Assembly: GCF_030915525.1 (NCBI RefSeq)
Contig: NZ_CP133269.1
Location: 1,141,001 to 1,205,000 of the forward strand
DNA from: Neobacillus sp. PS2-9
GTDB lineage: Bacteria; Bacillota; Bacilli; Bacillales; Cytobacillaceae
Direction of reading: 5' to 3'
DNA: 64,000 bases
Shown: positions 1 through 64,000 of the stretch, in pieces
Layout: each line of letters starts with the position of its first letter
Numbering within the stretch: the stretch's first letter is position 1
Notes under the pieces: generated by a model
Told to the model about the DNA's origin: nothing
Database searches by the model: none
The model's input: the letters and a program-made list of their open reading frames with translations, nothing else
Made by a program: the position numbers and the translations under genes

Positions 1-70
1 TAAAGGTGGAACAGGTGCTACTACTGGCGATGATTATGCCTCAGGTTTCGGCTTCCCTAGAGTAAAATAA
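1..70 (+). CDS. C-terminal end of an unidentified protein (partial)
   Basis: An open frame enters from the left edge and ends at TAA 68-70. The last residues are Gly-rich and end in GDDYASGFGFPRVK. This is too short to identify. It is followed directly by a terminator, so it is the last gene of its transcript. A secreted protein controlled by the neighbouring peptide-sensing regulator would be a natural guess by analogy with NprR, but nothing here proves it. Confidence 0.5.
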   Translation, partial: KGGTGATTGDDYASGFGFPRVK

Positions 71-78
71 TGATTATG

Positions 79-108
79 GCCATCTAGACCTGGGTCTGGA
101 TGGCTTTT
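79..108 (+). terminator. Intrinsic terminator of the upstream gene
   Basis: Inverted repeat GCCATC..AGAC / GTCT..GATGGC (79-104) followed by TTTT. It closes the partial gene that ends at 70. Confidence 0.75.
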
Positions 109-149
109 AAATGAATTATTCAATCTTTTAAAAATAATCTGAAAAATAT

Positions 150-179
150 TTGTAAAAATAGTTACTATAGTAGTAAAAT
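150..179 (+). promoter_or_regulatory. Candidate promoter and operator of the RRNPP regulator gene
   Basis: TTGTAA (150-155), an 18-bp spacer and TAAAAT (174-179) could be a sigma-A promoter. The spacer holds an inverted repeat TTACTA-TAG-TAGTAA (162-176) that runs into the -10, a position expected for an autoregulatory operator. Assignment is from sequence shape only. Confidence 0.4.
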
Positions 180-210
180 GGTAAAAAACGAAAGGCAAGC
201 TGGTGGTTAT

Positions 211-1431
211 ATGGAATTCGGGGCATTAATTAAATTTTATCGAACTCAAAGAGGAATCACTCAAGCAGAGCTTGCAAAAGGGATTTGCTCTGTCCCGCAT
301 TTGAGCAAAATTGAGAATAACTCCAAAGAAGCGAATGAGGAAACGATTTCTCTATTATTGGAGCGGCTAGAAATAAGTTTGGAAGAGATAGAGGAGAAAG
401 AAGATCAAATCAAAATCTTACTTCGAGAATTTGCAGAAAAGATTAATTTTTACCTAAAGGATAAAATTGATGAAACCTTCCAACAGTTAAAAGAGATAGA
501 GCATATCATACCTTTCTCCAAGTATATTTATGTCTGGGAATTATATAAATTTAGATACTTAATATTTAAAGGTTTAGTCGCTGAAGCTGAAAGTCAAAAG
601 GATCTATTATACAAGCAGAAGAAGAATTTTTCCCAACATGAAGACTATTTATTTAGATACTATAATGCTGTATTTTTAATGTGGAAGGGTCAATATAAAA
701 ATGCAGATGATATCCTGGAAGCCTTGCATGCAGAAAATGGTAATGAAACGACAGATGGAGAATTTCTTTATCACCGTGCCTTGATAAAAAGTTCCCTTGA
801 GCAGTCAGGTCATGCTATCCATTTTGGGAAAATGGCTTTGCAGATCTTTATGAATCAGCATAACTTTTATAGAATTCTTCATACGTTGATGCTTCTAGGG
901 ATCAATTATACACACTCCAATATTTATGAAGAAGCCCAAGGATGCTTTCAACATTTGATACGTAATGCTGAGTTATTAAAGGAAGAAAGGATGCTTCCGC
1001 AAATCTATCATAATATGGGCTATTTGCAAAATAAAATGAAAAATGTAAAGGGTGCATTGTATTACTACGAAAAAAGTCTCGACCTGCAACCTAATTTTAA
1101 TCAACACTATCTAGTAACCTTATATTCCATAGGAGAACTTAACTATCATCTTCAATCAGTTGAGAAGGCTAGAGAATGTTTTCAAGAAGTACATTCATTG
1201 GCAAAGGATTTAGGTGTGAAAAAATATAGGCTTCTAGCAGATTTTTATTTATTCCTTTTGGTTTCTCCATCAAAAGGGTTTAAATATTTAGAAACAAAAG
1301 TAATCCCTTATTTTGAAGAAGCAAATGAACATATTGATGACCTTACCAGTTTTTATAAAATGCTTGCTGATTATTACCAAGGTAAGGGAATGATTATGGA
1401 AGCTGTGAATTATTTAAATAAAATTACTTAG
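211..1431 (+). CDS. RRNPP-family peptide-sensing transcriptional regulator (HTH + TPR; NprR/PlcR-like)
   Basis: The protein has 406 residues from ATG 211. Residues about 4-58 are an XRE helix-turn-helix (LIKFYRTQRGITQAELAKG). The rest is all-helical with TPR-like repeats, for example NMGYLQNKMKNVKGALYYYE. This is the architecture of NprR, PlcR and Rap relatives, which bind a re-imported peptide in the TPR groove. An earlier in-frame ATG at 178 has no ribosome-binding site and lies in the probable -10 region; homologues begin near MEFGxLIKFYR. A small secreted-peptide gene follows 10 bp downstream and is the likely cognate signal. Target genes are unknown. Family call is secure, the NprR-like subgroup less so. 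Confidence 0.85.
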   Translation: MEFGALIKFYRTQRGITQAELAKGICSVPHLSKIENNSKEANEETISLLLERLEISLEEIEEKEDQIKILLREFAEKINFYLKDKIDETFQQLKEIEHIIPFSKYIYVWELYKFRYLIFKGLVAEAESQKDLLYKQKKNFSQHEDYLFRYYNAVFLMWKGQYKNADDILEALHAENGNETTDGEFLYHRALIKSSLEQSGHAIHFGKMALQIFMNQHNFYRILHTLMLLGINYTHSNIYEEAQGCFQHLIRNAELLKEERMLPQIYHNMGYLQNKMKNVKGALYYYEKSLDLQPNFNQHYLVTLYSIGELNYHLQSVEKARECFQEVHSLAKDLGVKKYRLLADFYLFLLVSPSKGFKYLETKVIPYFEEANEHIDDLTSFYKMLADYYQGKGMIMEAVNYLNKIT

Positions 1432-1441
1432 GAGGTTTACT

Positions 1442-1585
1442 ATGAAAAAATTTGTTGTACTATTAATGTCAGTTTCAATGCTTGTACTTTTCTCATCTGC
1501 AAAGAATGTAGATGTTCAAAAATCGGTCCATCATGTAGCCTATTCTGATCCTTCTGACCACCCTATTCAACCGCCAATCGGATGA
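1442..1585 (+). CDS. Signal propeptide of the RRNPP system (47 residues)
   Basis: ATG 1442 has a strong AGGAGG at 1431-1436 that overlaps the regulator stop codon, so the two genes are translationally linked. The product starts with MKK and a hydrophobic stretch (VVLLMSVSMLVLFSSA), a typical Sec signal, followed by a short polar tail ending in SDPSDHPIQPPIG. Small genes of this form directly after an RRNPP regulator encode Phr/NprX/PapR-type pheromones, matured to 5-8 residues and re-imported by an oligopeptide permease. The mature peptide is probably in the last 8 or so residues, near the C terminus as in NprX. This is an inference from position and form. Confidence 0.8.
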   Translation: MKKFVVLLMSVSMLVLFSSAKNVDVQKSVHHVAYSDPSDHPIQPPIG

Positions 1586-1599
1586 TCGTGGAAGCAAAT

Positions 1600-1624
1600 C
1601 CCTGATAATATCAGGGGTTTTTTT
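1600..1624 (+). terminator. Intrinsic terminator after the propeptide gene
   Basis: CCCTGATA / TATCAGGG stem followed by a run of seven T. It ends the regulator-propeptide transcript. Confidence 0.85.
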
Positions 1625-1699
1625 ATTTGTGGGAATGTAAGAGTATCTGATGGCAGACAATAGGATTAATTTTATGAAAGGTAAAGAGAGGTGATTGAA

Positions 1700-1873
1700 G
1701 TGAAAGAACAAGAAAAGGACCCGAAAAGTATGGAGGAAGAGTGGGAAAAGAAGGCCATGCAAGAATTATTTGGAATGGAACCAGAGATGAGTTTGCAATC
1801 AGCTCGATTTGCTACAACTGAAAATCCGCTCTTAACCGAATATCATATTGAGCGAAATGAAAAGGAAGAATAG
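1700..1873 (+). CDS. Small acidic protein of unknown function (57 residues)
   Basis: GTG 1700 follows a GAGAGGTG ribosome-binding site at 1686-1693. An in-frame GTG at 1691 overlaps that site and is unlikely to be the start. The product is rich in Glu and Lys, has no membrane segment and ends in TEYHIERNEKEE. No family recognised. An opposite-strand frame covers part of it, but only this strand has a ribosome-binding site. Confidence 0.5.
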   Translation: MKEQEKDPKSMEEEWEKKAMQELFGMEPEMSLQSARFATTENPLLTEYHIERNEKEE

Positions 1874-1963
1874 TTATTTTTGATAAAAAGAATGAATCCT
1901 ACCTTTTAAGGGGTATCCTAAGAATATGTGTTTTAATTCCAGTAGAAGGTTAAGGAGGACAAA

Positions 1964-2365
1964 ATGAAATCATTTATTGTTAGTTTTCATCAAGAAGATA
2001 ACGTGGATTCAATGCAAATCCAAAAGCTTAGTCAAGAGGAGTTTGGGAAGGCTACGGAGGGTGGAACAAGGCATTTATTTGAACTCGACACAAACATTGG
2101 GCTCTTTGTATTTTTTGATGGAGCAGATAAAGATGGAAATCTATCCTATATGGTGCTGCAGTATGAAGAAGAAAATGAAGAGCCTTCTGCCTGCTATTCT
2201 TTCCAGCTGAAGGACTTCTACGAATTTATGGCGCTGTACCTAAATGACATTGATTACGAGGAAGTTGAAGGGGAGGAGCAAGAGGAGCAAGAATACGGGG
2301 CCATGCAGCACCTAGCTCATTTAATCTTCCATATCGTTGAAGAGGGTAGAGATTTGAAGGTTTAG
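1964..2365 (+). CDS. Conserved-looking acidic cytosolic protein of unknown function (133 residues)
   Basis: ATG 1964 has TAAGGAGGACAAA just upstream, a near-perfect ribosome-binding site. The protein is soluble and strongly acidic in its C-terminal third (DYEEVEGEEQEEQE), with an aromatic middle section (LFVFFDGADKDG). No signal peptide or membrane span. I do not recognise a domain. It ends at its own terminator and is probably a single gene, or co-expressed with the small gene before it. Confidence 0.65.
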   Translation: MKSFIVSFHQEDNVDSMQIQKLSQEEFGKATEGGTRHLFELDTNIGLFVFFDGADKDGNLSYMVLQYEEENEEPSACYSFQLKDFYEFMALYLNDIDYEEVEGEEQEEQEYGAMQHLAHLIFHIVEEGRDLKV

Positions 2366-2379
2366 GAGTAGAATTCCAC

Positions 2380-2409
2380 AAAAAGGACGCCAATTGTAGC
2401 GTCCTTTTT
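2380..2409 (+). terminator. Intrinsic terminator
   Basis: AAAAAGGACGC / GCGTCCTTTTT with an 8-base loop. The A-run and T-run make it usable from either strand, though the convergent NERD gene is separated from it by the 21-bp repeat array. Confidence 0.85.
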
Positions 2410-2446
2410 ATGTTTTTTTAGAGTTTTGAGGTGTTAAAGTTGTTCT

Positions 2447-2551
2447 ATTCGCGAATTTTAAACGTTTATTCGCGAATTTCTGTTATTTATTCGCGAATTT
2501 ATAAAGGGTATTCGCGAATCTAGACGGTTTATTCGCGAATTGAGATTTAAG
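2447..2551. repeat. Array of five 21-bp units with palindromic core ATTCGCGAAT
   Basis: The 10-bp palindrome ATTCGCGAAT occurs exactly at 2447, 2468, 2489, 2510 and 2531, a period of 21 bp each time. The 11 bp between cores differ from unit to unit. The last unit runs into the stop codon of the NERD gene (2547). Function unknown. Two further arrays with the same period but other cores lie at 3624 and 20008. Confidence 0.9.
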
Positions 2552-3521
2552 TAGGAAAATCCTTCATAAAGTAGACTCGTTTTTTATTTTTCCCCGTATA
2601 GTCTAAATTTGCGGAAAGCAATAATCTACCAGCAATATGAATGGAGCTTAAACGAACAAACTCACGAAACTCCATATTAGTGATCTTCAAATCAACTAGT
2701 AAAAAATAGTCCATAAGTGCTTGAATGTGTGCGTCTTTTGAATAGGTATCGCAAGAGGTGCAGTACCACTGCTGTTTTTTACGTATAAGATGCAGATGCT
2801 TGCAGAAAGGACAGTGGACACCGGTTAACAAATCAGACTTTTGAATACCATATTTTTTTAGTATTTGAATAGTAGGTGGAGTATTCATTTTCAGTAGGAG
2901 TCTGCCAAGCTTACGGAGATCTTTTTTATTGAGGATGGGTTCGGTAAACGTTTTTTCCAATTGTTCAATCCGATTTAGCATGACATCAGCTTTACAAATT
3001 CGAGGTTTCACTTTATACGAATTTTTCCCTGTAATGATGTAGGAAGCGTAACTGTTACTGATGACAACTAAATACTCGATTGGAACAGGTGGGAAGTGAT
3101 GAGCCCGAAGCAGTTCTTGAATATATTTTCTGTGCCGTTCTGCTTGCGCAATCGGATAATCGTAACCTTTTTCTTTATCATTGTTATTTTGGATAAACTG
3201 TTCGTTATCAGTATCGAAGGTTAATTTCCCAGCCATATTTTTCACATCAATAATTAGGCCGAATTCCGGAGTTAATAGAAAAGTGTCAATTTGACAGTTG
3301 TAATCACCGTCAGGAAGGTTTAAATCGTGGAGGATCATGTACTTTTGTTGTGGAAGCGACCGATAATAGTAGTCAAGAGACTTCTCGCCTTGATAGCCAG
3401 CAGAGCGCCTTCCTACTTCTTCTGAAATTTGCTGATATTTTTCGTGGCTTAAAAGGAGACTACGCAATAAAGCCTGTAAGATGAGTAACTTTAATGGTAT
3501 AGACCTTTCTTTTATAATCAA
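2547..3521 (-). CDS. NERD-domain protein with C-terminal zinc ribbon
   Basis: 324 residues. The nuclease-related domain (NERD) covers about residues 40-155 and shows the expected core: IDTFLLTPEFGLIIDVKN, where the D..xVK resembles the restriction-enzyme-like active site. A four-cysteine zinc ribbon follows (CPFC about 15-20 residues before CTSC, near residue 240). NERD proteins are thought to act on nucleic acids, but most Bacillus members are uncharacterised. It is a lone gene flanked on both sides by 21-bp repeat arrays with different cores. Start ATG at 3521 sits after an AAAGGAGTGA ribosome-binding site. Confidence 0.85.
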   Translation of the reverse strand: MIIKERSIPLKLLILQALLRSLLLSHEKYQQISEEVGRRSAGYQGEKSLDYYYRSLPQQKYMILHDLNLPDGDYNCQIDTFLLTPEFGLIIDVKNMAGKLTFDTDNEQFIQNNNDKEKGYDYPIAQAERHRKYIQELLRAHHFPPVPIEYLVVISNSYASYIITGKNSYKVKPRICKADVMLNRIEQLEKTFTEPILNKKDLRKLGRLLLKMNTPPTIQILKKYGIQKSDLLTGVHCPFCKHLHLIRKKQQWYCTSCDTYSKDAHIQALMDYFLLVDLKITNMEFREFVRLSSIHIAGRLLLSANLDYTGKNKKRVYFMKDFPT

Positions 3522-3623
3522 TCAATATCACTCCTTTCATTTTAACTTATAAATTCTAAAAGGATTTTAAAAATCCTGCCGAAATTCATCGGATCTTGTA
3601 AAAAATATTACATTGTTCTTTTT

Positions 3624-3686
3624 ATCGGCGAATTCGTGGGTTCTATCGGCGAATTCCCGCATCCAATCGGCGAACCTCAAAACCAG
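3624..3686. repeat. Array of three 21-bp units with core ATCGGCGAA
   Basis: ATCGGCGAATTC at 3624 and 3645 and ATCGGCGAA at 3666: again an exact 21-bp period with variable bases between cores. It lies between the NERD gene start and the pirin gene. Because 21 is a multiple of 3, the array is read as a repetitive peptide in an upstream extension of the pirin frame; that extension is not likely to be translated. Confidence 0.85.
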
Positions 3687-3753
3687 TCCATTTTATTTGA
3701 TAATACCCCCAAACAGCGCTACCATTAATTTGAACACCAAAGGGGGAAAAATA

Positions 3754-4593
3754 ATGACTTCTATTCAACAAAGGGGTATCGAACGGATTTGGACGGTGGA
3801 ACATCGCCAGAATAGTCCAATTCATATAGCAGGAATGGTGTTAGATCCTAACAAAATGAAAGAATCAGATCCTTTTCTTTTTTTAGCAGAGGATTGGTTT
3901 AAAAAAGGAACATTTGACTTCCACCCGCACCGCGGCATCGAGACCGTTACCTATGTGATCGAAGGGAAACTCGAGCATCAAGATAATAAAGCCGGTAAAG
4001 GGGAGCTGGAACCGGGTGATGTTCAATGGATGACGGCCGGCAGAGGTGTCATTCACATTGAGGACCCAGCCGAAGAGGAGACTGTTCACTCTTTGCAGCT
4101 ATGGGTGAACCTGCCGCGTGAACATAAAATGGCAGAACCACGCTATCAAAATCTTCGTGCGAAAGACATGCCGGTCCGTAAAGAAGACGGAGCCTTAATC
4201 AGGATTTTCTCTGGTTCTTCAGGTGGCATTCAGTCTGATACGAAAAACTATGTTCCAGTAACAATGGTTGAAATCAACGTCGAACCGGGTGCAATGGTTA
4301 CACAGGACCTGCCGGGTGATTACAACGGCTTCATGTATATTTTAGAAGGAAAAGGACTTTTCGGAAAAAATCAGACAGAGGCTGAAAAAGGGCATGTTCT
4401 TTTGCTAGAGAAAGCAGAGACGGGACAAGCTAGCGAAATCTCTATAAAGTCAGTGGAAAACCTCCGAGTCTTGTTATATGCAGGTAGACCTCTAAATGAA
4501 CCAATAGTAGCCAGAGGACCGTTTGTCATGAATACCGAAGAAGAAATTCGCCAGGCATACCGCGATTACATGGCCGGCAAATTCGCAGAATAA
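3754..4593 (+). CDS. Pirin family protein
   Basis: 279 residues from ATG 3754, preceded by AGGGGGAAAA. An open frame extends back to 3613 but that part only encodes the 21-bp repeats. The N-terminal cupin has the pirin signature FHPHRGIETVTYVIEG and GDVQWMTAGRGVIHIE, which supply His and Glu metal ligands. A C-terminal pirin domain follows (about residues 170-275). Pirins bind iron and some oxidise quercetin; physiological roles in Bacillus are unclear. Monocistronic, with a terminator immediately after the stop. Confidence 0.92.
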   Translation: MTSIQQRGIERIWTVEHRQNSPIHIAGMVLDPNKMKESDPFLFLAEDWFKKGTFDFHPHRGIETVTYVIEGKLEHQDNKAGKGELEPGDVQWMTAGRGVIHIEDPAEEETVHSLQLWVNLPREHKMAEPRYQNLRAKDMPVRKEDGALIRIFSGSSGGIQSDTKNYVPVTMVEINVEPGAMVTQDLPGDYNGFMYILEGKGLFGKNQTEAEKGHVLLLEKAETGQASEISIKSVENLRVLLYAGRPLNEPIVARGPFVMNTEEEIRQAYRDYMAGKFAE

Positions 4594-4598
4594 AATAA

Positions 4599-4640
4599 GC
4601 ACCGGGCCACCTCACAAGAGCGGTCCAGTGCTTTTCTTTT
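4599..4640. terminator. Terminator between convergent pirin and exporter genes
   Basis: Stem GCAC.GG.CC / GG.CC.GTGC (4599-4608 with 4622-4631) then TTTTCTTTT. It touches the stop codon of the convergent exporter gene. Confidence 0.75.
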
Positions 4641-6159
4641 ACCCTTTAGCAGGCTTCTTACTCACTACTACACGAGCATTGCCCATAAAAAAGATAGTAA
4701 CAGCTGCAATTGTAATCGGAATCAGCGTAAGCAAAAAGGTATGTGTAATGGAATTAGACATCGCGTGAACGATTTTATCTAAAACAAAATCAGGAATCTT
4801 TGAGCGTTGTTCTGGTTGGAAAATTTGCCGAGGATCACCCATTTTGAAATTCCCCGCACCCTGCATCCCTTTAAATGCTTCCTTTAACTGTTCTGTAAAC
4901 ATATTCGTTTGCAGCGTTCCATAAATGGTCACGCCAAGGGTCATCCCAAACGAACGTAAAAACGAGTTAGTAGAGTTAGCCGTTCCGCGATACTGTGGTT
5001 CCAAGTTGTGCATCGACGCCGTTGGCAACAATGAGAATGAAAACCCTACCCCAAATCCAACAAGAATCATATAGATCGTTAGTAAGTAGCGAGCCGTGTC
5101 TATCGTCATCGTTCCAAGGAAGTACATACCGAGTAAATAAGATACAATTGAGATAAACATCAGGTTACGATAAGAGGTCTTTGCTAAGAAAATACCTCCT
5201 ATGGAACTTCCCGCAACGGACCCTAACATCATAGGTGTTAAGATCAACCCTGCATTTTTAGCTGAGCCGCCATAAACAGCCTGCACGAAGATAGGAATAA
5301 AGACAGTCAGAATGATAAACGTCCCACCATATAAAAAGGATAGGATCTGGGATGTCGCAAACAAACGTCTTTTAAAAAGCCACAGTGGTAGAATCGGTTC
5401 TTCTGCCTTAAATTCTGCAATGAAAAAGGCAATAAAGAAAACAAAGAAACTTGAAAATAATCCAATGATTTGAACAGAGTCCCATTCGTATTCTTTGCCG
5501 CCCAACTCAAGAGCAAACATCAAGCTAACTACGGAAATGACAAGCGTAATTGCTCCAAGATAGTCGATTTTTTGCTTAGAGTGCTGTAAGGATTCATGAT
5601 AATAACGAACAATTAAAATAATCGAAACAATACCAATCGGAACATTGACGTAAAACACCCAGTGCCAGCTGATATAATCAGTTATATACGCACCTAGCAA
5701 TGGTCCAAGGACACTGGAGGCACCAAATACTGCTCCAAGAAGACCTGTCATTTTTCCACGATTTTCTGGGGGGAAGATATCAAATACGATGGTAAAAGCA
5801 ATTGGCATCAAGGCGCCGCCACCAATCCCCTGAATGGCCCGGTAAATACTTAACTGAACAATCGACTGAGCAATTCCGCAAAGGGCAGAGCCAATAAGGA
5901 ATACAACCAATCCGAAAATAAAGAAGCGTTTCCGTCCATACATATCGGAGAGTTTTCCAAAGATTGGCATCCCGGCCATAACTGCTACCATGTAAGCAGA
6001 AGTTACCCAAATAAATTTGTCAAAACCGCCAAGGTCAGAAACAATCGTACCCATGGCTGTTGCGACAATGGTATTGTCCATGGCTGCCATCAAGATGGCT
6101 AGTAACAAGCCTGTGACAACGAACTTAAGATTATTGTCTTTTTTAATCAAATTAATCAC
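4639..6159 (-). CDS. MFS drug exporter, DHA2 (EmrB/QacA) family, 14 TM segments
   Basis: 506 residues. Residues about 20-40 hold MDNTIVATAMGTIVSDLGG, the D1 motif of 14-TM DHA2 exporters, and GKLSDMYGRKRFF is MFS motif A. A large loop near residues 420-455 (PRQIFQPEQRSKIPDFV) precedes the last TM, typical of LmrB/EmrB relatives. It should export lipophilic drugs or toxic metabolites with proton antiport at the cell membrane; the substrate cannot be read from sequence. No TetR or MarR regulator gene adjoins it. Confidence 0.9.
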   Translation of the reverse strand: MINLIKKDNNLKFVVTGLLLAILMAAMDNTIVATAMGTIVSDLGGFDKFIWVTSAYMVAVMAGMPIFGKLSDMYGRKRFFIFGLVVFLIGSALCGIAQSIVQLSIYRAIQGIGGGALMPIAFTIVFDIFPPENRGKMTGLLGAVFGASSVLGPLLGAYITDYISWHWVFYVNVPIGIVSIILIVRYYHESLQHSKQKIDYLGAITLVISVVSLMFALELGGKEYEWDSVQIIGLFSSFFVFFIAFFIAEFKAEEPILPLWLFKRRLFATSQILSFLYGGTFIILTVFIPIFVQAVYGGSAKNAGLILTPMMLGSVAGSSIGGIFLAKTSYRNLMFISIVSYLLGMYFLGTMTIDTARYLLTIYMILVGFGVGFSFSLLPTASMHNLEPQYRGTANSTNSFLRSFGMTLGVTIYGTLQTNMFTEQLKEAFKGMQGAGNFKMGDPRQIFQPEQRSKIPDFVLDKIVHAMSNSITHTFLLTLIPITIAAVTIFFMGNARVVVSKKPAKG

Positions 6160-6350
6160 CCTTTAATTTTCCAAAATGTAAGTAGGTTAAAACAAAAGGT
6201 CGCTCCTTTTCGGTTATTTTAAGGTTTGTCCATTAAAAAAAGCTGCTAGAAAGATAGCTAAAGTAATTCTATAAGGCTGGTTGAAAATTTGTCAAATAAT
6301 AACTAAAATGAGTAGAATGTTGTTTTTACATAGAAGGGACGAATGAGCTA

Positions 6351-7217
6351 ATGTATCAGCTTATGGTAACGAAAGAGCAAGAACTAAGTGTATATGAACT
6401 AAGGGACTCCGAGTTAGGCAGCTGGATTAAAGTTGTACCAGAGCGTGGTGGAATTATTACTAGCTATGGAGTAAGTGGGGAAGAGGTCCTCTTTTTAAAT
6501 AAAGAAACACTATATGATAGTAAGAAAAATATAAGAGGGGGAATTCCGATTCTCTTTCCGATTTCTGGTCAGTTGGAAAATGGGAAATATGAATGGGATG
6601 GTACTGTTTATCAAATGAAAAACCATGGAGTAGCGAGGAATTATCCATGGGAAGTAGTCAATACTCATACGGATGACAGACAAGCCACTATTACTTTACG
6701 TTTAGTAAGCAATGAAGAGACCAAAAAGGAATATCCTTTTGATTTTGAGGTAGTTTTTACCTACTCATTGACCCAAAACGGACTCACTATTGCCCAAGCC
6801 TATCAAAATATTTCGGGTGCGCCTATGCCGATTTATGCAGGGTTTCATCCGTATTTCAAAACGGCCAGCAAAAACTTGGTTTATCATACCGACGCGAAGA
6901 CCTATTTAGATTATAATGATATGGAAACAAAATCCATTCAAAGCTCATTAGATTTAACTAATAAAAAAGAGTCTCTCGTCCTCTTGGATTCCGTCCAAAA
7001 GGAAATCTCATTTGAGCTACCCGATCGCCAGATGTCGCTTACGATGACCTATGGGGAGGAATTTAAGTACGTCGTGTTATGGACCGAACAGGATCAAGAA
7101 TTTGTCTGTGTCGAACCATGGATGGCAATGACAGATGAACTGAATCGGAAAGAAGAATTAGTGATGGTAGGACCAGGGGAGACACTACATACAACCTTAA
7201 AGATATCGGTAAAATAG
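6351..7217 (+). CDS. Aldose 1-epimerase family protein (hexose mutarotase-like)
   Basis: 288 residues. A galactose-mutarotase-like beta-sandwich is shown by GGIPILFPISGQLENGKY, KNHGVARNYPW (first catalytic His) and YAGFHPYF (second His), with a C-terminal VCVEPWMAMTDELN carrying the likely catalytic Glu. Members of this group interconvert anomers of hexoses or hexose 6-phosphates (YeaD-like). Ribosome-binding site AAGGGA is 11 bp before ATG 6351. Single gene ending in a terminator. Confidence 0.85.
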   Translation: MYQLMVTKEQELSVYELRDSELGSWIKVVPERGGIITSYGVSGEEVLFLNKETLYDSKKNIRGGIPILFPISGQLENGKYEWDGTVYQMKNHGVARNYPWEVVNTHTDDRQATITLRLVSNEETKKEYPFDFEVVFTYSLTQNGLTIAQAYQNISGAPMPIYAGFHPYFKTASKNLVYHTDAKTYLDYNDMETKSIQSSLDLTNKKESLVLLDSVQKEISFELPDRQMSLTMTYGEEFKYVVLWTEQDQEFVCVEPWMAMTDELNRKEELVMVGPGETLHTTLKISVK

Positions 7218-7219
7218 AG

Positions 7220-7248
7220 AAAGGGACCTGAGAAAAAGTCCCTTTTTC
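7220..7248 (+). terminator. Intrinsic terminator, bidirectional in form
   Basis: AAAGGGAC / GTCCCTTT stem with 10-base loop and T-run. It serves the mutarotase gene and could serve the convergent aldo/keto reductase gene. Confidence 0.85.
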
Positions 7249-7253
7249 ATATC

Positions 7254-8153
7254 CTATTCTACTAACTCAGCTGCTTTAGCATTCATTGTAACCTGTTCAA
7301 CATTTTTAGATCCTGGAATAACGAGTGTAACAGCTGGATGCTTCAAACACCAAGCTAGTGCCCACTGTGCCATATTGACGCCTTCAGGTACTTCGTGTTT
7401 TTGTATTTCTTCAACTAGTTGAAGCTGTCTTGCTACTTCCTTTGGATCATGCCCATGCCGTACGTCTGTTTCAGCAAAAACGGCTCCTTGCTTATACTTT
7501 CCACTTAAATATCCACTGGCTAGCGGGACACGAGCAAGGACACCAAGATTTTGACGTTCAGCGGCCGGGAAGAACAGTTCCTCCGGTTTACGATCTAAAC
7601 GATTATAGACCACTTGAATCACTTCTGCCCCTACTTTTGTGGCAGAGTCGACTTGATAGGAGGTATCCGCTTTACTGCTAATAGAGATACCTAGGTGGCG
7701 AACTTTGCCAGCTTGGACCTGCTTATCTAAAGCCGTCCACAAGGGATCATTATTGAAAACTTCATCACTGCCTGAGTGGAATTGGTAGAGGTCAATGTAT
7801 TCAGTTTGCAATGCCGCTAAAGAGGTATCTAACTGTTTGACTATGTCATCTGCAGACCATTCATCTGCCCGTTTAAAGCCATCATTTAGAAAGTGGTGCC
7901 CGAACTTTGTAGCAACAACCCAGTCATTACGTTTATTATTTTTCAAATACCCACCAATCAGTTTTTCGGAAAGGTGATCGCCGTAACATTCCGCGGTATC
8001 AATAAAGTTAATACCGAGCTCATTCGCTTTATGTAAAATGTCATCTACTTCTCTCTGGGAAAAATCTTTGCCCCATTCACCGCCAAACTGCCAGGTCCCC
8101 ACACCAATAACCGATACATCTAAACCAGTACTTCCTAATTTACGATACTTCAT
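7254..8153 (-). CDS. Aldo/keto reductase
   Basis: 299 residues, an NADPH-dependent TIM-barrel reductase. Catalytic tetrad residues are visible: Asp in NFIDTAECYG, Tyr four residues later, Lys in VVATKFGH and His in LYQFHSG. The start MKYRKLGSTGLDVSVIGVGTWQFGG is typical of the AKR group that includes B. subtilis YhdN and IolS. The substrate is unknown. AAGGAGGAGG lies just upstream of the start. Single gene. Confidence 0.92.
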   Translation of the reverse strand: MKYRKLGSTGLDVSVIGVGTWQFGGEWGKDFSQREVDDILHKANELGINFIDTAECYGDHLSEKLIGGYLKNNKRNDWVVATKFGHHFLNDGFKRADEWSADDIVKQLDTSLAALQTEYIDLYQFHSGSDEVFNNDPLWTALDKQVQAGKVRHLGISISSKADTSYQVDSATKVGAEVIQVVYNRLDRKPEELFFPAAERQNLGVLARVPLASGYLSGKYKQGAVFAETDVRHGHDPKEVARQLQLVEEIQKHEVPEGVNMAQWALAWCLKHPAVTLVIPGSKNVEQVTMNAKAAELVE

Positions 8154-8192
8154 ATGAAAACCTCCTCCTTGCTAGCATCAGTTTATTATAAG

Positions 8193-8219
8193 AAAAAAAT
8201 CCCCAAAAATTCGGGGATT
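8193..8219 (-). terminator. Intrinsic terminator of the FAD protein/glyoxalase pair
   Basis: On the minus strand AATCCCCG / GGGGATT followed by a T-run; the first stem base overlaps the stop codon of the glyoxalase-fold gene. Confidence 0.8.
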
Positions 8220-8601
8220 ATCTTTGAAAAAACTCAACCTTTTCACCATCAGGGCCGTGAACAAAGAAGTTACGATAACCGTTGGGAAGTGTTACAACCT
8301 CATCCCTTATGAAGGATACGTCTAATTCTTTTAAACGTTCGTATTCCTCATTAATATCATCAACTAAGAAGGCAATATGATTCACTTTTCCTTCATTAGG
8401 GAGGTTTGGATTCCCGCCATACACTAGTTCTAACTCTGTTTCATCGGAACCATTAAATCCAAGGAAGGCTAAAGTGACAGCCCCATCTGAAATAGTGAAT
8501 CTGTCTTTTAAGTCCAACCCTACGACTTCTTGATAAAAAGTCAGGGATGTTTCTAAGTTGCTTACGTATACACCAACATGGTCCATTTTCTTAACAGCCA
8601 T
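8218..8601 (-). CDS. VOC/glyoxalase I-fold protein (lactoylglutathione lyase-like)
   Basis: 127 residues with paired VOC modules. Metal ligands expected for glyoxalase I are present: His8 (MDHVGVYV), Glu58 (ELELVYG), His75 (VNHIAFLV) and Glu123 (KVEFFQR). The full set of four suggests an active metal enzyme that isomerises a hemithioacetal of methylglyoxal; Bacilli use bacillithiol instead of glutathione. It lies 24 bp after the FAD protein gene and is probably in one operon with it. Confidence 0.85.
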   Translation of the reverse strand: MAVKKMDHVGVYVSNLETSLTFYQEVVGLDLKDRFTISDGAVTLAFLGFNGSDETELELVYGGNPNLPNEGKVNHIAFLVDDINEEYERLKELDVSFIRDEVVTLPNGYRNFFVHGPDGEKVEFFQR

Positions 8602-8625
8602 TTGGCACCCACCTACCTATCTGTC

Positions 8626-9195
8626 TTAGGCTTTTAATACATCGTGGTCAACGTAGCGCTCACCGTTTAGTTCACTAATTACATTGATCGCTACCTTAGC
8701 ACCGTCTCCAGCAGTAATAATCGTATGCATGCTCACCCCAGCAACCGTACCTGCTGCCCAAATGCCTTCAATATTTGTTTTTCCAGCAGCATCCACGTCA
8801 AGGATTGTCTTGATTCTTGGCTCAGTTCCAGGCTTTGTTGTTAGTCCAACTGCTTCAGCAAGGTCAACAGACATTCCAGTAGCCAAAATGACATGCTTTG
8901 CTTCGTATTCACCTTGATCTGTTTCTACTTTAAAACCGCTTTCAGTTTTACTGATAGTTGAAACAGTTGCTTGGACGATTTCAGCACCAAATTTAATCGC
9001 TTGTTTTTTACCAGTTTCAACAAGGTCAGGTCCTGTAATTTCTGTTACACCATAATGATTTTCAATCCATGCACGCTTAGTCACACTTTTATCATTATCA
9101 ACCACTACGGTTTTCTTTCCAGCTTTTGCTGTAAAAATAGCAGCGCTCGCACCGGTAGGTCCAGCTCCGACAATTAACACATCAAACATTTCCAA
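8626..9195 (-). CDS. Small FAD-binding oxidoreductase-like protein (thioredoxin reductase-like fold, no CxxC)
   Basis: 189 residues. N-terminal dinucleotide-binding motif GAGPTGASAAIFTAKAG and a C-terminal FAD motif (IEGIWAAGTVAGVSMHTIITAGDGAKVA) match the FAD domain of thioredoxin reductase. The NADPH domain and the redox-active CxxC of true TrxR (about 310 residues) are absent. It may take electrons from a partner or be a flavoprotein with another role. It is the first gene of a two-gene unit with the glyoxalase-fold gene. Confidence 0.8.
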   Translation of the reverse strand: MEMFDVLIVGAGPTGASAAIFTAKAGKKTVVVDNDKSVTKRAWIENHYGVTEITGPDLVETGKKQAIKFGAEIVQATVSTISKTESGFKVETDQGEYEAKHVILATGMSVDLAEAVGLTTKPGTEPRIKTILDVDAAGKTNIEGIWAAGTVAGVSMHTIITAGDGAKVAINVISELNGERYVDHDVLKA

Positions 9196-9358
9196 AACCT
9201 CCAGAATTTTTAATTAGTAACAAAATAAATGTAGCCTAACAAACAGTGAATGTAAAATAAACTGCTCGTTTCAAGATATTTGGTAAACGAGATGTAAAAA
9301 TATGTTGAAATATTCTAAGCAAGCAGATAACTTAAAAGCAAAGAAGAACTTAGGAGTG

Positions 9359-10099
9359 ATGATCATAGAAATCAAACCACTCGGGGATACGGCTATTGTG
9401 ATTTATTTCGGTGAAAAAATTAGTGAAAAGATTCATAGGGAGATTCGCCAATTTATTGTCGGACTGAACAATACGAGGGTGAAAGGGATCATAGAATGGG
9501 TACCGTCCTATACTTCCCTTGCCGTCTATTATCGTCCGGAGGAGATTAGCTATCATACCTTAGTGGATAAGGTAAAGGGCATTTATACCACTTCAAAGCA
9601 TAATGAACCCTATCAGCCGGTGGTATATGAAATCCCCGTTTACTATGGAGGTGAAACAGGTCCGGATTTAGCCTCTATTGCCCAGTATTGTGAGATAAGT
9701 CAAAAGGAAGTCATTGCACTTCATAGTAATAAAGAATACCTCATTTATATGCTAGGGTTTATACCTGGATTTCCCTATCTAGGAGGATTACCATCAATGC
9801 TTTCTGTCCCAAGGCATGAACATCCAAGAAGAAGTGTCCCTGCCGGCTCAGTGGGCATTGGCGGAAACCAAACAGGCATCTATCCTTCAGAGGTACCGTC
9901 GGGCTGGAGGATTCTTGGTATAACACCACTAAAGCTGTTTGCTATTGAAATTTCCCCGCCAGCCCTTGTTGCACCAGGCAATTATATAAAATTTATTCCG
10001 ATAAATTTTGAAGAATATAAAACTATTAAACAATTGGTCGATAGAAAAGAATACAAAGTGAAAACTTACATAAGGGGGGAGCAACTTGAAAATCATTGA
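9359..10099 (+). CDS. pxpB: 5-oxoprolinase subunit PxpB (KipI-like)
   Basis: The product, about 246 residues from ATG 9359, has the KipI/carboxyltransferase C domain: IIEIKPLGDTAIVIYFG at the start, then YMLGFIPGFPYLGGLP and PRRSVPAGSVGIGGNQTGIYP. With PxpA and PxpC it makes ATP-dependent 5-oxoprolinase, opening pyroglutamate to glutamate. The start is uncertain: the frame is open back to ATG 9302, while AGGAG at 9352-9356 is very close to ATG 9359; homology favours 9359. Overlaps pxpA by 14 bp. B. subtilis KipI is also described as a KinA inhibitor. Confidence 0.88.
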   Translation: MIIEIKPLGDTAIVIYFGEKISEKIHREIRQFIVGLNNTRVKGIIEWVPSYTSLAVYYRPEEISYHTLVDKVKGIYTTSKHNEPYQPVVYEIPVYYGGETGPDLASIAQYCEISQKEVIALHSNKEYLIYMLGFIPGFPYLGGLPSMLSVPRHEHPRRSVPAGSVGIGGNQTGIYPSEVPSGWRILGITPLKLFAIEISPPALVAPGNYIKFIPINFEEYKTIKQLVDRKEYKVKTYIRGEQLENH

Positions 10100-10853
10100 T
10101 CTCAATAGTGATATTGGAGAAAGTTTTGGAGCCTTTAAAATCGGAAATGACGTAGAGGTGTTAAAGTATATCTCCTCTGCTAATATAGCTTGTGGCTACC
10201 ATGCGGGTGACCATAATGTCATGTTTGAAACAGTCAGGCTTGCCCAAAAAAACGGTGTGAAAATAGGGGCGCATCCAGGATTTCCTGACCTTGCTGGATT
10301 CGGCCGCCGTGAAATGAATCTTTCCACGAGGGAAATATACAATCTAATCATTTATCAAATAGGGGCCTTACAAGGTGTATGTAAGGCAAACGGAGCGTCT
10401 CTTTCCCATGTCAAACCCCATGGTGCCTTATATAATATGGCGGGTAGAAGTAGGGAAATAGCAGATACAATTGCTGAGGCAATCGTTGCTCTCGATTCAC
10501 AACTAGTACTGTTTGGTTTAGCAGGAAGTGAATTAATAAAAGCAGGGCAGGAAAAAGGGCTTCAGGTTGCGCAGGAAGTGTTTACGGACCGTACTTATCA
10601 GCCGGATGGGACATTGACATCAAGAAGAGAGAACAACGCATTCATTCATGATTCTAGCGAAGCCATCCAGAGAGTGGTTCGGATGATTACCGAAGGGAAA
10701 GTGAAAGCGGTAAATGGAACAGACCTTGATATTCAGGTTGATACAATTTGTGTACATGGTGATGGACCGAAGGCAGTCGAGTTTGTCAGTGAATTACGAA
10801 AGGCATTGACACAGGAAAATATTATAATAAGAAAAACCTGGCATGGCCAATGA
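10086..10853 (+). CDS. pxpA: 5-oxoprolinase subunit PxpA (LamB/YcsF family)
   Basis: 255 residues from TTG 10086, with AAGGGGGGAGC upstream. The LamB/YcsF signature is clear: IDLNSDIGESFG, ANIACGYHAGDH, GAHPGFPDLAGFGRR, HVKPHGALYN and ICVHGDGP, with the Asp and His residues expected at the active site. It is the subunit thought to act on 5-oxoproline in the PxpABC complex. The gene overlaps pxpB at its start and pxpC at its end, showing tight translational coupling. Confidence 0.95.
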   Translation: MKIIDLNSDIGESFGAFKIGNDVEVLKYISSANIACGYHAGDHNVMFETVRLAQKNGVKIGAHPGFPDLAGFGRREMNLSTREIYNLIIYQIGALQGVCKANGASLSHVKPHGALYNMAGRSREIADTIAEAIVALDSQLVLFGLAGSELIKAGQEKGLQVAQEVFTDRTYQPDGTLTSRRENNAFIHDSSEAIQRVVRMITEGKVKAVNGTDLDIQVDTICVHGDGPKAVEFVSELRKALTQENIIIRKTWHGQ

Positions 10854-11794
10854 AAACAGTTATTTTTAAAGTAATAAAACCAGGATTACAATCGACTGTT
10901 CAAGATTTAGGAAGATATGGCTATCAACAATTTGGAATCAGTCCTTCTGGGGCGATGGATTCATACTCCATGCAGCTGGCGAATATCTTAGTTGGGAATC
11001 TTCCAGGGGAGGCAGTACTGGAAGTGTCTTTTACAGGGCCTGTTTTAGAAGCTTGCAGTCACATGGTCATTGCTATTTGCGGTGGGGATTTTTCCCCGAA
11101 GGTAGATGATCGAGAAGCTCCTATGTGGAAGAGCTTTCTATTAAAAAAAGGGGAAACTTTATCTTTAGGTTCGTGTAAACAAGGTGCCCGGGCTTATGTT
11201 GCTGTTTGTGGTGGAATCGATGTCCCTGTTGTTTTAAATAGTAAATCTACCTCTTTAATTGGAAGGTTTGGAGGATATGAGGGACGCACATTACAAAAAA
11301 AAGACCTTATATTTGGTGAGCCAGTCATTAGGAAGCCGTTGAAATCACTGCCTCCGAAATTTATTCCGCACTTTAAAAAACAGCTAACTGTAAGGGTCAT
11401 TCTTGGTCCGCACGTGCAGAGGTTTACCGGTTTAAGCATCGAGCGATTCCTCTCAGAAGAATTTATTGTGACACCGCAGTCAAATCGAATGGGTTTTCAG
11501 CTTAATGGACCAAAGCTTGACCACGTTCAAGGCCCGGATATCATCTCTGATCCCATTCCATTAGGAGGGATTCAAGTTCCTGCTAGCGGCCAACCCATCA
11601 TCCTCATGGCTGACCGACAAACAACCGGCGGCTACACAAGAATAGGAACGGTTATTTCCGTTGATATTCCACTGCTCGCCCAAGCGGTGCCTGACACCAA
11701 AATCCAATTTGTGGAAGTCTCTCTTAAAGAAGCACAAAGATTATATTTTGAAAGACTGCTATTTCTTAAGCACTTATGTCTTGCGGCAAAATAA
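10850..11794 (+). CDS. pxpC: 5-oxoprolinase subunit PxpC (KipA-like)
   Basis: 314 residues; ATG 10850 overlaps the pxpA stop in an ATGA. The KipA/carboxyltransferase D domain is shown by KPGLQSTVQDLGRYGYQQFG, SPSGAMDSYS, AICGGDFSP and the C-terminal GGIQVPASGQPIILMADRQTTGGYTRIG. Completes the oxoprolinase. The importer operon starts 186 bp downstream on the same strand, which suggests pyroglutamate or pyroglutamyl peptides are its cargo. Confidence 0.93.
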   Translation: MKTVIFKVIKPGLQSTVQDLGRYGYQQFGISPSGAMDSYSMQLANILVGNLPGEAVLEVSFTGPVLEACSHMVIAICGGDFSPKVDDREAPMWKSFLLKKGETLSLGSCKQGARAYVAVCGGIDVPVVLNSKSTSLIGRFGGYEGRTLQKKDLIFGEPVIRKPLKSLPPKFIPHFKKQLTVRVILGPHVQRFTGLSIERFLSEEFIVTPQSNRMGFQLNGPKLDHVQGPDIISDPIPLGGIQVPASGQPIILMADRQTTGGYTRIGTVISVDIPLLAQAVPDTKIQFVEVSLKEAQRLYFERLLFLKHLCLAAK

Positions 11795-11916
11795 AACTCT
11801 TTTTTACAATCAAGTGACGTCTCGTTCTTTTTCATATGTATAATGAGAAAATAAAAGAAATTATTATTTACTTAAATTTGCCTATCATGTAAAATGATTT
11901 CTTGTAATACATATAT

Positions 11917-11946
11917 GAATAGTAGGAATTAAAAATGCTACTATTC
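11917..11946 (+). other. Hairpin in the leader of the ABC importer operon
   Basis: Perfect 9-bp stem GAATAGTAG / CTACTATTC with a 12-base loop, 35 bp before the start of the binding-protein gene and without a T-run. It could protect the mRNA 5' end or be an operator. Nothing else recognised between 11795 and 11980 apart from a TATAAT at 11839-11844 without a good -35. Confidence 0.5.
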
Positions 11947-11980
11947 TATTGTTCTAAAAAATTACTTAGGGGGAAGTCAA

Positions 11981-13558
11981 TTGGTTCGTAAAAATGTAAA
12001 TATTCTTGTAGCCATCTTATTAAGTAGCTTACTAGCTCTTGCTGGCTGTTCTTCAAAATCGACAGATAAAGCAAGCACAAAAAATGAAGGGACCAACAAA
12101 CCAGATACTTTTATTTATGGAATTGATGGAGATCCAGGAAATGCGGTTAACGTCATCTCAACCGGTGACCGTTATGGATTAATGGAAATTAAAACTATTT
12201 ATTCTCCATTGTATATGTATAACGGGAAAGATGATGTTAAGTATTTCTTAGCGGAAAGTATGACACCATCAGAAGATTTCTTAACGTATACAGCGAAATT
12301 AAGAAAAGACGTGAAATGGCATGATGGCCAGCCATTTAATGCCGATGATGTTGTCTTCACTTATGAGCAAATGTTAAAAGAAGAAAATGGTGGTTGGGCA
12401 AGAAGCCAGCTATTATTTAATAATCAACCAGTTAAAGTTGAAAAAGTAGATGACTATACAGTAAAATTCACATTGCCAACTGTTAGCATGGGTGCAATGG
12501 AAGCTTTAGGTAATATTTTTATCATGCCTAAACATGTTTATGAAGGTGAAACAAACATTGCGAATAGTACAAAGAACGCTACTCCAGTGGGGACTGGTCC
12601 TTATAAATTAAAAGAATATAAAGCTGGGGAAAGTGTAACATTTGTAAAGAATGACGATTATTTTTTAGGTGCTCCAAAGATTGCAAAAGTGGTTTACCGT
12701 ATTATTATGGATCCAAATACTGCTACAATGGCTCTTCAAAAAGGTGAGATTAACGCTTTAGCTATTCAGCCTTCAGATGCAGGCAAGTTTAAAGATTCAA
12801 ATGTGACTATTAAACCTTATGAAGAAGGACGAATTGGTTACTTAGCGTTTAACTTAAGCTCAAAAGCAGTACAGAATAAAGAGGTAAGACAGGCAATTGC
12901 TTTCGGATTAAATCGTGATGAAATAAATACGGCAAGCTATGTATCTACTGATTATTCTAAGCCTGCGTATTCATTCTTACCAAAGAAAGCAACTTATTTT
13001 ACTGACAAAGTAGAAAAACATAAATTTGATATAAAAAAAGCAAAAGACTTACTTTCAAAAACAGGAGCTTCTAATCTTAAATTAAAGCTCGCGTTTATTG
13101 CTAATAATCCAATTCAGCAGAAGCAAGCGGCTGTGATCCAACAAAACTTAAAGGCAGCGGGTATTTCCGTTGAGTTGGTAGGAATGGATGCTACTGCATT
13201 AAGCAAGAAGCTACAAAGCGTTCAAACTGATTTTGATATGTATCTTAGCGGCTACATTATGGGAATTGATCCAGACACATTTAATTCATTATTTGTAACA
13301 AATGGTGAAGCAAACTACATGCATTACAGCAATACAAAAGTGGATGAGTTATTTAATCAAGGTCGTGTAGAGAGAGACGATGCGAAGCGTAAAACCATTT
13401 ATGAAGAAATTCAAAAGCTTATTATCGAAGATGCTGCCTTCTATCCTCTAACTGAAAACAAACGTATTCTTGCAATTGATTCTAGAATCAAAGGCATCGA
13501 TGAAGCGGGACTAGTACCTGTTTACACATTCGAGGATATGTCGAAGCTGTCCTATTAA
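11981..13558 (+). CDS. Peptide-type ABC transporter substrate-binding lipoprotein (SBP family 5)
   Basis: 525 residues from TTG 11981 after TAGGGGGAAG. Lipobox LALAGC (Cys about 23) marks a lipoprotein. The DppA/OppA fold is shown by GDPGNAVNVIS, LRKDVKWHDGQPFNADDVVFTYE and the closing YPLTENKRILAIDSRIKG. It delivers peptides or similar molecules to the downstream permease. Its position right after pxpBAC suggests pyroglutamyl compounds, but nickel or opines are possible for this family. An internal terminator separates it from the permease genes. Confidence 0.92.
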   Translation: MVRKNVNILVAILLSSLLALAGCSSKSTDKASTKNEGTNKPDTFIYGIDGDPGNAVNVISTGDRYGLMEIKTIYSPLYMYNGKDDVKYFLAESMTPSEDFLTYTAKLRKDVKWHDGQPFNADDVVFTYEQMLKEENGGWARSQLLFNNQPVKVEKVDDYTVKFTLPTVSMGAMEALGNIFIMPKHVYEGETNIANSTKNATPVGTGPYKLKEYKAGESVTFVKNDDYFLGAPKIAKVVYRIIMDPNTATMALQKGEINALAIQPSDAGKFKDSNVTIKPYEEGRIGYLAFNLSSKAVQNKEVRQAIAFGLNRDEINTASYVSTDYSKPAYSFLPKKATYFTDKVEKHKFDIKKAKDLLSKTGASNLKLKLAFIANNPIQQKQAAVIQQNLKAAGISVELVGMDATALSKKLQSVQTDFDMYLSGYIMGIDPDTFNSLFVTNGEANYMHYSNTKVDELFNQGRVERDDAKRKTIYEEIQKLIIEDAAFYPLTENKRILAIDSRIKGIDEAGLVPVYTFEDMSKLSY

Positions 13559-13579
13559 TAAAATTGCTTATTTAAAGAT

Positions 13580-13614
13580 AAAGATAAACAGTCCGCTGTT
13601 TATCTTTATTTTTT
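13580..13614 (+). terminator. Internal terminator after the binding-protein gene
   Basis: 12-bp perfect stem AAAGATAAACAG / CTGTTTATCTTT, loop TCCG, then ATTTTTT. It would leave the binding protein in excess over the permease, as is usual for such operons, with read-through feeding the rest. Confidence 0.85.
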
Positions 13615-13710
13615 AACAGAAAAAGTAATAGAATGGTAAAGAAAAGAGTGTTAGAATTCGTTTCCATAAGGCAAATCACTAGTTGAGAAGCGTAAGGAGT
13701 GGGGTTATTT

Positions 13711-14667
13711 TTGTTAAAGTACATTTTTAAAAGAATTTTACAGGCGATCCCGTTACTGTTTATTATTTCAATCATTTGTTTTACTCTCATCCAATTGGCT
13801 CCATATGATGCGGTGGATGCAATGACGACACCGAACATGACGAAGAAAACAGTTGAACTGATTAAAGCTAGATATGGGTTAGACCAGCCTGCATATATGC
13901 AATATTTTTATTGGGTGAAAGGGATTTTAAGTGGAGAATGGGGATATTCCATTGTTACACATGAAAGCATTACAAAGGATCTTACAGCGAGGATACCAAA
14001 TACGATTCTACTCGTTCTTCCCGCTTACATACTTGCCTTGCTATTTTCTATTATTCTTGGATTAATTGCCGGTGCTAAGAAGGGGAAATTAGCGGATAAA
14101 ATCATTGATGGTTTAAGTTCATTTGGGATTGCCATTCCTAGCTTTTGGATGGCAATGATTCTAGTATTCATTTTTGGCCACCGTCTCAATATCTTTCCAA
14201 TCCTCGGGATGCACACAATTGGGAATGAAGAATCTTTTTCCGATCTTCTCAGTCATATGGTCCTACCTTGTACGGTTTTAATGCTTTCATTCATGCCTGA
14301 GCTTGTAAGGTATGTCCGTTCATCTACAATTGGCCAGCTTTCTGAAGATTATGTGATGGTACAACGGGCATACGGGGCCCATTCAACTTCTATTTTATTT
14401 AGGCATGTACTTAGGAACGTCTTACTGCCTATCATTACTATTGTAGGGATGAGCCTACCAATGTTAGTAACTGGTGCAGTCGTAACGGAGACAGTTTTCG
14501 GCTGGCCGGGAATTGGAACGTATTTTGTAAAAGCGATTCAAGGGTTTGATTATCCAGTTGTCATGGCAATCATGCTGCTATCAGCGAGCCTTGTTATTCT
14601 TGGGAATTTGGTTTCAGATATTTTATATAGCATTGTCGATCCAAGAATTAAGGGAATGGGGGAATAA
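13711..14667 (+). CDS. Peptide ABC transporter permease (DppB type)
   Basis: 318 residues from TTG 13711; AAGGAGTGGGG at 13694-13704 fixes this start over the overlapping GTG 13699. Starts MLKYIFKRILQAIPLLFIISIICF, the standard first TM of DppB permeases, and has six predicted TM segments. The ABC-contact loop EDYVMVQRAYGAHSTSILFRHVLRN and the C-terminal TVFGWPGIGTYFVKAI are family hallmarks. Forms the membrane channel with the next gene, 3 bp downstream. Confidence 0.92.
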   Translation: MLKYIFKRILQAIPLLFIISIICFTLIQLAPYDAVDAMTTPNMTKKTVELIKARYGLDQPAYMQYFYWVKGILSGEWGYSIVTHESITKDLTARIPNTILLVLPAYILALLFSIILGLIAGAKKGKLADKIIDGLSSFGIAIPSFWMAMILVFIFGHRLNIFPILGMHTIGNEESFSDLLSHMVLPCTVLMLSFMPELVRYVRSSTIGQLSEDYVMVQRAYGAHSTSILFRHVLRNVLLPIITIVGMSLPMLVTGAVVTETVFGWPGIGTYFVKAIQGFDYPVVMAIMLLSASLVILGNLVSDILYSIVDPRIKGMGE

Positions 14668-14670
14668 AAG

Positions 14671-15525
14671 TTGGCCGGAAAGAAAAATAGAAGAATGCAA
14701 CAGTTTAAAAAAGAGTTTAAACGCAATAAGACGGCAGCCATAGCCCTTATTTTCCTTTTTCTTATTCTATTAATATCGATTTTTGCCTTTTTATCACCCT
14801 ATCCTCCTGATAAGGTTGATGTAACAAGTGTTCTTGAAGGACCAAGTGGTAAGCATTGGTTTGGTACAGACGAGCTTGGAAGAGATTATCTGACAAGGGC
14901 ATTATATGGTGGACGAATTTCCCTCACAGTTGGGATTTTAGCGATGCTCATTTCTACTAGCATTGGAGTATTAATTGGTACAATAAGCGGCTATTTTGGA
15001 GGTAGAGTGGATAATTTTTTAATGAGGACCGTAGATGTGATTTCTTCGATTCCATGGATGATTCTTGTGACGGTTGTAAGTATCTATCTTACCCCAGGTT
15101 TAAAAGCCATTATCCTTGTTATAGGTCTTTTTACATGGATGAGCACGGCTAGATTAGTTCGTGCTGAGACACTTTCGATAAAAGAAAGAGAATATGTATT
15201 ATATGCTAAATCTTCAGGACAATCATTAAAAAAAGTTATTTTGAAACATATCATTCCAGCGGTTTTTCCTACATTTATTGTGGCATCTACCGTCAGTATC
15301 GCTAATGCCATATTAATGGAGTCAGCTTTAAGCTTTCTTGGCTTAGGCATACAGCAGCCATTATCCTCATGGGGGAGCATGCTGCAAAATGCACAAGGAA
15401 ATTTAGGGAATGCCCCATATATGGCCATATTACCTGGACTTCTCATTGTACTAACCGTTTATTCTTTTAATAGACTTGGTGATATTCTTAGAGCGGTTAT
15501 TGAGCCAAAGACGAGTGGGAAGTAA
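14671..15525 (+). CDS. Peptide ABC transporter permease (DppC type)
   Basis: 284 residues from TTG 14671, three bases after the DppB stop, with GGGGGA as ribosome-binding site. Family marks: FKRNKTAAIALIFLFLILL at the N terminus, HWFGTDELGRDYLTRALYGGRISL, the coupling loop KEREYVLYAKSSGQSLKKVILKH cut into parts, and ESALSFLGLGIQQP. Partner of DppB in the channel. Confidence 0.92.
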   Translation: MAGKKNRRMQQFKKEFKRNKTAAIALIFLFLILLISIFAFLSPYPPDKVDVTSVLEGPSGKHWFGTDELGRDYLTRALYGGRISLTVGILAMLISTSIGVLIGTISGYFGGRVDNFLMRTVDVISSIPWMILVTVVSIYLTPGLKAIILVIGLFTWMSTARLVRAETLSIKEREYVLYAKSSGQSLKKVILKHIIPAVFPTFIVASTVSIANAILMESALSFLGLGIQQPLSSWGSMLQNAQGNLGNAPYMAILPGLLIVLTVYSFNRLGDILRAVIEPKTSGK

Positions 15526-15543
15526 ATAGGAGGTTTAGATGAT

Positions 15544-16548
15544 ATGAAAAATAATTTAATAGATAATAATAGTTTACTAGATGTTAAAAACCTCCGTACA
15601 AGCTTTTATAAAGGCAAGTCAAAAACGGAGGTAGTCCGTGGGATAGACTTTTCTGTTCAAAAGGGTGAAATCCTTGGAATTGTCGGTGAATCTGGGAGCG
15701 GAAAAAGTATCTTGGTGAAGTCGATTCTCGGCATTATTCCGAGTAACGCAAAAGTTGATTCTGGAGAGATTATTTTAGATGGGAAGCATTTCGAAAGCCT
15801 ATCGAATAAAGAAAAAAGGGCCATAAGAGGCCGAGATATTGCAATGATTTTTCAAGATCCGATGACAGCTCTTAATCCATTAAAAAAGGCAGGAGAACAT
15901 CTTGTTGAGTTATTAGTTAGAGTTAGAGGGATGAAAAAGAAAGAAGCCAAGCTCGAGGCAGTGGAATTACTGAGAATGGTAGGAATTCCTTCTCCTGAAA
16001 CGAGAGTAGATCAGTACCCTCATGAATTTTCGGGTGGAATGAGACAAAGGGTTTTAATTGCAATGGCGTTAGCTTGTAATCCCAAGCTGTTAATTGCTGA
16101 TGAACCAACTACGGCATTGGATGTAACGATTCAGGCACAAATTCTAGAATTGTTAAAAAAACTGCAGCAAGAAAATGATATGTCGGTAGTGTTCATTACC
16201 CATGATCTTGGGGTCGTGGCGACAATATGCAGCCGCATTTTGGTTATGTATGCAGGAATGGTGATGGAAGAGGGACTTGCGAATGAAATCTTTTATTCAC
16301 CCAAACATCCCTATACAAAGGCGTTATTGAATTCTATACCAAGGGTGGACGGAGAAAAAACGAGATTAAAGCCGATAAAAGGTGCAGCTCCATCGCTTGA
16401 AAGTATGAAGAGCGGTTGTCCCTTTGCCGAACGTTGCGATTATGCGATGGATAAATGTTTTAAGGAAATACCCGAATACAAAAACTTCTCAGCAACACAG
16501 AAAAGTATGTGCTTCTTAGCAGGGGAAGGAGATCACTTAGATGACTGA
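15544..16548 (+). CDS. Peptide ABC transporter ATPase (DppD type)
   Basis: 334 residues. Walker A GESGSGKS, Q-loop FQDPMTAL, signature FSGGMRQR, Walker B LLIADEPTTALD and switch His in FITHDLG. The C-terminal oligopeptide extension has the cysteine cluster GCPFAERC..MDKC seen in DppD/OppD (may hold an iron-sulfur cluster). Strong AGGAGG precedes ATG 15544. The stop overlaps the next ATPase gene by 8 bp. Confidence 0.94.
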   Translation: MKNNLIDNNSLLDVKNLRTSFYKGKSKTEVVRGIDFSVQKGEILGIVGESGSGKSILVKSILGIIPSNAKVDSGEIILDGKHFESLSNKEKRAIRGRDIAMIFQDPMTALNPLKKAGEHLVELLVRVRGMKKKEAKLEAVELLRMVGIPSPETRVDQYPHEFSGGMRQRVLIAMALACNPKLLIADEPTTALDVTIQAQILELLKKLQQENDMSVVFITHDLGVVATICSRILVMYAGMVMEEGLANEIFYSPKHPYTKALLNSIPRVDGEKTRLKPIKGAAPSLESMKSGCPFAERCDYAMDKCFKEIPEYKNFSATQKSMCFLAGEGDHLDD

Positions 16549-17521
16549 GACACAACAAAGATTTATTGAAGTAAGGAATCTAAAGAAATACTTTCCATTA
16601 AAAACTTCGATGTTTAGCAAAAGCAAACAAGTGGTAAAGGCTGTGGATGATGTCTCGTTTCATATTTATAAAGGGGAAACGTTTGGACTAGTAGGAGAAT
16701 CGGGGTGTGGTAAGTCCACATTAGGTAGAACCCTAAATCGCTTGTACGACCCGACTGCGGGAGAAATTCTTTTTGATGGGAAAGATATTGCCAACTTAAA
16801 TAACAAAGATCTTCAACCGTATCGAAAAAGAATGCAGATGATCTTTCAGGATCCGTATTCATCACTTAACCCCTATATGAATGTGGAAGAAATCATTGAT
16901 GAGCCACTCGAAATTCATACCGCTCTATCGAAAAATGAAAGAAGAGAAGTCATTATCGATATGCTTGAAAAAGTGGGACTGAAAAAGGACGACTTAGGAA
17001 AATTTCCACATGAATTCAGTGGTGGTCAACGTCAAAGAATAGGTATTGCCCGTGCGTTAGCAATTAATCCTGATTTCATTTTATGCGATGAAGCCATTTC
17101 AGCACTCGATGTTTCCATTCAAGCGCAAGTTATTAATATGTTAGAAGATTTACAGAGTGCGATGAATCTTACTTATTTGTTTGTAGCACATGATTTATCA
17201 ATGGTGCGACATATCTCTGACCGAATAGGTGTAATGTATCTCGGAAAAATGGTCGAGATATCTAAGAGTGATGAGCTATACGATAAACCGCTGCATCCAT
17301 ATACGCAAGCGTTATTGTCTGCGATTCCTATACCAGATCCAATTAAAGCACAGAATAACAAGCGTGAAATCATAACAGGAGAGCTTCCAAGCCCAATTGA
17401 GATGCAAACAGGCTGCCGCTTCCGAACTCGCTGTCCATTTGCAAAGCCCATTTGTGCAGAAGTAGATCCACAGTTAAGAGAAGTAGATGGTGAGCATCTT
17501 GTTGCCTGCCATTTATATTAA
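16541..17521 (+). CDS. Peptide ABC transporter ATPase (DppF type)
   Basis: 326 residues. Walker A GESGCGKS, signature FSGGQRQR, Walker B FILCDEAISALD (an Ile replaces the usual Val/Thr), switch VAHDLSM, and the C-terminal GCRFRTRCPFAKPIC cysteine motif. Pairs with DppD to drive import. A GGAAGGAGATC site precedes ATG 16541. Confidence 0.94.
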   Translation: MTETQQRFIEVRNLKKYFPLKTSMFSKSKQVVKAVDDVSFHIYKGETFGLVGESGCGKSTLGRTLNRLYDPTAGEILFDGKDIANLNNKDLQPYRKRMQMIFQDPYSSLNPYMNVEEIIDEPLEIHTALSKNERREVIIDMLEKVGLKKDDLGKFPHEFSGGQRQRIGIARALAINPDFILCDEAISALDVSIQAQVINMLEDLQSAMNLTYLFVAHDLSMVRHISDRIGVMYLGKMVEISKSDELYDKPLHPYTQALLSAIPIPDPIKAQNNKREIITGELPSPIEMQTGCRFRTRCPFAKPICAEVDPQLREVDGEHLVACHLY

Positions 17522-17539
17522 AATAAGGTGGCCGGATAT

Positions 17540-18004
17540 ATGGAAAAGGTAAAATTAGCGTTAAATTATGCATTAATGCTTGAAATGATGAAAGCAAAAG
17601 GATTCGATCAGTCGACCATCCTTGCTCTATTAAATGAAGGTAATGAAGAAATACTTGAGAGTATCGGAGAAGGAATTCCTTCATGGAAAGCAATGGTCGA
17701 CTATTACCATGAAAATAAAGAGAAGTGTCACCAAGCCATCACTTCTGGGTACGAATTTTCTTTTATGACAAAAGGTTCACTTAAATCCTTGTTAGCCATT
17801 AAGTTTGGAATGAATGAAGGTGAAGACTTCACTGATACTGGGGAGTTTCTAGATACGGTTAGAATGACCAGTGAAAATCTTCAGGTACTCCGTGACATGA
17901 TCGCTAAAAACTGGACGATTCTCTTGCAAGAGGAAGACAAGGAGCAAGACATACACCTGCTCAGGATTGAGTTAACCTACAAACCAAATTTCAAGATAAA
18001 CTAA
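17540..18004 (+). CDS. Unknown protein linked to the peptide importer operon (154 residues)
   Basis: ATG 17540 follows AAGGTGG at 17525-17531; GTG 17528 in the same frame lies inside that site. The protein is soluble and mostly helical (MEKVKLALNYALMLEMMKAKG), without catalytic motifs I recognise. It begins 18 bp after the DppF-type gene and so belongs to the importer operon. It may be a regulatory or processing partner; no function should be assumed. Confidence 0.65.
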   Translation: MEKVKLALNYALMLEMMKAKGFDQSTILALLNEGNEEILESIGEGIPSWKAMVDYYHENKEKCHQAITSGYEFSFMTKGSLKSLLAIKFGMNEGEDFTDTGEFLDTVRMTSENLQVLRDMIAKNWTILLQEEDKEQDIHLLRIELTYKPNFKIN

Positions 18005-18204
18005 CTGACAAAATAAAAAGAACCATCATTTCCGTTCTGGGATTGATGGTTCTTGTGTTTAAATTGGTATATATTGTCTTTTTTCGTTTTTGTTGCTCTT
18101 GTTCTCATATCCGTAAAAACAAATGGGCTTCGCTTGTTTTCTGGATTCAATTTTCCTTCGCGTGTCAGCTTGTCACGCAGCTTTTTGGCCTTTGATTTCG
18201 CCAT
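18001..18204 (-). CDS. Small basic protein (67 residues), YqkK-like
   Basis: ATG at 18204 is preceded on the minus strand by AGGAGTGATTACA. The product is Lys/Arg rich (MAKSKAKKLRDKLTREGKLN, then RSPFVFTDMRTRATKTKK). It resembles the small basic YqkK-type proteins of Bacillus, as far as memory allows; role unknown. The final codons, encoding GSFYF, are the stem and T-run of an intrinsic terminator, and the stop codon lies beyond it. It overlaps the convergent unknown gene by 4 bp. Confidence 0.7.
   Translation of the reverse strand: MAKSKAKKLRDKLTREGKLNPENKRSPFVFTDMRTRATKTKKDNIYQFKHKNHQSQNGNDGSFYFVS
18015..18060 (-). terminator. Intrinsic terminator inside the 3' end of the small basic protein gene
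   Basis: AAGAACCATCA / TGATGGTTCTT, an 11-bp stem with a 15-base loop. The T-run is good on the minus strand (CTTTTTATTTT) and weak on the plus strand. On the minus strand it lies before the stop codon of the gene it should terminate. Confidence 0.75.
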
Positions 18205-18271
18205 TGTAATCACTCCTATAAATGGTTTCCTACCATTATATAATATTTTGAAGGAGTGTGAAGAGAAAATA

Positions 18272-19471
18272 TTAAATTTCTTGAATTTTTGATTGCTCCT
18301 GCGGGGTACTTCTTTTCTTCGTATGAAGGAAGTAAAAGAGTACCAACCCAATTAAAATATAAAAGGAACACATGAAATATAACGAACTATAATCCATGTT
18401 AGCTGCCAGTAAGCCAACTGCCAACGAACCTAGTGCAATACCGGTATCATAGATAGATAAAAAGGTTGCTGTCGCTAGACCTCTTTTTCTAGGCTCAGCA
18501 TCTTGGATGGCAATCGTTTGGAAGGTAGGGAATAGTGTTCCCCATCCTAAGCCGATCATTCCCGCAGAAAAGAGGAACATGAATGCTCCGGTGCTTTGGC
18601 TTAATACAAACATCCCAATAGCAAAGAGCAAGATAGAGGGATAAGAAATTACGTTTGGACCATAAAGATCGAGCCATTTACCTGTGAATGGCCTAGAAAG
18701 TAACAGAACAATCGCATAGACAACAAAGAAAAGACTTGAAACGCTAGCTAAATGAATTTCTGTTGCATAAATCGAGACAAATGATAAAAGAGCAGAATAG
18801 ACAATCGCTAGGAAGCTTCCAACAATCGAGATAGAAACAGCAGATGCTTCAAATAAGTTTTTAAATGAAAAGGCTGAAGCAGCTTTTGGCTGATTCGGCT
18901 GTTCAGAATTAGTTAATTTTACACTAAGTCCAGTCAGGAGAGAACCAGCAGCAACAATGACACTAAGAATGAAAAGGGTGTTCGCGCCCCAATGTTGAAT
19001 TGCCATCAATCCGACAAATGGTCCTAAAACCATTGCCATGTTCGTGGACATGACAAAGTATCCCATTCCTTCGCCCCTGCGTGAAGCGGGAATGATATTT
19101 GCAACAATTGTACCAACTGCAGTTGTTGCCATACCAAAACCAATTCCATGAAGCAGTCGGATGACAAGAAAACCAGCAACTGTTTTGGGAATAAAATATA
19201 GAAGGGCAGCTGCAGTAAAAATAATGAGTGCAGTTAAGAGTACTTTTTTGTTGCTCGCGCGTTCAAGCCACTGTCCTGCAAGCGGACGTGAAATAATCGC
19301 GGAAAGTAAAAAGACAGTTGTCATCAATCCGGCAACAGTTGCACTGCTATGTAATTCATCAAGTGCATAGGTGGGGAGAGTGACAAGTAAAATATAAAAG
19401 GTTAAAAACAGAAAAAAGTTACTTAAAGAAACACTAATAAAATCCTTCGTCCATAATTTGGGTTTGTTCAT
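18272..19471 (-). CDS. MFS transporter, 12 TM segments (DHA1-like)
   Basis: About 399 residues from ATG 19471 (MNKPKLWTKDFISVSLSNFF); AAGGAGTG is 12 bp upstream. A longer open frame to 19600 overlaps marR and is not needed. Twelve hydrophobic segments with a central loop (TNSEQPNQPKAAS); motif A-like GQWLERASNKKVLL in the first half and GKWLDLYGPNV in the second. Probably an exporter, since marR lies directly upstream in the same transcript. Substrate unknown. Confidence 0.88.
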   Translation of the reverse strand: MNKPKLWTKDFISVSLSNFFLFLTFYILLVTLPTYALDELHSSATVAGLMTTVFLLSAIISRPLAGQWLERASNKKVLLTALIIFTAAALLYFIPKTVAGFLVIRLLHGIGFGMATTAVGTIVANIIPASRRGEGMGYFVMSTNMAMVLGPFVGLMAIQHWGANTLFILSVIVAAGSLLTGLSVKLTNSEQPNQPKAASAFSFKNLFEASAVSISIVGSFLAIVYSALLSFVSIYATEIHLASVSSLFFVVYAIVLLLSRPFTGKWLDLYGPNVISYPSILLFAIGMFVLSQSTGAFMFLFSAGMIGLGWGTLFPTFQTIAIQDAEPRKRGLATATFLSIYDTGIALGSLAVGLLAANMDYSSLYFMCSFYILIGLVLFYFLHTKKRSTPQEQSKIQEI

Positions 19472-19488
19472 AGATGTAATACACTCCT

Positions 19489-19902
19489 TTATAAAAGCTG
19501 CTTTAACCAGCTGTATTGCAATGTCAGTAATTCCTCCTGTGATTTTTCTGGAAAATGCCGCAGTAATGTCTGGTTGACCTCGTTCACAACACTTTCCCAT
19601 TCGGGATATAATTTCAATGCTTCTTCTGTTAATTCAATGTACTTTGCCCGCTTGTCTTTACCTGACACCTGTCTCACATAGCCTTGTTTTACAAGGCGTT
19701 GGATGGTTCGTGTCATGGGCGGTGCCTCAACAAAAAGATAATCACAAAGTTCTCTCTGTGTTAACGATCCTTTGGTTTTTAATACAAAAATAACGGCCCA
19801 TTGCGAACCGTACAAGCCCATTGAGGACAATGCTTCATTAAGTTTGTTGGTGAGATGACGTGAAAGCTGGTGAAGAGTATGAAATAATTCGTGGGTTAAC
19901 AT
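19489..19902 (-). CDS. MarR family transcriptional regulator
   Basis: 137 residues with a winged helix: SLTQRELCDYLFVEAPPMTRTIQRLVKQGYV is the recognition region, followed by the wing SGKDKRAKYIELTEEA. Ribosome-binding site GGAGTG. It is the first gene of a two-gene unit with the MFS exporter 17 bp downstream. A palindrome over its own -10 is the likely operator, giving autorepression relieved by a ligand, probably an export substrate. Confidence 0.9.
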   Translation of the reverse strand: MLTHELFHTLHQLSRHLTNKLNEALSSMGLYGSQWAVIFVLKTKGSLTQRELCDYLFVEAPPMTRTIQRLVKQGYVRQVSGKDKRAKYIELTEEALKLYPEWESVVNEVNQTLLRHFPEKSQEELLTLQYSWLKQLL

Positions 19903-19929
19903 ATTTGCACTCCGATACTGCGTATAATT

Positions 19930-19971
19930 AGTTACCTAGGTAACTATATAGTGTTTATATTAATATGTCAA
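19930..19971 (-). promoter_or_regulatory. marR promoter with overlapping operator palindrome
   Basis: Minus strand: TTGACA (19971-19966), 17-bp spacer, TATAGT (19948-19943). The perfect palindrome AGTTACCTAGGTAACT (19930-19945) overlaps the -10 end, a standard place for MarR repression. Confidence 0.8.
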
Positions 19972-20007
19972 GGAATGTTCACAATTTGGAGCCCGATTCG
20001 AGGGTTG

Positions 20008-20129
20008 GCGGAATAACTGGAGAATTGCGCGGAATTATTTAGAAAGTGCGCGGAATAATCATGAAAACTCGCGGAATAAACACAAAATCCCGCGGAATCA
20101 ATCTAAGATTCCACGGGAATAAGAAAAAA
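20008..20129. repeat. Array of about six 21-bp units with core GCGGAAT
   Basis: GCGGAAT occurs at 20008, 20029, 20050, 20071 and 20092, exactly 21 bp apart, and a degenerate ACGGGAAT follows at 20113. The intervening bases differ. The array ends at the metH stop codon (20130). Third array of this kind in the window. Confidence 0.9.
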
Positions 20130-23100
20130 TTACCTTAGTACATTAAAATACCTTGCCTCAGGATGTGCAAAAACCATCGCAGAAACAGAAGCTTCCGGTT
20201 CCATCATGCAACCATCTGTTAATTGGATTCCAAGTTCTTCCGGCTGAATTAATTTAAACAACTTTTTCTGGTCTTCTAAATCTGGGCAGGCCGGATATCC
20301 ATATGAAAAACGTTGTCCTTGGTATTTAGCAGCAAAACGGTCCTGCATAGTAAACGTAAGCGGATCCGGGAAGCCCCAGCGGTCACGCATCTGACGGTGT
20401 ATCAATTCGGCAAAGCCTTCTGCAGTCTCGAGTGCTAATGATTGGAGAGCATGGCTCTCAAGGAAACGACCGTCCGCCTTGAATTCATCCGCTTTTTCTC
20501 GAATACCTCTTCCAGCTGTTACGGTAAAGAAGCCAACATAATCCATTACACCACTGTCAACGGATTTTAAGAAATCAGCTAAACAAAGATGTGGCGCCGC
20601 ATCTTGGCGCGGGAAATCAAACGTTTCAATGATTGTCTCAGTATTTTCAGGATCATAGATAATTACTTTGTTACCATTCGACTGTGCCGGAAAGAACTGA
20701 TAAACAGCATTCGGTGTAATCCAATTTTCACGGCTTGCATCTGCTAACAATTGGTCCACGACCTCTTTAACTTTTACAGCCTTTTCATCCTTTTCAGCAA
20801 GCAATTTAGCAACCTTTCCCTTAACACCAAGATGATGCCCAATTAGCATTTGCATATTGATGTATGGCTCAATATGAGATAAGGAATAGGTTTTTAAAAT
20901 GTGTCTTTTTGTATCCATTGGCGTAAATACTGGAGCTTCTGTTGATACAGAGGGCTTCACTTTAACTGCTACAGCCCCAACTTGACGTATTGGTAACTCT
21001 CTTGGTATCTCTAATGCAGCCAGCTTTTCAGCCTTCTCATCCAACAGCTTTTGGTGTTCCTCCTGGTCTTGCAGTTGGTTTGCCAGTGATAATCCATTCA
21101 TCGCATCCTTTGCATACAAAACAAGTCCATCATATTCCTTAGCAATCTTCGTATCGGTAAACTTACGAGATAGAGCGGCACCGCCAACTAAGATAGGGAG
21201 TGAGATGCCAGCATCTTTCATATCCTGAGCCGTTAACACCATTTGCTGTGCAGACTTAACAAGTAAACCTGACAAACCAACCATATCCGGTTTTTCTCTA
21301 TGGATCGCTTTTACCAACTCAGTAGGAGTCACTTTAATTCCTAGATCAACCACATCATAACCATTATTACTCAGTATAATGTCTACAAGGTTTTTACCAA
21401 TATCATGAACATCACCTTTTACAGTCGCTAAAATAACTTTGCCTTTTGTCGCAGACACATCGCCTTTTTCCATATGCGGTTCTAAATGTGATACCGCGGC
21501 CTTCATCACTTCTGCACTCTGTAAAACCTCAGCAACAATTAATTGGTTATCATTAAATAGTCGCCCAACTTCTTTCATGCCATCCATTAACGGTCCATTA
21601 ATGATAGCAAGCGGGGCAGGATAGCTTTCAAGTGCCAAATCCAAATCTGATAGTAAGCCTTCTTTCGTGCCCTCCACAACATAATAGGCGAGACGCTCTT
21701 CCAAAGTCATATTTGGGACGGTGCTCTTCGCTTCTTTCTTTTTACCACGGTAAAACTCTGTAAAAACAGCTAACGTCTCATCAGTTGTTCTAAATAACAA
21801 ATCCTCCGCTAAGGTAACTTCTTCCTTAGAAATGGAGGCAAAGCGCTCCAACTTTTCTGTATTTACAATGGCGTAATCCAAACCAGCCTGTGTACAGTGA
21901 TAAAGGAATACCGAATTCAAAATTTCTCTTCCAACTGGCGGTAATCCAAAGGATACATTACTAATCCCAAGAATCGTTTGCACCCCTGGAAGCTGCTCCT
22001 TAATTAACCTTATTCCTTCAACCGTTGCCTTCGCAGATCCAATGTATTGTTCGTCCCCAGTACCAACAGGGAACACTAGTGGGTCAAAAATTAGATCCTG
22101 CGATTGCAACCCATACTTATGGACCAGCAGATCATGGGAACGTTTGGCAATCTCCAGCTTTCGCTCGGCAGTAACTCCCATACCTTCCTCATCAATTGTA
22201 CCGACAACAACAGCCGCCCCATAGCGATGAATCAATGGAACAATCGCTTCAAAACGTTCCTCGCCATCTTCAAGATTTATTGAATTAATAATCGCTTTTC
22301 CTTGAGAATATTTGAGTGCTTTTTCAATGACCTTCTCATCAGTTGAGTCGATTACAAGAGGTACCTTAACCTTTTTTACGACCTCTTTAATGAAATTTTC
22401 CATGTCCACGATTTCATCGCGGTCAGGGTCAGCAAGGCAGATATCAATGACATGAGCGCCGCCTTTCACCTGTGCCCGTGCAACTTCTGATGCTTCTTCA
22501 AATTTCCCTTCGGTGATTAACCGTTTGAATTTACGAGATCCAATGACGTTCGTGCGTTCTCCCACCATGATCGGACGTAATGTCGGATCATCGTAAACAA
22601 ATGGTTCAATACCTGATACCATGTGAACAGAAGATGGCTCATATCCCCGTGGCTGATAATTTTTCATTGCTTCCGAAATGGCTTTAATATGTTCAGGAGT
22701 CGTGCCACAACAGCCGCCGACAATATTTAACCAGCCATGCGCAGCAAAATCAGATAGCTTTTTCGCAAGGATTTCCGGTGTTTCATGATAGTGTCCTTCC
22801 TCATCAGGCAGACCAGCATTCGGATAACAGCTAACGGCAGTTGTCGCAAGATTAGAAAGGGAACGAATATGATCCTGCATAAACTCTGGACCCGTTGCAC
22901 AGTTCAGTCCTACTGCAGCTGGTTTCATATGCTCAACTGAAATATAGAACGCTTCGATAGACTGTCCTGCAAGAGTGGTACCCATCGGTTCAATCGTCCC
23001 CGATATCACAATCGGAAGTGTAGTACCTGTCTTCGAAAAAGCACTTTGGATACCAGCGAACCCAGCTTTTACATTCAACATATCCTGGCTTGTTTCAAGT

Positions 23101-23579
23101 AGCAGAAGATCAACGCCGCCGTCAATTAAGCCAATTGCTTGCTCCTCGTAACTTGCCGCAAGTTCATCAAAGGTCGTTCCACCAGTCACACTTAATGTTT
23201 TCGTCGTCGGACCCATCGAACCAGCAACAAAACGTGGCCAGTCCTCAGAATAAACCTTTTGCACCTCACCAATCGCAATCATCGCAGCGATTTTATTGAT
23301 TTCATAGGCTTTGTAGCCGAGACCATATTCATCAAGCACTAGGCTAGTTGCCCCAAACGTATTGGTTTCAATAATGTCTGCGCCAGCCTCAAGATATTCT
23401 CGGTGAATATTGGCTATGACAGAGGGAGCAGTTAAATTAAGGTTTTCATTACAGCCCTCGAATTCCTCTCCGCCAAAATCCTCAGCGGTAAGGTTGACTC
23501 GTTGCAGCATTGTTCCCATGGCTCCATCCATTACGAGGATTCGTTTCTTCAACTGATCAGTAAATGATGTTTTCAGCAA
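20130..23579 (-). CDS. metH: Cobalamin-dependent methionine synthase MetH
   Basis: 1149 residues from TTG 23579 with GAGGGGGAA upstream. Domains in order: homocysteine S-methyltransferase with zinc cysteines ([17 protein letters not shown]), pterin-binding ([14 protein letters not shown]), cobalamin cap and B12 domain with the His ligand motif GDVHDIGKN near residue 725, and the C-terminal AdoMet activation domain ([15 protein letters not shown]). Transfers methyl from methyltetrahydrofolate to homocysteine. Overlaps yitJ by 23 bp; last gene of the S-box operon. Confidence 0.97.
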
Positions 23580-25425
23580 TGTTGTTCCCCCTCACTTCAC
23601 TTGCACGCTGACGGGCATAATGAGCCAGCTCTGCAGTTAATTCGTAACGTAAAAATGGTGTAATTAAATAAATTCCATTAAATAAATCTAAAGCCGCGTC
23701 AATGAGTGACTTCGTTATAGCAATACCTTCCCGCGCTGCTTGAAGCGGTTTGTCATTCAACCTGGCCATTCGCTCACGTATCGAATCGGCAATTTTAATC
23801 CCAGGAACTTCATTATGAAGGAATTCAGCGTTTTTACTACTTGTCAGTGGCATGAGTCCAATATAAATAGGTGCCTTAAGGTGTTTTGTATGTTCATAGA
23901 TTTCAATCAGCTTTTCTTCTGAAAAAACAGGCTGGGAGATGAAATAATCTGCACCAAATTGAATTTTCTTCTCAAGCCTTTTAACAGCTTTCTCGAGTGA
24001 GCGCACATTCGGGTTAAAAGCTGCTGCCACACTAAAGTCGGTTTTTTGTCCTAAGTCTTTACCGGAAAAAGACAAACCTTCATTTAGTTGCTTAATCATC
24101 TGAATTAGTTCAAATGATGACACATCATAGACGGATGAAGCACCAGGGAAATCTCCTACTCTTGCAGGGTCGCCTGTAATCGCAAGAACGTCATTTAATC
24201 CTAGAGTATGGAGCCCCATTAAGTGGGATTGTAATCCAATAATATTACGGTCGCGACATGCAATGTGAATAAGCGGTCGCATGCCTAATTTTTCTTTCAC
24301 TAAATATCCCAATGATTCGTTGGAAATACGTACAGTTGCAAGGGAATTATCAGCTAAAGTAATAGAATCAATTCCAGCTTCTTTTAATGCTTTGGCTCCT
24401 TCGAAAAACTTGGTCGTATCTAGCTTCCTAGGAGGATCTAATTCTACAATAACAGAAGGTCTTTCTCTCACAATCTCTTGTAGGGGAGCATACTCCCTTA
24501 TCGGAGAGGGTGTTGATTCAACCACAATCTGCTTTGGCTTTAATTTTACTATTTTTTCAGTAATTGGAACACTATTCTTTAATTCCGCTGCAAAGGCTCG
24601 AATATGATCTGGCGTTGTCCCACAGCAACCGCCCAGTAATCGTACCCCTTGATTACGGAACGCTTTTGCAGAGTTTCGGAAATAATCGGCATCTCCTTCA
24701 TAGTGGAACTTTCCGTCCGTATAGGCAGGGATACTGGCATTTGGATAGGCTGATAGAAATGCATGTTCAGGTATTTCTATCTGATCCAATGCTAGCAGCA
24801 TATGGTGGGGGCCGAGCCGGCAGTTCAGACCGACGACATCGGCGCCAAGACCTTCAAGCCGTTTTAAGGCATCATTGACAGGAGTTCGATCCTGCAAAAA
24901 TCCTGGCTCCTGTTGGGAGACTTGTGCAATGATTGGCAGGTTGGTTTCCTTCCTAGCAATGGTTAAAATCGTTTCAAGTTCTTCTAAATCGTAAAAGGTT
25001 TCAAGTAACAAACCATCTACGCCTTCAAGGAGAAGACAATATAATTGTTCGCGGAAGCTTCGTTTTAATTCTTCAATGGTGATTGAATCAGGTTTAATTC
25101 CTCGATTTCCGCCAATTGTTCCAAGGATGTACGACTGGCTTTTTGAAGCGGCTCTTTTAGCAATAGCTACGGCAGCACTGTTAATTTCCTTTACAGAATC
25201 CTCCAAACCATATCGCTGCAGCTTTAAATAATTGGCAGCATAGGTGTTGGTCTGAATGACATTAGCACCGGCATCGATATACGCTTGATGGATCGTTTGG
25301 ATATGTTCTGCCTGGGAAAGATTCAGTTCCTCTAAACAACTATCCTTTCCGTACGAATACAATAGAGTCCCCATGGCTCCATCGGCTATTAAGATTTGAT
25401 TTTTTAATTTTTCTAAAAAGCTCAT
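23557..25425 (-). CDS. yitJ: Bifunctional homocysteine S-methyltransferase / methylenetetrahydrofolate reductase
   Basis: 622 residues. N-terminal half: homocysteine methyltransferase with [24 protein letters not shown] and zinc motif [11 protein letters not shown]-terminal half (about 330-610): MTHFR TIM barrel with [29 protein letters not shown] and [12 protein letters not shown]. It is the YitJ fusion of Bacillus. It makes methyl-THF for MetH and may itself methylate homocysteine. Lies 2 bp after metC and overlaps metH. Confidence 0.95.
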
Positions 25426-25427
25426 CG

Positions 25428-26615
25428 CTATTCTCCCCGCTCGAATACTAATTGAATTCGATTAACTTTCTCAAACGCTTGGGAAAAATCCTTGATTAGA
25501 TCATCTGGATTTTCTAGTCCAACCGATAGTCGGACGAGGCTATTAGTAATCCCGCGCTTTTCTCTTTCCTCCTGAGGCATGGCGGCATGTGACATTTTCG
25601 CCGGATAAGATAGAATTGATTCGACTGCTCCCAGGCTGACAGCGAAAACAGGGATTTCTACATTGGCCAAAAAGGTTCGGAGCGCATCTTCACTTTCTAA
25701 TTCAAAGGATAAGACGGCTCCAGGTCCTGCTGCTTGCTTGTTCTGGATGTGATATTGAGGGTGACTTTCGAGCCCAGGATAATGCACCTTTTTCACAAGC
25801 GGATGTTCATCTAAAAATTCTGCGAGTTTAATAGCTGATTTCTGTGATTGTTCTAGCCGAACGTGAAGCGTCTTTATCCCTCTTAGTACGAGCCAGGCAT
25901 CCTGGACGCCCAATATAGCACCAAATCCATTCTGTAAAAAGCCTAATCTTTTCGCCAAGTTTTCATCCTTAACCACAGCGAGACCCGCAACGACATCACT
26001 ATGTCCTGATAAAAATTTCGTTGCGCTATGAAGGACCACATCTGCCCCTAATTCCAATGGCTTTTGATGTGAAGGGGTAAGAAACGTATTATCAACAAAG
26101 GTTAAAGCTCCAATTTCCGTTGCTAACCTGCTAATTGCCTCAATATCAGTCACTTTCATTAATGGATTGGAGGGTGTTTCAACATAAAATGCTTTTGTAT
26201 TCGGCTGAATCGCTTGTTTAACTTCGTCTAAATGGGTCAAATCCACAAAGGTATGTTCAATACCGAACCGGGAAAGGACCTGTGTGACCATCCGGAACGT
26301 ACCACCATATACATCTTCAGTAATGACAATATGATCACCAGCGGAAAGCAGAAGGAACGCAGTCGAAATGGCGGCCATACCAGAAGAAAAAGCAAAGCCT
26401 TTTACACCACCCTCAAGTTCTGCAATCACATCCTCAAGCGCTTCTCTTGTTGGATTTAAGCTGCGACCATAATCGTATTTACCGAACTGGTCGAAATCAA
26501 ATTGGTGGAAGGTGGATGCATGCTGAATGGGTACACTAACCGCACCAGTTGTCGGGTCCACTTTATGCTGATTATGAAGTAGCCTGGTTTCAAAGGTGTA
26601 TTCTTCGTGTGACAT
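25428..26615 (-). CDS. metC: Cystathionine beta-lyase MetC
   Basis: 395 residues, Cys/Met-metabolism PLP enzyme. PLP-binding Lys lies in [12 protein letters not shown] and the cofactor pocket in [11 protein letters not shown] and FVDNTFLTP. Assigned as the lyase by position as second gene after metI, as in B. subtilis metIC; the two paralogues are hard to separate by sequence alone. Its ATG overlaps the metI stop by one base (TAATG). Confidence 0.88.
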
Positions 26616-27727
26616 TACGCAATCACTCCTTCTTTCACGTTCGCGAAAGCCTTTTTCAAGTCATCAATTAAGTCTTGTGGATCTTCAATCCCAACGGAAA
26701 AACGTAATAAACGATTACAAACTCCGGATTGAATTCGAATTTCTTCCGGAATATCCGCATGTGTTTGTGTAGCAGGATACGTAATAAAGCTCTCCGTTCC
26801 ACCGAGACTTTCTGCAAACGTAATGAGAGATAATCCTTGTAGGAATGGGTTCACCCATGCTTCATCTTTTACTCGGAAAGATACCATTCCGCCGCGTCCA
26901 GGATATAGAACATCTGTCACATCTTCATGATTGGAAAGAAACTCCACCACTGACTTTGCGTTCTTTTCATGTCTTTCCATGCGGAGAGACAATGTTTTCA
27001 TTCCGCGCATTAACAGCCAGGAGTCAAATGGGCTAAGTACACCACCCGCACCGTTATGATGAAAAGCCAATGCTTCACATAGTTCCTTTCCTTTTGCGAC
27101 AATCAAACCTGCAAGTACGTCGTTATGACCACCCAGGTATTTTGTAGCACTATGAATAACGATATCAGCCCCGAGCTTAATCGGTTGCTGTAATAGTGGA
27201 GTAAAGAAGGTATTATCAACAATCAAGAGTATTCCGTGCTTCTTAGCAATCTGAGAAACAGCAGCAATGTCCGATTGCTGCATGAGGGGATTAGTAGGAG
27301 TCTCCAAAAATATGGCCTTTGTTTGTGGAGTAATCTTCCCTGCGATTTCTTCCGGACAACAGGTATTTACATATTGAGTGTTTAATCCCCATTTTTTAAA
27401 GCCTTGTTCTAATAAGCGATAGGTACCGCCGTATAAATCTTCGCTTACCAGCCATTCATCTCCCGATTGAAATAAGGAAAGAATCGTGAAAATCGCAGCC
27501 ATTCCTGAACTGCAGGCAAAACCTTGGTCCCCAGCTTCTAAATCAGCAATCGTTTTTTCCAGGAGCTGACGCGTTGGGTTCCCTGTTCGGCTATAGTCAA
27601 AACCTGTTGATTGCCCGATACCTTCGTGTCGATAAGCAGTAGAAAAATAAACAGGCGGGTTCACTGTACCTGTCGCTGTCTCGCTGCGGTTCCCAATTTG
27701 GGCTAGTTTTGTGTCAATTTTGTACAT
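26615..27727 (-). CDS. metI: Cystathionine gamma-synthase (MetI)
   Basis: About 370 residues from ATG 27727 with AAGGAG 8 bp upstream; GTG 27736 in frame overlaps that site. Same PLP family as the next gene: active-site Lys in HSATKYLGGHND, cofactor contacts in ACSSGMAAIFT and IVDNTFFTP. Joins an O-acylhomoserine with cysteine, or sulfide as O-acetylhomoserine thiolyase. First gene behind the SAM riboswitch. Confidence 0.88.
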   Translation of the reverse strand: MYKIDTKLAQIGNRSETATGTVNPPVYFSTAYRHEGIGQSTGFDYSRTGNPTRQLLEKTIADLEAGDQGFACSSGMAAIFTILSLFQSGDEWLVSEDLYGGTYRLLEQGFKKWGLNTQYVNTCCPEEIAGKITPQTKAIFLETPTNPLMQQSDIAAVSQIAKKHGILLIVDNTFFTPLLQQPIKLGADIVIHSATKYLGGHNDVLAGLIVAKGKELCEALAFHHNGAGGVLSPFDSWLLMRGMKTLSLRMERHEKNAKSVVEFLSNHEDVTDVLYPGRGGMVSFRVKDEAWVNPFLQGLSLITFAESLGGTESFITYPATQTHADIPEEIRIQSGVCNRLLRFSVGIEDPQDLIDDLKKAFANVKEGVIA

Positions 27728-27820
27728 AACGCACACTCCTTAAAGGTAAGTTTAATGTTGTAATTAGAGTTTTAATTGCCAACTTTAACGCTACAGGGCG
27801 CTAAAGCTTTCAGATAAATA

Positions 27821-27852
27821 AAAAAAGTCTTCTTATAAGAAGAAGACTTTTG
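27821..27852 (-). terminator. Terminator of the SAM riboswitch expression platform
   Basis: Minus strand AAGTCTTCTT..AAGAAGACTT then TTTTTT. Formed when SAM is bound; the upstream arm can pair with the aptamer 3' part to form an antiterminator. Confidence 0.85.
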
Positions 27853-27872
27853 TATGTACGACACACTTGTCA

Positions 27873-27995
27873 TTCTTCTTATCTTGCAAATTAGTAAAAT
27901 TTGCAGGACTTAGCACCTTTTCAATGAACGAACCGTTCATTGAAGGTTGCTGAGGCGTCGCAGGGCCATTCCCTCAACCTCTCTTGATAAGAAAT
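27873..27995 (-). ncRNA. SAM-I riboswitch (S-box leader)
   Basis: On the minus strand the aptamer begins TTCTTATCAAGAGAGG and continues with GAGGGA, GGCCC, GCAACC and AAGGTGC blocks, all S-box landmarks. P1 pairs TTCTTATC with GATAAGAA. The P3 stem is TTCAATGAACG with its complement. SAM binding favours the terminator at 27821-27852 and turns off metI-metC-yitJ-metH. Confidence 0.95.
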
Positions 27996-28017
27996 CAATT
28001 ATTTAGATTATTTATAA

Positions 28018-28047
28018 AATTTACTACAGATTAGTAGGGGATGTCAA
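28018..28047 (-). promoter_or_regulatory. Sigma-A promoter of the methionine operon
   Basis: Minus strand TTGACA (28047-28042), 18-bp spacer, TAAATT (28023-28018), about 25 bp before the riboswitch. Confidence 0.6.
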
Positions 28048-28079
28048 ACTTTTTTTATAGGGTTAACAATTAAATAAAA

Positions 28080-28261
28080 GGCTCTGTTAAACTTGCCTGT
28101 TAATTTCCGCTTCAGGCACTTCGCTTTCCGTGGGTGTTTCGGCGAGCCTCCTCGGCGCTTACGCCTGCGGGTCTCCCCTGAACCATACTCCCACAGGAGT
28201 CTTCGTGCCTTCCGCTCCAATCAACAGGGTGTAAATATCAACACTGTTCTTTAAAACAGCC
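28080..28261 (+). mobile_element. MITE-like element, copy A (182 bp)
   Basis: 182 bp with imperfect terminal inverted repeats GGCTCTGTTAAA / TTTAAAACAGCC. The 8 bp on each side are identical (AAATAAAA, 28072-28079 and 28262-28269), a target duplication. No coding capacity. Same length and sequence type as copies at 52589 and 55510. It ends 30 bp before the -35 of the exopolysaccharide promoter. Confidence 0.9.
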
Positions 28262-28291
28262 AAATAAAAAAATATAATTCTACATGGAGAA

Positions 28292-28320
28292 TTGACATGT
28301 TCTGTATAAAGAACTAATAT
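28292..28320 (+). promoter_or_regulatory. Exopolysaccharide operon promoter with SinR-type operator in its spacer
   Basis: TTGACA (28292-28297), 17-bp spacer, TAATAT (28315-28320). The spacer is filled by GTTCTGTATAAAGAAC (28299-28314), an inverted repeat of GTTCT with 6 bp between arms, matching the known SinR operator form GTTCTYT. Bound repressor would block sigma-A binding directly. Confidence 0.8.
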
Positions 28321-28401
28321 TATTGATATAGGACTTATTTTAAGAACAAACTATAATCTTAATTGAATGTATGATCGAAACCAAAAAATTTTTACTAGGA
28401 A

Positions 28402-28417
28402 GTTCTTTATTTAGAAC
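28402..28417 (+). promoter_or_regulatory. Second SinR-type operator
   Basis: GTTCTTTATTTAGAAC, again GTTCT-N6-AGAAC, about 75-90 bp downstream of the promoter. A degenerate third site with one good arm (TTTTAAGAAC) is at 28332-28347. Confidence 0.7.
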
Positions 28418-28427
28418 GAATATGTAT

Positions 28428-28556
28428 AAGGTTGTTATTCAACCTTGGTGATGTCTCCTTTCCATTATCGATGGAGGCACTCGGTCATACTGTGGGTCTA
28501 GTACCTTAGACGCAAGTCGTCGGTAGTGTGATGTGAGGGCAGGTTAGATGCCTGAT
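28428..28556 (+). ncRNA. Structured leader RNA, candidate EAR (epsC) element
   Basis: Several stems in a row: AAGGTTG/CAACCTT (28428-28446); TGTCTCC..CCAT/ATGG..AGGCA (about 28453-28479); CATACTG with TAGTGTG enclosing GTCTA/TAGAC (about 28486-28532); CAGG/CCTG (about 28541-28554). EAR is an antitermination RNA known just before epsC in Bacillales exopolysaccharide operons; the next gene here is an epsC homologue and a terminator lies between. Assignment rests on context and structure, not on an alignment. Confidence 0.65.
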
Positions 28557-28557
28557 T

Positions 28558-28613
28558 AAAAAAAGACTTAATTATATACCCTCATAAAGAGTATATAATT
28601 AAATCTTTTTTTT
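28558..28613 (+). terminator. Terminator between leader RNA and the first exopolysaccharide gene
   Basis: Stem AGACTTAATTATATAC / GTATATAATTAAATCT with one mismatch, then TTTTTTTT. All transcripts from the 28292 promoter must pass it. Confidence 0.88.
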
Positions 28614-28633
28614 AATGAAGGGGGAGGAAACAT

Positions 28634-30460
28634 ATGACCTATAATCAAAGATTACCACTCTTTGTCTGTATAGATTCTTGTATAGTACTTACTGCTATTT
28701 TTATTAGTTACTTTCTTGTAAACGCGACATTAGATGTAATTACCTTCCCAGCTGTGTTTAGCTCCATAGTTATATTACTAAGCCATCATTACCTATCCTT
28801 TCAATCCAAGTTATATAAAAAAGCTTGGGTGTATGCGAGTGTAGGAGAATTAATAAGCATCATAAAAGTAGAAACGTTTACCATTTTTATTGCAGCCCTG
28901 GTTCAACAGCTTATGTTTCATGAAACCTTTACAAGACTATTAATTGTAACTTGGCTGCTAAACTTGACTTTTATTGGTGGGTCTCGCTTTTGTTGGCGCG
29001 CTTTTCAGGATGCTTTCTTGCATAAAAAAAATAATCAAAAGAAAATCCTCATTGTTGGTGCAGGTTCAGCCGGAATAATGGTTGCCAGACAACTTAACAG
29101 GAAAAATGATTCGAACTTATTGCCTGTGGGCTTTATTGATGATGATCAGAAGAAGCATAAACTTGATATTTTAGGAATCCCTGTCTTGGGTGGAGTTTCA
29201 AAAATTGAAGAAATCGTTAAGAAACTTAAGATTGAAAATATTGTGATTGCCATTCCATCGCTTAATAAGAAGCAATTAAATAAGATCTTTATGGAGTGCG
29301 CTAAGACGAATGCAAAAACACAAATCCTCCCATTGCTCGAGGATTTAATGACGGGGAAGGTTTCAGTTAATCAATTTCGCGATGTACAAGTGGAAGATTT
29401 ATTAGGCAGAGAACCAGTTGAATTAGATATAAATACAATCTCTCAAAATATTACAAATAACGTTATTTTGGTTACAGGAGCAGGTGGTTCAATTGGATCG
29501 GAAATATGCCGCCAAATCGCAAAATTCCAACCAAGACAGTTGGTCCTGCTTGGTCATGGTGAGAATAGCATTTATACCATCGAAATGGAATTAAAAGAAA
29601 ACTATAAAAACAATAAGATAGAGTTCGTACCAGTTATAGCTGACTTACAGGATGAAAAGAAAATGATGGCTGTGATGAGTACCTATCAACCGGATGTTGT
29701 CTATCATGCTGCTGCCCACAAACATGTCCCTCTTATGGAAAAAAACCCGGAAGAGGCAGTGAAAAATAACATCATTGGTACGTTAAATGCAGCAAAAGCA
29801 GCTAGCTGGAATGGGATAAAGACATTCGTGATGATTTCTACTGACAAGGCAGTTAACCCAACAAGTGTAATGGGGGCAACAAAAAGGTTGGCCGAAATGG
29901 TTATCCAAAATATGAATAAAGAAAGTGCTACTAAATTCGTTGCTGTACGTTTTGGAAATGTATTAGGAAGTAGAGGAAGTGTTATTCCGCTCTTTAAAAA
30001 TCAAATTGAAAAAGGTGGTCCCATTACCGTTACACACCCTGATATGGTTCGTTATTTTATGACAATTCCAGAAGCATCGAGGTTGGTATTACAGGCCGGT
30101 GCTCTAGCAAGAGGAGGAGAAATTTTCGTTTTAGACATGGGGGACCCTGTGAAAATTGTAGATTTGGCTAAGAATTTAATAAAACTCTCAGGTAATTCAC
30201 TTGATGATATTGGAATTGAATACACAGGTATGAGACCTGGTGAAAAATTATTTGAAGAATTATTAAAAGAAGAAGAAGTGGAAGAGCACCAAATCTATCC
30301 AAAAATCTATATTGGAAAAACATCTGAGCTATATATGAGGGAAATAGAGGAGCTTATTTCAATCTATGGAAAATTAGAAAAGCAAGAATTAAGAAAACGA
30401 GTTTTAGATATTGCTAATCATAGGATCAAGGAAATGACGATTATGAAAGTACCTATTTAG
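28634..30460 (+). CDS. epsC: Nucleotide-sugar 4,6-dehydratase, membrane type (EpsC/CapD-like)
   Basis: 608 residues. Four N-terminal TM segments, then a Rossmann fold ([14 protein letters not shown]) and an SDR dehydratase domain from about residue 275 with [29 protein letters not shown] and the [21 protein letters not shown] catalytic region, read as Ser/Thr-Asp-Lys type of the FlaA1/WbpM group. Probably converts UDP-GlcNAc to the 4-keto-6-deoxy sugar used by the aminotransferase three genes on. First gene of the locus, behind the leader RNA. Confidence 0.93.
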
Positions 30461-30471
30461 GAGGTGGAATA

Positions 30472-31350
30472 ATGAAGGTTAAAAAGGCCATTATCCCTGC
30501 AGCTGGATTGGGGACAAGATTTCTTCCTGCCACGAAGGCAATGCCAAAAGAAATGCTACCCATTGTCGATAAACCGACCATTCAATATATCGTCGAAGAA
30601 GCAGTCGAATCAGGAATTGAGGATATTATTATTGTCACGGGTAAGGGGAAAAGAGCGATTGAAGACCATTTTGATAACAGTTTTGAATTAGAACATAATC
30701 TTTTCGAAAATGGGAAGTACGAGTTACTAGGTGAAGTTCAAAAATCCTCAAGTCTAGTTGACATCCATTATATTCGACAGAAGGAACCAAAAGGATTAGG
30801 GCATGCTATATGGTGTGCACGAAAGTTTATTGGAGATGAGCCATTTGCTGTGCTACTTGGTGACGATATTGTTAAGGCGGAAAACCCCTGCCTAAAACAA
30901 TTAATGCACCAATATGAACGATACAATGCTTCCATACTTGGTGTTCAACCAGTACCACAATTTGATGTCTCGAGGTATGGAATTGTTGATGGTAAATGTA
31001 TAAGTGATCGATTTTTCAGTGTAAATAGTTTAATAGAAAAACCAAAAGTAGAAGAAGCACCATCAAACCTTGCCATTCTAGGACGATATATATTAAGCCC
31101 GAGAATATTCGATATATTAGGGAATCAAGAGCCTGGCGCCGGTGGTGAAATTCAACTTACCGATGCAATAGAAGTATTAAATCAAAATGAAGCAGTCTAT
31201 GCCTACCACTTTGAAGGTATTAGATATGATGTGGGCGAAAAAATAGGCTTTATTCAAACCAATATTGAATATGCTTTAGAACGTAAGGAATTACGTGGTA
31301 GGTTATTAGAGTATCTGTCTTCTGTATTAGACAAAGAGTTAATAAAGTAA
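30472..31350 (+). CDS. galU: UTP-glucose-1-phosphate uridylyltransferase
   Basis: 292 residues, nucleotidyltransferase fold: [34 protein letters not shown] is the G1P/UTP site (given in parts), with VLLGDDIV (metal Asp) and LIEKPK further on. Makes UDP-glucose for the polymer. 11 bp after epsC with AGGAGGTGG. Paralogue of the general GtaB; its presence in the operon suggests glucose or galactose in the product. Confidence 0.94.
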
Positions 31351-31420
31351 AAACTATTGAGATGAAAACAGAATTAAATTCTCCATCACAACTGCTTAAT
31401 CAAAAAAAGGAAGTGAGTAT

Positions 31421-32035
31421 ATGAAAAGAATGATGGATGTACTTATTTCTTTACTATTGTTTGTTTTGTTCGCTCCAATCCTTTTTATAGTAGCTATTTT
31501 AGTCAAGTATAAGCTTGGTTCTCCGATTCTATTCAGACAACAACGCCCTGGATTGAATGGGAGACCTTTTTTTTTATATAAGTTTAGAACCATGACTGAT
31601 TGGAAGGACAGTAGGGGAGTACTTCTGCCTGATGAAAAGCGCTTAACCTCTTTTGGATCTTTTCTAAGGAGGTTTAGTTTAGATGAGCTGCCACAGCTAA
31701 TGAATGTATTAAAAGGCGATCTAAGCTTAGTGGGTCCTCGGCCACTATTAATGGAATATCTCCCCCTATATACGGAGGAACAAGCAAAAAGGCATTTAGT
31801 TAGACCTGGAATTACAGGATGGGCTCAGGTTCATGGGCGCAATGCCATTACATGGGAGGAAAAGTTTAAACTGGATGTTTGGTATGTGAATCATCAAACA
31901 CTGGTACTTGATATAAAAATTTTATTTCTTACTGTAAAAAAAGTGATTCGATCTGAAGGTATCTCCGAGGATAATCATGTCACAGTTGCTCGATTTACGG
32001 GCACACAAACAAATGACAAAGAGGGGCATGGTTAA
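31421..32035 (+). CDS. epsL: Initiating sugar-1-phosphate transferase (EpsL/WcaJ-type)
   Basis: 204 residues, bacterial sugar transferase family. N-terminal membrane helix (MDVLISLLLFVLFAPILFIVA), then QQRPGLNGRPFFLYKFRTM, SLDELPQLMNVLKGDLSLVGPRPLL and RPGITGWAQVHGRN, all catalytic blocks. Transfers the first sugar phosphate to undecaprenyl phosphate on the cytoplasmic face. The short form lacks extra N-terminal TM segments, as in EpsL and PglC. Confidence 0.93.
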   Translation: MKRMMDVLISLLLFVLFAPILFIVAILVKYKLGSPILFRQQRPGLNGRPFFLYKFRTMTDWKDSRGVLLPDEKRLTSFGSFLRRFSLDELPQLMNVLKGDLSLVGPRPLLMEYLPLYTEEQAKRHLVRPGITGWAQVHGRNAITWEEKFKLDVWYVNHQTLVLDIKILFLTVKKVIRSEGISEDNHVTVARFTGTQTNDKEGHG

Positions 32036-32135
32036 TAATCTAGTAAGCTTGACAAGCAAATGAAGTCTAAAATACTAATCTGAAAATTTAGTAGTGTTCT
32101 CTCTCACAAAGGAAAAAAAGTAGGAGGTGTATGAG

Positions 32136-33296
32136 TTGTTACATACAACCACAGATCGGAGAATATTTCTTTCATCACCACATATGAGCGGTAAGGAAAT
32201 GAATTTTATTAATGAGGCATTTGAAACGAATTGGGTTGCTCCATTAGGGCCAAATGTAGATGCATTTGAAATGGAAGTAGCAGGATATATTGGAATGAAT
32301 GGAGCAGTTGCAGTTAGTTCAGGAACGGCAGCGATCCATTTGGCCCTCTCTTTATTAGATGTCCAAAAAGGCGATACTGTTTTTTGCTCTAGTCTAACAT
32401 TTGTTGCAAGTGCCAATCCCATCTTATATCAAGGCGCGGAGCCTATATTCATTGATTCAGAACGAGATACGTGGAATATGTCACCGATTGCATTAGAAGA
32501 AGCATTAGAAGAAGCGGTTGCTGAAAATAAATTACCTAAAGCAGTAATCATAGTAAATCTTTATGGACAGTCTGCCAAAATGCATGAATTAGTATCTATT
32601 TGTAGGAAGTTTCATGTCCCTATTATTGAAGATGCTGCCGAGTCACTAGGAGCTAAATATAAAGGTAAACCTAGTGGGACATTTGGGGAATTTGGTATCT
32701 TTTCTTTCAATGGAAATAAGATTATTACAACATCAGGCGGAGGCATGCTCGTTTCCAATAATACAGAGGCGTTAAGGCAAGCTCGTTTCCTAGCAACTCA
32801 AGCTAGAGACCCTGCTCCTCATTATCAGCATAGCAAGCTAGGTTATAACTATCGAATGAGTAATATATTGGCGGGAATTGGCAGAAGTCAGTTAGAGGTC
32901 TTGGATGCAAGAATTAATGCTAGAAGAGCAATTTTTAATACCTACCAACAGGAGCTTGCACACATCTCTTCTATTTCTTTCATGCAAGAGTTAGAAGATA
33001 CTTTTTCAACTAGATGGCTGACTGCTATTACGATTAACAAGGAAGAAACCAACGTCTCTCCCAAGGAGTTAATTGCTGCTTTAGAAGAGGAGAATATTGA
33101 AGCGAGGCCTGTTTGGAAACCGCTTCAGTTACAGCCCCTCTTTAATAAAAATAAGTATTATCCACATGCTGAGAACGAAAGTGTGTCCGAAGAATTGTTC
33201 CAAACAGGAATTTGTTTACCCTCAGGTTCAAATTTGACAGTCCAAGAACAATTGCGGGTCATTGAATGTATTAAGAAAACATTCAATAGTTTGTAA
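32136..33296 (+). CDS. epsN: DegT/DnrJ/EryC1/StrS sugar aminotransferase (EpsN-like)
   Basis: 386 residues from TTG 32136; AGGAGGTG at 32122-32129 makes the overlapping GTG 32127 unlikely. PLP fold-I features: VAVSSGTAAIHLAL, EDAAESLGAKY and the Lys region FSFNGNKIITTSGGGM. Adds an amino group at C4 of the keto sugar from EpsC. The acetyltransferase (EpsM/PglD) that usually follows in a bacillosamine-type pathway is missing from this locus. Confidence 0.92.
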   Translation: MLHTTTDRRIFLSSPHMSGKEMNFINEAFETNWVAPLGPNVDAFEMEVAGYIGMNGAVAVSSGTAAIHLALSLLDVQKGDTVFCSSLTFVASANPILYQGAEPIFIDSERDTWNMSPIALEEALEEAVAENKLPKAVIIVNLYGQSAKMHELVSICRKFHVPIIEDAAESLGAKYKGKPSGTFGEFGIFSFNGNKIITTSGGGMLVSNNTEALRQARFLATQARDPAPHYQHSKLGYNYRMSNILAGIGRSQLEVLDARINARRAIFNTYQQELAHISSISFMQELEDTFSTRWLTAITINKEETNVSPKELIAALEEENIEARPVWKPLQLQPLFNKNKYYPHAENESVSEELFQTGICLPSGSNLTVQEQLRVIECIKKTFNSL

Positions 33297-33371
33297 AAAC
33301 CATGATAAATTTGGGGGAAATGTAATGTAAACGTGATTATCAAATAAATAAAAAATAAAGAGGTAAACATA

Positions 33372-33725
33372 ATGATTGGAAAAAATATAGCGAGACTACG
33401 AAACCAAAGAGGTTACTCCTTATCGGAGCTGGCCGAACTTACGAATATATCAAAATCCTATTTAAGTAACATTGAGCGTAATCTTAATAAGAACCCCTCG
33501 CTTCAAATAATGATAAAGATTGCGTCAGTGTTAAAGGTTGATCTTATCACACTTTTACAAACAGGTCTTGAAGAGGATCGTAATTTGTTTATGGAAAAAG
33601 AATGGTTCGATTTTGTACGGGAACTAAAGGAATCGGGGCTTGAAAAGGAACAAATACAGCAATATAAAACAGTAATAGAATTTATAAGATGGAAAAATGA
33701 AAATTCAGAAACTAAACAAAGATAA
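33372..33725 (+). CDS. SinR-like HTH regulator
   Basis: 117 residues. N-terminal XRE helix-turn-helix IGKNIARLRNQRGYSLSELA then TNISKSYLSNIERNLNKNPS, very close to SinR. The C-terminal helices (EWFDFVRELKESGLEKEQIQ then IEFIRWKNEN) match the SinR oligomerisation hook. In B. subtilis SinR represses eps from outside the operon; here the gene lies inside the operon whose promoter carries two SinR-type operators, which suggests autoregulation. No SinI-like antagonist seen. Confidence 0.9.
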   Translation: MIGKNIARLRNQRGYSLSELAELTNISKSYLSNIERNLNKNPSLQIMIKIASVLKVDLITLLQTGLEEDRNLFMEKEWFDFVRELKESGLEKEQIQQYKTVIEFIRWKNENSETKQR

Positions 33726-33752
33726 AGAAATGACAGGTAGGTTGGAGGGAAA

Positions 33753-34592
33753 ATGAAAAAGTTTCTGGTTTTATTTATGGCGGTCCTTTGTATAGCGGTG
33801 TTGGTATTCGGTCACACGTATTGGAAAAATAAGAGTAAAGCAGCAGAGATTGAAGGGAGAAGTGCTGTTGAAAAACTACTAGAAAAAGAAAAAGCAGAAA
33901 AACAAGCCCTGATAAATAGTTTAAAGCCTGAAAACAATAAAAAGCAGTCCTTTATAGACTTTTTACGTTATAGAGCCCTTACAGAAAATCAAGTTAAAGT
34001 TTCAGTTGTTGGTAGTAATGTTACTGCTGCAATTGGGGCAACAGATTCTTCTTATGGTTGGGCAGAACTTTTACGTAAACAATTACAATCAGATACCGCG
34101 GACATAGGTTCATTAAGGTTTGTAAACCATGGATATGAAGGATACTCGACATCCGATTTATTAACAAGTAAAAAAATAGATTTAGTAATCAAGGAAAAGC
34201 CGGATTTAATTATTTTTGAAAACTCGCTTATTAATAATCATTTGCAGTCATTAACAATTGAACAGACTACACAAGATTTGCAAAACATTATGGCCGCATT
34301 AAAGACGGGGCTTCCTAATGCCAGGATTTTTATTATGTCTCCTAATCCGGTTGTTAATAAAGATACTAAAAATAGTTTAGGGCTAACGTATATGGATTAT
34401 ATTAATGCTTCTAAAGAATTAATAACAAAAAATAGCTGGCAATATATTGATAGCATATCTGGAATTGAGAAGAAACTGACAGAAGAAAACCTAATATTAG
34501 TAGATGTTCTAACTAATGATTATATTAATCCAAATAATAAGGGTAACTGGATATGGTTTGAATTTTTATATGAATTTTTAAAAAGTCAGTAA
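33753..34592 (+). CDS. Membrane-anchored SGNH/GDSL-type hydrolase-like protein
   Basis: 279 residues. One N-terminal TM/signal anchor (FLVLFMAVLCIAVLVFGHTYW), a charged coil (VEKLLEKEKAEKQ), then an SGNH-like domain outside the cell: VSVVGSNVTAAIGA, FVNHGYEGYSTSDLL, PDLIIFENSLINNH. The usual GDS(L) Ser block is changed to GSNVT, and the block-III GxND Asn position reads ENSLINN. It may be a polysaccharide esterase/deacetylase, or an inactive relative. GGAGGG precedes ATG 33753. Confidence 0.75.
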   Translation: MKKFLVLFMAVLCIAVLVFGHTYWKNKSKAAEIEGRSAVEKLLEKEKAEKQALINSLKPENNKKQSFIDFLRYRALTENQVKVSVVGSNVTAAIGATDSSYGWAELLRKQLQSDTADIGSLRFVNHGYEGYSTSDLLTSKKIDLVIKEKPDLIIFENSLINNHLQSLTIEQTTQDLQNIMAALKTGLPNARIFIMSPNPVVNKDTKNSLGLTYMDYINASKELITKNSWQYIDSISGIEKKLTEENLILVDVLTNDYINPNNKGNWIWFEFLYEFLKSQ

Positions 34593-34627
34593 TTTAGTTC
34601 ATGCGGATTACAATACTGGAGGAAATT

Positions 34628-35365
34628 ATGGATAAAACAATTAGATTAACTGATATCTTTAAAACGCTAAAAAAGCGTTGGATGTTAATTATGCTCGTGC
34701 TATTGTCAGCAACAACCTTGAGTGGCATCCTTTCGTTTTTTGTATTAACACCTGTATATCAGGCATCTACACAAATCCTTGTCAATCAGAAGGATTCTCA
34801 AAATCAATTGGATGAGTCCCGGTTACGAAGTAATGTGGATTTAATTAATACGTATAGTGTGATCGTAAAGAGCCCACGCATATTGGAAAAAGTAATAAAT
34901 AAATTGGAACTTAGACAAAGTGTAGAGCAGCTTACTAAAAATATTTCGGTAACTAGCCAAGAAAATTCACAGGTCTTTTCGTTGACGGTTGAGAATAGCA
35001 ACGCTGCTCTGGCAGTTAAAATAGCAAATACCATTTCTGAAACATTTCAAAAGGAAATTCTAGACATAATGAATGTTAATAACGTGAGCATTCTTGCAGA
35101 GGCAAAAATAAAAAAGAATCCTGTTCCCGTTAAACCCAATCCATTATTTAATATCACAATTGGAGTGGTGATTGGGTTATTAGCAGGTATTGGGCTTGCC
35201 ATCCTATTGGATTTCCTGGACAGTACATTAAAGGATGATCAAGATGTTGTAGAACTATTAGGAATGCCAGTACTAGGAGCAATTCCTAAAATGCCAAAAA
35301 ACGAAAGCAAAGGAAAAAAAACCTCAACAAATCAAAAGATGGGGAGTGAAACAGTTGCTTCGTAA
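34628..35365 (+). CDS. epsA: Wzz-type chain-length regulator / kinase activator (EpsA, YveK-like)
   Basis: 245 residues from ATG 34628 with CTGGAGG upstream; an in-frame ATG 34601 lacks one. Two TM segments (about residues 20-42 and 175-195) flank an extracellular domain, and a Pro-rich segment NPVPVKPNPLFN leads into TM2, as in Wzz proteins. The cytoplasmic tail activates the BY-kinase whose gene overlaps the end of this one. Confidence 0.9.
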   Translation: MDKTIRLTDIFKTLKKRWMLIMLVLLSATTLSGILSFFVLTPVYQASTQILVNQKDSQNQLDESRLRSNVDLINTYSVIVKSPRILEKVINKLELRQSVEQLTKNISVTSQENSQVFSLTVENSNAALAVKIANTISETFQKEILDIMNVNNVSILAEAKIKKNPVPVKPNPLFNITIGVVIGLLAGIGLAILLDFLDSTLKDDQDVVELLGMPVLGAIPKMPKNESKGKKTSTNQKMGSETVAS

Positions 35366-36044
35366 ATCAAAAAGTAGAGGGAAAAGAGCGGTTAATATCA
35401 TTGCCCATTTTAATCCAAAGTCACCAATAACAGAGCAGTATCGTCAAATTAGAAATAATATTAACTTTGCATCCGTTGATAAAGAGATTAAATCTATTGT
35501 AGTAACATCACCTGAACCTTCAGATGGGAAGTCTACGACTTCAACTAATTTAGCTATCGTTCTTTCCCAGCAAGGAAAACAAGTGTTACTGGTGGATGCT
35601 GACTTAAGAAAACCCTCTGTTCATTATGCGTTTAACATTAGTAATATGGATGGATTAACCAGTGTGTTGACTAAAAAAATTAGTATGGAAGAAGCGATAT
35701 CAAATACTCATATTCCTAATTTGAAGGTATTACCAAGTGGAGTTATTCCACCCAATCCCTCTGAATTACTAGATTCGAAAGCGATGGAAGTGATGATGGA
35801 GGAGCTTAAAGAAGCATTCGATTTTGTCATTTTTGATACACCTCCGATACTAGCTGTTACCGACTCGCAAATTATGGCTAATAAATGCGACGGCGTAATC
35901 ATGGTGGTAGCCAGTGGGAAAACACGCAAGGAAATAGCGATGAAAGCTAAGACGTTGTTAGAAAAGGCAAACGCACACTTACTTGGTGCGGTAGTAAATG
36001 GTGTCGATTTAAGAAGCGGTGGTTACTATTATGAGTATGGATAA
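35355..36044 (+). CDS. epsB: Bacterial tyrosine kinase (EpsB/CapB-like)
   Basis: 229 residues from TTG 35355; GGGGAGTG just upstream overlaps the alternative GTG 35346. Walker A PSDGKSTTSTNLA, Walker A' LLVDADLRKPSVH and Walker B FVIFDTPPIL define a BY-kinase. It ends in a tyrosine cluster, GGYYYEYG, the autophosphorylation site. Works with the Wzz protein to set polymer length; dephosphorylated by the next gene product. Confidence 0.93.
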   Translation: MLRKSKSRGKRAVNIIAHFNPKSPITEQYRQIRNNINFASVDKEIKSIVVTSPEPSDGKSTTSTNLAIVLSQQGKQVLLVDADLRKPSVHYAFNISNMDGLTSVLTKKISMEEAISNTHIPNLKVLPSGVIPPNPSELLDSKAMEVMMEELKEAFDFVIFDTPPILAVTDSQIMANKCDGVIMVVASGKTRKEIAMKAKTLLEKANAHLLGAVVNGVDLRSGGYYYEYG

Positions 36045-36108
36045 CGCTTAAGATGGTTGGATAGGAAATCTAGTAAAGTATCTAAATTAAAAAAGGAGGA
36101 TGTATATT

Positions 36109-36873
36109 TTGATTGATATACACAGTCATATTCTACCGGGAATTGATGACGGTCCTCCAGATTTTGTTCGGAGTTTAGCTATGGCAAAACAGGCAGCTAA
36201 TGCAGGAATTACCCACCTTTTTGCCACTCCGCATCACATGAACGGTCGTTATGAAAATTTAAAAGGAAATATCATGAAATATGTACAAGATTTTAATGCA
36301 CAGCTTGAACAGGAGAATATTCCCCTACTTGTGCATCCAGGGCAAGAATTAAGAGTGAACCGGGAATTATTTATTTCCCTTGAAATGGAAGAAGTGATGA
36401 CCCTTGATAATAAAGGACAATATCTATTGTTAGAACTGCCGTCAGGGGAGGTTCCTAACTACACGCAAGAGGTAGTCTATGAGCTTTTATTGAAAGGAAT
36501 CACTCCCATTATCGTCCATCCGGAGAGAAATAAAGGCTTTTTAGAGGATAACAATCTATTAGTTGATCTCGTTCTAGAGGGAGCATTAACTCAAGTGACA
36601 GCAGGCAGCATAATCGGCCATTTTGGAAAAAAGGTAAAGACTTTTGCTGAAAGAATTATTGAGCACCATTTAACCCACTTCATCGCAACTGATGCTCATA
36701 ATATTACTACGAGAGGTTTTCAACTCATTGGGGCATATGAAGCAATAACAAAAGGCTTTGGTATAGACCACACCTTTTATTTTCAAGAAAATGCCGAATT
36801 ACTCCTGCTTGGGCAATACCCTCAAAAAGAGCAGCCTATTCCAATAAGGAAGAAGTTCTTAGGAATTTTTTAA
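36109..36873 (+). CDS. PHP-type protein-tyrosine phosphatase (CpsB/YwqE-like)
   Basis: 254 residues from TTG 36109; AAAAGGAGG at 36091-36099 overlaps ATG 36100. PHP-domain metal ligands are in IDIHSHILPGIDDGP, FATPHHMNGRY, VHPGQELRVN, IVHPERNKGF and IATDAHN. Manganese-dependent phosphatase for the kinase tyrosine tail. The EpsA-EpsB-phosphatase trio is a standard Gram-positive control module. Confidence 0.93.
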   Translation: MIDIHSHILPGIDDGPPDFVRSLAMAKQAANAGITHLFATPHHMNGRYENLKGNIMKYVQDFNAQLEQENIPLLVHPGQELRVNRELFISLEMEEVMTLDNKGQYLLLELPSGEVPNYTQEVVYELLLKGITPIIVHPERNKGFLEDNNLLVDLVLEGALTQVTAGSIIGHFGKKVKTFAERIIEHHLTHFIATDAHNITTRGFQLIGAYEAITKGFGIDHTFYFQENAELLLLGQYPQKEQPIPIRKKFLGIF

Positions 36874-36912
36874 TATTACCGTGAAATTAAAAAAGGAAGG
36901 TGCAGGTGAGGA

Positions 36913-38190
36913 GTGAACTATTCACTAGAAGTAATCGATAGTCATAAAAATAGTAATATCTTGTTTACAATGGCACTCTTTTCTATGGCTATATTACTAC
37001 ATCAATCCCAAGTTATTTTTGGGGTAAATATTTCATTTGCAGATTTATTTTGTGTCCTTATTTTTATCGTTTTCATACTTAATAAACAGTTGTTAATACC
37101 GGTAACACCAGTTATATATTTTTTAGTTGTTTCCATTGTGGTTTTGTTAACTTCTATTTTCTATATTCCATCACAATTTATGTATACTCCAAACCCAATG
37201 GAAATTGTTAGTGACTATGCAAAATTGGCAGCTATATTGGTCTATTTTATTTTTGGATATAATTTGTCCAGAAACGATCATATGGTAGATATTTTAAAGT
37301 GGTACTCTTTTTTCGGTATGTTAATTGGGGGAATAGGATTAGTTTTTACTGTGCTAAACATTCATACAGATATTCTATTTTATGGAGGGGTTAGGTATAA
37401 AGGACTAATGATTGACCCTAACTACTTTTCCATCCTTCAAGTAACGTCTCTAGTTTATATTACTAGGGTGAAGAGCATAAAAATGAAGTATAAGTATGCC
37501 GCAGTTCTCATTACAGCATTAGCAGTTTTAATATCAGGCTCAAAAACAGGAATCCTTACATTTTCTAGTTATGTAATGCTGAGGGTAATAGAATATTTAT
37601 TAACTTACAAGAAAAAAGCATTCTCAGTTGTTGTTCAGTTATTTACAATTGGTCTAATAATTTTGGCCATTCCCATAGTATTTAGTTTTCTGCAGAATTT
37701 GGTGAGTTTCCTCAGTACTACTGTACCTTCCTTTGCGAGAATTGAGCCTCTTTTTACTGATTTTAATGGCGCACTTTCAGAAAATGGTTCTGGAAGGAAT
37801 ATTACTTGGAAGGTTGCTTTACAAATCATTCAACTCTCCCCAGTAATAGGGGTTGGAATTGGAACGTACACGACTATTGCCGTTGAAATGTTCCATCAAA
37901 GTGATATCTCACATAACACCTTTTTACAGTTGTCTGCTGAGTGGGGAATTCCTTTAGCTTTTACCTTCTTTGCCTATGTATTTTTTATCATAGGGAAGGC
38001 TTCAACTGTGTCGGATTCACCCGATTTTGAGAATAACCTGATTTTCCGAGATATTATTATCATCCTATTGATTGGGTCAATGGCTATTTCATTGAATAAT
38101 GCGCGAATCCTATGGCTGGTTTTTGGGGCGCTAGTTTCTTCTTTAGATAGGAATCAAATATGCAAAAAAACGGGGGGGAAATATGTTTAA
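36913..38190 (+). CDS. Wzy-like polymerase / O-antigen ligase family membrane protein
   Basis: 425 residues from GTG 36913. About ten to twelve hydrophobic segments, with a larger extracellular loop (residues about 260-300) and the O-antigen-ligase region GSGRNITWKVALQIIQLSPVIGVGIGTY followed by HNTFLQLSAEWG. Expected to polymerise repeat units outside the membrane. Its stop overlaps the next gene by 8 bp. Confidence 0.85.
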   Translation: MNYSLEVIDSHKNSNILFTMALFSMAILLHQSQVIFGVNISFADLFCVLIFIVFILNKQLLIPVTPVIYFLVVSIVVLLTSIFYIPSQFMYTPNPMEIVSDYAKLAAILVYFIFGYNLSRNDHMVDILKWYSFFGMLIGGIGLVFTVLNIHTDILFYGGVRYKGLMIDPNYFSILQVTSLVYITRVKSIKMKYKYAAVLITALAVLISGSKTGILTFSSYVMLRVIEYLLTYKKKAFSVVVQLFTIGLIILAIPIVFSFLQNLVSFLSTTVPSFARIEPLFTDFNGALSENGSGRNITWKVALQIIQLSPVIGVGIGTYTTIAVEMFHQSDISHNTFLQLSAEWGIPLAFTFFAYVFFIIGKASTVSDSPDFENNLIFRDIIIILLIGSMAISLNNARILWLVFGALVSSLDRNQICKKTGGKYV

Positions 38191-39313
38191 GAAGATTTAC
38201 CTCTTCTTAAAAAGAAAGAGGGAGATACTTAAAGGCTTTCAAAGAAACACAAAGTATATGTGTGCTGGGATTTACGTTTATGATGATTCTTTAAAGTATA
38301 TTACGAGGAATGATTCGTACACTAAAAATAGAGCCTTGCAAATTTTTCAGAATAATTATTATCAAGCTGCTATCAAGGTTTTTATTTTTTTATTAAGAAA
38401 GACATTCTTTAGAAAAAAGGTAGAAATTGTGGAACCTGCAGAGCAAAAAAATGAGTTTTCTGGGAGTGTTTATAGGCCAGTTAGAAGCTCGAATGGCTAT
38501 AACGACAGTAAGATATTTGATTTATCGCGGAACCAGGTACTGTCCATTTTTTCAAATAAACAAGAATATCAATCTGTGCTTAGTATTTACCAAAGTTTTA
38601 AAAAGTTTTTTCCGATGCCAGCCATCTTACAGGCAGATGCTGAGCAACTTATAATAATGGAGGAACTAGTTAATTTTGAACAAAATCATACGTGGATAGA
38701 AGAAGATTACCTGTTTGTTATGGAAGATGTCTTTGAAAGAAATATAAATTATTTTAAGGCTTGCGTGGAAAATGGAATTCAATCATCTAGTAGTCCTACA
38801 GATTTAATTTCTCAAATAAAAATGAACGCAGTAATAGAACCCATTAGGAATAAAATTAATCCTGAATTACTAGATGTAAAGTTTCCCTGCGTAAAACTGC
38901 ACGGTGATCTTTGGACATCAAATACCCTGCTCGTTAAGGAAGGAAAGAGTCATATTTGTTACATAGATTGGGAATATTCAAGAGAGTATATATTTTTCTA
39001 TGATCTATTTAATATGATGTGGCTTGAGGTGTATGTGAATAATAATCATCTTTATATTCATAAGTATATAAAAGGTGAATACAATAATTATTTTTATAAG
39101 TTATTTTCTTTATTTAATTTATCGTTTGATGAAAAGTTAAAACTTGACTATATAATTATTTATTTCCTGAATTTTTTTACAGAGCGGGGCATTCATTTAG
39201 GGACGGTTGAGCAAGTAGATATCTTAGACAAATTTAAAAGAATGCTAGATAGATTAAGGGAGATGATCAAAAATCAGTCAAAGCAGCTAATATCTGTAGA
39301 CAATGATGATTAG
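38183..39313 (+). CDS. Aminoglycoside-phosphotransferase-fold kinase of unknown substrate
   Basis: 376 residues. The kinase catalytic core is visible late in the protein: H240-G-D (KLHGDLWTSN, Asn247) and IDWEYS (Asp262), as in APH/choline kinase folds. The N-terminal half is basic and unlike any family I know. In this setting it may phosphorylate a sugar or a lipid-linked intermediate, for example to add phosphocholine-like groups; that is a guess. Very low GC, like its neighbours. Overlaps the Wzy-like gene. Confidence 0.75.
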   Translation: MFKKIYLFLKRKREILKGFQRNTKYMCAGIYVYDDSLKYITRNDSYTKNRALQIFQNNYYQAAIKVFIFLLRKTFFRKKVEIVEPAEQKNEFSGSVYRPVRSSNGYNDSKIFDLSRNQVLSIFSNKQEYQSVLSIYQSFKKFFPMPAILQADAEQLIIMEELVNFEQNHTWIEEDYLFVMEDVFERNINYFKACVENGIQSSSSPTDLISQIKMNAVIEPIRNKINPELLDVKFPCVKLHGDLWTSNTLLVKEGKSHICYIDWEYSREYIFFYDLFNMMWLEVYVNNNHLYIHKYIKGEYNNYFYKLFSLFNLSFDEKLKLDYIIIYFLNFFTERGIHLGTVEQVDILDKFKRMLDRLREMIKNQSKQLISVDNDD

Positions 39314-39324
39314 TGGGGATAACC

Positions 39325-40866
39325 ATGAAAAAAACGGTTCTTATTTTAATGTTAGTAACGATCATTTCGAAAGTTCTAGGATTTGCAAGAGATATAGTAT
39401 TATCCTATTTCTATGGTGCTTCTGATATAAGTGATGTTTACTTAATTTCCTTGACAATTCCTACTGTCATATTTGCCTTTGTGGGTAAAGGGATATCTGT
39501 TGGGTTTATTCCTATGTATACCCGAATAGAAAGTAAAAATGGAACAGAAAGAGCGAATCAGTATACCAATAACGTTATTAATTTTGTACTTATAGTATGT
39601 ACGGCTATTTTTATAGTAGGATTATTTTTTACAGAGCCTATTGTAAAATTATTTGCTTCTGGCTTTGAAGGTAAGACACTAGAACTGACAGTAACATTTA
39701 CTCGAATCACGTTAATAGGGGTTTATTTTACCGGGGTTAATTATGTGTATTTAGCATATCTCCAAATTAAAGGTGTATTTGTCATTCCAGCACTTATGGG
39801 GTTACCAGCAAATATTATTATGGTTGCTTCTATCATTGTTAGCTCACATAAGAATATCTACTTATTATCAGTAGGAAGTTTAATAGCAATTTTTTCACAA
39901 TTTTTACTTCTATTCATTTTTAGTTATAAAAGTAATTATAGATATAAACCAAAATTAGATTATCGAGATGAAAATATTAGGAAAATGGCCATTTTAGCAT
40001 TACCGGCTATATTAGGTACTTCAGTTACACAGATTAATTTATTAATTGACCGCACAATAGCTTCTAAGCTAGAAGTGGGAGGAATAGCGGCATTAAATTA
40101 TGCAAGTACATTAAGTGTAGTCATAATTGGGATTTTTGTTTTATCGATTAGTTCCGTACTTTATCCCAAAATATCTAAATTGTCTGCTGATAATAAAATT
40201 ACAGAAATGAAAACAGTATTATCTGGGGCAATTGGTGCTGTCAACATACTCGTGTTACCTGCGGCTGTTGGATGTATGATTTTTTCTGGACCGATCGTTG
40301 AGTTTTTATATGGTAGAGGGAATTTTGACTCACATGCTTTGAATATGACATCAAATGCACTTTTCTATTTCTCAATTGGAATTGTTGGGTTAAGTCATAG
40401 GGAAATTTTATCGAATACCTTTTATTCTCTTCAAGATACGAAAACTCCTATGATAAACGCGGCCATAGCAATGATTTTAAATATTGTTTTGAATTTGACC
40501 TTATCCAAGTATTTAGGAATCGGCGGATTAGCCCTGGCAACAAGTATATCTACTATCTTCTGCACAATTCTCTTAGTATTTAATCTCAGAAAAAGAATAG
40601 GGAATCTTGGTCTAACGGGTGTGTCAATTTCCTTTTTGAAAATATTAATTGCGTCACTAGCTATGGGGGGACTAAGTAAATATATTTATAGCTTACTACT
40701 TAATAAGTTTAATCTAGATATCTCTTTAATAATTTCAGTATGTATAGGTGCAGTTGTGTACTTTATACTTATTTACTTATTTAAAATTAAGGAAATGAAA
40801 ATGATAATTGGTGAAATAAAAGGGAAATTGAGACCATTAACGGAAAGTGAAGCTGCTGAAATATAA
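39325..40866 (+). CDS. MurJ/MviN-family lipid-linked oligosaccharide flippase
   Basis: 513 residues from ATG 39325 with GTGGGGAT before it. 14 predicted TM segments; the start KKTVLILMLVTIISKVLGFARDIVLSYFYG and FVGKGISVGFIPMY are typical of MurJ. Further on FLYGRGNFD and TFYSLQDTKTPM match the family. Probably moves the lipid-linked repeat unit across the membrane, in the place where most Wzy loci have a Wzx protein. Confidence 0.9.
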   Translation: MKKTVLILMLVTIISKVLGFARDIVLSYFYGASDISDVYLISLTIPTVIFAFVGKGISVGFIPMYTRIESKNGTERANQYTNNVINFVLIVCTAIFIVGLFFTEPIVKLFASGFEGKTLELTVTFTRITLIGVYFTGVNYVYLAYLQIKGVFVIPALMGLPANIIMVASIIVSSHKNIYLLSVGSLIAIFSQFLLLFIFSYKSNYRYKPKLDYRDENIRKMAILALPAILGTSVTQINLLIDRTIASKLEVGGIAALNYASTLSVVIIGIFVLSISSVLYPKISKLSADNKITEMKTVLSGAIGAVNILVLPAAVGCMIFSGPIVEFLYGRGNFDSHALNMTSNALFYFSIGIVGLSHREILSNTFYSLQDTKTPMINAAIAMILNIVLNLTLSKYLGIGGLALATSISTIFCTILLVFNLRKRIGNLGLTGVSISFLKILIASLAMGGLSKYIYSLLLNKFNLDISLIISVCIGAVVYFILIYLFKIKEMKMIIGEIKGKLRPLTESEAAEI

Positions 40867-40922
40867 AAATAGAGGTGTAATGATAAAGGGAGTACTGGAA
40901 AAATACGGGAAAGAGGAGTCCG

Positions 40923-42119
40923 ATGGTGAAAATTTTATATGTTGCCACAATATCTAATATGATAAATGCATTTTTGATTCCTCATATTAAAGTTTTAGTC
41001 GAACAAGGAAACGAGGTAGGATTGGCATTCAATGAAGATAAAGAAATCAATCCTGAATTAATTAAATTAGGATGTAAAATTCATCATGTTAAGTTCCAAA
41101 GGAATCCGTTTAACAAAAATAACTTTTATGCATTAAAAGAGATAAAAAAGATTATTTCAACAGAAGGGTATAAATTAGTACATGTACATGCACCTGTTGC
41201 TTCATTAATAACCCGATGGGCATGTAAAAATATGTCTGAAGTCACAATGCTTTATACTGCACATGGATTTCATTTTTTTAAGGGTGCTCCAAAAATAAAT
41301 TGGGTTATATACTATTCACTTGAGAAAATTGCAGCTAAATGGACCGATGGAATCATTACCATGAATGATGAGGACTTTTCCTCAGCTAAGAAACTAAAAT
41401 TAAGAAAAAGGAATTCAGTCTACAAAGTACATGGTATTGGGCTCAATTTGACTAGATTTAAACCGTCAAATCCTAAAGAGAAAAGTACATTAAGAAAAGA
41501 AAATGATTATAATTTAGAAGATTTTATTATTATAAATGTTGGAGAACTATGTTACAGAAAGCACCAAGATTTGTTGATACAGGCAGTAAGCATTGTTAGT
41601 AAGAAGATAAAAAATATTAAACTTTTACTTGTTGGAGAAGGAGATCAACTCAGCAATTACAAGCAGTTGGTCCAAACACTAGAATTGGAGAACCATGTGG
41701 ATTTTTTAGGTTACCGGCAAGATATTAATGCACTTATGAGTATTTCTGATCTTGCAGTTTCAACTTCTAGGCAGGAAGGTCTCCCGGTTAATGTTATGGA
41801 GGCAATGGCTGTTGGGTTACCAATAATTGTTACAGACTGCCGTGGGAATCGGGACTTAATATCAAATGATGTTAATGGGATTGTGGTAGGTGATAATGAT
41901 TCACTAGCATGTGCGAATGCAATTGAGAAACTGTATAATTCACAAGAATTAAGGGAGAAGTTTGCTGATAAAAATAAGGAACTTATTCAAACATATTCAA
42001 TTGAAAATGTAATAACAGAAATGGAACAAATATATTCCAACATAATGATCAATAAAGAATCAAAATTAATAAATAAAATAAAAAAAGAACAATATTCTCA
42101 GCAGGGCTCACAAAACTAA
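40923..42119 (+). CDS. Glycosyltransferase family 4 (EpsD-like)
   Basis: 398 residues, GT-B fold. N-terminal half VKILYVATISNMINAFLIPHIK with HVHAPVASLITRWACK and TAHGFHFFKGAP; C-terminal donor site NVGELCYRKHQDLLIQA, LVGEGDQL and the EX7E-like block SRQEGLPVNVMEAMAVGLPI. The order and motifs are like EpsD of B. subtilis. Adds a sugar to the lipid-linked intermediate. Confidence 0.9.
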   Translation: MVKILYVATISNMINAFLIPHIKVLVEQGNEVGLAFNEDKEINPELIKLGCKIHHVKFQRNPFNKNNFYALKEIKKIISTEGYKLVHVHAPVASLITRWACKNMSEVTMLYTAHGFHFFKGAPKINWVIYYSLEKIAAKWTDGIITMNDEDFSSAKKLKLRKRNSVYKVHGIGLNLTRFKPSNPKEKSTLRKENDYNLEDFIIINVGELCYRKHQDLLIQAVSIVSKKIKNIKLLLVGEGDQLSNYKQLVQTLELENHVDFLGYRQDINALMSISDLAVSTSRQEGLPVNVMEAMAVGLPIIVTDCRGNRDLISNDVNGIVVGDNDSLACANAIEKLYNSQELREKFADKNKELIQTYSIENVITEMEQIYSNIMINKESKLINKIKKEQYSQQGSQN

Positions 42120-42267
42120 TTCACACTCTTACAAATTTTATAGAGGAAATTCCTAATGAATTAAGGTACATTCAGGGGTTTTAACGGTATTTTTTTATTA
42201 CACCGTTCTTTATAATGAATTATTTGTACGTTTCTAATTATATTAACCCCTTAAGGAGGGATATAAA

Positions 42268-43182
42268 ATGAATTCTTCCCCACGAACTGCTTATATTTTA
42301 CAAATCCATAAAAATCCAGATCAAGTGAATAAGTTTATCAATCAACTAATTTCAGGCGATCAGGCGGATGTATTTGTTCATATTGATAAGCGAAATTATG
42401 AAGACATGAATAAAAAGATAATCAAAAGTCCAAATGTTAAAGTTTTACAAAAAAGTATTGTTTGTGAGTGGGGACATATTAGCCAAGTAGAAACGACTAT
42501 CCATTTGTTGAGGGAAGTATTAGCCTCCAAAAATAAGTATGATTTTGTTTGCTTAAGAAGTGGGCAAGATTTACTTGTAAAGGATGGATTTAAGGATTTC
42601 TTATTGAATAATAAAGGTAAGATATTTATGGATTTCATTAATATCACATGGAAAAACGAAGGTGCAATGAGGATAAATTGGCCTAATATTACAAGAAAAA
42701 GGTATACTTCCGCACATCCTTTTAGAATTTACAGAAGAACAATCAAAGCTTTGTACGATAAGGGAATAAATTTATTCCCCAATACTAATTATTGGCCTAA
42801 GGAATACTCATTTTATTGCGGTTCGCAATGGTTTACGATACCTTCTAATGTTGCAAATTACATCATCGAGTTTTTAGATAATAATACATGGTATCTCCAA
42901 TACTTTAAAAATACTTACACTCCTGATGAGTGGTTTTTCCATACTTTAATTATGAATTCACATTTTAAATGTGACGTGGTGAATAATAATCTTTTGTATC
43001 TAAGAATGGGGGAAAAACTAAGTGAGAGAAATTCCCCTGTGTACTTAACAAGTAAGGATATTAACATAATAGAGAATTCAAATCAATTCTTCGCAAGGAA
43101 ATTTGATGATACTATTGATTATTCAGTTGTGGAGTATTTTGCAAAAAAGGCTTGCTTTGTTAGAGGTAAAGCAGCTGTCTAA
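42268..43182 (+). CDS. GT14-type beta-1,6-N-acetylglucosaminyltransferase-like protein
   Basis: 304 residues. The core-2/I-branching family pattern is present: AYILQIHKNPDQV, VFVHIDKRN, WGHISQVETTIHLL, FVCLRSGQDLLV, GSQWFTIPSNVANYI and TPDEWFFHTLI (catalytic Glu region). Probably adds a branch sugar. Preceded by a 148-bp gap with only a weak imperfect hairpin near 42150-42180; TAAGGAGGG precedes the start. Confidence 0.88.
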   Translation: MNSSPRTAYILQIHKNPDQVNKFINQLISGDQADVFVHIDKRNYEDMNKKIIKSPNVKVLQKSIVCEWGHISQVETTIHLLREVLASKNKYDFVCLRSGQDLLVKDGFKDFLLNNKGKIFMDFINITWKNEGAMRINWPNITRKRYTSAHPFRIYRRTIKALYDKGINLFPNTNYWPKEYSFYCGSQWFTIPSNVANYIIEFLDNNTWYLQYFKNTYTPDEWFFHTLIMNSHFKCDVVNNNLLYLRMGEKLSERNSPVYLTSKDINIIENSNQFFARKFDDTIDYSVVEYFAKKACFVRGKAAV

Positions 43183-43223
43183 ATGAAGTTGATTAATATT
43201 TGTTAAAGAAGTGGGAGGCTCAT

Positions 43224-44057
43224 ATGTTAACGTTGAATTACAAAAGAAGTATTTTCCAAATCTGTGAAGAGATAGGTTCTGGTAGCTATGAGAATCAAAC
43301 AATAAAACCAGATATCACCATTAGATTTGAGCTTTTGTTTTCTCCACCTAAGAATTCCGAACTTAATAAAAGGAATTTTTCCTTTCGTCTTTTGATCCCA
43401 AACTATCTAATAAATTTAGCTGAAGAAGAAAGTCAAATTTTTAACAAGATACACAAAAATACCCGGTATAAAATAAACAGAGCAATAAATAGAGATGATT
43501 TACTTTACTTTGAGCATACAAATCCAACTGACTCTGAAATTGAGGAATTTAAAATATTTTTTAACCCATTTGCGAAGGAAAGAAATATTCGAACTTGTGA
43601 TGTCAATAAACTGAAGGAATTAAGAGACCAAGGGGCATTAGTCATGTCATTTGTTACAGATAAGGACCGTCGGTTTCTATGTTATCATGTTTATCAAAAA
43701 GATGATCAACAAGGATATTTAATATACTCTGCATCTAGGCGCTATAATCATGACGATTCCGGTTTTCGTAACTTAATAGGAAGAGCTAATAGATATTTGC
43801 ACTGGAAAGATATTCAGAGCTTTAAACAAAAAGGATGTAAATGGTATAACTTTGGTGGAAAAATAATGAATGAGGAAGACATAGAGGGGCAAAACGTAAA
43901 TAAGTTCAAACTAGAGTTCGGACCCATAACTGGATTTGACTCAAGGATTTTTTATTCCAATAGTCTAATTGGAAAGTTAGGAATTATTCCGATACATTTT
44001 AAGTGGAGAAAAAGTCCTGAATATAAATATAGTAAAAATTTTGTGTCGACAAAATAA
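43224..44057 (+). CDS. FemAB/GNAT-like acyltransferase
   Basis: 277 residues from ATG 43224 with GTGGGAGG upstream (TTG 43200 in frame is less likely). The middle has KIHKNTRYKINRAINRDD, a FemAB-type acceptor helix, then VMSFVTDKDRRFLCYHVY and YLHWKDIQSFKQKGCKWYNFGG, matching the second GNAT fold of FemAB/LRR-like transferases. Likely transfers an amino-acyl or acyl group to the polymer or its precursor. First gene of the proposed decoration module. Confidence 0.75.
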   Translation: MLTLNYKRSIFQICEEIGSGSYENQTIKPDITIRFELLFSPPKNSELNKRNFSFRLLIPNYLINLAEEESQIFNKIHKNTRYKINRAINRDDLLYFEHTNPTDSEIEEFKIFFNPFAKERNIRTCDVNKLKELRDQGALVMSFVTDKDRRFLCYHVYQKDDQQGYLIYSASRRYNHDDSGFRNLIGRANRYLHWKDIQSFKQKGCKWYNFGGKIMNEEDIEGQNVNKFKLEFGPITGFDSRIFYSNSLIGKLGIIPIHFKWRKSPEYKYSKNFVSTK

Positions 44058-44078
44058 TTATTGAAATAAGGTGAATAC

Positions 44079-45329
44079 ATGTTTTTAACATACCATCAAC
44101 TAGAAGGCCTAGACAAAGAGTTTGGGTCTTCTTTTTTCTTATTAGATGTAGATAAATTAAAAAGTAATTATCAAAAAATTGACGTTGCATTTAGGAGTAG
44201 ATACCAAAACTTTATTATTGGTTATTCGTATAAAACGAACTACTTGCCTTACTTATGCAAGGAAATGAATCAATTAGGAGCCTATGCCGAGGTTGTCTCT
44301 AGATTAGAATATGACTTAGCTGTAAAAATAGGAGTTCCTCCAGAAAAGATTATCTTTAATGGTCCTTTAAAATTTTCTGAAGATATTGAAACAGCTCTAG
44401 AAAATGGAAGTATGTTAAACATTGATTCGCTCTATGAAATAGACTATGTGACAGACTACTGCTTAAAGAATAAACAAAATCTTGTAAAAGTAGGTGTAAG
44501 AGTTAACTTCGACCTTTCTTCTAATGGGGAAAGTCCACTTCAGGAAGGATATGAGGTTAGTAGATTTGGAATCTGTGTTTCAAATGGAGACTTTCATTCT
44601 GCTATACAGAGGCTTAAGGAATTAGAAAATCTTAATATTGTTGGCTTACATGGTCATTTCTCCACGAAAGAAAGAAAAGTCGAAACATATGGGACTATTG
44701 CGAGGAAACTATGCGAACTAGCCAAGCAGTATATCCCAGACACTATTGAATATATAGACATAGGAGGTGGCATATATGGAGAACTACCTGCCTCCTTTAA
44801 ACTGCAAACACCAAGTTTTGTGGATTATGCTGATACGATTTGTCGTATTATGAACAACGAATTTGAAGGTTATGTAAAAAAGCCATACTTAATATTGGAA
44901 CCTGGAATTTCCATGGTAGCAAATGCATTTACCTTTATTGCAAAAGTAATCGATACAAAGACAATACAAGAAAACTCATTTGTTCTAATAGATGGCAGCG
45001 TTCACAATATTAAGCCTACCATGCATAAAAGAAATCTTCCTATGCGTCATGTGTTCCAAAATCCAGAACGAAACTCTTACGACACATATAACATAGTAGG
45101 ATATACCTGCATGGAAAAGGATTATTTAGCATACAAAGTAAAAGGGCTATTACCCATAAAAGACGATTATGTTATTTTCGAGAATGTTGGTGCTTATACG
45201 GTTGTCTTTAATCCACCATTTATTAAGGAAAGACCAGGCATTGTGGCAACAGTTAACGGTGAATTTTTCACTGTACGAAGAAAGGAAAGTTTGAAGGAAT
45301 TTTTTAATGAGGATCTTTATGTATTTTAA
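44079..45329 (+). CDS. Fold-III PLP decarboxylase/racemase-like enzyme (DAP decarboxylase family, altered site)
   Basis: 416 residues. PLP Lys52 lies in GYSYKTNYLPYLC, the phosphate-binding glycines in YIDIGGGIYGE, and His in LHGHFSTKE. GYTCMEKDYL gives the catalytic Cys and Asp of alanine-racemase-fold decarboxylases. The substrate Arg of the EPGR motif is replaced: here it reads LEPGISMVA. So it is unlikely to be LysA for diaminopimelate and may decarboxylate or otherwise modify another amino acid. It lies between a FemAB-like and an ATP-grasp gene. Confidence 0.85.
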   Translation: MFLTYHQLEGLDKEFGSSFFLLDVDKLKSNYQKIDVAFRSRYQNFIIGYSYKTNYLPYLCKEMNQLGAYAEVVSRLEYDLAVKIGVPPEKIIFNGPLKFSEDIETALENGSMLNIDSLYEIDYVTDYCLKNKQNLVKVGVRVNFDLSSNGESPLQEGYEVSRFGICVSNGDFHSAIQRLKELENLNIVGLHGHFSTKERKVETYGTIARKLCELAKQYIPDTIEYIDIGGGIYGELPASFKLQTPSFVDYADTICRIMNNEFEGYVKKPYLILEPGISMVANAFTFIAKVIDTKTIQENSFVLIDGSVHNIKPTMHKRNLPMRHVFQNPERNSYDTYNIVGYTCMEKDYLAYKVKGLLPIKDDYVIFENVGAYTVVFNPPFIKERPGIVATVNGEFFTVRRKESLKEFFNEDLYVF

Positions 45330-45353
45330 ATAACTATGATTGAGGGATAGAGT

Positions 45354-46361
45354 ATGAATATTTTACTATGTAGTGCGGGGAGAAGAGTGAAATTAGTTAA
45401 ATATTTTAAAGAAGAACTGAAGAAAATAGGGGGGAAAGTAGTAGCTGCAGATTGTGATCCTTCCGCCCCAGCCTTGTATCTTGCAGACTCAGCAGAAATA
45501 GTGCCCCGTATCACCCATCCAGAATATATCCAACACATAAAACAGGTTTGCAAAAAGCATAAAATCAATGCCGTGTTAAGTCTGATTGATCCCGAATTAA
45601 GCCTACTAGCAGAGAATAAGATTGAGTTTGAAAAGGAGAATATAAACATAATTGTTTCTAATAAAGATGTAGTAAATATCTGTTTCGACAAATTCCTCAC
45701 CTATACTTTTTTAACATCACACAACTTGCCGGCAGTCCCCACATACGTAAAGATCGATGATATACTCTCTGAAATTGAAAAGAATCAAATTCAGTTTCCT
45801 TTAATTATAAAGCCGAGAACTGGCAGTGCAAGTCTAGGAATCTCGATTATTCATTCTTTGGAAGAGTTACACGCTCTTTGGAAGGATACGGGTGAGTTGA
45901 TTGCCCAGCCATTTATTGTGGGGGATGAATATGGAGTAGATTGTTATGTTGACTTTATTAACTATAAAACTACCAATATTTTCTGCAAAAAGAAAATAAA
46001 AATGAGAGCAGGAGAAACGGACAAATCAATCGCCGTGAATGATCCTGAACTTCTTCATTTAATTGAAAAAACGCTAAATGAACTAAAAGCAATAGGACCT
46101 GTAGATATTGATTGTTTTAAAACGGATAGCGAGTACATTATTTCAGAAATTAATCCAAGGTTCGGTGGAGGATATCTTCATGCACATGAAGAAGGTCAAA
46201 ATTTTGTGAAAAATATAGTAAATAATTTAGCGGGCATGTGTAATTCGGTTGATATAGGAAATTATTCTGATGGATCTGTCATGATAAAGTTTGATGATGT
46301 ATTAATTTTAAGAGGGATAGATCAAGTTCCATTTCACCATCATTTACAAAAATCCGTATAA
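45354..46361 (+). CDS. ATP-grasp ligase (carbamoyl-phosphate-synthase-like)
   Basis: 335 residues. Pre-ATP-grasp fold NILLCSAGRRVKLVKYF with LSLIDPELSLLAE, then ATP-grasp: FPLIIKPRTGSASLGI, IAQPFIVGDEYGVDCYVD and metal site GPVDIDCF..SEINPRFGGGY. Forms a C-N bond through an acyl phosphate. Substrates unknown; by context an amino acid or amine from the preceding PLP enzyme joined to a carboxyl group. Confidence 0.88.
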   Translation: MNILLCSAGRRVKLVKYFKEELKKIGGKVVAADCDPSAPALYLADSAEIVPRITHPEYIQHIKQVCKKHKINAVLSLIDPELSLLAENKIEFEKENINIIVSNKDVVNICFDKFLTYTFLTSHNLPAVPTYVKIDDILSEIEKNQIQFPLIIKPRTGSASLGISIIHSLEELHALWKDTGELIAQPFIVGDEYGVDCYVDFINYKTTNIFCKKKIKMRAGETDKSIAVNDPELLHLIEKTLNELKAIGPVDIDCFKTDSEYIISEINPRFGGGYLHAHEEGQNFVKNIVNNLAGMCNSVDIGNYSDGSVMIKFDDVLILRGIDQVPFHHHLQKSV

Positions 46362-46374
46362 AAAGGGGATTGTT

Positions 46375-47472
46375 ATGTACGAGGTTTTTTCTTTTCAGCA
46401 GAAAACATTTTGGGAAGAAAAGTTAAACACACTTTCCAAAAAGGATATCTTCTATCACCCTTCATATTCTGGTTTGTATCAAAGCATGGGGGATGGAGAA
46501 CCTCACTTATTTTTCTATGAAGATCAGAGTGGAAAAAAGGTAGGCTATGTCTTTCTAAAAAGAAAGATTAAGGGATTGCCTTTTGCCAAACATGAAACGA
46601 ATGATGACATTTACGATATTATTACACCTTCATACGGCTATGGGGGCCCATTATACGACATGGAAGAAAAACAGCTAGTATCGGCATTTAGAAAAGAGTT
46701 TGAAGAATACTGTCAAAAAGAAAATATAATATGTGAATTTATTAGGTTTCATCCCTTGCTGCAGAATTGCCGGATAATGGAGGAATTTGTAGACACCTCT
46801 TTTGATCGGGAGACTATTTTTATAGATTTGACGAAAACAGAAAAGGAAATTTTTAATGGTTATCATACTAACCATAAAAGAAATATTAACAAAGCAAATA
46901 AAAAAGAGTTAGTGTTCAGAGTTTTTAAAAATGAAGAGGCACTTGAAGTGGTAGAAACCTTTTACCAATTATATAAAGAAACAATGGATAAATTGAATGC
47001 TTCTACCTATTCTTACTTTTCTACTAGTTATATAAAAGATTTATTATCTCATTTAAGTCAGTATTCAATTATTGGTGCTGTTTTTTATAAAGATCAGATG
47101 GTAGCCGCCTCTATGTGTCTGTATGAAGGCAATTCATTGCATTATCATTTGGGTTGTTCCAATAAGGAATATTTACATTTAGGTGTGAACACCTTTCTTC
47201 TTCATCAATTAGGCATTTGGGGGAAAAGAGCGGGATTAGAAAGATTCCATTTGGGTGGAGGCCATAAAGGAAGAGATTCTCTTTTTCAATTTAAATCCCG
47301 TTTTAATCCTAATGGAGTACTCCCATTTTATATTGGTAAGAAAGTCCATAATCCTGTTTTATATAATCAACTGATACAAAAATGGGAGAACTATTATGAA
47401 GATGAAGTTAATAAAACTTATTTTCCAGCCTATCGTTCTGTTCCCAAAAAAACTGTATCAATATCAGGGTAA
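46375..47472 (+). CDS. FemAB-family acyltransferase
   Basis: 365 residues with two GNAT folds. Acceptor-side YHTNHKRNINKANKKELVF, and the second fold VVETFYQLYKETMDKLNAS, IIGAVFYKDQMVAASMCLYE and LERFHLGGGHKGRDSLFQFKS. These are hallmarks of the FemAB/BioF2-like transferases that move aminoacyl or acyl groups. Last gene of the locus; distinct from the FemAB-like gene at 43224. Confidence 0.82.
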   Translation: MYEVFSFQQKTFWEEKLNTLSKKDIFYHPSYSGLYQSMGDGEPHLFFYEDQSGKKVGYVFLKRKIKGLPFAKHETNDDIYDIITPSYGYGGPLYDMEEKQLVSAFRKEFEEYCQKENIICEFIRFHPLLQNCRIMEEFVDTSFDRETIFIDLTKTEKEIFNGYHTNHKRNINKANKKELVFRVFKNEEALEVVETFYQLYKETMDKLNASTYSYFSTSYIKDLLSHLSQYSIIGAVFYKDQMVAASMCLYEGNSLHYHLGCSNKEYLHLGVNTFLLHQLGIWGKRAGLERFHLGGGHKGRDSLFQFKSRFNPNGVLPFYIGKKVHNPVLYNQLIQKWENYYEDEVNKTYFPAYRSVPKKTVSISG

Positions 47473-47478
47473 GAATAA

Positions 47479-47512
47479 TAACAGCCATCTGTCCGTTGAC
47501 AAATGGCTGTTA
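47479..47512. terminator. Hairpin between convergent genes, terminator-like without T-run
   Basis: Perfect 10-bp stem TAACAGCCAT / ATGGCTGTTA with a 14-base loop at the end of the exopolysaccharide locus. No T-run on either side, so termination would need another factor. Confidence 0.5.
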
Positions 47513-47521
47513 CACTAGAAT

Positions 47522-48580
47522 TTACTCATGCAAAAACTTCACACAAACCGGATAAGGCACCACTATATCAGACTGAATTAACGTTAGTGTTCCAGTTCCC
47601 TCATCCCGTGAATAAAGCACAAGATTCCCCGACTCCTGATTCGAAGCTACAATAAACTTCTCGCTCGGATCTAGAGCAAAATCCCTCGGCCAGTCACCTT
47701 TAGTTAAAACATGTTCTACAAAACTTAACTCTCCAGTTTCAGGATTCACACTAAAAACGGCGATACTATTATGTCCACGATTCCCCGCATAGACAAAACG
47801 TCCATCAGATGAAATATGAATGGCACTGCCTTGATTGTTTTCAGTGAAGTCTTCAGGAAGTGTGGAGATATACTGCTTTTCTGTAAAATGGCCATTTTCC
47901 TCGTGATAGGTTAACACAATGACTTCAGAGCTAAACTCTGTCATTACATAGGCAATTTTTCCATTCGGATGAAACACTAAATGCCTTGGACCGCTTCCAG
48001 CCTTTAATGGCAGAAGCTTTACTTTCGTAAGTGTTCCGTCACTGTTTACCGCATATGTGATTAAGGCATCAATCCCTAATTCCACGACAGCTAGATATTT
48101 TTCATCTGGTGTAAGTCCGGCATAATGAGTATGAGGTTTTTCCTGCCTTGGATCTGGGCCAGAACCTTCATGAATCATGATAGAAGCAGCTGGTAAAATC
48201 GAACCATCCTCTTTGTTTAGTAAATGAGATTCTACCAAACCTTTATGGTAGTTAGCACCAAACACATATCGATTCTGGCTGTCTACACTAACATGACAAG
48301 GAGATGCCCCGGCTGAAAGCTCACGATTAATGGCAGTTAAGCTACCATCTTCATGAATGGAAAAAGCAGCAAGCCCGCCGTTTTCTCCTTCTTTGACAAC
48401 CGAATAAAGGTAGCGATTATCTTTGCTAATGTTTACATATGTAGGATTTTCTAACTCTGCAGCAATCGTAACATTCTCTATCTTTGCGTCTTCCGTATTT
48501 AAGGTAAAGGAATAGATTCCTTTACTCTCTCCTTTTGTGTATGTGCCAATATACCCCATATAATGATTCGTATTTGTCAT
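47522..48580 (-). CDS. Lactonase family beta-propeller (6-phosphogluconolactonase type)
   Basis: 352 residues with repeated beta-propeller blades. Starts YMGYIGTYTKGESKGIYSF; later PHTHYAGLTPDEKYLAVVELG, GSGPRHLVFHPNGKIAYVM and GDWPRDFALDPSEKFIVASN are the Pgl-type (YkgB/YbhE) landmarks. Expected to hydrolyse 6-phosphogluconolactone in the pentose phosphate route; other lactones are possible. Single gene. Confidence 0.88.
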   Translation of the reverse strand: MTNTNHYMGYIGTYTKGESKGIYSFTLNTEDAKIENVTIAAELENPTYVNISKDNRYLYSVVKEGENGGLAAFSIHEDGSLTAINRELSAGASPCHVSVDSQNRYVFGANYHKGLVESHLLNKEDGSILPAASIMIHEGSGPDPRQEKPHTHYAGLTPDEKYLAVVELGIDALITYAVNSDGTLTKVKLLPLKAGSGPRHLVFHPNGKIAYVMTEFSSEVIVLTYHEENGHFTEKQYISTLPEDFTENNQGSAIHISSDGRFVYAGNRGHNSIAVFSVNPETGELSFVEHVLTKGDWPRDFALDPSEKFIVASNQESGNLVLYSRDEGTGTLTLIQSDIVVPYPVCVKFLHE

Positions 48581-48681
48581 TTTCTTTGCTCCTTAAGTGA
48601 AAAAATTAGTATCCTCTATTATAATATCCTATAATTATTTATAAACTATTTTCTCATACATTGCATAAAAGGAGATTGAAT

Positions 48682-49386
48682 ATGGCTTCTAAAAAGAAGA
48701 ATACGAAAAACGAAACAAAATCATCCTCTAAGTTTGTCTTTTGGATGGTAGGAATTATTGCAGCCTTTGTTCTAGGATTTATCTTTTTGGGGAATCACTC
48801 CAAACAAGAAGAGTCTAAAACAAAGGAAGCGATTGATTATAGCAATCAGCCATTTCTTGGAGACAAGTCTGCACCGGTATCCATTATTGAATTTGGCGAT
48901 TACAAATGCCCAAATTGTAAGAACTTTACTGAGAAGGTTGTTCCAATTATTCAAAAAGAGCTTGTTGATAACGGGAAAGCTAAATTCTATTTCATGAATG
49001 ATTCTTTCATCAATGTCGATTCCATTCGTTCGGCTAAATTTGCTGAATCAGTTTATCAGGAGCTTGGGAACGAGAAGTTTTGGAAATTTCATGATCTTCT
49101 ATATGAAAAGCAACCAGCCGAGCCTGAAAAAGAAAAAATGGATATCTTCACTGAATCCTTTTTAACTGATACTTTAAAAGAAGTGGCTGATAGCAATGAA
49201 GTGGATAAAGTGGTTAAAAACTTCCGTGATAAGAAGTCGGAGAATTCGTGGGACAAGGATATGAGTTACGCAGAAAAACTAGGCGTAACGGGAACACCGA
49301 CTATTTTCGTTAATGGTAAGCTGTTTGAAGGACAAACCATCGATGATTTAATTAAAATGGTAGAGGACGCCACTAAGGAGAAATAA
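48682..49386 (+). CDS. bdbD: Thiol-disulfide oxidoreductase BdbD (DsbA-like)
   Basis: 234 residues from ATG 48682 with AAAAGGAG upstream. One N-terminal membrane anchor (FVFWMVGIIAAFVLGFIFLG), then a thioredoxin fold with active site CPNC (FGDYKCPNCKNF), an inserted helical domain and the cis-Pro loop TGTPTIFVNG. Oxidises cysteines of exported proteins. The partner bdbC begins 1 bp after the stop. Confidence 0.92.
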   Translation: MASKKKNTKNETKSSSKFVFWMVGIIAAFVLGFIFLGNHSKQEESKTKEAIDYSNQPFLGDKSAPVSIIEFGDYKCPNCKNFTEKVVPIIQKELVDNGKAKFYFMNDSFINVDSIRSAKFAESVYQELGNEKFWKFHDLLYEKQPAEPEKEKMDIFTESFLTDTLKEVADSNEVDKVVKNFRDKKSENSWDKDMSYAEKLGVTGTPTIFVNGKLFEGQTIDDLIKMVEDATKEK

Positions 49387-49387
49387 A

Positions 49388-49795
49388 ATGAATAAATCAT
49401 TATTACTTTCTTGGATTGCTGCTGTCATCGCCACACTTGGCAGCTTGTATTTTAGTGAAGTGATGCACTACATTCCATGTACCCTCTGTTGGTATCAAAG
49501 GATTTTCATGTATCCATTAGCCATTATTTTAGGTATGGCAGTTTATCGTAACGATTTAAGAATTCATAAATATGTTTTGCCATTGTCGATCATTGGCATG
49601 TTGATTTCGGGCTATCATACACTATTGCAAAAGATTCCTTATTTACAGCAGTTTGAAATGTGTACTTCGGGTGTGCCTTGCGCGAGAGATTACATCAATT
49701 GGCTTGGTTTTATTACGATCCCTTTATTAGCCTTTATTGCATTTACTATTATTACAGTAAGTTTAGTGGTCCTTGCACGAGGCCATAAAGAGTAG
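49388..49795 (+). CDS. bdbC: Disulfide formation protein BdbC (DsbB-like)
   Basis: 135 residues, four TM segments. Redox Cys pairs: CTLCWYQR after TM1 and CTSGVPC in the second outer loop. Passes electrons from BdbD to quinone. Operon with bdbD; ended by a strong terminator. Confidence 0.93.
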   Translation: MNKSLLLSWIAAVIATLGSLYFSEVMHYIPCTLCWYQRIFMYPLAIILGMAVYRNDLRIHKYVLPLSIIGMLISGYHTLLQKIPYLQQFEMCTSGVPCARDYINWLGFITIPLLAFIAFTIITVSLVVLARGHKE

Positions 49796-49811
49796 TGTAA
49801 TCAATTAAAGA

Positions 49812-49850
49812 AAAGAGCGGTAAAACCGATTGGTTTTACCGCTCTTTTTG
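49812..49850. terminator. Strong bidirectional terminator
   Basis: 16-bp perfect stem AAAGAGCGGTAAAACC with its complement, four-base loop, T-run on the plus strand and A-run upstream. Serves bdbC and the convergent small gene. Confidence 0.92.
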
Positions 49851-49873
49851 TTTATTAGGTGCAGTTTAAATAA

Positions 49874-49966
49874 TTAGTATAGATAAGATGCACCAACAAT
49901 AATTAATAAAATGAACAATACAACGATTAAAGCAAAGCCGTTGTTATTGTGTCTGCCGTCTGACAT
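49874..49966 (-). CDS. YjcZ-type small sporulation protein (30 residues)
   Basis: Minus-strand ATG at 49966 with GGGAGGTGATC upstream. The product is a polar start (MSDGRHNNNG) followed by one hydrophobic helix, FALIVVLFILLIIVGASYLY, the standard YjcZ-family pattern. Small spore-associated membrane peptides of this group are found in many copies in Bacillus. Confidence 0.9.
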   Translation of the reverse strand: MSDGRHNNNGFALIVVLFILLIIVGASYLY

Positions 49967-50050
49967 AGAAGATCACCTCCCATACTAAACTAATACAATG
50001 TATGCAGGTGTTGTTCATAGTGAAAGGGACAAACGTTGATGGAAAAAGTA

Positions 50051-50096
50051 AAAAGGCTGAGCCCAATGTGTTTTTTTAACACGGGACAGCCTTTTC
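50051..50096 (-). terminator. Terminator of the lipoprotein gene
   Basis: AAAAGGCTG / CAGCCTTTT outer stem with CCC / GGG and TGT / ACA inner pairs; T-run on the minus strand. Confidence 0.75.
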
Positions 50097-50099
50097 TTG

Positions 50100-50954
50100 T
50101 TATTGCATTGCATCATACACCATCTTCGTTTGTTTGTTCACACCATACCAGCCCCATGTTGTCGTATGTCCTTCGCCAGTTTGTGAGTTATCGACAACAA
50201 ACTCATAAACGTGGATAACGTAATCACCGTTATCAGCATCGTGATCATAGACCACTTTAACATTTTGATCAGAAGAAAGGTTAAGATGTTGTTTCACTAA
50301 ATCCTCTGCTTGTGCATGTGTAAGTGGTTGGTTTGCTTCTTCCTTTTCTTGTTTTGCTTTTGCTTCTTCTTCTTTTTCTTTCTGTTTTGTTTCCTCTAGT
50401 TTCTGCTTTTCTTCGTCCGCGGTCTTTTTCTTGTTGGCTGTCTCAATCATAAGTTCAGAGGCTTCTTTTGTAATTTCTTCAATAGAAGGGATATCAGTAA
50501 ATTGAATGGTTTCTGATACTTCTTTAAAGACGTTTAATGCCTGGTCATACTGATTTTGCTCCATTAATGCTTTACCTTTAATGATTCGTTCCCTCATTGA
50601 GTCAGAAAGTGATTTTGCCTCTTGGATCTCTTTGATGAGTGCATTAGCCTGTTTACTAACTAACTTTTTAGTGGCTTTCTTACTTAACAGGTTTTTAAGC
50701 GTATAAGTGGCAGTATCAAAATCACCTTTATGATAGAGTGTGACACTTTCCTGCATGATTTCAGCTGCATGAAGGTAATTCTTTGCCTCATTTGTTTCTT
50801 TTTCTTCTAATGCATTTTCGAATTTGTCTTTCGCTTCAGTATAGTTCTCTTTCTCCAGTGCAGCCTTACCAGCATCCAAACTTTCGGTATAGGCTTTTGG
50901 CGTGCAGGCAGAAAGAATAAATACGGCTAGTAATAAAAAAATCCACTTTTTCAT
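50100..50954 (-). CDS. Lipoprotein with helical repeats and C-terminal domain, unknown function
   Basis: 284 residues from ATG 50954 with GGGGGAATA upstream; the frame is open further back but without a start site. Lipobox FILSAC (Cys about 17) after MKKWIFLLLAV. A helical TPR-like part (GKAALEKENYTEAKDKFENA), a long charged coiled coil rich in Lys/Glu (about 190-225), and a C-terminal domain (VYDHDADNGDYVIHVYEFV) that looks like a PepSY/DUF-type fold. Function unknown. Confidence 0.8.
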   Translation of the reverse strand: MKKWIFLLLAVFILSACTPKAYTESLDAGKAALEKENYTEAKDKFENALEEKETNEAKNYLHAAEIMQESVTLYHKGDFDTATYTLKNLLSKKATKKLVSKQANALIKEIQEAKSLSDSMRERIIKGKALMEQNQYDQALNVFKEVSETIQFTDIPSIEEITKEASELMIETANKKKTADEEKQKLEETKQKEKEEEAKAKQEKEEANQPLTHAQAEDLVKQHLNLSSDQNVKVVYDHDADNGDYVIHVYEFVVDNSQTGEGHTTTWGWYGVNKQTKMVYDAMQ

Positions 50955-51041
50955 GGTTATTCCCCCAATTGCCATTCTAATATCTTGTATTAAATTGTAC
51001 AGTTTCCGACAGAATCTGACAACAACGGAAGGCAATATGAG

Positions 51042-51070
51042 AAAAAGGACACCTAATAGGCGTCCTTTTT
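51042..51070. terminator. Bidirectional terminator
   Basis: AAAAAGGAC.CC / GG.GTCCTTTTT. Probably ends the thioredoxin reductase fusion transcript on the minus strand. Confidence 0.75.
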
Positions 51071-51079
51071 ATTAGTATA

Positions 51080-51225
51080 AGAAAACTTCGACTTCGAGAA
51101 TTGGCCAGCTCCAGCGCCTAGCCCCTCGGGTCAAATAACCTTCGGCAAGGAAAGTCAAAGAGCGACTTTTCTTGCCGAAGAACATTTGCCTGTCGGGGCT
51201 GATCAAGGCGCTTGCGCTTTTCTAA
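51080..51225. repeat. Palindromic intergenic repeat element (about 146 bp)
   Basis: Ends are AGAAAA / TTTTCT, with inner inverted blocks AGCGCCT..AGCCCC / GGGGCT..AAGGCGCT and a central perfect hairpin CTTCGGCAAG / CTTGCCGAAG extended by AAAGTC / GACTTT. GC-rich compared with its surroundings. Similar elements are common between genes in Bacillaceae, by memory. It lies directly after the stop of the convergent reductase gene and differs from the 182-bp MITE. Confidence 0.75.
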
Positions 51226-52497
51226 TTAGCTGTATTGTGGTCGTAGTTTTGTTCGTTTATTAACGTGCTGCTCTGCACTAAGTGCGGCAATGGCGCCATC
51301 TGCAGCAGAAATAACGGCTTGTTTAATTGGCGTTCTACGGGCGTCTCCACCGGCAAACACGCCATCAATATTAGTGCGAAGGTATTCATCTACTACTACA
51401 TAACCTTCTTCGTCCCGCATGACGGCTCCGTTTAAGAAGTCTGTCCCGGGCTTCATTCCACCTAAGTATAAGAAAATACCGTCAACAGCCCAAACTTGTT
51501 CTTCTTTTTTATCAGTAAGAATAACAATTTTCTCCACACTATCTGTCCCTAGAATTTCACGGACTCGATGACGTCTAAAGATTTCAACCTTAGGATTTGC
51601 TTCTAAAGAAGAAAGATCTGCGTCTCCTTTTAACTGTTCGGTTGGAATTAATAATTTCACTTCCTTGCAATACTTAGCTAGTGTTTCAGCCTCATGAATG
51701 GCTTCATCATTATCTCCGACAACAGCTACGACTTGGTCCTGATAGAAGGCCGCGTCACAGGTTGAACAGTAACTTACACCACGTCCCGTAAATTCTTCTT
51801 CCCCTTTAATTTTACTCGAGGGGGCTTTTGCACCGACAGCAATAAAGACACTTTTCGCCTGAATGGTTCCTTCGGCAATTTCAATCTTCTTGATTTCATC
51901 GGAAAAATTAACAGAAAGTACGGTGGAACGAACAAATTCTGCCCCGAAATCCTTTGCTTGGGCCTGCATCCTCGTAAGGAGCTCAAGACCTGTTACTTCT
52001 TCGCGAACACCAGGATAGTTTGCGATTTTATGTGTAATAGCTAGTGTGCCTGCTTTAGGAGCCTTATCGATAACAAGCGTTTTTAATTTCCCACGGGCTG
52101 CGTAAACAGCTGCTGAGGCACCTGCAGGTCCACCGCCTATTGTAACGAAATCATACACTTCATCAAGCACTCTTTGATTAACTGGTTGAAAAATGTTGTC
52201 TGCTGTCTCTTCTGGTGCTTCCGCTAGAGTAGGGGGTGTCACACTCGCAGGTGTAGTTTCTGCAAGACCGAGAAGCTTGTTGAATTTTTTCTCTTGAAAA
52301 CCTAAGACTAGCTTTCCATTAATAAGGGTTGCTGGGGTTCCAAAGATTTTCCGTTCCTTTAATTGATCAAAATATTCTTTATGTATAGAGGCATTTCGCT
52401 CTTCAAAGTCAATTCCGTGTTCCTTAAGGAAAGCCTTAACCTTTTCACAATATGGGCAGCCTGTACTACTGTAGACAATTACTTCTAGTTTCTCCAT
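51226..52497 (-). CDS. Glutaredoxin-thioredoxin reductase fusion
   Basis: 423 residues. Residues about 1-78 are a glutaredoxin with active site CPYC (SSTGCPYCEKVKAFL) and cis-Pro GTPATLING. A linker (about 80-110, Pro/Thr/Ala rich) joins it to a complete thioredoxin reductase: FAD motif IGGGPAGASAAVYAARG, redox CSTCDAAF, NADPH motif VVGDNDEAIHEA and closing GVFAGGDAR. The fusion can pass NADPH electrons to its own glutaredoxin domain. A PerR-box-like site lies upstream, which suggests peroxide control. Confidence 0.93.
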   Translation of the reverse strand: MEKLEVIVYSSTGCPYCEKVKAFLKEHGIDFEERNASIHKEYFDQLKERKIFGTPATLINGKLVLGFQEKKFNKLLGLAETTPASVTPPTLAEAPEETADNIFQPVNQRVLDEVYDFVTIGGGPAGASAAVYAARGKLKTLVIDKAPKAGTLAITHKIANYPGVREEVTGLELLTRMQAQAKDFGAEFVRSTVLSVNFSDEIKKIEIAEGTIQAKSVFIAVGAKAPSSKIKGEEEFTGRGVSYCSTCDAAFYQDQVVAVVGDNDEAIHEAETLAKYCKEVKLLIPTEQLKGDADLSSLEANPKVEIFRRHRVREILGTDSVEKIVILTDKKEEQVWAVDGIFLYLGGMKPGTDFLNGAVMRDEEGYVVVDEYLRTNIDGVFAGGDARRTPIKQAVISAADGAIAALSAEQHVNKRTKLRPQYS

Positions 52498-52569
52498 GTT
52501 TCTACCTCCCAGTAGGAATTTATCTAATTATTATAATAATATTAATACTAAATAAAAGTCAAACCTTTT

Positions 52570-52584
52570 TAATAATTATTATAA
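52570..52584 (-). promoter_or_regulatory. PerR-box-like site upstream of the Grx-TrxR gene
   Basis: TAATAATTATTATAA differs at one base from the Per box TTATAATNATTATAA. It is 73 bp before the gene start. A second AT-rich palindrome, ATTATTATAATAAT, lies closer (about 52527-52540) but has an even centre and is not a standard Per or Fur box. Confidence 0.55.
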
Positions 52585-52588
52585 TTTA

Positions 52589-52770
52589 ATCTATGTTAAA
52601 GAACATTGGTGATTTTTATACCCTGTTGATTGGAGTGGAAGACGCGAAGACTCCTGTGGGAGTACGGTTCAGGGGAGACCCCGCAGGCGCAAGCGCCGAG
52701 GAGGCTCGCCGAAACGCCCACGGAAAGCGAAGCGCCTGGAACGGAAATCCACAGACAATTTAACAAAGTC
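52589..52770 (-). mobile_element. MITE-like element, copy B (182 bp, inverted)
   Basis: Same 182-bp element as copy A in reverse orientation, with a decayed end (GACTTTGTTAA in place of GGCTTTGTTAA). Flanks ATAATTTA and ATAATTTT match at 7 of 8 bases, an old target duplication. It sits between the PerR-box-like site and the dps stop. Confidence 0.88.
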
Positions 52771-52831
52771 ATAATTTTGAAAAGAAGGATGACTCCAATG
52801 GTTAATGAGTCATCCTCTTTTGATCTATTTA

Positions 52832-53278
52832 TTAAACTTTCTTACCAAGATAGGCATTTAACATCCAAATGTGTTTTTCTAAACCAGAATGAATCGCTAG
52901 TAGCATATCTCCTGTTGTTTCATCATCTAATTCCTCTGCAGTACTCATACCTTCTTTTAATTCACCTGTGATGATGGAGAAATCATTTATTATAGACTGA
53001 ACCATATCAGATGCAGATTCTTTACCAGATGCTTCTTCAATAGAAGATAGTTCTAAACATTCCTTCATCGTTGCAACGGGATTGCCTCCAACTGCAAGTA
53101 ATCGTTCAGCTAACTCATCCACATGTAATCCAGCCTCATTATAGAACTCTTCGAATTTAGCATGTAAGGTGAAGAAATTTTCGCCCTTCACATACCAATG
53201 GTAGTTGTGTAACTTGATATACAAGACAGACCAATTGGCAATTTGTTTGTTGAGTACGTCAACTAATTGATTTTTCAT
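52832..53278 (-). CDS. dps: Dps family ferritin-like DNA-protection protein
   Basis: 148 residues, four-helix bundle. Ferroxidase residues lie in [23 protein letters not shown] and the [14 protein letters not shown] segment, as in Dps/MrgA. Forms a 12-mer that stores iron and protects DNA during stress or stationary phase. A sigma-B-like promoter is visible upstream but no good Per box, so general-stress control is more likely than PerR. Confidence 0.93.
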
Positions 53279-53313
53279 TTTTAAAGCCTCCCGATTATTT
53301 TGTCTCTTTTATC

Positions 53314-53336
53314 TTACCCAAGTTTTGGATGATAAC
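53314..53336 (-). promoter_or_regulatory. Candidate sigma-B promoter of dps
   Basis: Minus strand GTTA, 13 bp, GGGTAA, near the sigma-B pattern GTTT-N13-15-GGGWAW, about 35 bp before the start codon. Dps is a sigma-B target in B. subtilis. Confidence 0.45.
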
Positions 53337-53635
53337 TTACATGGAAATAAGGATTTTTGTTGTCAATATCGTGAAAACTAGGTCTATTTGGCTCCCTTTC
53401 TATGTTACATAGCTGATACAAATTGTAATAAGGCAACCAAAACTATCTAATAAAACCATTTTTAGGATAAAAAATAGAAGTGGTTTAAAATTCCATTTAG
53501 TAGAGAGATAGCATGAGGATGGGCGCGGTTTTAGTAGTTTACTAGTTACCACTTTTTGGACGATGAATTAGTATGTTACAACTGATAGCCTTATGAGTAG
53601 AGAAACGACAGACAAAACACGGGAGGTACTAACAC
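53337..53635. other. Intergenic stretch between divergent dps and hydrolase genes
   Basis: About 300 bp. AT-rich for the first half; a small imperfect palindrome TAGTAGTTTACTA lies near 53533. The hydrolase ribosome-binding site GGGAGG is at 53621-53626. I see no open frame with a start site and no clear sigma-G or sigma-E promoter. Confidence 0.4.
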
Positions 53636-54232
53636 ATGAAAAAACTTAAAAAACTAGTTATTGCAACGGGATTAATTTTATCAATGTCAGCCTTTACGTT
53701 AACTGAAAAGTCAGAAGCGGCAACGACTTCTCATAAAATTCAATCCGGTGAAACCTATTGGAACATAGCAAAAGGCTTTGGTGTGCCAATCAATACATTA
53801 ATGGCGACAAATCATTCGAAACCACTTTATACTGGTCAAAACATGTTAATTCCTAACTCGCCAATTACACCAGCAGAGAAAGAATTAATGGCACGTTTAG
53901 TTCGGGCAGAGGCTGTAGGGGAACCATATGCAGGGAAGGTTGCAGTCGCAACTGTTATCTTAAATAGAGTGAAGAGCCCTGATTTCCCTTCAACTGTGAA
54001 AAGCGTCATCTATCAAATTTCAAATGGCCACTATGCATTCACACCTGTCGCAAACGGTCAAATTAATCAACCAGCGGATAATGCTTCAAAGAGAGCGGTT
54101 AATGAAGCGATCGCATTCATGGGAAAAGGGAATGGATCTTTATTCTTCTATAATCCTAAAACTTCTACCAGCTCTTGGATTACATCACGCCAAGTGACTG
54201 TGACAATCGGTAATCACCGCTTCGCGAGATAA
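53636..54232 (+). CDS. LysM + SleB/CwlJ-type cell wall hydrolase
   Basis: 198 residues. Signal peptide (LKKLVIATGLILSMSAFTLT to SEA), one LysM peptidoglycan-binding domain (about 32-78: HKIQSGETYWNIAKGFGVPI) and a hydrolase_2/SleB domain with catalytic Glu in RAEAVGEPYAGKVAVATVIL and the closing FYNPKTSTSSWI. A spore-cortex or cell-wall lytic enzyme; similar to YkvT/SleB. Single gene with terminator. Confidence 0.92.
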   Translation: MKKLKKLVIATGLILSMSAFTLTEKSEAATTSHKIQSGETYWNIAKGFGVPINTLMATNHSKPLYTGQNMLIPNSPITPAEKELMARLVRAEAVGEPYAGKVAVATVILNRVKSPDFPSTVKSVIYQISNGHYAFTPVANGQINQPADNASKRAVNEAIAFMGKGNGSLFFYNPKTSTSSWITSRQVTVTIGNHRFAR

Positions 54233-54242
54233 TAGTTGTCCT

Positions 54243-54273
54243 AAAAAGCTAGCCTAATTGGTTAGCTTTTTTT
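54243..54273 (+). terminator. Intrinsic terminator of the hydrolase gene
   Basis: AAAGCTA.CC / GG.TAGCTTT followed by a run of T. Confidence 0.85.
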
Positions 54274-54381
54274 ATTATGTGCAAATTTAAACCGTCCTAT
54301 TTTAACAAATCCCTTTAAATAATTAGGATTGCTGTGTTACGATAGCGTATAAAAGCATAACTAGAAGTGAGGGAAGGGAAA

Positions 54382-55506
54382 TTGATTAAAACGATTTTGT
54401 TTGACGTGGATGGTGTCCTGTTAAGTGAAGAGCACTATTTTGATGCTTCAGCATTGACGGTTTGGGAGATGTTAATTAGTAATAAGTACTTAGGGCTGTC
54501 TCCGGATAAGTTTAAAACAGACTATACGGCAGAGGAAATGAAGGGAATAAGAGAACGAGTTTTTATAAACGACCAAATTCTTAAGTTGATGAAATCCCGC
54601 GGCCTAAACGCGAACTGGGATATGATCTTTCTTTCCTTCAGCCATCAACTAATCCATCTGTTATCACAAATAAAAGAGTATGAATTTGAAAAAATTAACA
54701 ACTGGTGTCAGGCACCCATTAATCGTGAAACGTTGCTTGAGATTGGAAGGGTTCTTGGGAATTATCCTGTAAAGATGGATTTTTCTTTGTTTGTGAAGGA
54801 ATTTGAGCAATCTGAGGCAACGAAACAGGAATTACTGGGCTATTTAAATGAGTTGGCTTATGAGAAGCTGGGAGTGGAAACGTCCATTTTTCTAAAAGGG
54901 GAGCTGTGGTCTGTGTGTGAACATGTTTCCCAGGAGTGGTATGTAGGGGATGAGCATGTTTCAGCTTCTACTGGTAGACCATCGGTGCAAAAAGGGAAAC
55001 ATGGCTTCCTTGCCAATGAAACAACATTAGCTCCTCAGGAAGAAATTAGTGAACTGTTCGATTTCCTAACCACCTCTGGATATACAATCGGTATAGGAAC
55101 AGGAAGACCGGAATTAGAAACGATTCAGCCTTTTCACCATTTAAAGTGGTTACAGTATTTTGATGAAAAACGGATGGTAACCGCTGATGACGTGTTAAAG
55201 GCAGAACAAGAGCTTCCAGGCAGTAAATCCTTATCGAAACCTCATCCCTATACATACATTATGGGTCTTAAAGGGAAAGGCACATCTGTGTCAGACTGTT
55301 TAAATACTTCTCTCCCTATTAAAAATGGGAAAGATGTCTTAGTTGTCGGAGATTCCTTGGCAGATTTGCTTGCCGCCAGACAATTGGGATGTCAATTTGC
55401 TGCTGTCTTAACTGGACTATCAGGGAAAGACGCAAGAAATGAGTTCGAGAAACACAAAGCGGATTATATTTTAGATTCTGTATTAGATATTAAAGGGATT
55501 TTATAA
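54382..55506 (+). CDS. HAD-superfamily hydrolase
   Basis: 374 residues from TTG 54382; GAGGGAAGGG upstream, while GTG 54367 lies before it. HAD motif I ILFDVDGVLLS (Asp8, Asp10), motif II GIGTGRPELE, Lys in SKPHPYTY and motif IV VVGDSLADLLAARQLG. An unusually long helical cap (about residues 15-215) precedes motif II. Phosphatase of unknown substrate. A MITE copy lies 3 bp after the stop and separates the gene from its terminator. Confidence 0.85.
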   Translation: MIKTILFDVDGVLLSEEHYFDASALTVWEMLISNKYLGLSPDKFKTDYTAEEMKGIRERVFINDQILKLMKSRGLNANWDMIFLSFSHQLIHLLSQIKEYEFEKINNWCQAPINRETLLEIGRVLGNYPVKMDFSLFVKEFEQSEATKQELLGYLNELAYEKLGVETSIFLKGELWSVCEHVSQEWYVGDEHVSASTGRPSVQKGKHGFLANETTLAPQEEISELFDFLTTSGYTIGIGTGRPELETIQPFHHLKWLQYFDEKRMVTADDVLKAEQELPGSKSLSKPHPYTYIMGLKGKGTSVSDCLNTSLPIKNGKDVLVVGDSLADLLAARQLGCQFAAVLTGLSGKDARNEFEKHKADYILDSVLDIKGIL

Positions 55507-55509
55507 TAA

Positions 55510-55691
55510 GGCTTTGTTAACTTGTCTGTTGATTTCCGCTCCAGGCTCTTCGCTTTCCGTGGGCGTTTCGGTGAGCCTCCTCGGCGCTCACGCCTGCGGG
55601 GTCTCCCCTGAACCGTACTCCCACAGGAGTCTTCGAGCCTTCCACTCCAATCAACAGGGTATAAAAATCAACACTGTTCTTTAACACAGCC
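55510..55691 (+). mobile_element. MITE-like element, copy C (182 bp)
   Basis: 182 bp with ends GGCTTTGTTAA / TTAACACAGCC. The 8-bp flanks TATAATAA (55502-55509 and 55692-55699) are identical. The left duplication contains the TAA stop of the HAD gene. The perfect duplication and intact ends suggest a recent insertion. Confidence 0.92.
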
Positions 55692-55720
55692 TATAATAAA
55701 AAAATCAAGCATCTTTTAAG

Positions 55721-55753
55721 CCTTCAATCATTTTTTAGATTGAAGGTTTTTTT
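55721..55753 (+). terminator. Intrinsic terminator
   Basis: CCTTCAATC / GATTGAAGG stem then TTTTTTT. Probably the original terminator of the HAD gene, moved away by the MITE insertion. Confidence 0.88.
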
Positions 55754-55764
55754 GATGGACTTAT

Positions 55765-55801
55765 TTATGCAAATCAGATTAGATTATGCAAAATTTCATA
55801 G
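55765..55801 (+). promoter_or_regulatory. Candidate upstream activating sequence (site 1)
   Basis: A half-site TTATGCA at 55765 and, 19 bp on, TTATGCA-AAAT-TTCATAG (55784-55801), an imperfect inverted repeat. About 45-75 bp before the sigma-54 promoter. Confidence 0.6.
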
Positions 55802-55841
55802 AATTAAGGAGTTATATTTTTATTTTTTCACACTTAAATAA

Positions 55842-55859
55842 TTGGCATGAAAATTGCAA
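55842..55859 (+). promoter_or_regulatory. Sigma-54 (-24/-12) promoter of the putrescine importer gene
   Basis: TTGGCATGAAAATTGCAA: GG and GC 12 bp apart, matching TGGCAC-N5-TTGCW with one change. Confidence 0.85.
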
Positions 55860-55903
55860 CTATTTTGAATAGTAATATAATTAATTTGTAGGGGAGGTTC
55901 GGA

Positions 55904-55924
55904 ATGTTAAGTATGAGCTTTTAA
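55904..55924 (+). CDS. Six-codon leader ORF with hairpin
   Basis: ATG 55904 follows AGGGGAGG with good spacing and encodes MLSMSF. The stem AAGTATGAG / CTCATACTT (55909-55917 with 55928-55936) covers the little frame; ribosome movement would open it. No T-run follows. It may tune mRNA stability or expression of the importer gene. Confidence 0.35.
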   Translation: MLSMSF

Positions 55925-56007
55925 AACCTCATACTTCTATTGATTTGAACAAAAATGAAAATGCTTACATTTTTTAATTATTTTTTAAAAAAGGAGAGTT
56001 GTTCAAA

Positions 56008-57360
56008 TTGGAGAATGTTACCCTTAAGCGTTCACTTGGACTATGGGCCATCGTAGGTCTTGGTTTAGGCTACATGACGCCTACTATTGTGTTTGATACC
56101 TTTGGGATTGTGTCAGATGAAACAAATGGTGTTGTTCCTCTTGCATATCTAACGGCATTGGCTGTTATGTTGTTTACGGCAATTAGTTATGGAAAAATGG
56201 TCCAAGTATTTCCAAGCGCTGGATCTGCCTATACGTATACGAAAGAGACAATGAGCCCCCATCTTGGATTTATCGTTGGCTGGGCTGCATTACTTGATTA
56301 TATCCTTTTACCCATGGTGAATGCCTTAATCATCCGTATTTATATGGTATCTGTCTTTCCTTCGGTTCAAGCATGGATTTGGGTGGTCTGTTATGTCGCC
56401 ATCGTTACTGCCATAAATGTATGGAGTATGAGTAAAACCTCAAATTTGAATTCCCTGCTTGTTATATTTGAAGTCGTCTTAATTGTGGCCTTTATTGTCC
56501 TTGCTTTTGTGAAGCTATCTCAAGGGATGGGACAAGGCACCATTTTAACAACTGAACCGCTTTTTCATTCCAATGTCCATCTTGGTGCAGTTTTAACAGG
56601 AGCAACAGTGGTTTGTTTTTCCTTTATTGGCTTTGATGCTGTCACCATGTACGCCGAGGAGGCGGTCGACCTAAAAACAATGCCAAAAGCAATTATGCTG
56701 ACTGTATTAATCGGTGGAGCCATCTTTTTCATCTGCGGTTACTTTGCTCAGGCATTATTCCCAGATGTCTCTAATTTTAAAGTGACAGATGATACGCTGC
56801 CTGAAATTGGACTGTTTGTTGGGGGAACGCTTTTTAAACTCATATTCTTATCAGGTGCATTTGCTGCCACTGTTGCATCTGGGCTGGCATCACATGCGAG
56901 TGTTGCACGTCTCTTGTACGTGATGGGACGGAATGGTGTCCTTCCAAAAAAACTGTTTGGATCGGTCCATCCGAAATTTAGGACTCCGGCTTTTAATGTC
57001 ATCCTCGTTGGCGTTGTTTCGCTGCTTGCGATTGCACCAAGTCTTGAATTAATTTCATCCTTTATCAACTTTGGGGCGTTAATTGCCTTTACCTTTGTTA
57101 ATTTATCCGTCATTGCCCATTTCGTTTTCCGTCAAAAAAGATATAAAACAGGCAAAGATATATTCTCTTTCCTTATAATGCCTATCCTTGGAGCAGGAAC
57201 TACGGGGATATTGTGGTATAACCTGCAAGCAGATGCACTTATTGGTGGAATTGCTTGGATTGTCATTGGGCTAATCTACTTGGCCGTCAAAACTAAAATC
57301 TCTAAAACCAGTATTGTTGATCTACATTTTGATGAAGCGGAGAAACCTACTACTTTATAA
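56008..57360 (+). CDS. Putrescine importer, APC family (PuuP-like)
   Basis: 450 residues from TTG 56008; AAAGGAGAG at 55990-55997 is too close to the TTG at 55999. Twelve TM segments. Strong likeness to E. coli PuuP: MTPTIVFDTFGIVS, SYGKMVQVFPSAGSAYTYTKE, GWAALLDYILLPMVNALI, CFSFIGFDAVT and SGLASHASVARLLYVMGRNG. Imports putrescine with protons. First gene of the sigma-54 regulon with its own promoter and terminator. Confidence 0.88.
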   Translation: MENVTLKRSLGLWAIVGLGLGYMTPTIVFDTFGIVSDETNGVVPLAYLTALAVMLFTAISYGKMVQVFPSAGSAYTYTKETMSPHLGFIVGWAALLDYILLPMVNALIIRIYMVSVFPSVQAWIWVVCYVAIVTAINVWSMSKTSNLNSLLVIFEVVLIVAFIVLAFVKLSQGMGQGTILTTEPLFHSNVHLGAVLTGATVVCFSFIGFDAVTMYAEEAVDLKTMPKAIMLTVLIGGAIFFICGYFAQALFPDVSNFKVTDDTLPEIGLFVGGTLFKLIFLSGAFAATVASGLASHASVARLLYVMGRNGVLPKKLFGSVHPKFRTPAFNVILVGVVSLLAIAPSLELISSFINFGALIAFTFVNLSVIAHFVFRQKRYKTGKDIFSFLIMPILGAGTTGILWYNLQADALIGGIAWIVIGLIYLAVKTKISKTSIVDLHFDEAEKPTTL

Positions 57361-57373
57361 TAAAAAATAGCTG

Positions 57374-57410
57374 AAAAATAGGTGACTGAGTTTTTGGTCA
57401 TCTATTTTTA
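57374..57410 (+). terminator. Intrinsic terminator of the importer gene
   Basis: AAAAATAG.TGAC / GTCA.CTATTTTT with a T-rich loop and tail. Confidence 0.75.
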
Positions 57411-57442
57411 TTTCCATTTGAATTCTAGGCATATTTCAATAG

Positions 57443-57458
57443 TATGCAAAAATGCATA
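57443..57458 (+). promoter_or_regulatory. Candidate upstream activating sequence (site 2)
   Basis: Perfect palindrome TATGCA-AAAA-TGCATA, 80 bp before the next sigma-54 promoter. Best example of the motif shared by the three promoters. Confidence 0.7.
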
Positions 57459-57538
57459 ATCCAATCAATTTTTCATAGCGTTTACATTTTTCTAAATACA
57501 TTACATGAAAAAAGCCGTAATAATTCTATTTTCATAAG

Positions 57539-57556
57539 TTGGCACGAAAATTGCTA
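57539..57556 (+). promoter_or_regulatory. Sigma-54 promoter of the glutamate dehydrogenase operon
   Basis: TTGGCACGAAAATTGCTA, a full match to TGGCACG-N4-TTGCW. Confidence 0.92.
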
Positions 57557-57590
57557 CTACTTTAGTAACAACAAAAAATGAGGTGTTATG

Positions 57591-58880
57591 ATGGCAATCG
57601 ATTCTTTAGATTTGAAAAAGAGTGAGGGATTAATGGAAAAGGATAACTCCTTAACTGAGTTTCAAGAAACATTAAGAGAGGCAGCAGGTATCCTAAATTA
57701 TCCTCCGCAGGTCTTTGAATTTTTAAAGAAGCCGATGAGATTTTTGGAAGTTAGCATTCCCGTCCGCATGGATAACGGTAAAACTGAGATTTTTCAAGGG
57801 TACAGGGCCCAGCACAATGACGCATCAGGGCCGACAAAAGGCGGGATTCGCTTCCATCCGGATGTTACCCCTGAAGAAGTGAAGGCATTGGCGGGCTGGA
57901 TGAGTTTAAAATGTGGGATTACTGGCCTTCCATATGGAGGGGCAAAAGGCGGAATTGTTTGTGATCCCCGCAAAATGAGTTTAGATGAATTAGAGCGATT
58001 AAGCAGGGGCTACGTTAGAGCGGTCAGCCAAATTGTCGGACCGACAAAGGATATCCCGGCGCCAGATATGTATACTAACTCGCAAATTATGGCCTGGATG
58101 CTCGATGAATACGATCACATCCGCGAATTCGATTCCCCAGGCTTTATCACAGGAAAGCCGATTGCCCTCGGTGGTTCGAAAGGGAGGGAAACTGCCACCT
58201 CAAAAGGCGTTTTGTACACCCTGGAAATGGTATGTGAATTAAAAAAGCTATCATTAAAAAACCTCCGCGTGATCATTCAAGGATTCGGCAATGTAGGGAG
58301 TTATCTTGCAAAATATTTATATGATTTAGGGGCTAAAGTGGTTGGAATTAGTGATGTACTTGGCGGTTTATATGATGAAAATGGCCTCGATATCCCGTAT
58401 CTCCTAGAAAATAGAGACTCCTTTGGGATTGTATCCAATCGCTTTAAAAACTCCATCACGAATCAAAAGTTATTGGAAAAAGAATGCGATGTTCTCATTC
58501 CGGCGGCGATATCTGGTGTCATTCATAAACAAAATGCAAGCAGTCTGAGTTGTAGTATTATCATTGAAGCGGCAAACGGGCCAACGACAAAAGAGGCGTT
58601 AAAAATTCTCGATGAACGAGAGATTCTCGTTGTTCCTGATATACTAGCCAATTCCGGCGGCGTGATCGTCTCTTACTTCGAATGGTGTCAGAATAATCAA
58701 GGTTATTACTGGACTGAGGATACTGTTGATGAGAGGCTCAAGGAAAAAATTATCGAAAGTTTCCTAAATGTTTTTAATACCTCTAAACAACACGGAGTTA
58801 ATTTAAAAATTGCAGCTTATATCGAAGGTATTCAAAAATTAGCTGAAGCTTCAAGACTAAGAGGATGGTTGAAATGTTAA
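57591..58880 (+). CDS. Glutamate dehydrogenase (Glu/Leu/Phe/Val family)
   Basis: 429 residues; GAGGTG fits ATG 57591 slightly better than ATG 57588. Catalytic Lys in GGAKGGIVCDP, substrate-binding GPTKGGIRFHPDV, Asp in VPAPDMYTN (PAPD) and a Rossmann NAD site VIIQGFGNVGSYLA. Length and motifs fit hexameric GDH such as RocG. In a regulon with a putrescine transaminase it would deaminate the glutamate formed and regenerate 2-oxoglutarate. Confidence 0.92.
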   Translation: MAIDSLDLKKSEGLMEKDNSLTEFQETLREAAGILNYPPQVFEFLKKPMRFLEVSIPVRMDNGKTEIFQGYRAQHNDASGPTKGGIRFHPDVTPEEVKALAGWMSLKCGITGLPYGGAKGGIVCDPRKMSLDELERLSRGYVRAVSQIVGPTKDIPAPDMYTNSQIMAWMLDEYDHIREFDSPGFITGKPIALGGSKGRETATSKGVLYTLEMVCELKKLSLKNLRVIIQGFGNVGSYLAKYLYDLGAKVVGISDVLGGLYDENGLDIPYLLENRDSFGIVSNRFKNSITNQKLLEKECDVLIPAAISGVIHKQNASSLSCSIIIEAANGPTTKEALKILDEREILVVPDILANSGGVIVSYFEWCQNNQGYYWTEDTVDERLKEKIIESFLNVFNTSKQHGVNLKIAAYIEGIQKLAEASRLRGWLKC

Positions 58881-58896
58881 AAAGGAGGAATGGAGA

Positions 58897-59187
58897 ATGA
58901 AGCTAGAAATTTTATCAGAACAAAAAGAACGGCAGCTTTTACATTATTTTTGCTTAATTTCCAATAACCATCGTTATGATTTGATTATCAGCTATTCAGA
59001 GCACTTTTTTGGCAAAGCGATGGTGACTTCAATTCAAACTGGAAATATGGTTTTACTTTGCCAAGAGGACACGTATTCAGATGATCTTTGGGCAGCTAGA
59101 CTGGGAATTGAGGTCGAGGACATCCCGGAATTCCAAGAGTTCTTCGGCCTTGTTTTACAGACAGCGCCTTTTCAGGAACAATATTAA
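58897..59187 (+). CDS. Small DUF3055-like protein (96 residues)
   Basis: ATG 58897 with AAGGAGG upstream, 16 bp after the dehydrogenase gene. The core YDLIISYSEHFFGKAMVTSI then QTGNMVLLCQEDTYSDDLW resembles DUF3055 proteins of Bacillus (FFGK..V..LQTG). Function unknown. Its place in the operon suggests a link to amine catabolism or its control. Confidence 0.65.
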   Translation: MKLEILSEQKERQLLHYFCLISNNHRYDLIISYSEHFFGKAMVTSIQTGNMVLLCQEDTYSDDLWAARLGIEVEDIPEFQEFFGLVLQTAPFQEQY

Positions 59188-59210
59188 TTCGAGAATGGAG
59201 GAGGACTTTC

Positions 59211-59459
59211 ATGTACCTAGGAGTGGTTACTAGCCCGTGCTTCGGGAGGGTAGAAAAAATTCAAATAAAGAATGAAGAAAGAATATATGAATGGGACCCC
59301 TTATTTATGATTAAAGCAGATGATGGTCATGAAGAGATGATTATTACCGGCGTAAGTGGAGAGGTAGAATCCCTTGAAGTACAGGAAGGAGATGACGTCA
59401 TCCCTGGCATGGTTCTCGTATATATAAAAGAAGATTTGTATGTAACCGGCAGCGACTAA
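59211..59459 (+). CDS. Small biotinyl/lipoyl-like domain protein without the modified lysine (82 residues)
   Basis: ATG 59211 after GGAGGAGG. The sequence follows a hammerhead lipoyl/biotinyl fold: an N-terminal half (VVTSPCFGRVEKIQI) and GVSGEVESLEVQEGDDVIPGMVLVYI, where the carrier Lys (M-K-M or D-K) would be expected but is absent. It may be a structural or regulatory relative, as in efflux adaptor domains. Third gene of the dehydrogenase operon, which ends at a terminator right after it. Confidence 0.65.
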   Translation: MYLGVVTSPCFGRVEKIQIKNEERIYEWDPLFMIKADDGHEEMIITGVSGEVESLEVQEGDDVIPGMVLVYIKEDLYVTGSD

Positions 59460-59467
59460 ACGGTAGA

Positions 59468-59498
59468 AAAAGGAGATGGGCGTCCATCTTCTTTTTTT
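59468..59498 (+). terminator. Intrinsic terminator
   Basis: AAGGAGATGG / CCATCTTCTT with one mismatch, loop GCGT, then a T-run. Confidence 0.8.
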
Positions 59499-59571
59499 AA
59501 TGATTTTTATCTATTTAAAAGATTCTAAAAAGTGTTAGTATTAGGTAGATAAGGACGAGGGGGATGAAAAA

Positions 59572-61707
59572 ATGTTTTCCGTCGCTAAAGAAAAAATCAA
59601 GCCAATAATTTCAGTCACAATTGAAAATGAAGAAGTTTTACAATCGGTCTTAAACAAATTAAAAGAACCCTTTATATTCTTAGAAAAACAAAATAAATTA
59701 TTTGCGTATGTATCCTTAAGTAATCAATTGCTAGAGAAGCTGAAGGCGCAAAATTTTTCAAAAGAATTATTGCTTGAACACGCCAAGTCCATCGAAACCA
59801 TCTGTCATTTGAGTGAGAATATTTCACTGCCTGTTTTGTTCCAAATTATCGGTGAGCCGTTTGCCCTCATAAAGGGAGAGGATGGAAAGCCATCCGGTTA
59901 CATAAGAAGAGAAGACGTTTTGGCCGAGCTTTTTAAGCAGGAAAATAAAAGCGTAGATTTACTTAAAATTATTCTCACCTCCATTCCGATGGGCATTTTT
60001 GTGCTTGATAAGGAAAAGCGCATCATTAATTGCAATGAAGCTGGTTTAAAAATGATTAAATCCACTGCGGAAAAAGTATTAAATTTTCCAGCAGAAACTA
60101 TATTCAGCAGACATCATATTGACAATGTGTTCTCAACCGGTAAAACACTCTTAAACCATCTTGAGATTACGAACGAGATGGGTGTCCTCGTGGATTATAG
60201 CCCGATTTTAAACTATGATGATGAGGTCGAAGGAATTATCATTGTGGTTCAAGATTTACCGATGGTCGAAGAAATGGCACTGGAAATTGAATATATCAAG
60301 GATTTGAATAAGGATTTAAATGCAATTCTCTCAAGCATTTATGATGAAATACTGGTTGTAAATGCAAAAGGAGAACTTATCAGATTTAGTGATAATATTA
60401 TTCAGGATTTCTGGAAGGTCGATTTAAAGGAACTAATCGGAAAAAATATTCTTGAGTTTGAGGACCAGGGGTTGTTTACACCATCTGTAACAAGACTTGT
60501 GATGGAAAAAAGAAAAAAAGTATCGGTAGTTCAGGAAACAAAATCCGGCCGAAAAATTCTCGCCGTTGGGAATCCTGTCTTTAATGAAAAAAGTGAGCTC
60601 GACCGGATTATTGTGGCATCTCGGGATATAACAGAAACAACTCGCTTAAAAAGCGAATTGCTGGAAATGAGAAAAATATCAGAGCAATATAAGAAGGAAT
60701 TAGATGACTTTAAATCTAAAGACCGCTTTTTAAAAAAGTTAATTTACTGCAGTCCAAAAATGGAAAAAATCATGAACCAGGTGAAGAAAATTGCTGACTT
60801 TTCTTCTACTGTTCTCCTTCACGGAGAATCGGGAGTCGGAAAAGAAGTAATTGCTCAAGCGATACACCAATTAGGAAAACGTTCTTCCAAACCGTTTCTC
60901 AAATTAAATTGCGGTGCTATTCCGGAAAATTTGTTGGAAAGCGAATTGTTTGGCTATGCAAAAGGTGCTTTTACAGGTGCTGATAAGAATGGAAAAGAAG
61001 GTTACTTTAAACAAGCGAATGAAGGCATCTTGTTCCTTGATGAAATCGGGGAAATGCCAATGCATCTGCAGGTGAAGCTCCTTAGGGTACTTCAGGAGCA
61101 GGAAGTTATTCCAGTCGGCAGCACCACGCCAATAAAGGTAAATGTTCAAATCATCGCAGCCACGAACAAAAAATTAGAGAAACTGATCGAGGAAGGAACA
61201 TTTCGCGAAGATTTATTTTATCGCTTAAATGTTATTCCGATTCATATTCCGCCATTAAGAGAGCGCACGGAAGACATATCCTTGCTAGCATTCCATTTCC
61301 TTCAGCAGCTCAATGAAAAATACGATCGAAACTATCATTTAACGCCTGATGCAGTGAATGTCATGGAATTTTATCCATGGCCAGGCAACGTCAGGGAGCT
61401 GCAAAACATTATTGAACGACTAGTGGTTACAGCAGATCATTCAGCGATTGATGCCGAATTTGTAAGCCAATTTTTATCGCTTGGCTATGAACATAAAAAA
61501 ATGAAGCCAGTCATAACCAGGGTTATTCCGTTACAGGATGCCATCGATCATGTCGAAGAACAGCTGATTGTCATGGCGATGAACCAGTACAAAACGACCA
61601 CCAAGGCAGCAAAAGCATTAGGAATCAGTCAATCCTCCGTAAGCAGGAAATATCAAAAAATCTTAAGCGAGAAAAATATGAATATCGAGAACTTATCTAC
61701 TCTATAA
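59572..61707 (+). CDS. Sigma-54-dependent transcriptional activator (PAS-AAA-Fis HTH, RocR-like)
   Basis: 711 residues. An N-terminal sensor region with two PAS-like domains (about 135-240 and 250-360: MGIFVLDKEKRIINCNEAG, LVVNAKGELIRFSDNI), then the AAA+ domain: Walker A GESGVGKE near 418, sigma-54 contact loop GAFTGA near 465, Walker B FLDEIGEM near 489, arginine finger region FREDLFYRLNV. A C-terminal HTH follows (TTTKAAKALGISQSSVSRKY). It has no sigma-54 promoter of its own but sits inside the regulon. Probably senses putrescine or a product and acts at the TTATGCA sites. Confidence 0.93.
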   Translation: MFSVAKEKIKPIISVTIENEEVLQSVLNKLKEPFIFLEKQNKLFAYVSLSNQLLEKLKAQNFSKELLLEHAKSIETICHLSENISLPVLFQIIGEPFALIKGEDGKPSGYIRREDVLAELFKQENKSVDLLKIILTSIPMGIFVLDKEKRIINCNEAGLKMIKSTAEKVLNFPAETIFSRHHIDNVFSTGKTLLNHLEITNEMGVLVDYSPILNYDDEVEGIIIVVQDLPMVEEMALEIEYIKDLNKDLNAILSSIYDEILVVNAKGELIRFSDNIIQDFWKVDLKELIGKNILEFEDQGLFTPSVTRLVMEKRKKVSVVQETKSGRKILAVGNPVFNEKSELDRIIVASRDITETTRLKSELLEMRKISEQYKKELDDFKSKDRFLKKLIYCSPKMEKIMNQVKKIADFSSTVLLHGESGVGKEVIAQAIHQLGKRSSKPFLKLNCGAIPENLLESELFGYAKGAFTGADKNGKEGYFKQANEGILFLDEIGEMPMHLQVKLLRVLQEQEVIPVGSTTPIKVNVQIIAATNKKLEKLIEEGTFREDLFYRLNVIPIHIPPLRERTEDISLLAFHFLQQLNEKYDRNYHLTPDAVNVMEFYPWPGNVRELQNIIERLVVTADHSAIDAEFVSQFLSLGYEHKKMKPVITRVIPLQDAIDHVEEQLIVMAMNQYKTTTKAAKALGISQSSVSRKYQKILSEKNMNIENLSTL

Positions 61708-61711
61708 AAAG

Positions 61712-61755
61712 AAAAAGCTGCTTCAGTTTCTACGAACTGAAGCGGCTTTTTCTTT
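61712..61755 (+). terminator. Intrinsic terminator of the activator gene
   Basis: AAAAAGC.GCTTCAGTT / AACTGAAGC.GCTTTTT, 16 pairs with one mismatch, then T-rich. Confidence 0.9.
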
Positions 61756-61793
61756 TTATGCAATCAACAATAGTGTTATGCAAAAATGAATAA
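61756..61793 (+). promoter_or_regulatory. Candidate upstream activating sequence (site 3)
   Basis: Half-site TTATGCA at 61756 and, 20 bp on, TTATGCA-AAAA-TGAATAA (61776-61793). About 50-85 bp before the third sigma-54 promoter; same layout as site 1. Confidence 0.65.
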
Positions 61794-61842
61794 CCTCATA
61801 TGTTTATTTTTCGAAAGGCATGTATTTACTAGGATTTAAGTT

Positions 61843-61860
61843 TTGGCACGCTTCTTGCAA
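61843..61860 (+). promoter_or_regulatory. Sigma-54 promoter of the patD-patA operon
   Basis: TTGGCACGCTTCTTGCAA, full match to TGGCACG-N4-TTGCW. Confidence 0.93.
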
Positions 61861-61897
61861 TAATAAAGAATGAGAGAAATAAAAGGAGGAACTGATA

Positions 61898-63391
61898 ATG
61901 GTCGAGGTAAACAATAGAGTGATTAACCTAAAGATGTTTATTGATGGTGAATGGAAAGATGCGGAGAATCAAGAAACACGCCCAATCATTAATCCGGCAA
62001 ATGGCGAGGTTATTTCATATGCGCCAGAAGGTACTATTTCAGATGCACGCGCAGCCATTTTCGCCGCACGCAGAGCATTTGAGGAAGGTGTCTGGTCAGG
62101 AATCTCTGCACAGGAACGTGCCTCCTATTTATTCAAAATTGCAGACAAAATTGATGAGTATGCAGAAGAACTTACTCAACTTGAAACAATGGATAACGGC
62201 AAGCCATTAAGAGAGGCGGGATATGATGTTGGTGATGCAGCTGCCTGTTTCCGTTATTATGCCGGTCTGATTACGAAGCCAGACGGTTATACGTATCATG
62301 TAGCAGATCCGATGCAGGCTATGGTTGTTCGTGAACCGGTTGGCGTGTGCGGATTGATTGTTCCATGGAATTATCCGCTCTTAATGAGCGTATGGAAAAT
62401 TGCCCCTGCTTTAGCCGCAGGCAATACAATCGTTTTTAAACCTTCAGAGGTGACACCGATTACACCGAAAAAACTATTCGAAATTTTCGAGGAAGTGGGT
62501 CTGCCAAAGGGTGTCGCTAATATGGTATTGGGCGCAGGACCAGTGGTAGGAAATGAAATTGCCACTCATTCAGAAGTGGATATGGTTTCATTTACTGGCG
62601 GTACCAAAACAGGAAAACATATTATGAAGGCCGCTGCCGATACAATGAAAAAGGTTTCTCTGGAGTTAGGCGGTAAATCACCTAATATCATTTTTGGGGA
62701 TGCTGATTTTGAAACTGCTGTCGATTATGCTCTGTTTGGAATCTATGCCGGCGCTGGTCAGGTATGCTCAGCCGGGTCAAGAATTCTAGTGGAAGAGAGT
62801 ATTTACGATAAGTTTGTTGAACGCTTTGTTGAAAGAGCTCAAAAAATTCAGGTCGGACCAGGGAACGACTCTTCAACAGAGATGGGCCCGCTTGTTAGCA
62901 AGGAGCATTTGGAAAAGGTCCTATATTATATCGAGTTAGGAAAGCAGGAAGGTGCGAAGGTCGCATGCGGTGGCAGCCGAATCGTTCGTGACGGCTTAGA
63001 AAAAGGATACTTTGTGGAGCCGACTGTTTTCGTTGACGTAAAGCAGGAAATGCGAATCGTTCAGGAGGAAATTTTCGGACCAGTTGTAGTTATTCAAAAA
63101 TTCAAGGATGAAAGCGAAGCAGTAAAGCTAGCGAATAATACGGTTTATGGACTTGCTGGTGCAGTATTTAGCAATGATGGCGCCAAGGCCCTTCGAGTAA
63201 TTAAGAAGTTGCGTGTAGGGATTACTTGGGTCAATTCCTATCACCCTACTTATAATGAAGCTCCTTGGGGTGGCTATAAACAAAGTGGAATTGGCCGCAG
63301 TCTAGGAACATTTGGTCTTGAGGAGTTTCAGGAAATTAAGCAAATTAATATCAATTTACAAATTGAGCCTGTAGGCTGGTTTTCAAACTAA
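61898..63391 (+). CDS. Aldehyde dehydrogenase, probably 4-aminobutyraldehyde dehydrogenase
   Basis: 497 residues, complete ALDH: proton-transfer Asn in PWNYPLLM, NAD site FTGGTKTGKHI, general-base Glu in LELGGKSPNIIF and catalytic Cys in GAGQVCSAGSR. Closest in look to betaine/aminoaldehyde dehydrogenases. With the following putrescine aminotransferase it would oxidise 4-aminobutanal to GABA. AAAGGAGGA precedes ATG 61898. Confidence 0.9.
   Translation: MVEVNNRVINLKMFIDGEWKDAENQETRPIINPANGEVISYAPEGTISDARAAIFAARRAFEEGVWSGISAQERASYLFKIADKIDEYAEELTQLETMDNGKPLREAGYDVGDAAACFRYYAGLITKPDGYTYHVADPMQAMVVREPVGVCGLIVPWNYPLLMSVWKIAPALAAGNTIVFKPSEVTPITPKKLFEIFEEVGLPKGVANMVLGAGPVVGNEIATHSEVDMVSFTGGTKTGKHIMKAAADTMKKVSLELGGKSPNIIFGDADFETAVDYALFGIYAGAGQVCSAGSRILVEESIYDKFVERFVERAQKIQVGPGNDSSTEMGPLVSKEHLEKVLYYIELGKQEGAKVACGGSRIVRDGLEKGYFVEPTVFVDVKQEMRIVQEEIFGPVVVIQKFKDESEAVKLANNTVYGLAGAVFSNDGAKALRVIKKLRVGITWVNSYHPTYNEAPWGGYKQSGIGRSLGTFGLEEFQEIKQININLQIEPVGWFSN

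Positions 63392-64000
<609 letters not shown>

Follow-up and report, generated by a model that had tools for sequence, protein, structure and literature searches.

At the end of an exopolysaccharide (EPS) locus of Neobacillus sp. PS2-9, four tandem open reading frames code for a FemAB-like transferase (FemAB-1), a PLP enzyme, an ATP-grasp ligase and a second FemAB-like transferase (FemAB-2). This raises the question of which molecule these enzymes modify. The window, meaning the whole stretch of 64,000 nt that was analysed, comprises positions 1,141,001 to 1,205,000 of the forward strand of NZ_CP133269.1 (GCF_030915525.1).

Genes of the module and of the priming-sugar pathway

The four genes had been described in a sequence-only reading of the window as consecutive with short gaps, and they were identified as such, with intergenic distances of 21, 24 and 13 bp (Table 1). 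By eye, a purine-rich stretch is present upstream of each of the four ATG codons. While these four members of the module were recognized correctly, the gene for a Branch-family glycosyltransferase, which ends 41 bp before FemAB-1, had been left out, and the absence of EpsM from the locus had been missed.

Table 1. Features of the EPS locus, in coordinates of the window.
Feature	Coordinates	Strand	Basis
UDP-GlcNAc 4,6-dehydratase, PglF/EpsC type	28634..30460	+	PF02719, 423 bits
GalU, UTP-glucose-1-phosphate uridylyltransferase	30472..31350	+	TIGR01099, 411.8 bits, over cut-off 326.8
Small phosphoglycosyl transferase (PGT), PglC/EpsL type	31421..32035	+	PF02397, 220 bits
"EpsM slot" between PglC and EpsN	32036..32126	+	no room for a gene (ORF list)
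UDP-4-keto-sugar aminotransferase, EpsN/PglE/LegC type	32127..33296	+	TIGR04181 and TIGR03588 matches
SinR-like helix-turn-helix protein	33372..33725	+	by eye from translation
Branch-family (GT14-type) glycosyltransferase	42268..43182	+	PF02485, 73.2 bits
FemAB-like transferase 1	43224..44057	+	PF02388 sub-threshold; family alignment and hhalign
Fold-III PLP decarboxylase homologue (DAPDC/FslC/BtrK clan)	44079..45329	+	Pfam, NCBIfam, structure model
ATP-grasp ligase (PylC-like N domain, PRK12767)	45354..46361	+	NF009406, 404.7 bits, cut-off 271
FemAB-like transferase 2	46375..47472	+	PF13480 45.2 and PF02388 42.3 bits, both over cut-off
Hairpin, 16 pairs	47478..47513	-	between convergent EPS operon and lactonase gene

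For FemAB-1, the start was placed at an ATG with GGGAGG upstream; the mechanical start of the reading frame is a TTG at 43200. The protein itself scored 19.9 with the Pfam FemAB model, under the cut-off of 24. PF02388 was matched by all ten members of its family alignment (E ≤ 0.01; best 7.4e-9), and hhalign of its profile with FemAB-2 gave 95.5%. The hairpin behind FemAB-2 is terminator-like solely on the strand of the convergent lactonase gene.

The upstream part of the locus is comparable to the eps operon of Bacillus subtilis, for which an EpsC/N/M/L pathway with diNAcBac as the first EPS sugar, and also the preparation of the UDP-4-amino sugar, is described in PMC10653937. By enzyme type, the dehydratase, aminotransferase and PGT correspond to this pathway. 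The dehydratase scored 199.6 bits with the PseB model, under its equivalog cut-off, and EpsN scored 391.3 bits with TIGR04181 (cut-off 420) and 259.8 bits with TIGR03588 (cut-off 423.5). In contrast to B. subtilis eps, the locus contains no EpsM, and the PLP and ATP-grasp genes (and those for FemAB and Branch) are present. No acetyltransferase was identified by tblastn between 28000 and 48000 of the window, and no hexapeptide acetyltransferase of the EpsM/PglD/NeuD group is located within 45 kb of EpsN (E ≤ 1e-20). Since an unlinked acetyltransferase gene is found next to a second EpsN-like gene in this genome (G000:C1:422017), and likewise in genome G179, acetylation could occur in trans. At the position of the SinR-like gene, an open reading frame of 111 to 118 amino acids is present in many of the surveyed EpsN loci.

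The PLP enzyme and the ATP-grasp ligase

The PLP enzyme scored over the Pfam cut-offs for PF02784 (104.1 bits) and PF00278 (41.6 bits) and has the two-domain fold, Schiff-base lysine, histidine and catalytic cysteine of fold-III PLP decarboxylases. These residues, K52 (Schiff base), H191 and C344 (catalytic cysteine), are invariant in 65 of 65 aligned sequences. A plasmid search gave 12 records, with identities of 23.8-26.2% throughout.

The highest NCBIfam score of the enzyme was obtained with lysA (190.5 bits, under the cut-off of 297.9), and the true lysA of the genome, located at another site, scores 531.9 bits. The residues binding DAP in LysA (Arg/Arg/Tyr/Glu) are altered in the PLP enzyme. 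With the genome's own LysA as reference, R315 is replaced by I, V, L or M in all 65 sequences, R352 by K in 63 and Y356 by H in 52 of them, and E384 aligns with M345 of the window enzyme. On the basis of the cut-off, the genome's own lysA and the pocket residues, an identity as LysA or as a polyamine enzyme was rejected.

The structure model of the PLP enzyme (pLDDT 94) was matched by Foldseek to BtrK (7ru7), LysA (1tuf) and FslC (7kh2) with TM-scores of 0.84-0.88, BtrK being the best; identity to BtrK and FslC in the structural alignments is 23-26%. FslC was the top profile match, and a score of 155.6 bits, compared to the 500 of the NCBIfam FslC model, excludes the enzyme from that family. 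In butirosin and rhizoferrin synthesis, an amino acid is conjugated by a ligase (BtrJ and FslA, respectively), and decarboxylation is carried out by a fold-III PLP partner (BtrK and FslC). The combination of a ligase with a fold-III PLP enzyme is the same in the window, the ligases being likened by role alone. The PLP enzyme, though not a member of the FslC family, may work in an FslC-like manner.

The ATP-grasp enzyme matched PylC-like_N (130.8 bits) and ATP-grasp_3 (59.4 bits), both over cut-off, and its model reached a pLDDT of 92.7. The nearest solved structure in the fold search was the uncharacterised protein 2pn1 (40% identity), which its depositors annotated as a subunit of carbamoylphosphate synthase. 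It was followed by carboxylases and PurK-like enzymes, with the amino-acid ligase RizA in 16th place, so that the fold is no proof of an amide ligase.

Gene neighbourhoods and the place beside EpsN

In the host's family, 27 PLP loci other than the window were identified. The ATP-grasp gene adjoins the PLP gene in 25 of them, a Branch gene is located at most three genes upstream in 22, and a FemAB gene is found nearby in ten, which places FemAB outside the invariant core. The core of the module is composed of the PLP and ATP-grasp genes, with Branch usually upstream in this family and FemAB optional. All four genes proposed as a unit in the sequence-only reading occur together in four of the 27 loci and also in Heyndrickxia camelliae (L075), and in a second family, assigned to the Brevibacillaceae, 12 of the 16 loci combine FemAB with PLP and ATP-grasp. 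The idea of a recurring module was thereby supported, its enzyme types being compatible with the production and attachment of an amino-acid-derived group; FemAB as a constant component had to be given up. The proposed target was not supported either, a UDP-activated 4-amino sugar at the EpsM step being likelier than the finished polymer or a lipid-linked unit.

The PLP and ATP-grasp pair goes together with the pathway of the UDP-4-amino sugar (EpsC/PglF, EpsN/PglE, EpsL/PglC). An EPS-type EpsN is present in 26 of the 28 PLP genomes; in the host's family, the PLP gene is located 0.2-26 kb from EpsN and mostly not adjacent to it. In a Desulfuromonadales locus (L114), the genes for PLP, ATP-grasp, PglC, EpsN and PglF are grouped together; in Planctomycetes loci, PLP adjoins PglC and ATP-grasp is not adjacent. 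Three loci (G133, G155 and G158) contain a NeuD-type acetyltransferase gene immediately 3' of ATP-grasp, and in these the order Branch-PLP-ATP-grasp-NeuD follows a lasso-peptide cluster. Because EpsN lies 19-21 kb away within the same locus, the lasso cluster was read as part of the EPS locus, and a function of the cassette in lasso-peptide tailoring was rejected.

For the replacement pattern, 99 EpsN genes (at least 60% identity) from 98 of 193 genomes of the host's family were compared. Counted by distance, 43 have an acetyltransferase within 1.5 kb, 16 a FemAB, 25 a PLP gene within 45 kb and 15 none of these, with zero overlap among the three classes. Reading of the genes flanking EpsN gave 46 loci with acetyltransferase, 15 with FemAB, two with formyltransferase, two with ATP-grasp in the absence of PLP, 24 PLP loci with no acyl-type gene at EpsN, one PLP locus with an additional ATP-grasp 3' of EpsN, two with ATP-grasp elsewhere and seven with none. 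Two of these seven (G076 and G034) gained an acetyltransferase by tblastn, and a weak match was seen in G029. Depending on the method, an acetyltransferase adjoins EpsN in 43-48 of the 99 loci and in none of the 25 PLP-bearing ones; tblastn with 22 acetyltransferase queries also detected none in the 25 PLP neighbourhoods of about 8 kb each. In G068 and G065, ATP-grasp and a HAD phosphatase are inserted between PglC and EpsN, G068 having in addition an acetyltransferase a few genes further along. FemAB was considered as an exclusive alternative to PLP, with which it overlaps in 0 of 25 loci of the host's family, yet both occur in the 12 Brevibacillaceae loci, so that exclusivity was rejected as a general rule.

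On the EpsN tree the cassette state is clustered. Supported branches gave five independent pairs. One or two of these are informative and agree with the expectation without exception (sign test, p 0.5). After correction for relatedness, the host's family by itself does not show a significant exclusion. Among 39 Brevibacillaceae genomes, EpsN was identified in 17 and PLP in 16. PLP is located immediately 3' of EpsN in 16 of 16 cases and is present in none of the 22 genomes devoid of EpsN (Fisher 4.5e-10, uncorrected). No acetyltransferase was detected by tblastn in the 16 PLP loci, and Branch was called in none of them. The sole EpsN locus of this family without PLP carries an acetyltransferase, in the order PglC-acetyltransferase-EpsN.

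A proposed route and its alternatives

On the grounds of the genes present, their linkage to EpsN, the pattern of replacement and the invariant catalytic residues, we consider it probable that PLP enzyme and ATP-grasp ligase form an alternative to the acetyltransferase EpsM/PglD on the UDP 4-amino sugar. Against this reading stand the few independent switches on the EpsN tree, the acetyltransferase genes of the three NeuD loci and of G068, the possible acetylation in trans, the arrangement in Planctomycetes, the distance between PLP and EpsN in the host's family and the fold neighbours of the ATP-grasp enzyme. The EpsC-type dehydratase and the EpsN-type aminotransferase would produce UDP-2-acetamido-4-amino-2,4,6-trideoxyglucose, the 4-amino group of which would be joined by the ATP-grasp ligase to an amino-acid carboxyl group in an amide. 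The alpha-carboxylate would be removed by the PLP enzyme, either from the ligated conjugate, as by BtrK and FslC, or earlier from the free amino acid. An N4-(omega-aminoacyl) sugar, for example beta-alanyl or 4-aminobutanoyl, would result, and PglC/EpsL would load it, as the first sugar of the EPS, onto undecaprenyl phosphate. A probable role of the FemAB proteins is to acylate this new amine or a different one in the repeat unit; that of Branch is probably to add the next sugar or a side sugar.

In Neisseria, PglB2 is described as consisting of an ATP-grasp domain and a PGT, with GATDH as product (PMC11130364, PMC6959607), and as mutually exclusive with PglB (PMC11130364). Going by these descriptions, both systems have an ATP-grasp protein in a 4-amino trideoxyhexose pathway, exclusive with the acetyltransferase form (PMC11130364, PMC6959607). 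Such a replacement of the 4-N-acetyltransferase was found here in 25 and 16 PLP loci of the two families, none with an acetyltransferase at EpsN, the positional exceptions being the three loci with NeuD after ATP-grasp. Unlike in PglB2, ATP-grasp and PGT are separate proteins, and a PLP decarboxylase is present. By analogy, PglB2 can be regarded as a precedent for ATP-grasp instead of acetyltransferase, to which the PLP decarboxylase would be added. In titles and abstract openings, with subscription journals thinly covered, no description of a PLP and ATP-grasp version was found.

Other assignments of the cassette are conceivable. It might act on a later sugar, a decarboxylated amino acid being attached to the residue added by Branch, at an amino or acid group, with the absence of EpsM merely reflecting few locus lineages. 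The frequent position of Branch upstream of PLP, the clustered cassette state and the non-significant phylogeny-aware test agree with this, but PLP abuts EpsN throughout the Brevibacillaceae, where no Branch was called, and the place beside EpsN is taken elsewhere by acetyl- and formyltransferases, FemAB or ATP-grasp with HAD phosphatase, so that we regard it as rather unlikely. Along the lines of the sequence-only reading, FemAB could place aminoacyl groups on the polymer or on a lipid-linked unit, the unusual amino acid being provided by PLP and ATP-grasp. Although FemAB is near PLP in the ten loci mentioned and within the operon in 12 of 16 Brevibacillaceae loci, no FemAB is found close to PLP and ATP-grasp in 16 of 25 loci of the host's family and in four of 16 Brevibacillaceae loci, and FemAB adjoins EpsN in 15 loci without PLP, which makes this improbable.

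The HS:2 capsule system of Campylobacter jejuni includes a PLP serine-phosphate decarboxylase. Its ATP-grasp domain is described as forming amides with ethanolamine-P or serinol-P (PMC11800379), and a similarity to this system (Cj1438C, Cj1435) in the ATP-grasp amide decoration of a surface polymer is proposed here. The acceptor in C. jejuni is a uronic carboxyl; correspondingly, PLP could make an amine that ATP-grasp couples to a uronic-acid carboxyl group. This is very improbable for the window, since a UDP-sugar 6-dehydrogenase was found within 45 kb of PLP in only one of 25 genomes searched (G149; by eye), and the ATP-grasp families differ (TupA-like in Campylobacter, PylC_N/PRK12767 here). 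A displaced enzyme of lysine or polyamine metabolism, unrelated to EPS, is hardly credible at all: lysA as the top NCBIfam score of the PLP enzyme speaks for it, and the cut-off, the true lysA elsewhere, the altered pocket and the linkage to EpsN speak against it.

The modification of the UDP 4-amino sugar at the EpsM step may, as a more tentative proposal, represent a second, decarboxylating route to the EPS priming sugar. An amide formed on the UDP-4-amino sugar would be decarboxylated in place to give a bacillosamine with a free primary amine, FemAB would provide optional further capping, and the place by EpsN would be an exchangeable site for acylation genes, namely acetyl- or formyltransferase, FemAB, or ATP-grasp combined with either a HAD phosphatase or a PLP enzyme. 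If so, the polymer would gain a new chemical handle in place of the usual acetyl group. Should other Bacillaceae and Brevibacillus make the same exchange, a broad enzyme family, of which 329 relatives were identified by two peptide patterns, would acquire a testable function, and the matrices of these bacteria would have a different charge and chemistry at one particular position.

Gene content and distribution of the cassette

The EPS locus of the window begins with genes for a PglF-like dehydratase, GalU, a PglC-like phosphoglycosyl transferase, an EpsN/LegC-like aminotransferase, an HTH protein and a GDSL-type protein, followed by Wzz, a tyrosine kinase, CpsB, Wzy and an unknown protein that matches APH below threshold. 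After a MurJ-family flippase, a GT4 and a Branch-family glycosyltransferase it ends, as the sequence-only reading had stated, with FemAB-1, a fold-III PLP decarboxylase homologue (PLP), an ATP-grasp ligase and FemAB-2. PLP and the ligase are here called the cassette. FemAB-1 alone gave a sub-threshold FemAB match, and its assignment was confirmed by its family (10 of 10 match) and by profile comparison. A 16-pair hairpin was identified directly 3' of the locus, where the terminator-like call is on the minus strand. The HTH protein, directly after EpsN, is SinR-like, and an ORF of similar size occupies this place in many loci. A lactonase-family gene adjoins the end of the EPS locus; a similar gene lies close to the cassette in 10 of 27 host-family loci, and this recurring neighbour suggests that variable EPS loci occupy a fixed site.

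Coordinates of the features in the window and in fetched loci
Feature	Sequence	Position	Strand
EPS locus	window	~28634-47472	+
SinR-like HTH protein	window	33372-33725	+
Branch-family glycosyltransferase	window	42268-43182	+
FemAB-1	window	43224-44057	+
PLP	window	44079-45329	+
ATP-grasp ligase	window	45354-46361	+
FemAB-2	window	46375-47472	+
Lactonase-family gene	window	47522-48580	-
PglC, fold-II PLP enzyme, ATP-grasp	L148	14143-16661	
PglC, ATP-grasp, HAD phosphatase, EpsN	L149	4605-8088	
PglC, ATP-grasp, HAD phosphatase, EpsN	L153	9604-13074	
Formyltransferase	L160	6256-7074	
Lasso-peptide cluster	L083	1568-8783	
PLP homologue with RmlA, RmlB, DesI-like aminotransferase	L064	6903-8234	

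Relatives of PLP were identified in 28 of 193 host-family genomes, the window genome counted, and, in a sample of 398 genomes of the class, in 19. In the 27 other host-family loci, an ATP-grasp gene lies at most three genes downstream of PLP in 25 and Branch at most three genes upstream in 22. The two loci devoid of ATP-grasp contain a divergent PLP copy with 38% identity (L056) and a PLP remnant with a stop (L057). The four genes had been proposed to form one amino-acid decoration module; the complete set does recur, in 4 of the 27 loci, but FemAB of any kind was identified near PLP in only 10. A GTDB contig scan matched 347 stretches, 329 of which encode a PLP relative. The best 79 loci, fetched for neighbourhood reading, come from Bacillaceae, Brevibacillus, Sporosarcina, Desulfuromonadales, Planctomycetes, Cyanobacteria, Bacteroidetes, Methylococcales and others. 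For the 76 of these with an ORF found by the script, ATP-grasp is among the next two genes after PLP in 56. The flank (10 kb or less) contains PglC in 41 loci, either PglC or a 4-aminotransferase in 56, and neither in 20.

Acetyltransferase and cassette at EpsN loci

In B. subtilis, UDP-diNAcBac is made by EpsC, the aminotransferase EpsN and the acetyltransferase EpsM, and is put on the lipid carrier by EpsL (PMC10653937). The host family was searched for EpsN, NeuD/PglD-type acetyltransferases, ATP-grasp and FemAB-2, and the sample comprised 99 EPS-type EpsN genes in 98 genomes. An acetyltransferase was identified within 1.5 kb of 43, FemAB at 16, PLP within 45 kb of 25 and none of these at 15, with overlap of the three classes at 0 of the 99 loci. 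For acetyltransferase against PLP the raw Fisher p is 4e-8, for loci that are related to each other.

All 99 neighbourhoods were also read gene by gene, covering the two genes that precede EpsN and the one that follows it, and each locus was classed by the order acetyl > formyl > FemAB > ATP-grasp. This gave an acetyltransferase at 46, FemAB at 15, a formyltransferase at 2 (G062, G050), ATP-grasp without PLP at 2 (G068, G065), a PLP locus in which a further ATP-grasp gene follows EpsN at 1 (G158), PLP loci without an acyl-type gene beside EpsN at 24, ATP-grasp elsewhere without PLP at 2, and nothing at 7. In locus L160, a formyltransferase stands between PglC and EpsN. Since the ORF picker may favour antisense ORFs, the loci were re-checked by tblastn with 22 acetyltransferase queries, which recovered all 46 acetyltransferase loci, matched three of the 7 empty loci (G076, G034 and, with a weak hit, G029), and identified no acetyltransferase in the 25 PLP neighbourhoods or in window positions 28000-48000. 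In G014, the PLP gene is on another contig.

When the presence of PLP was mapped onto a tree of the 99 EpsN proteins, a minimum of 8 changes was required, 5 of them forced by supported branches, which implies that the cassette was gained or lost several times. An independent-pair test of the exclusion in the host family yielded 5 supported pairs, 1-2 of them informative and all in the expected direction, and was not significant.

In a second family (f37, probably Brevibacillaceae; 39 genomes), EpsN was identified in 17 genomes and PLP in 16, and in none of the 22 without EpsN. In all 16 the PLP match begins at the end of the EpsN match, with an overlap or a gap of no more than 54 bp. A tblastn search of the 16 loci, fetched as stretches of 12-15 kb, detected no acetyltransferase. 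The sole EpsN locus without PLP contains one by tblastn, in the order PglC-acetyltransferase-EpsN. FemAB precedes EpsN in 12 of the 16 PLP loci and is absent there in 4. Thus, acetyltransferase and the PLP/ATP-grasp pair are again mutually exclusive, while FemAB is not.

The two enzymes of the cassette

The Schiff-base lysine, active-site histidine and catalytic cysteine are kept in 65 of 65 aligned PLP proteins, while in the alignment the LysA substrate residues are replaced. An assignment as LysA was rejected, with a score under the lysA cut-off and a real lysA elsewhere in the genome. By profile, the nearest solved relative is FslC. The predicted model (pLDDT 94) matched BtrK (E 3.0e-35), LysA (1.1e-34) and FslC (1.4e-34), ranks too close for choosing among them. 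By their entry names, FslC, similar in profile and structure, is a citrylornithine decarboxylase, and BtrK, similar in structure, decarboxylates glutamyl-carrier protein; by analogy to these substrates, it is plausible that PLP acts on a substrate already ligated.

In the ligase, K113, K153, D251, D253, N267 and R269 are invariant in 51 members. Its model (pLDDT 92.7) best matched 2pn1, an uncharacterised protein of 40% identity, followed by biotin carboxylases and PurK, with the L-amino acid ligase RizA as the 16th match; the modelled fold does not decide which reaction it catalyses. Of the two cassette enzymes, the ligase is the one that stays constant: in G151 its partner is a fold-II PLP enzyme from the D-cysteine desulfhydrase/CuyA family, and in G112 it is present without PLP. 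In locus L148, an enzyme of this fold-II family replaces the fold-III enzyme.

A proposed bypass of EpsM

The best reading of these gene neighbourhoods is that the cassette would bypass EpsM. The ligase would acylate the 4-amino group of the sugar, and PLP would set or trim the amino acid. Alpha-decarboxylation with a carboxyl group left for the amide suggests Asp, Glu or a similar diacid, so that beta-alanyl or 4-aminobutanoyl would be first guesses for the acyl group.

Several observations count against this bypass. A NeuD-type acetyltransferase directly follows ATP-grasp in G133, G155 and G158; its substrate might be the new amine or the sugar. In G068, ATP-grasp stands beside EpsN, and tblastn places an acetyltransferase a few genes further along. 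G179 has an acetyltransferase on another contig, and the window genome an unlinked one beside a second EpsN-like gene, ~750 kb away. In several Planctomycetes loci a GNAT protein comes after PglC-PLP, and ATP-grasp either lies far away or was not seen.

In L083 (tested; L088, L040 and L053 by similarity), a lasso-peptide cluster stands upstream of Branch-PLP-ATP-grasp-NeuD, between these genes and EpsN. It contains precursor-like ORFs, a cyclase homologue below cut-off, an HprK-like kinase and an ABC exporter, with PqqD-type and B2 proteins over cut-off. In L064, L090, L091, L093, L094, L098 and L284 a PLP homologue is accompanied by RmlA, RmlB and a DesI-like aminotransferase, the ATP-grasp gene is from another subfamily, and the same logic may hold there for dTDP-4-amino sugars.

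In Neisseria, PglB2 is described as an ATP-grasp/phosphoglycosyl transferase that yields a glyceramido sugar; it and the acetyltransferase PglB exclude each other (PMC11130364; PMC6959607). The consecutive PglC-ATP-grasp-HAD-EpsN genes of L149 and L153 perhaps represent such a glyceramido route in Gram-positives. By this precedent, the principle of an ATP-grasp enzyme in place of an acetyltransferase is already known; compared to PglB2, the new element of the cassette is its decarboxylase.
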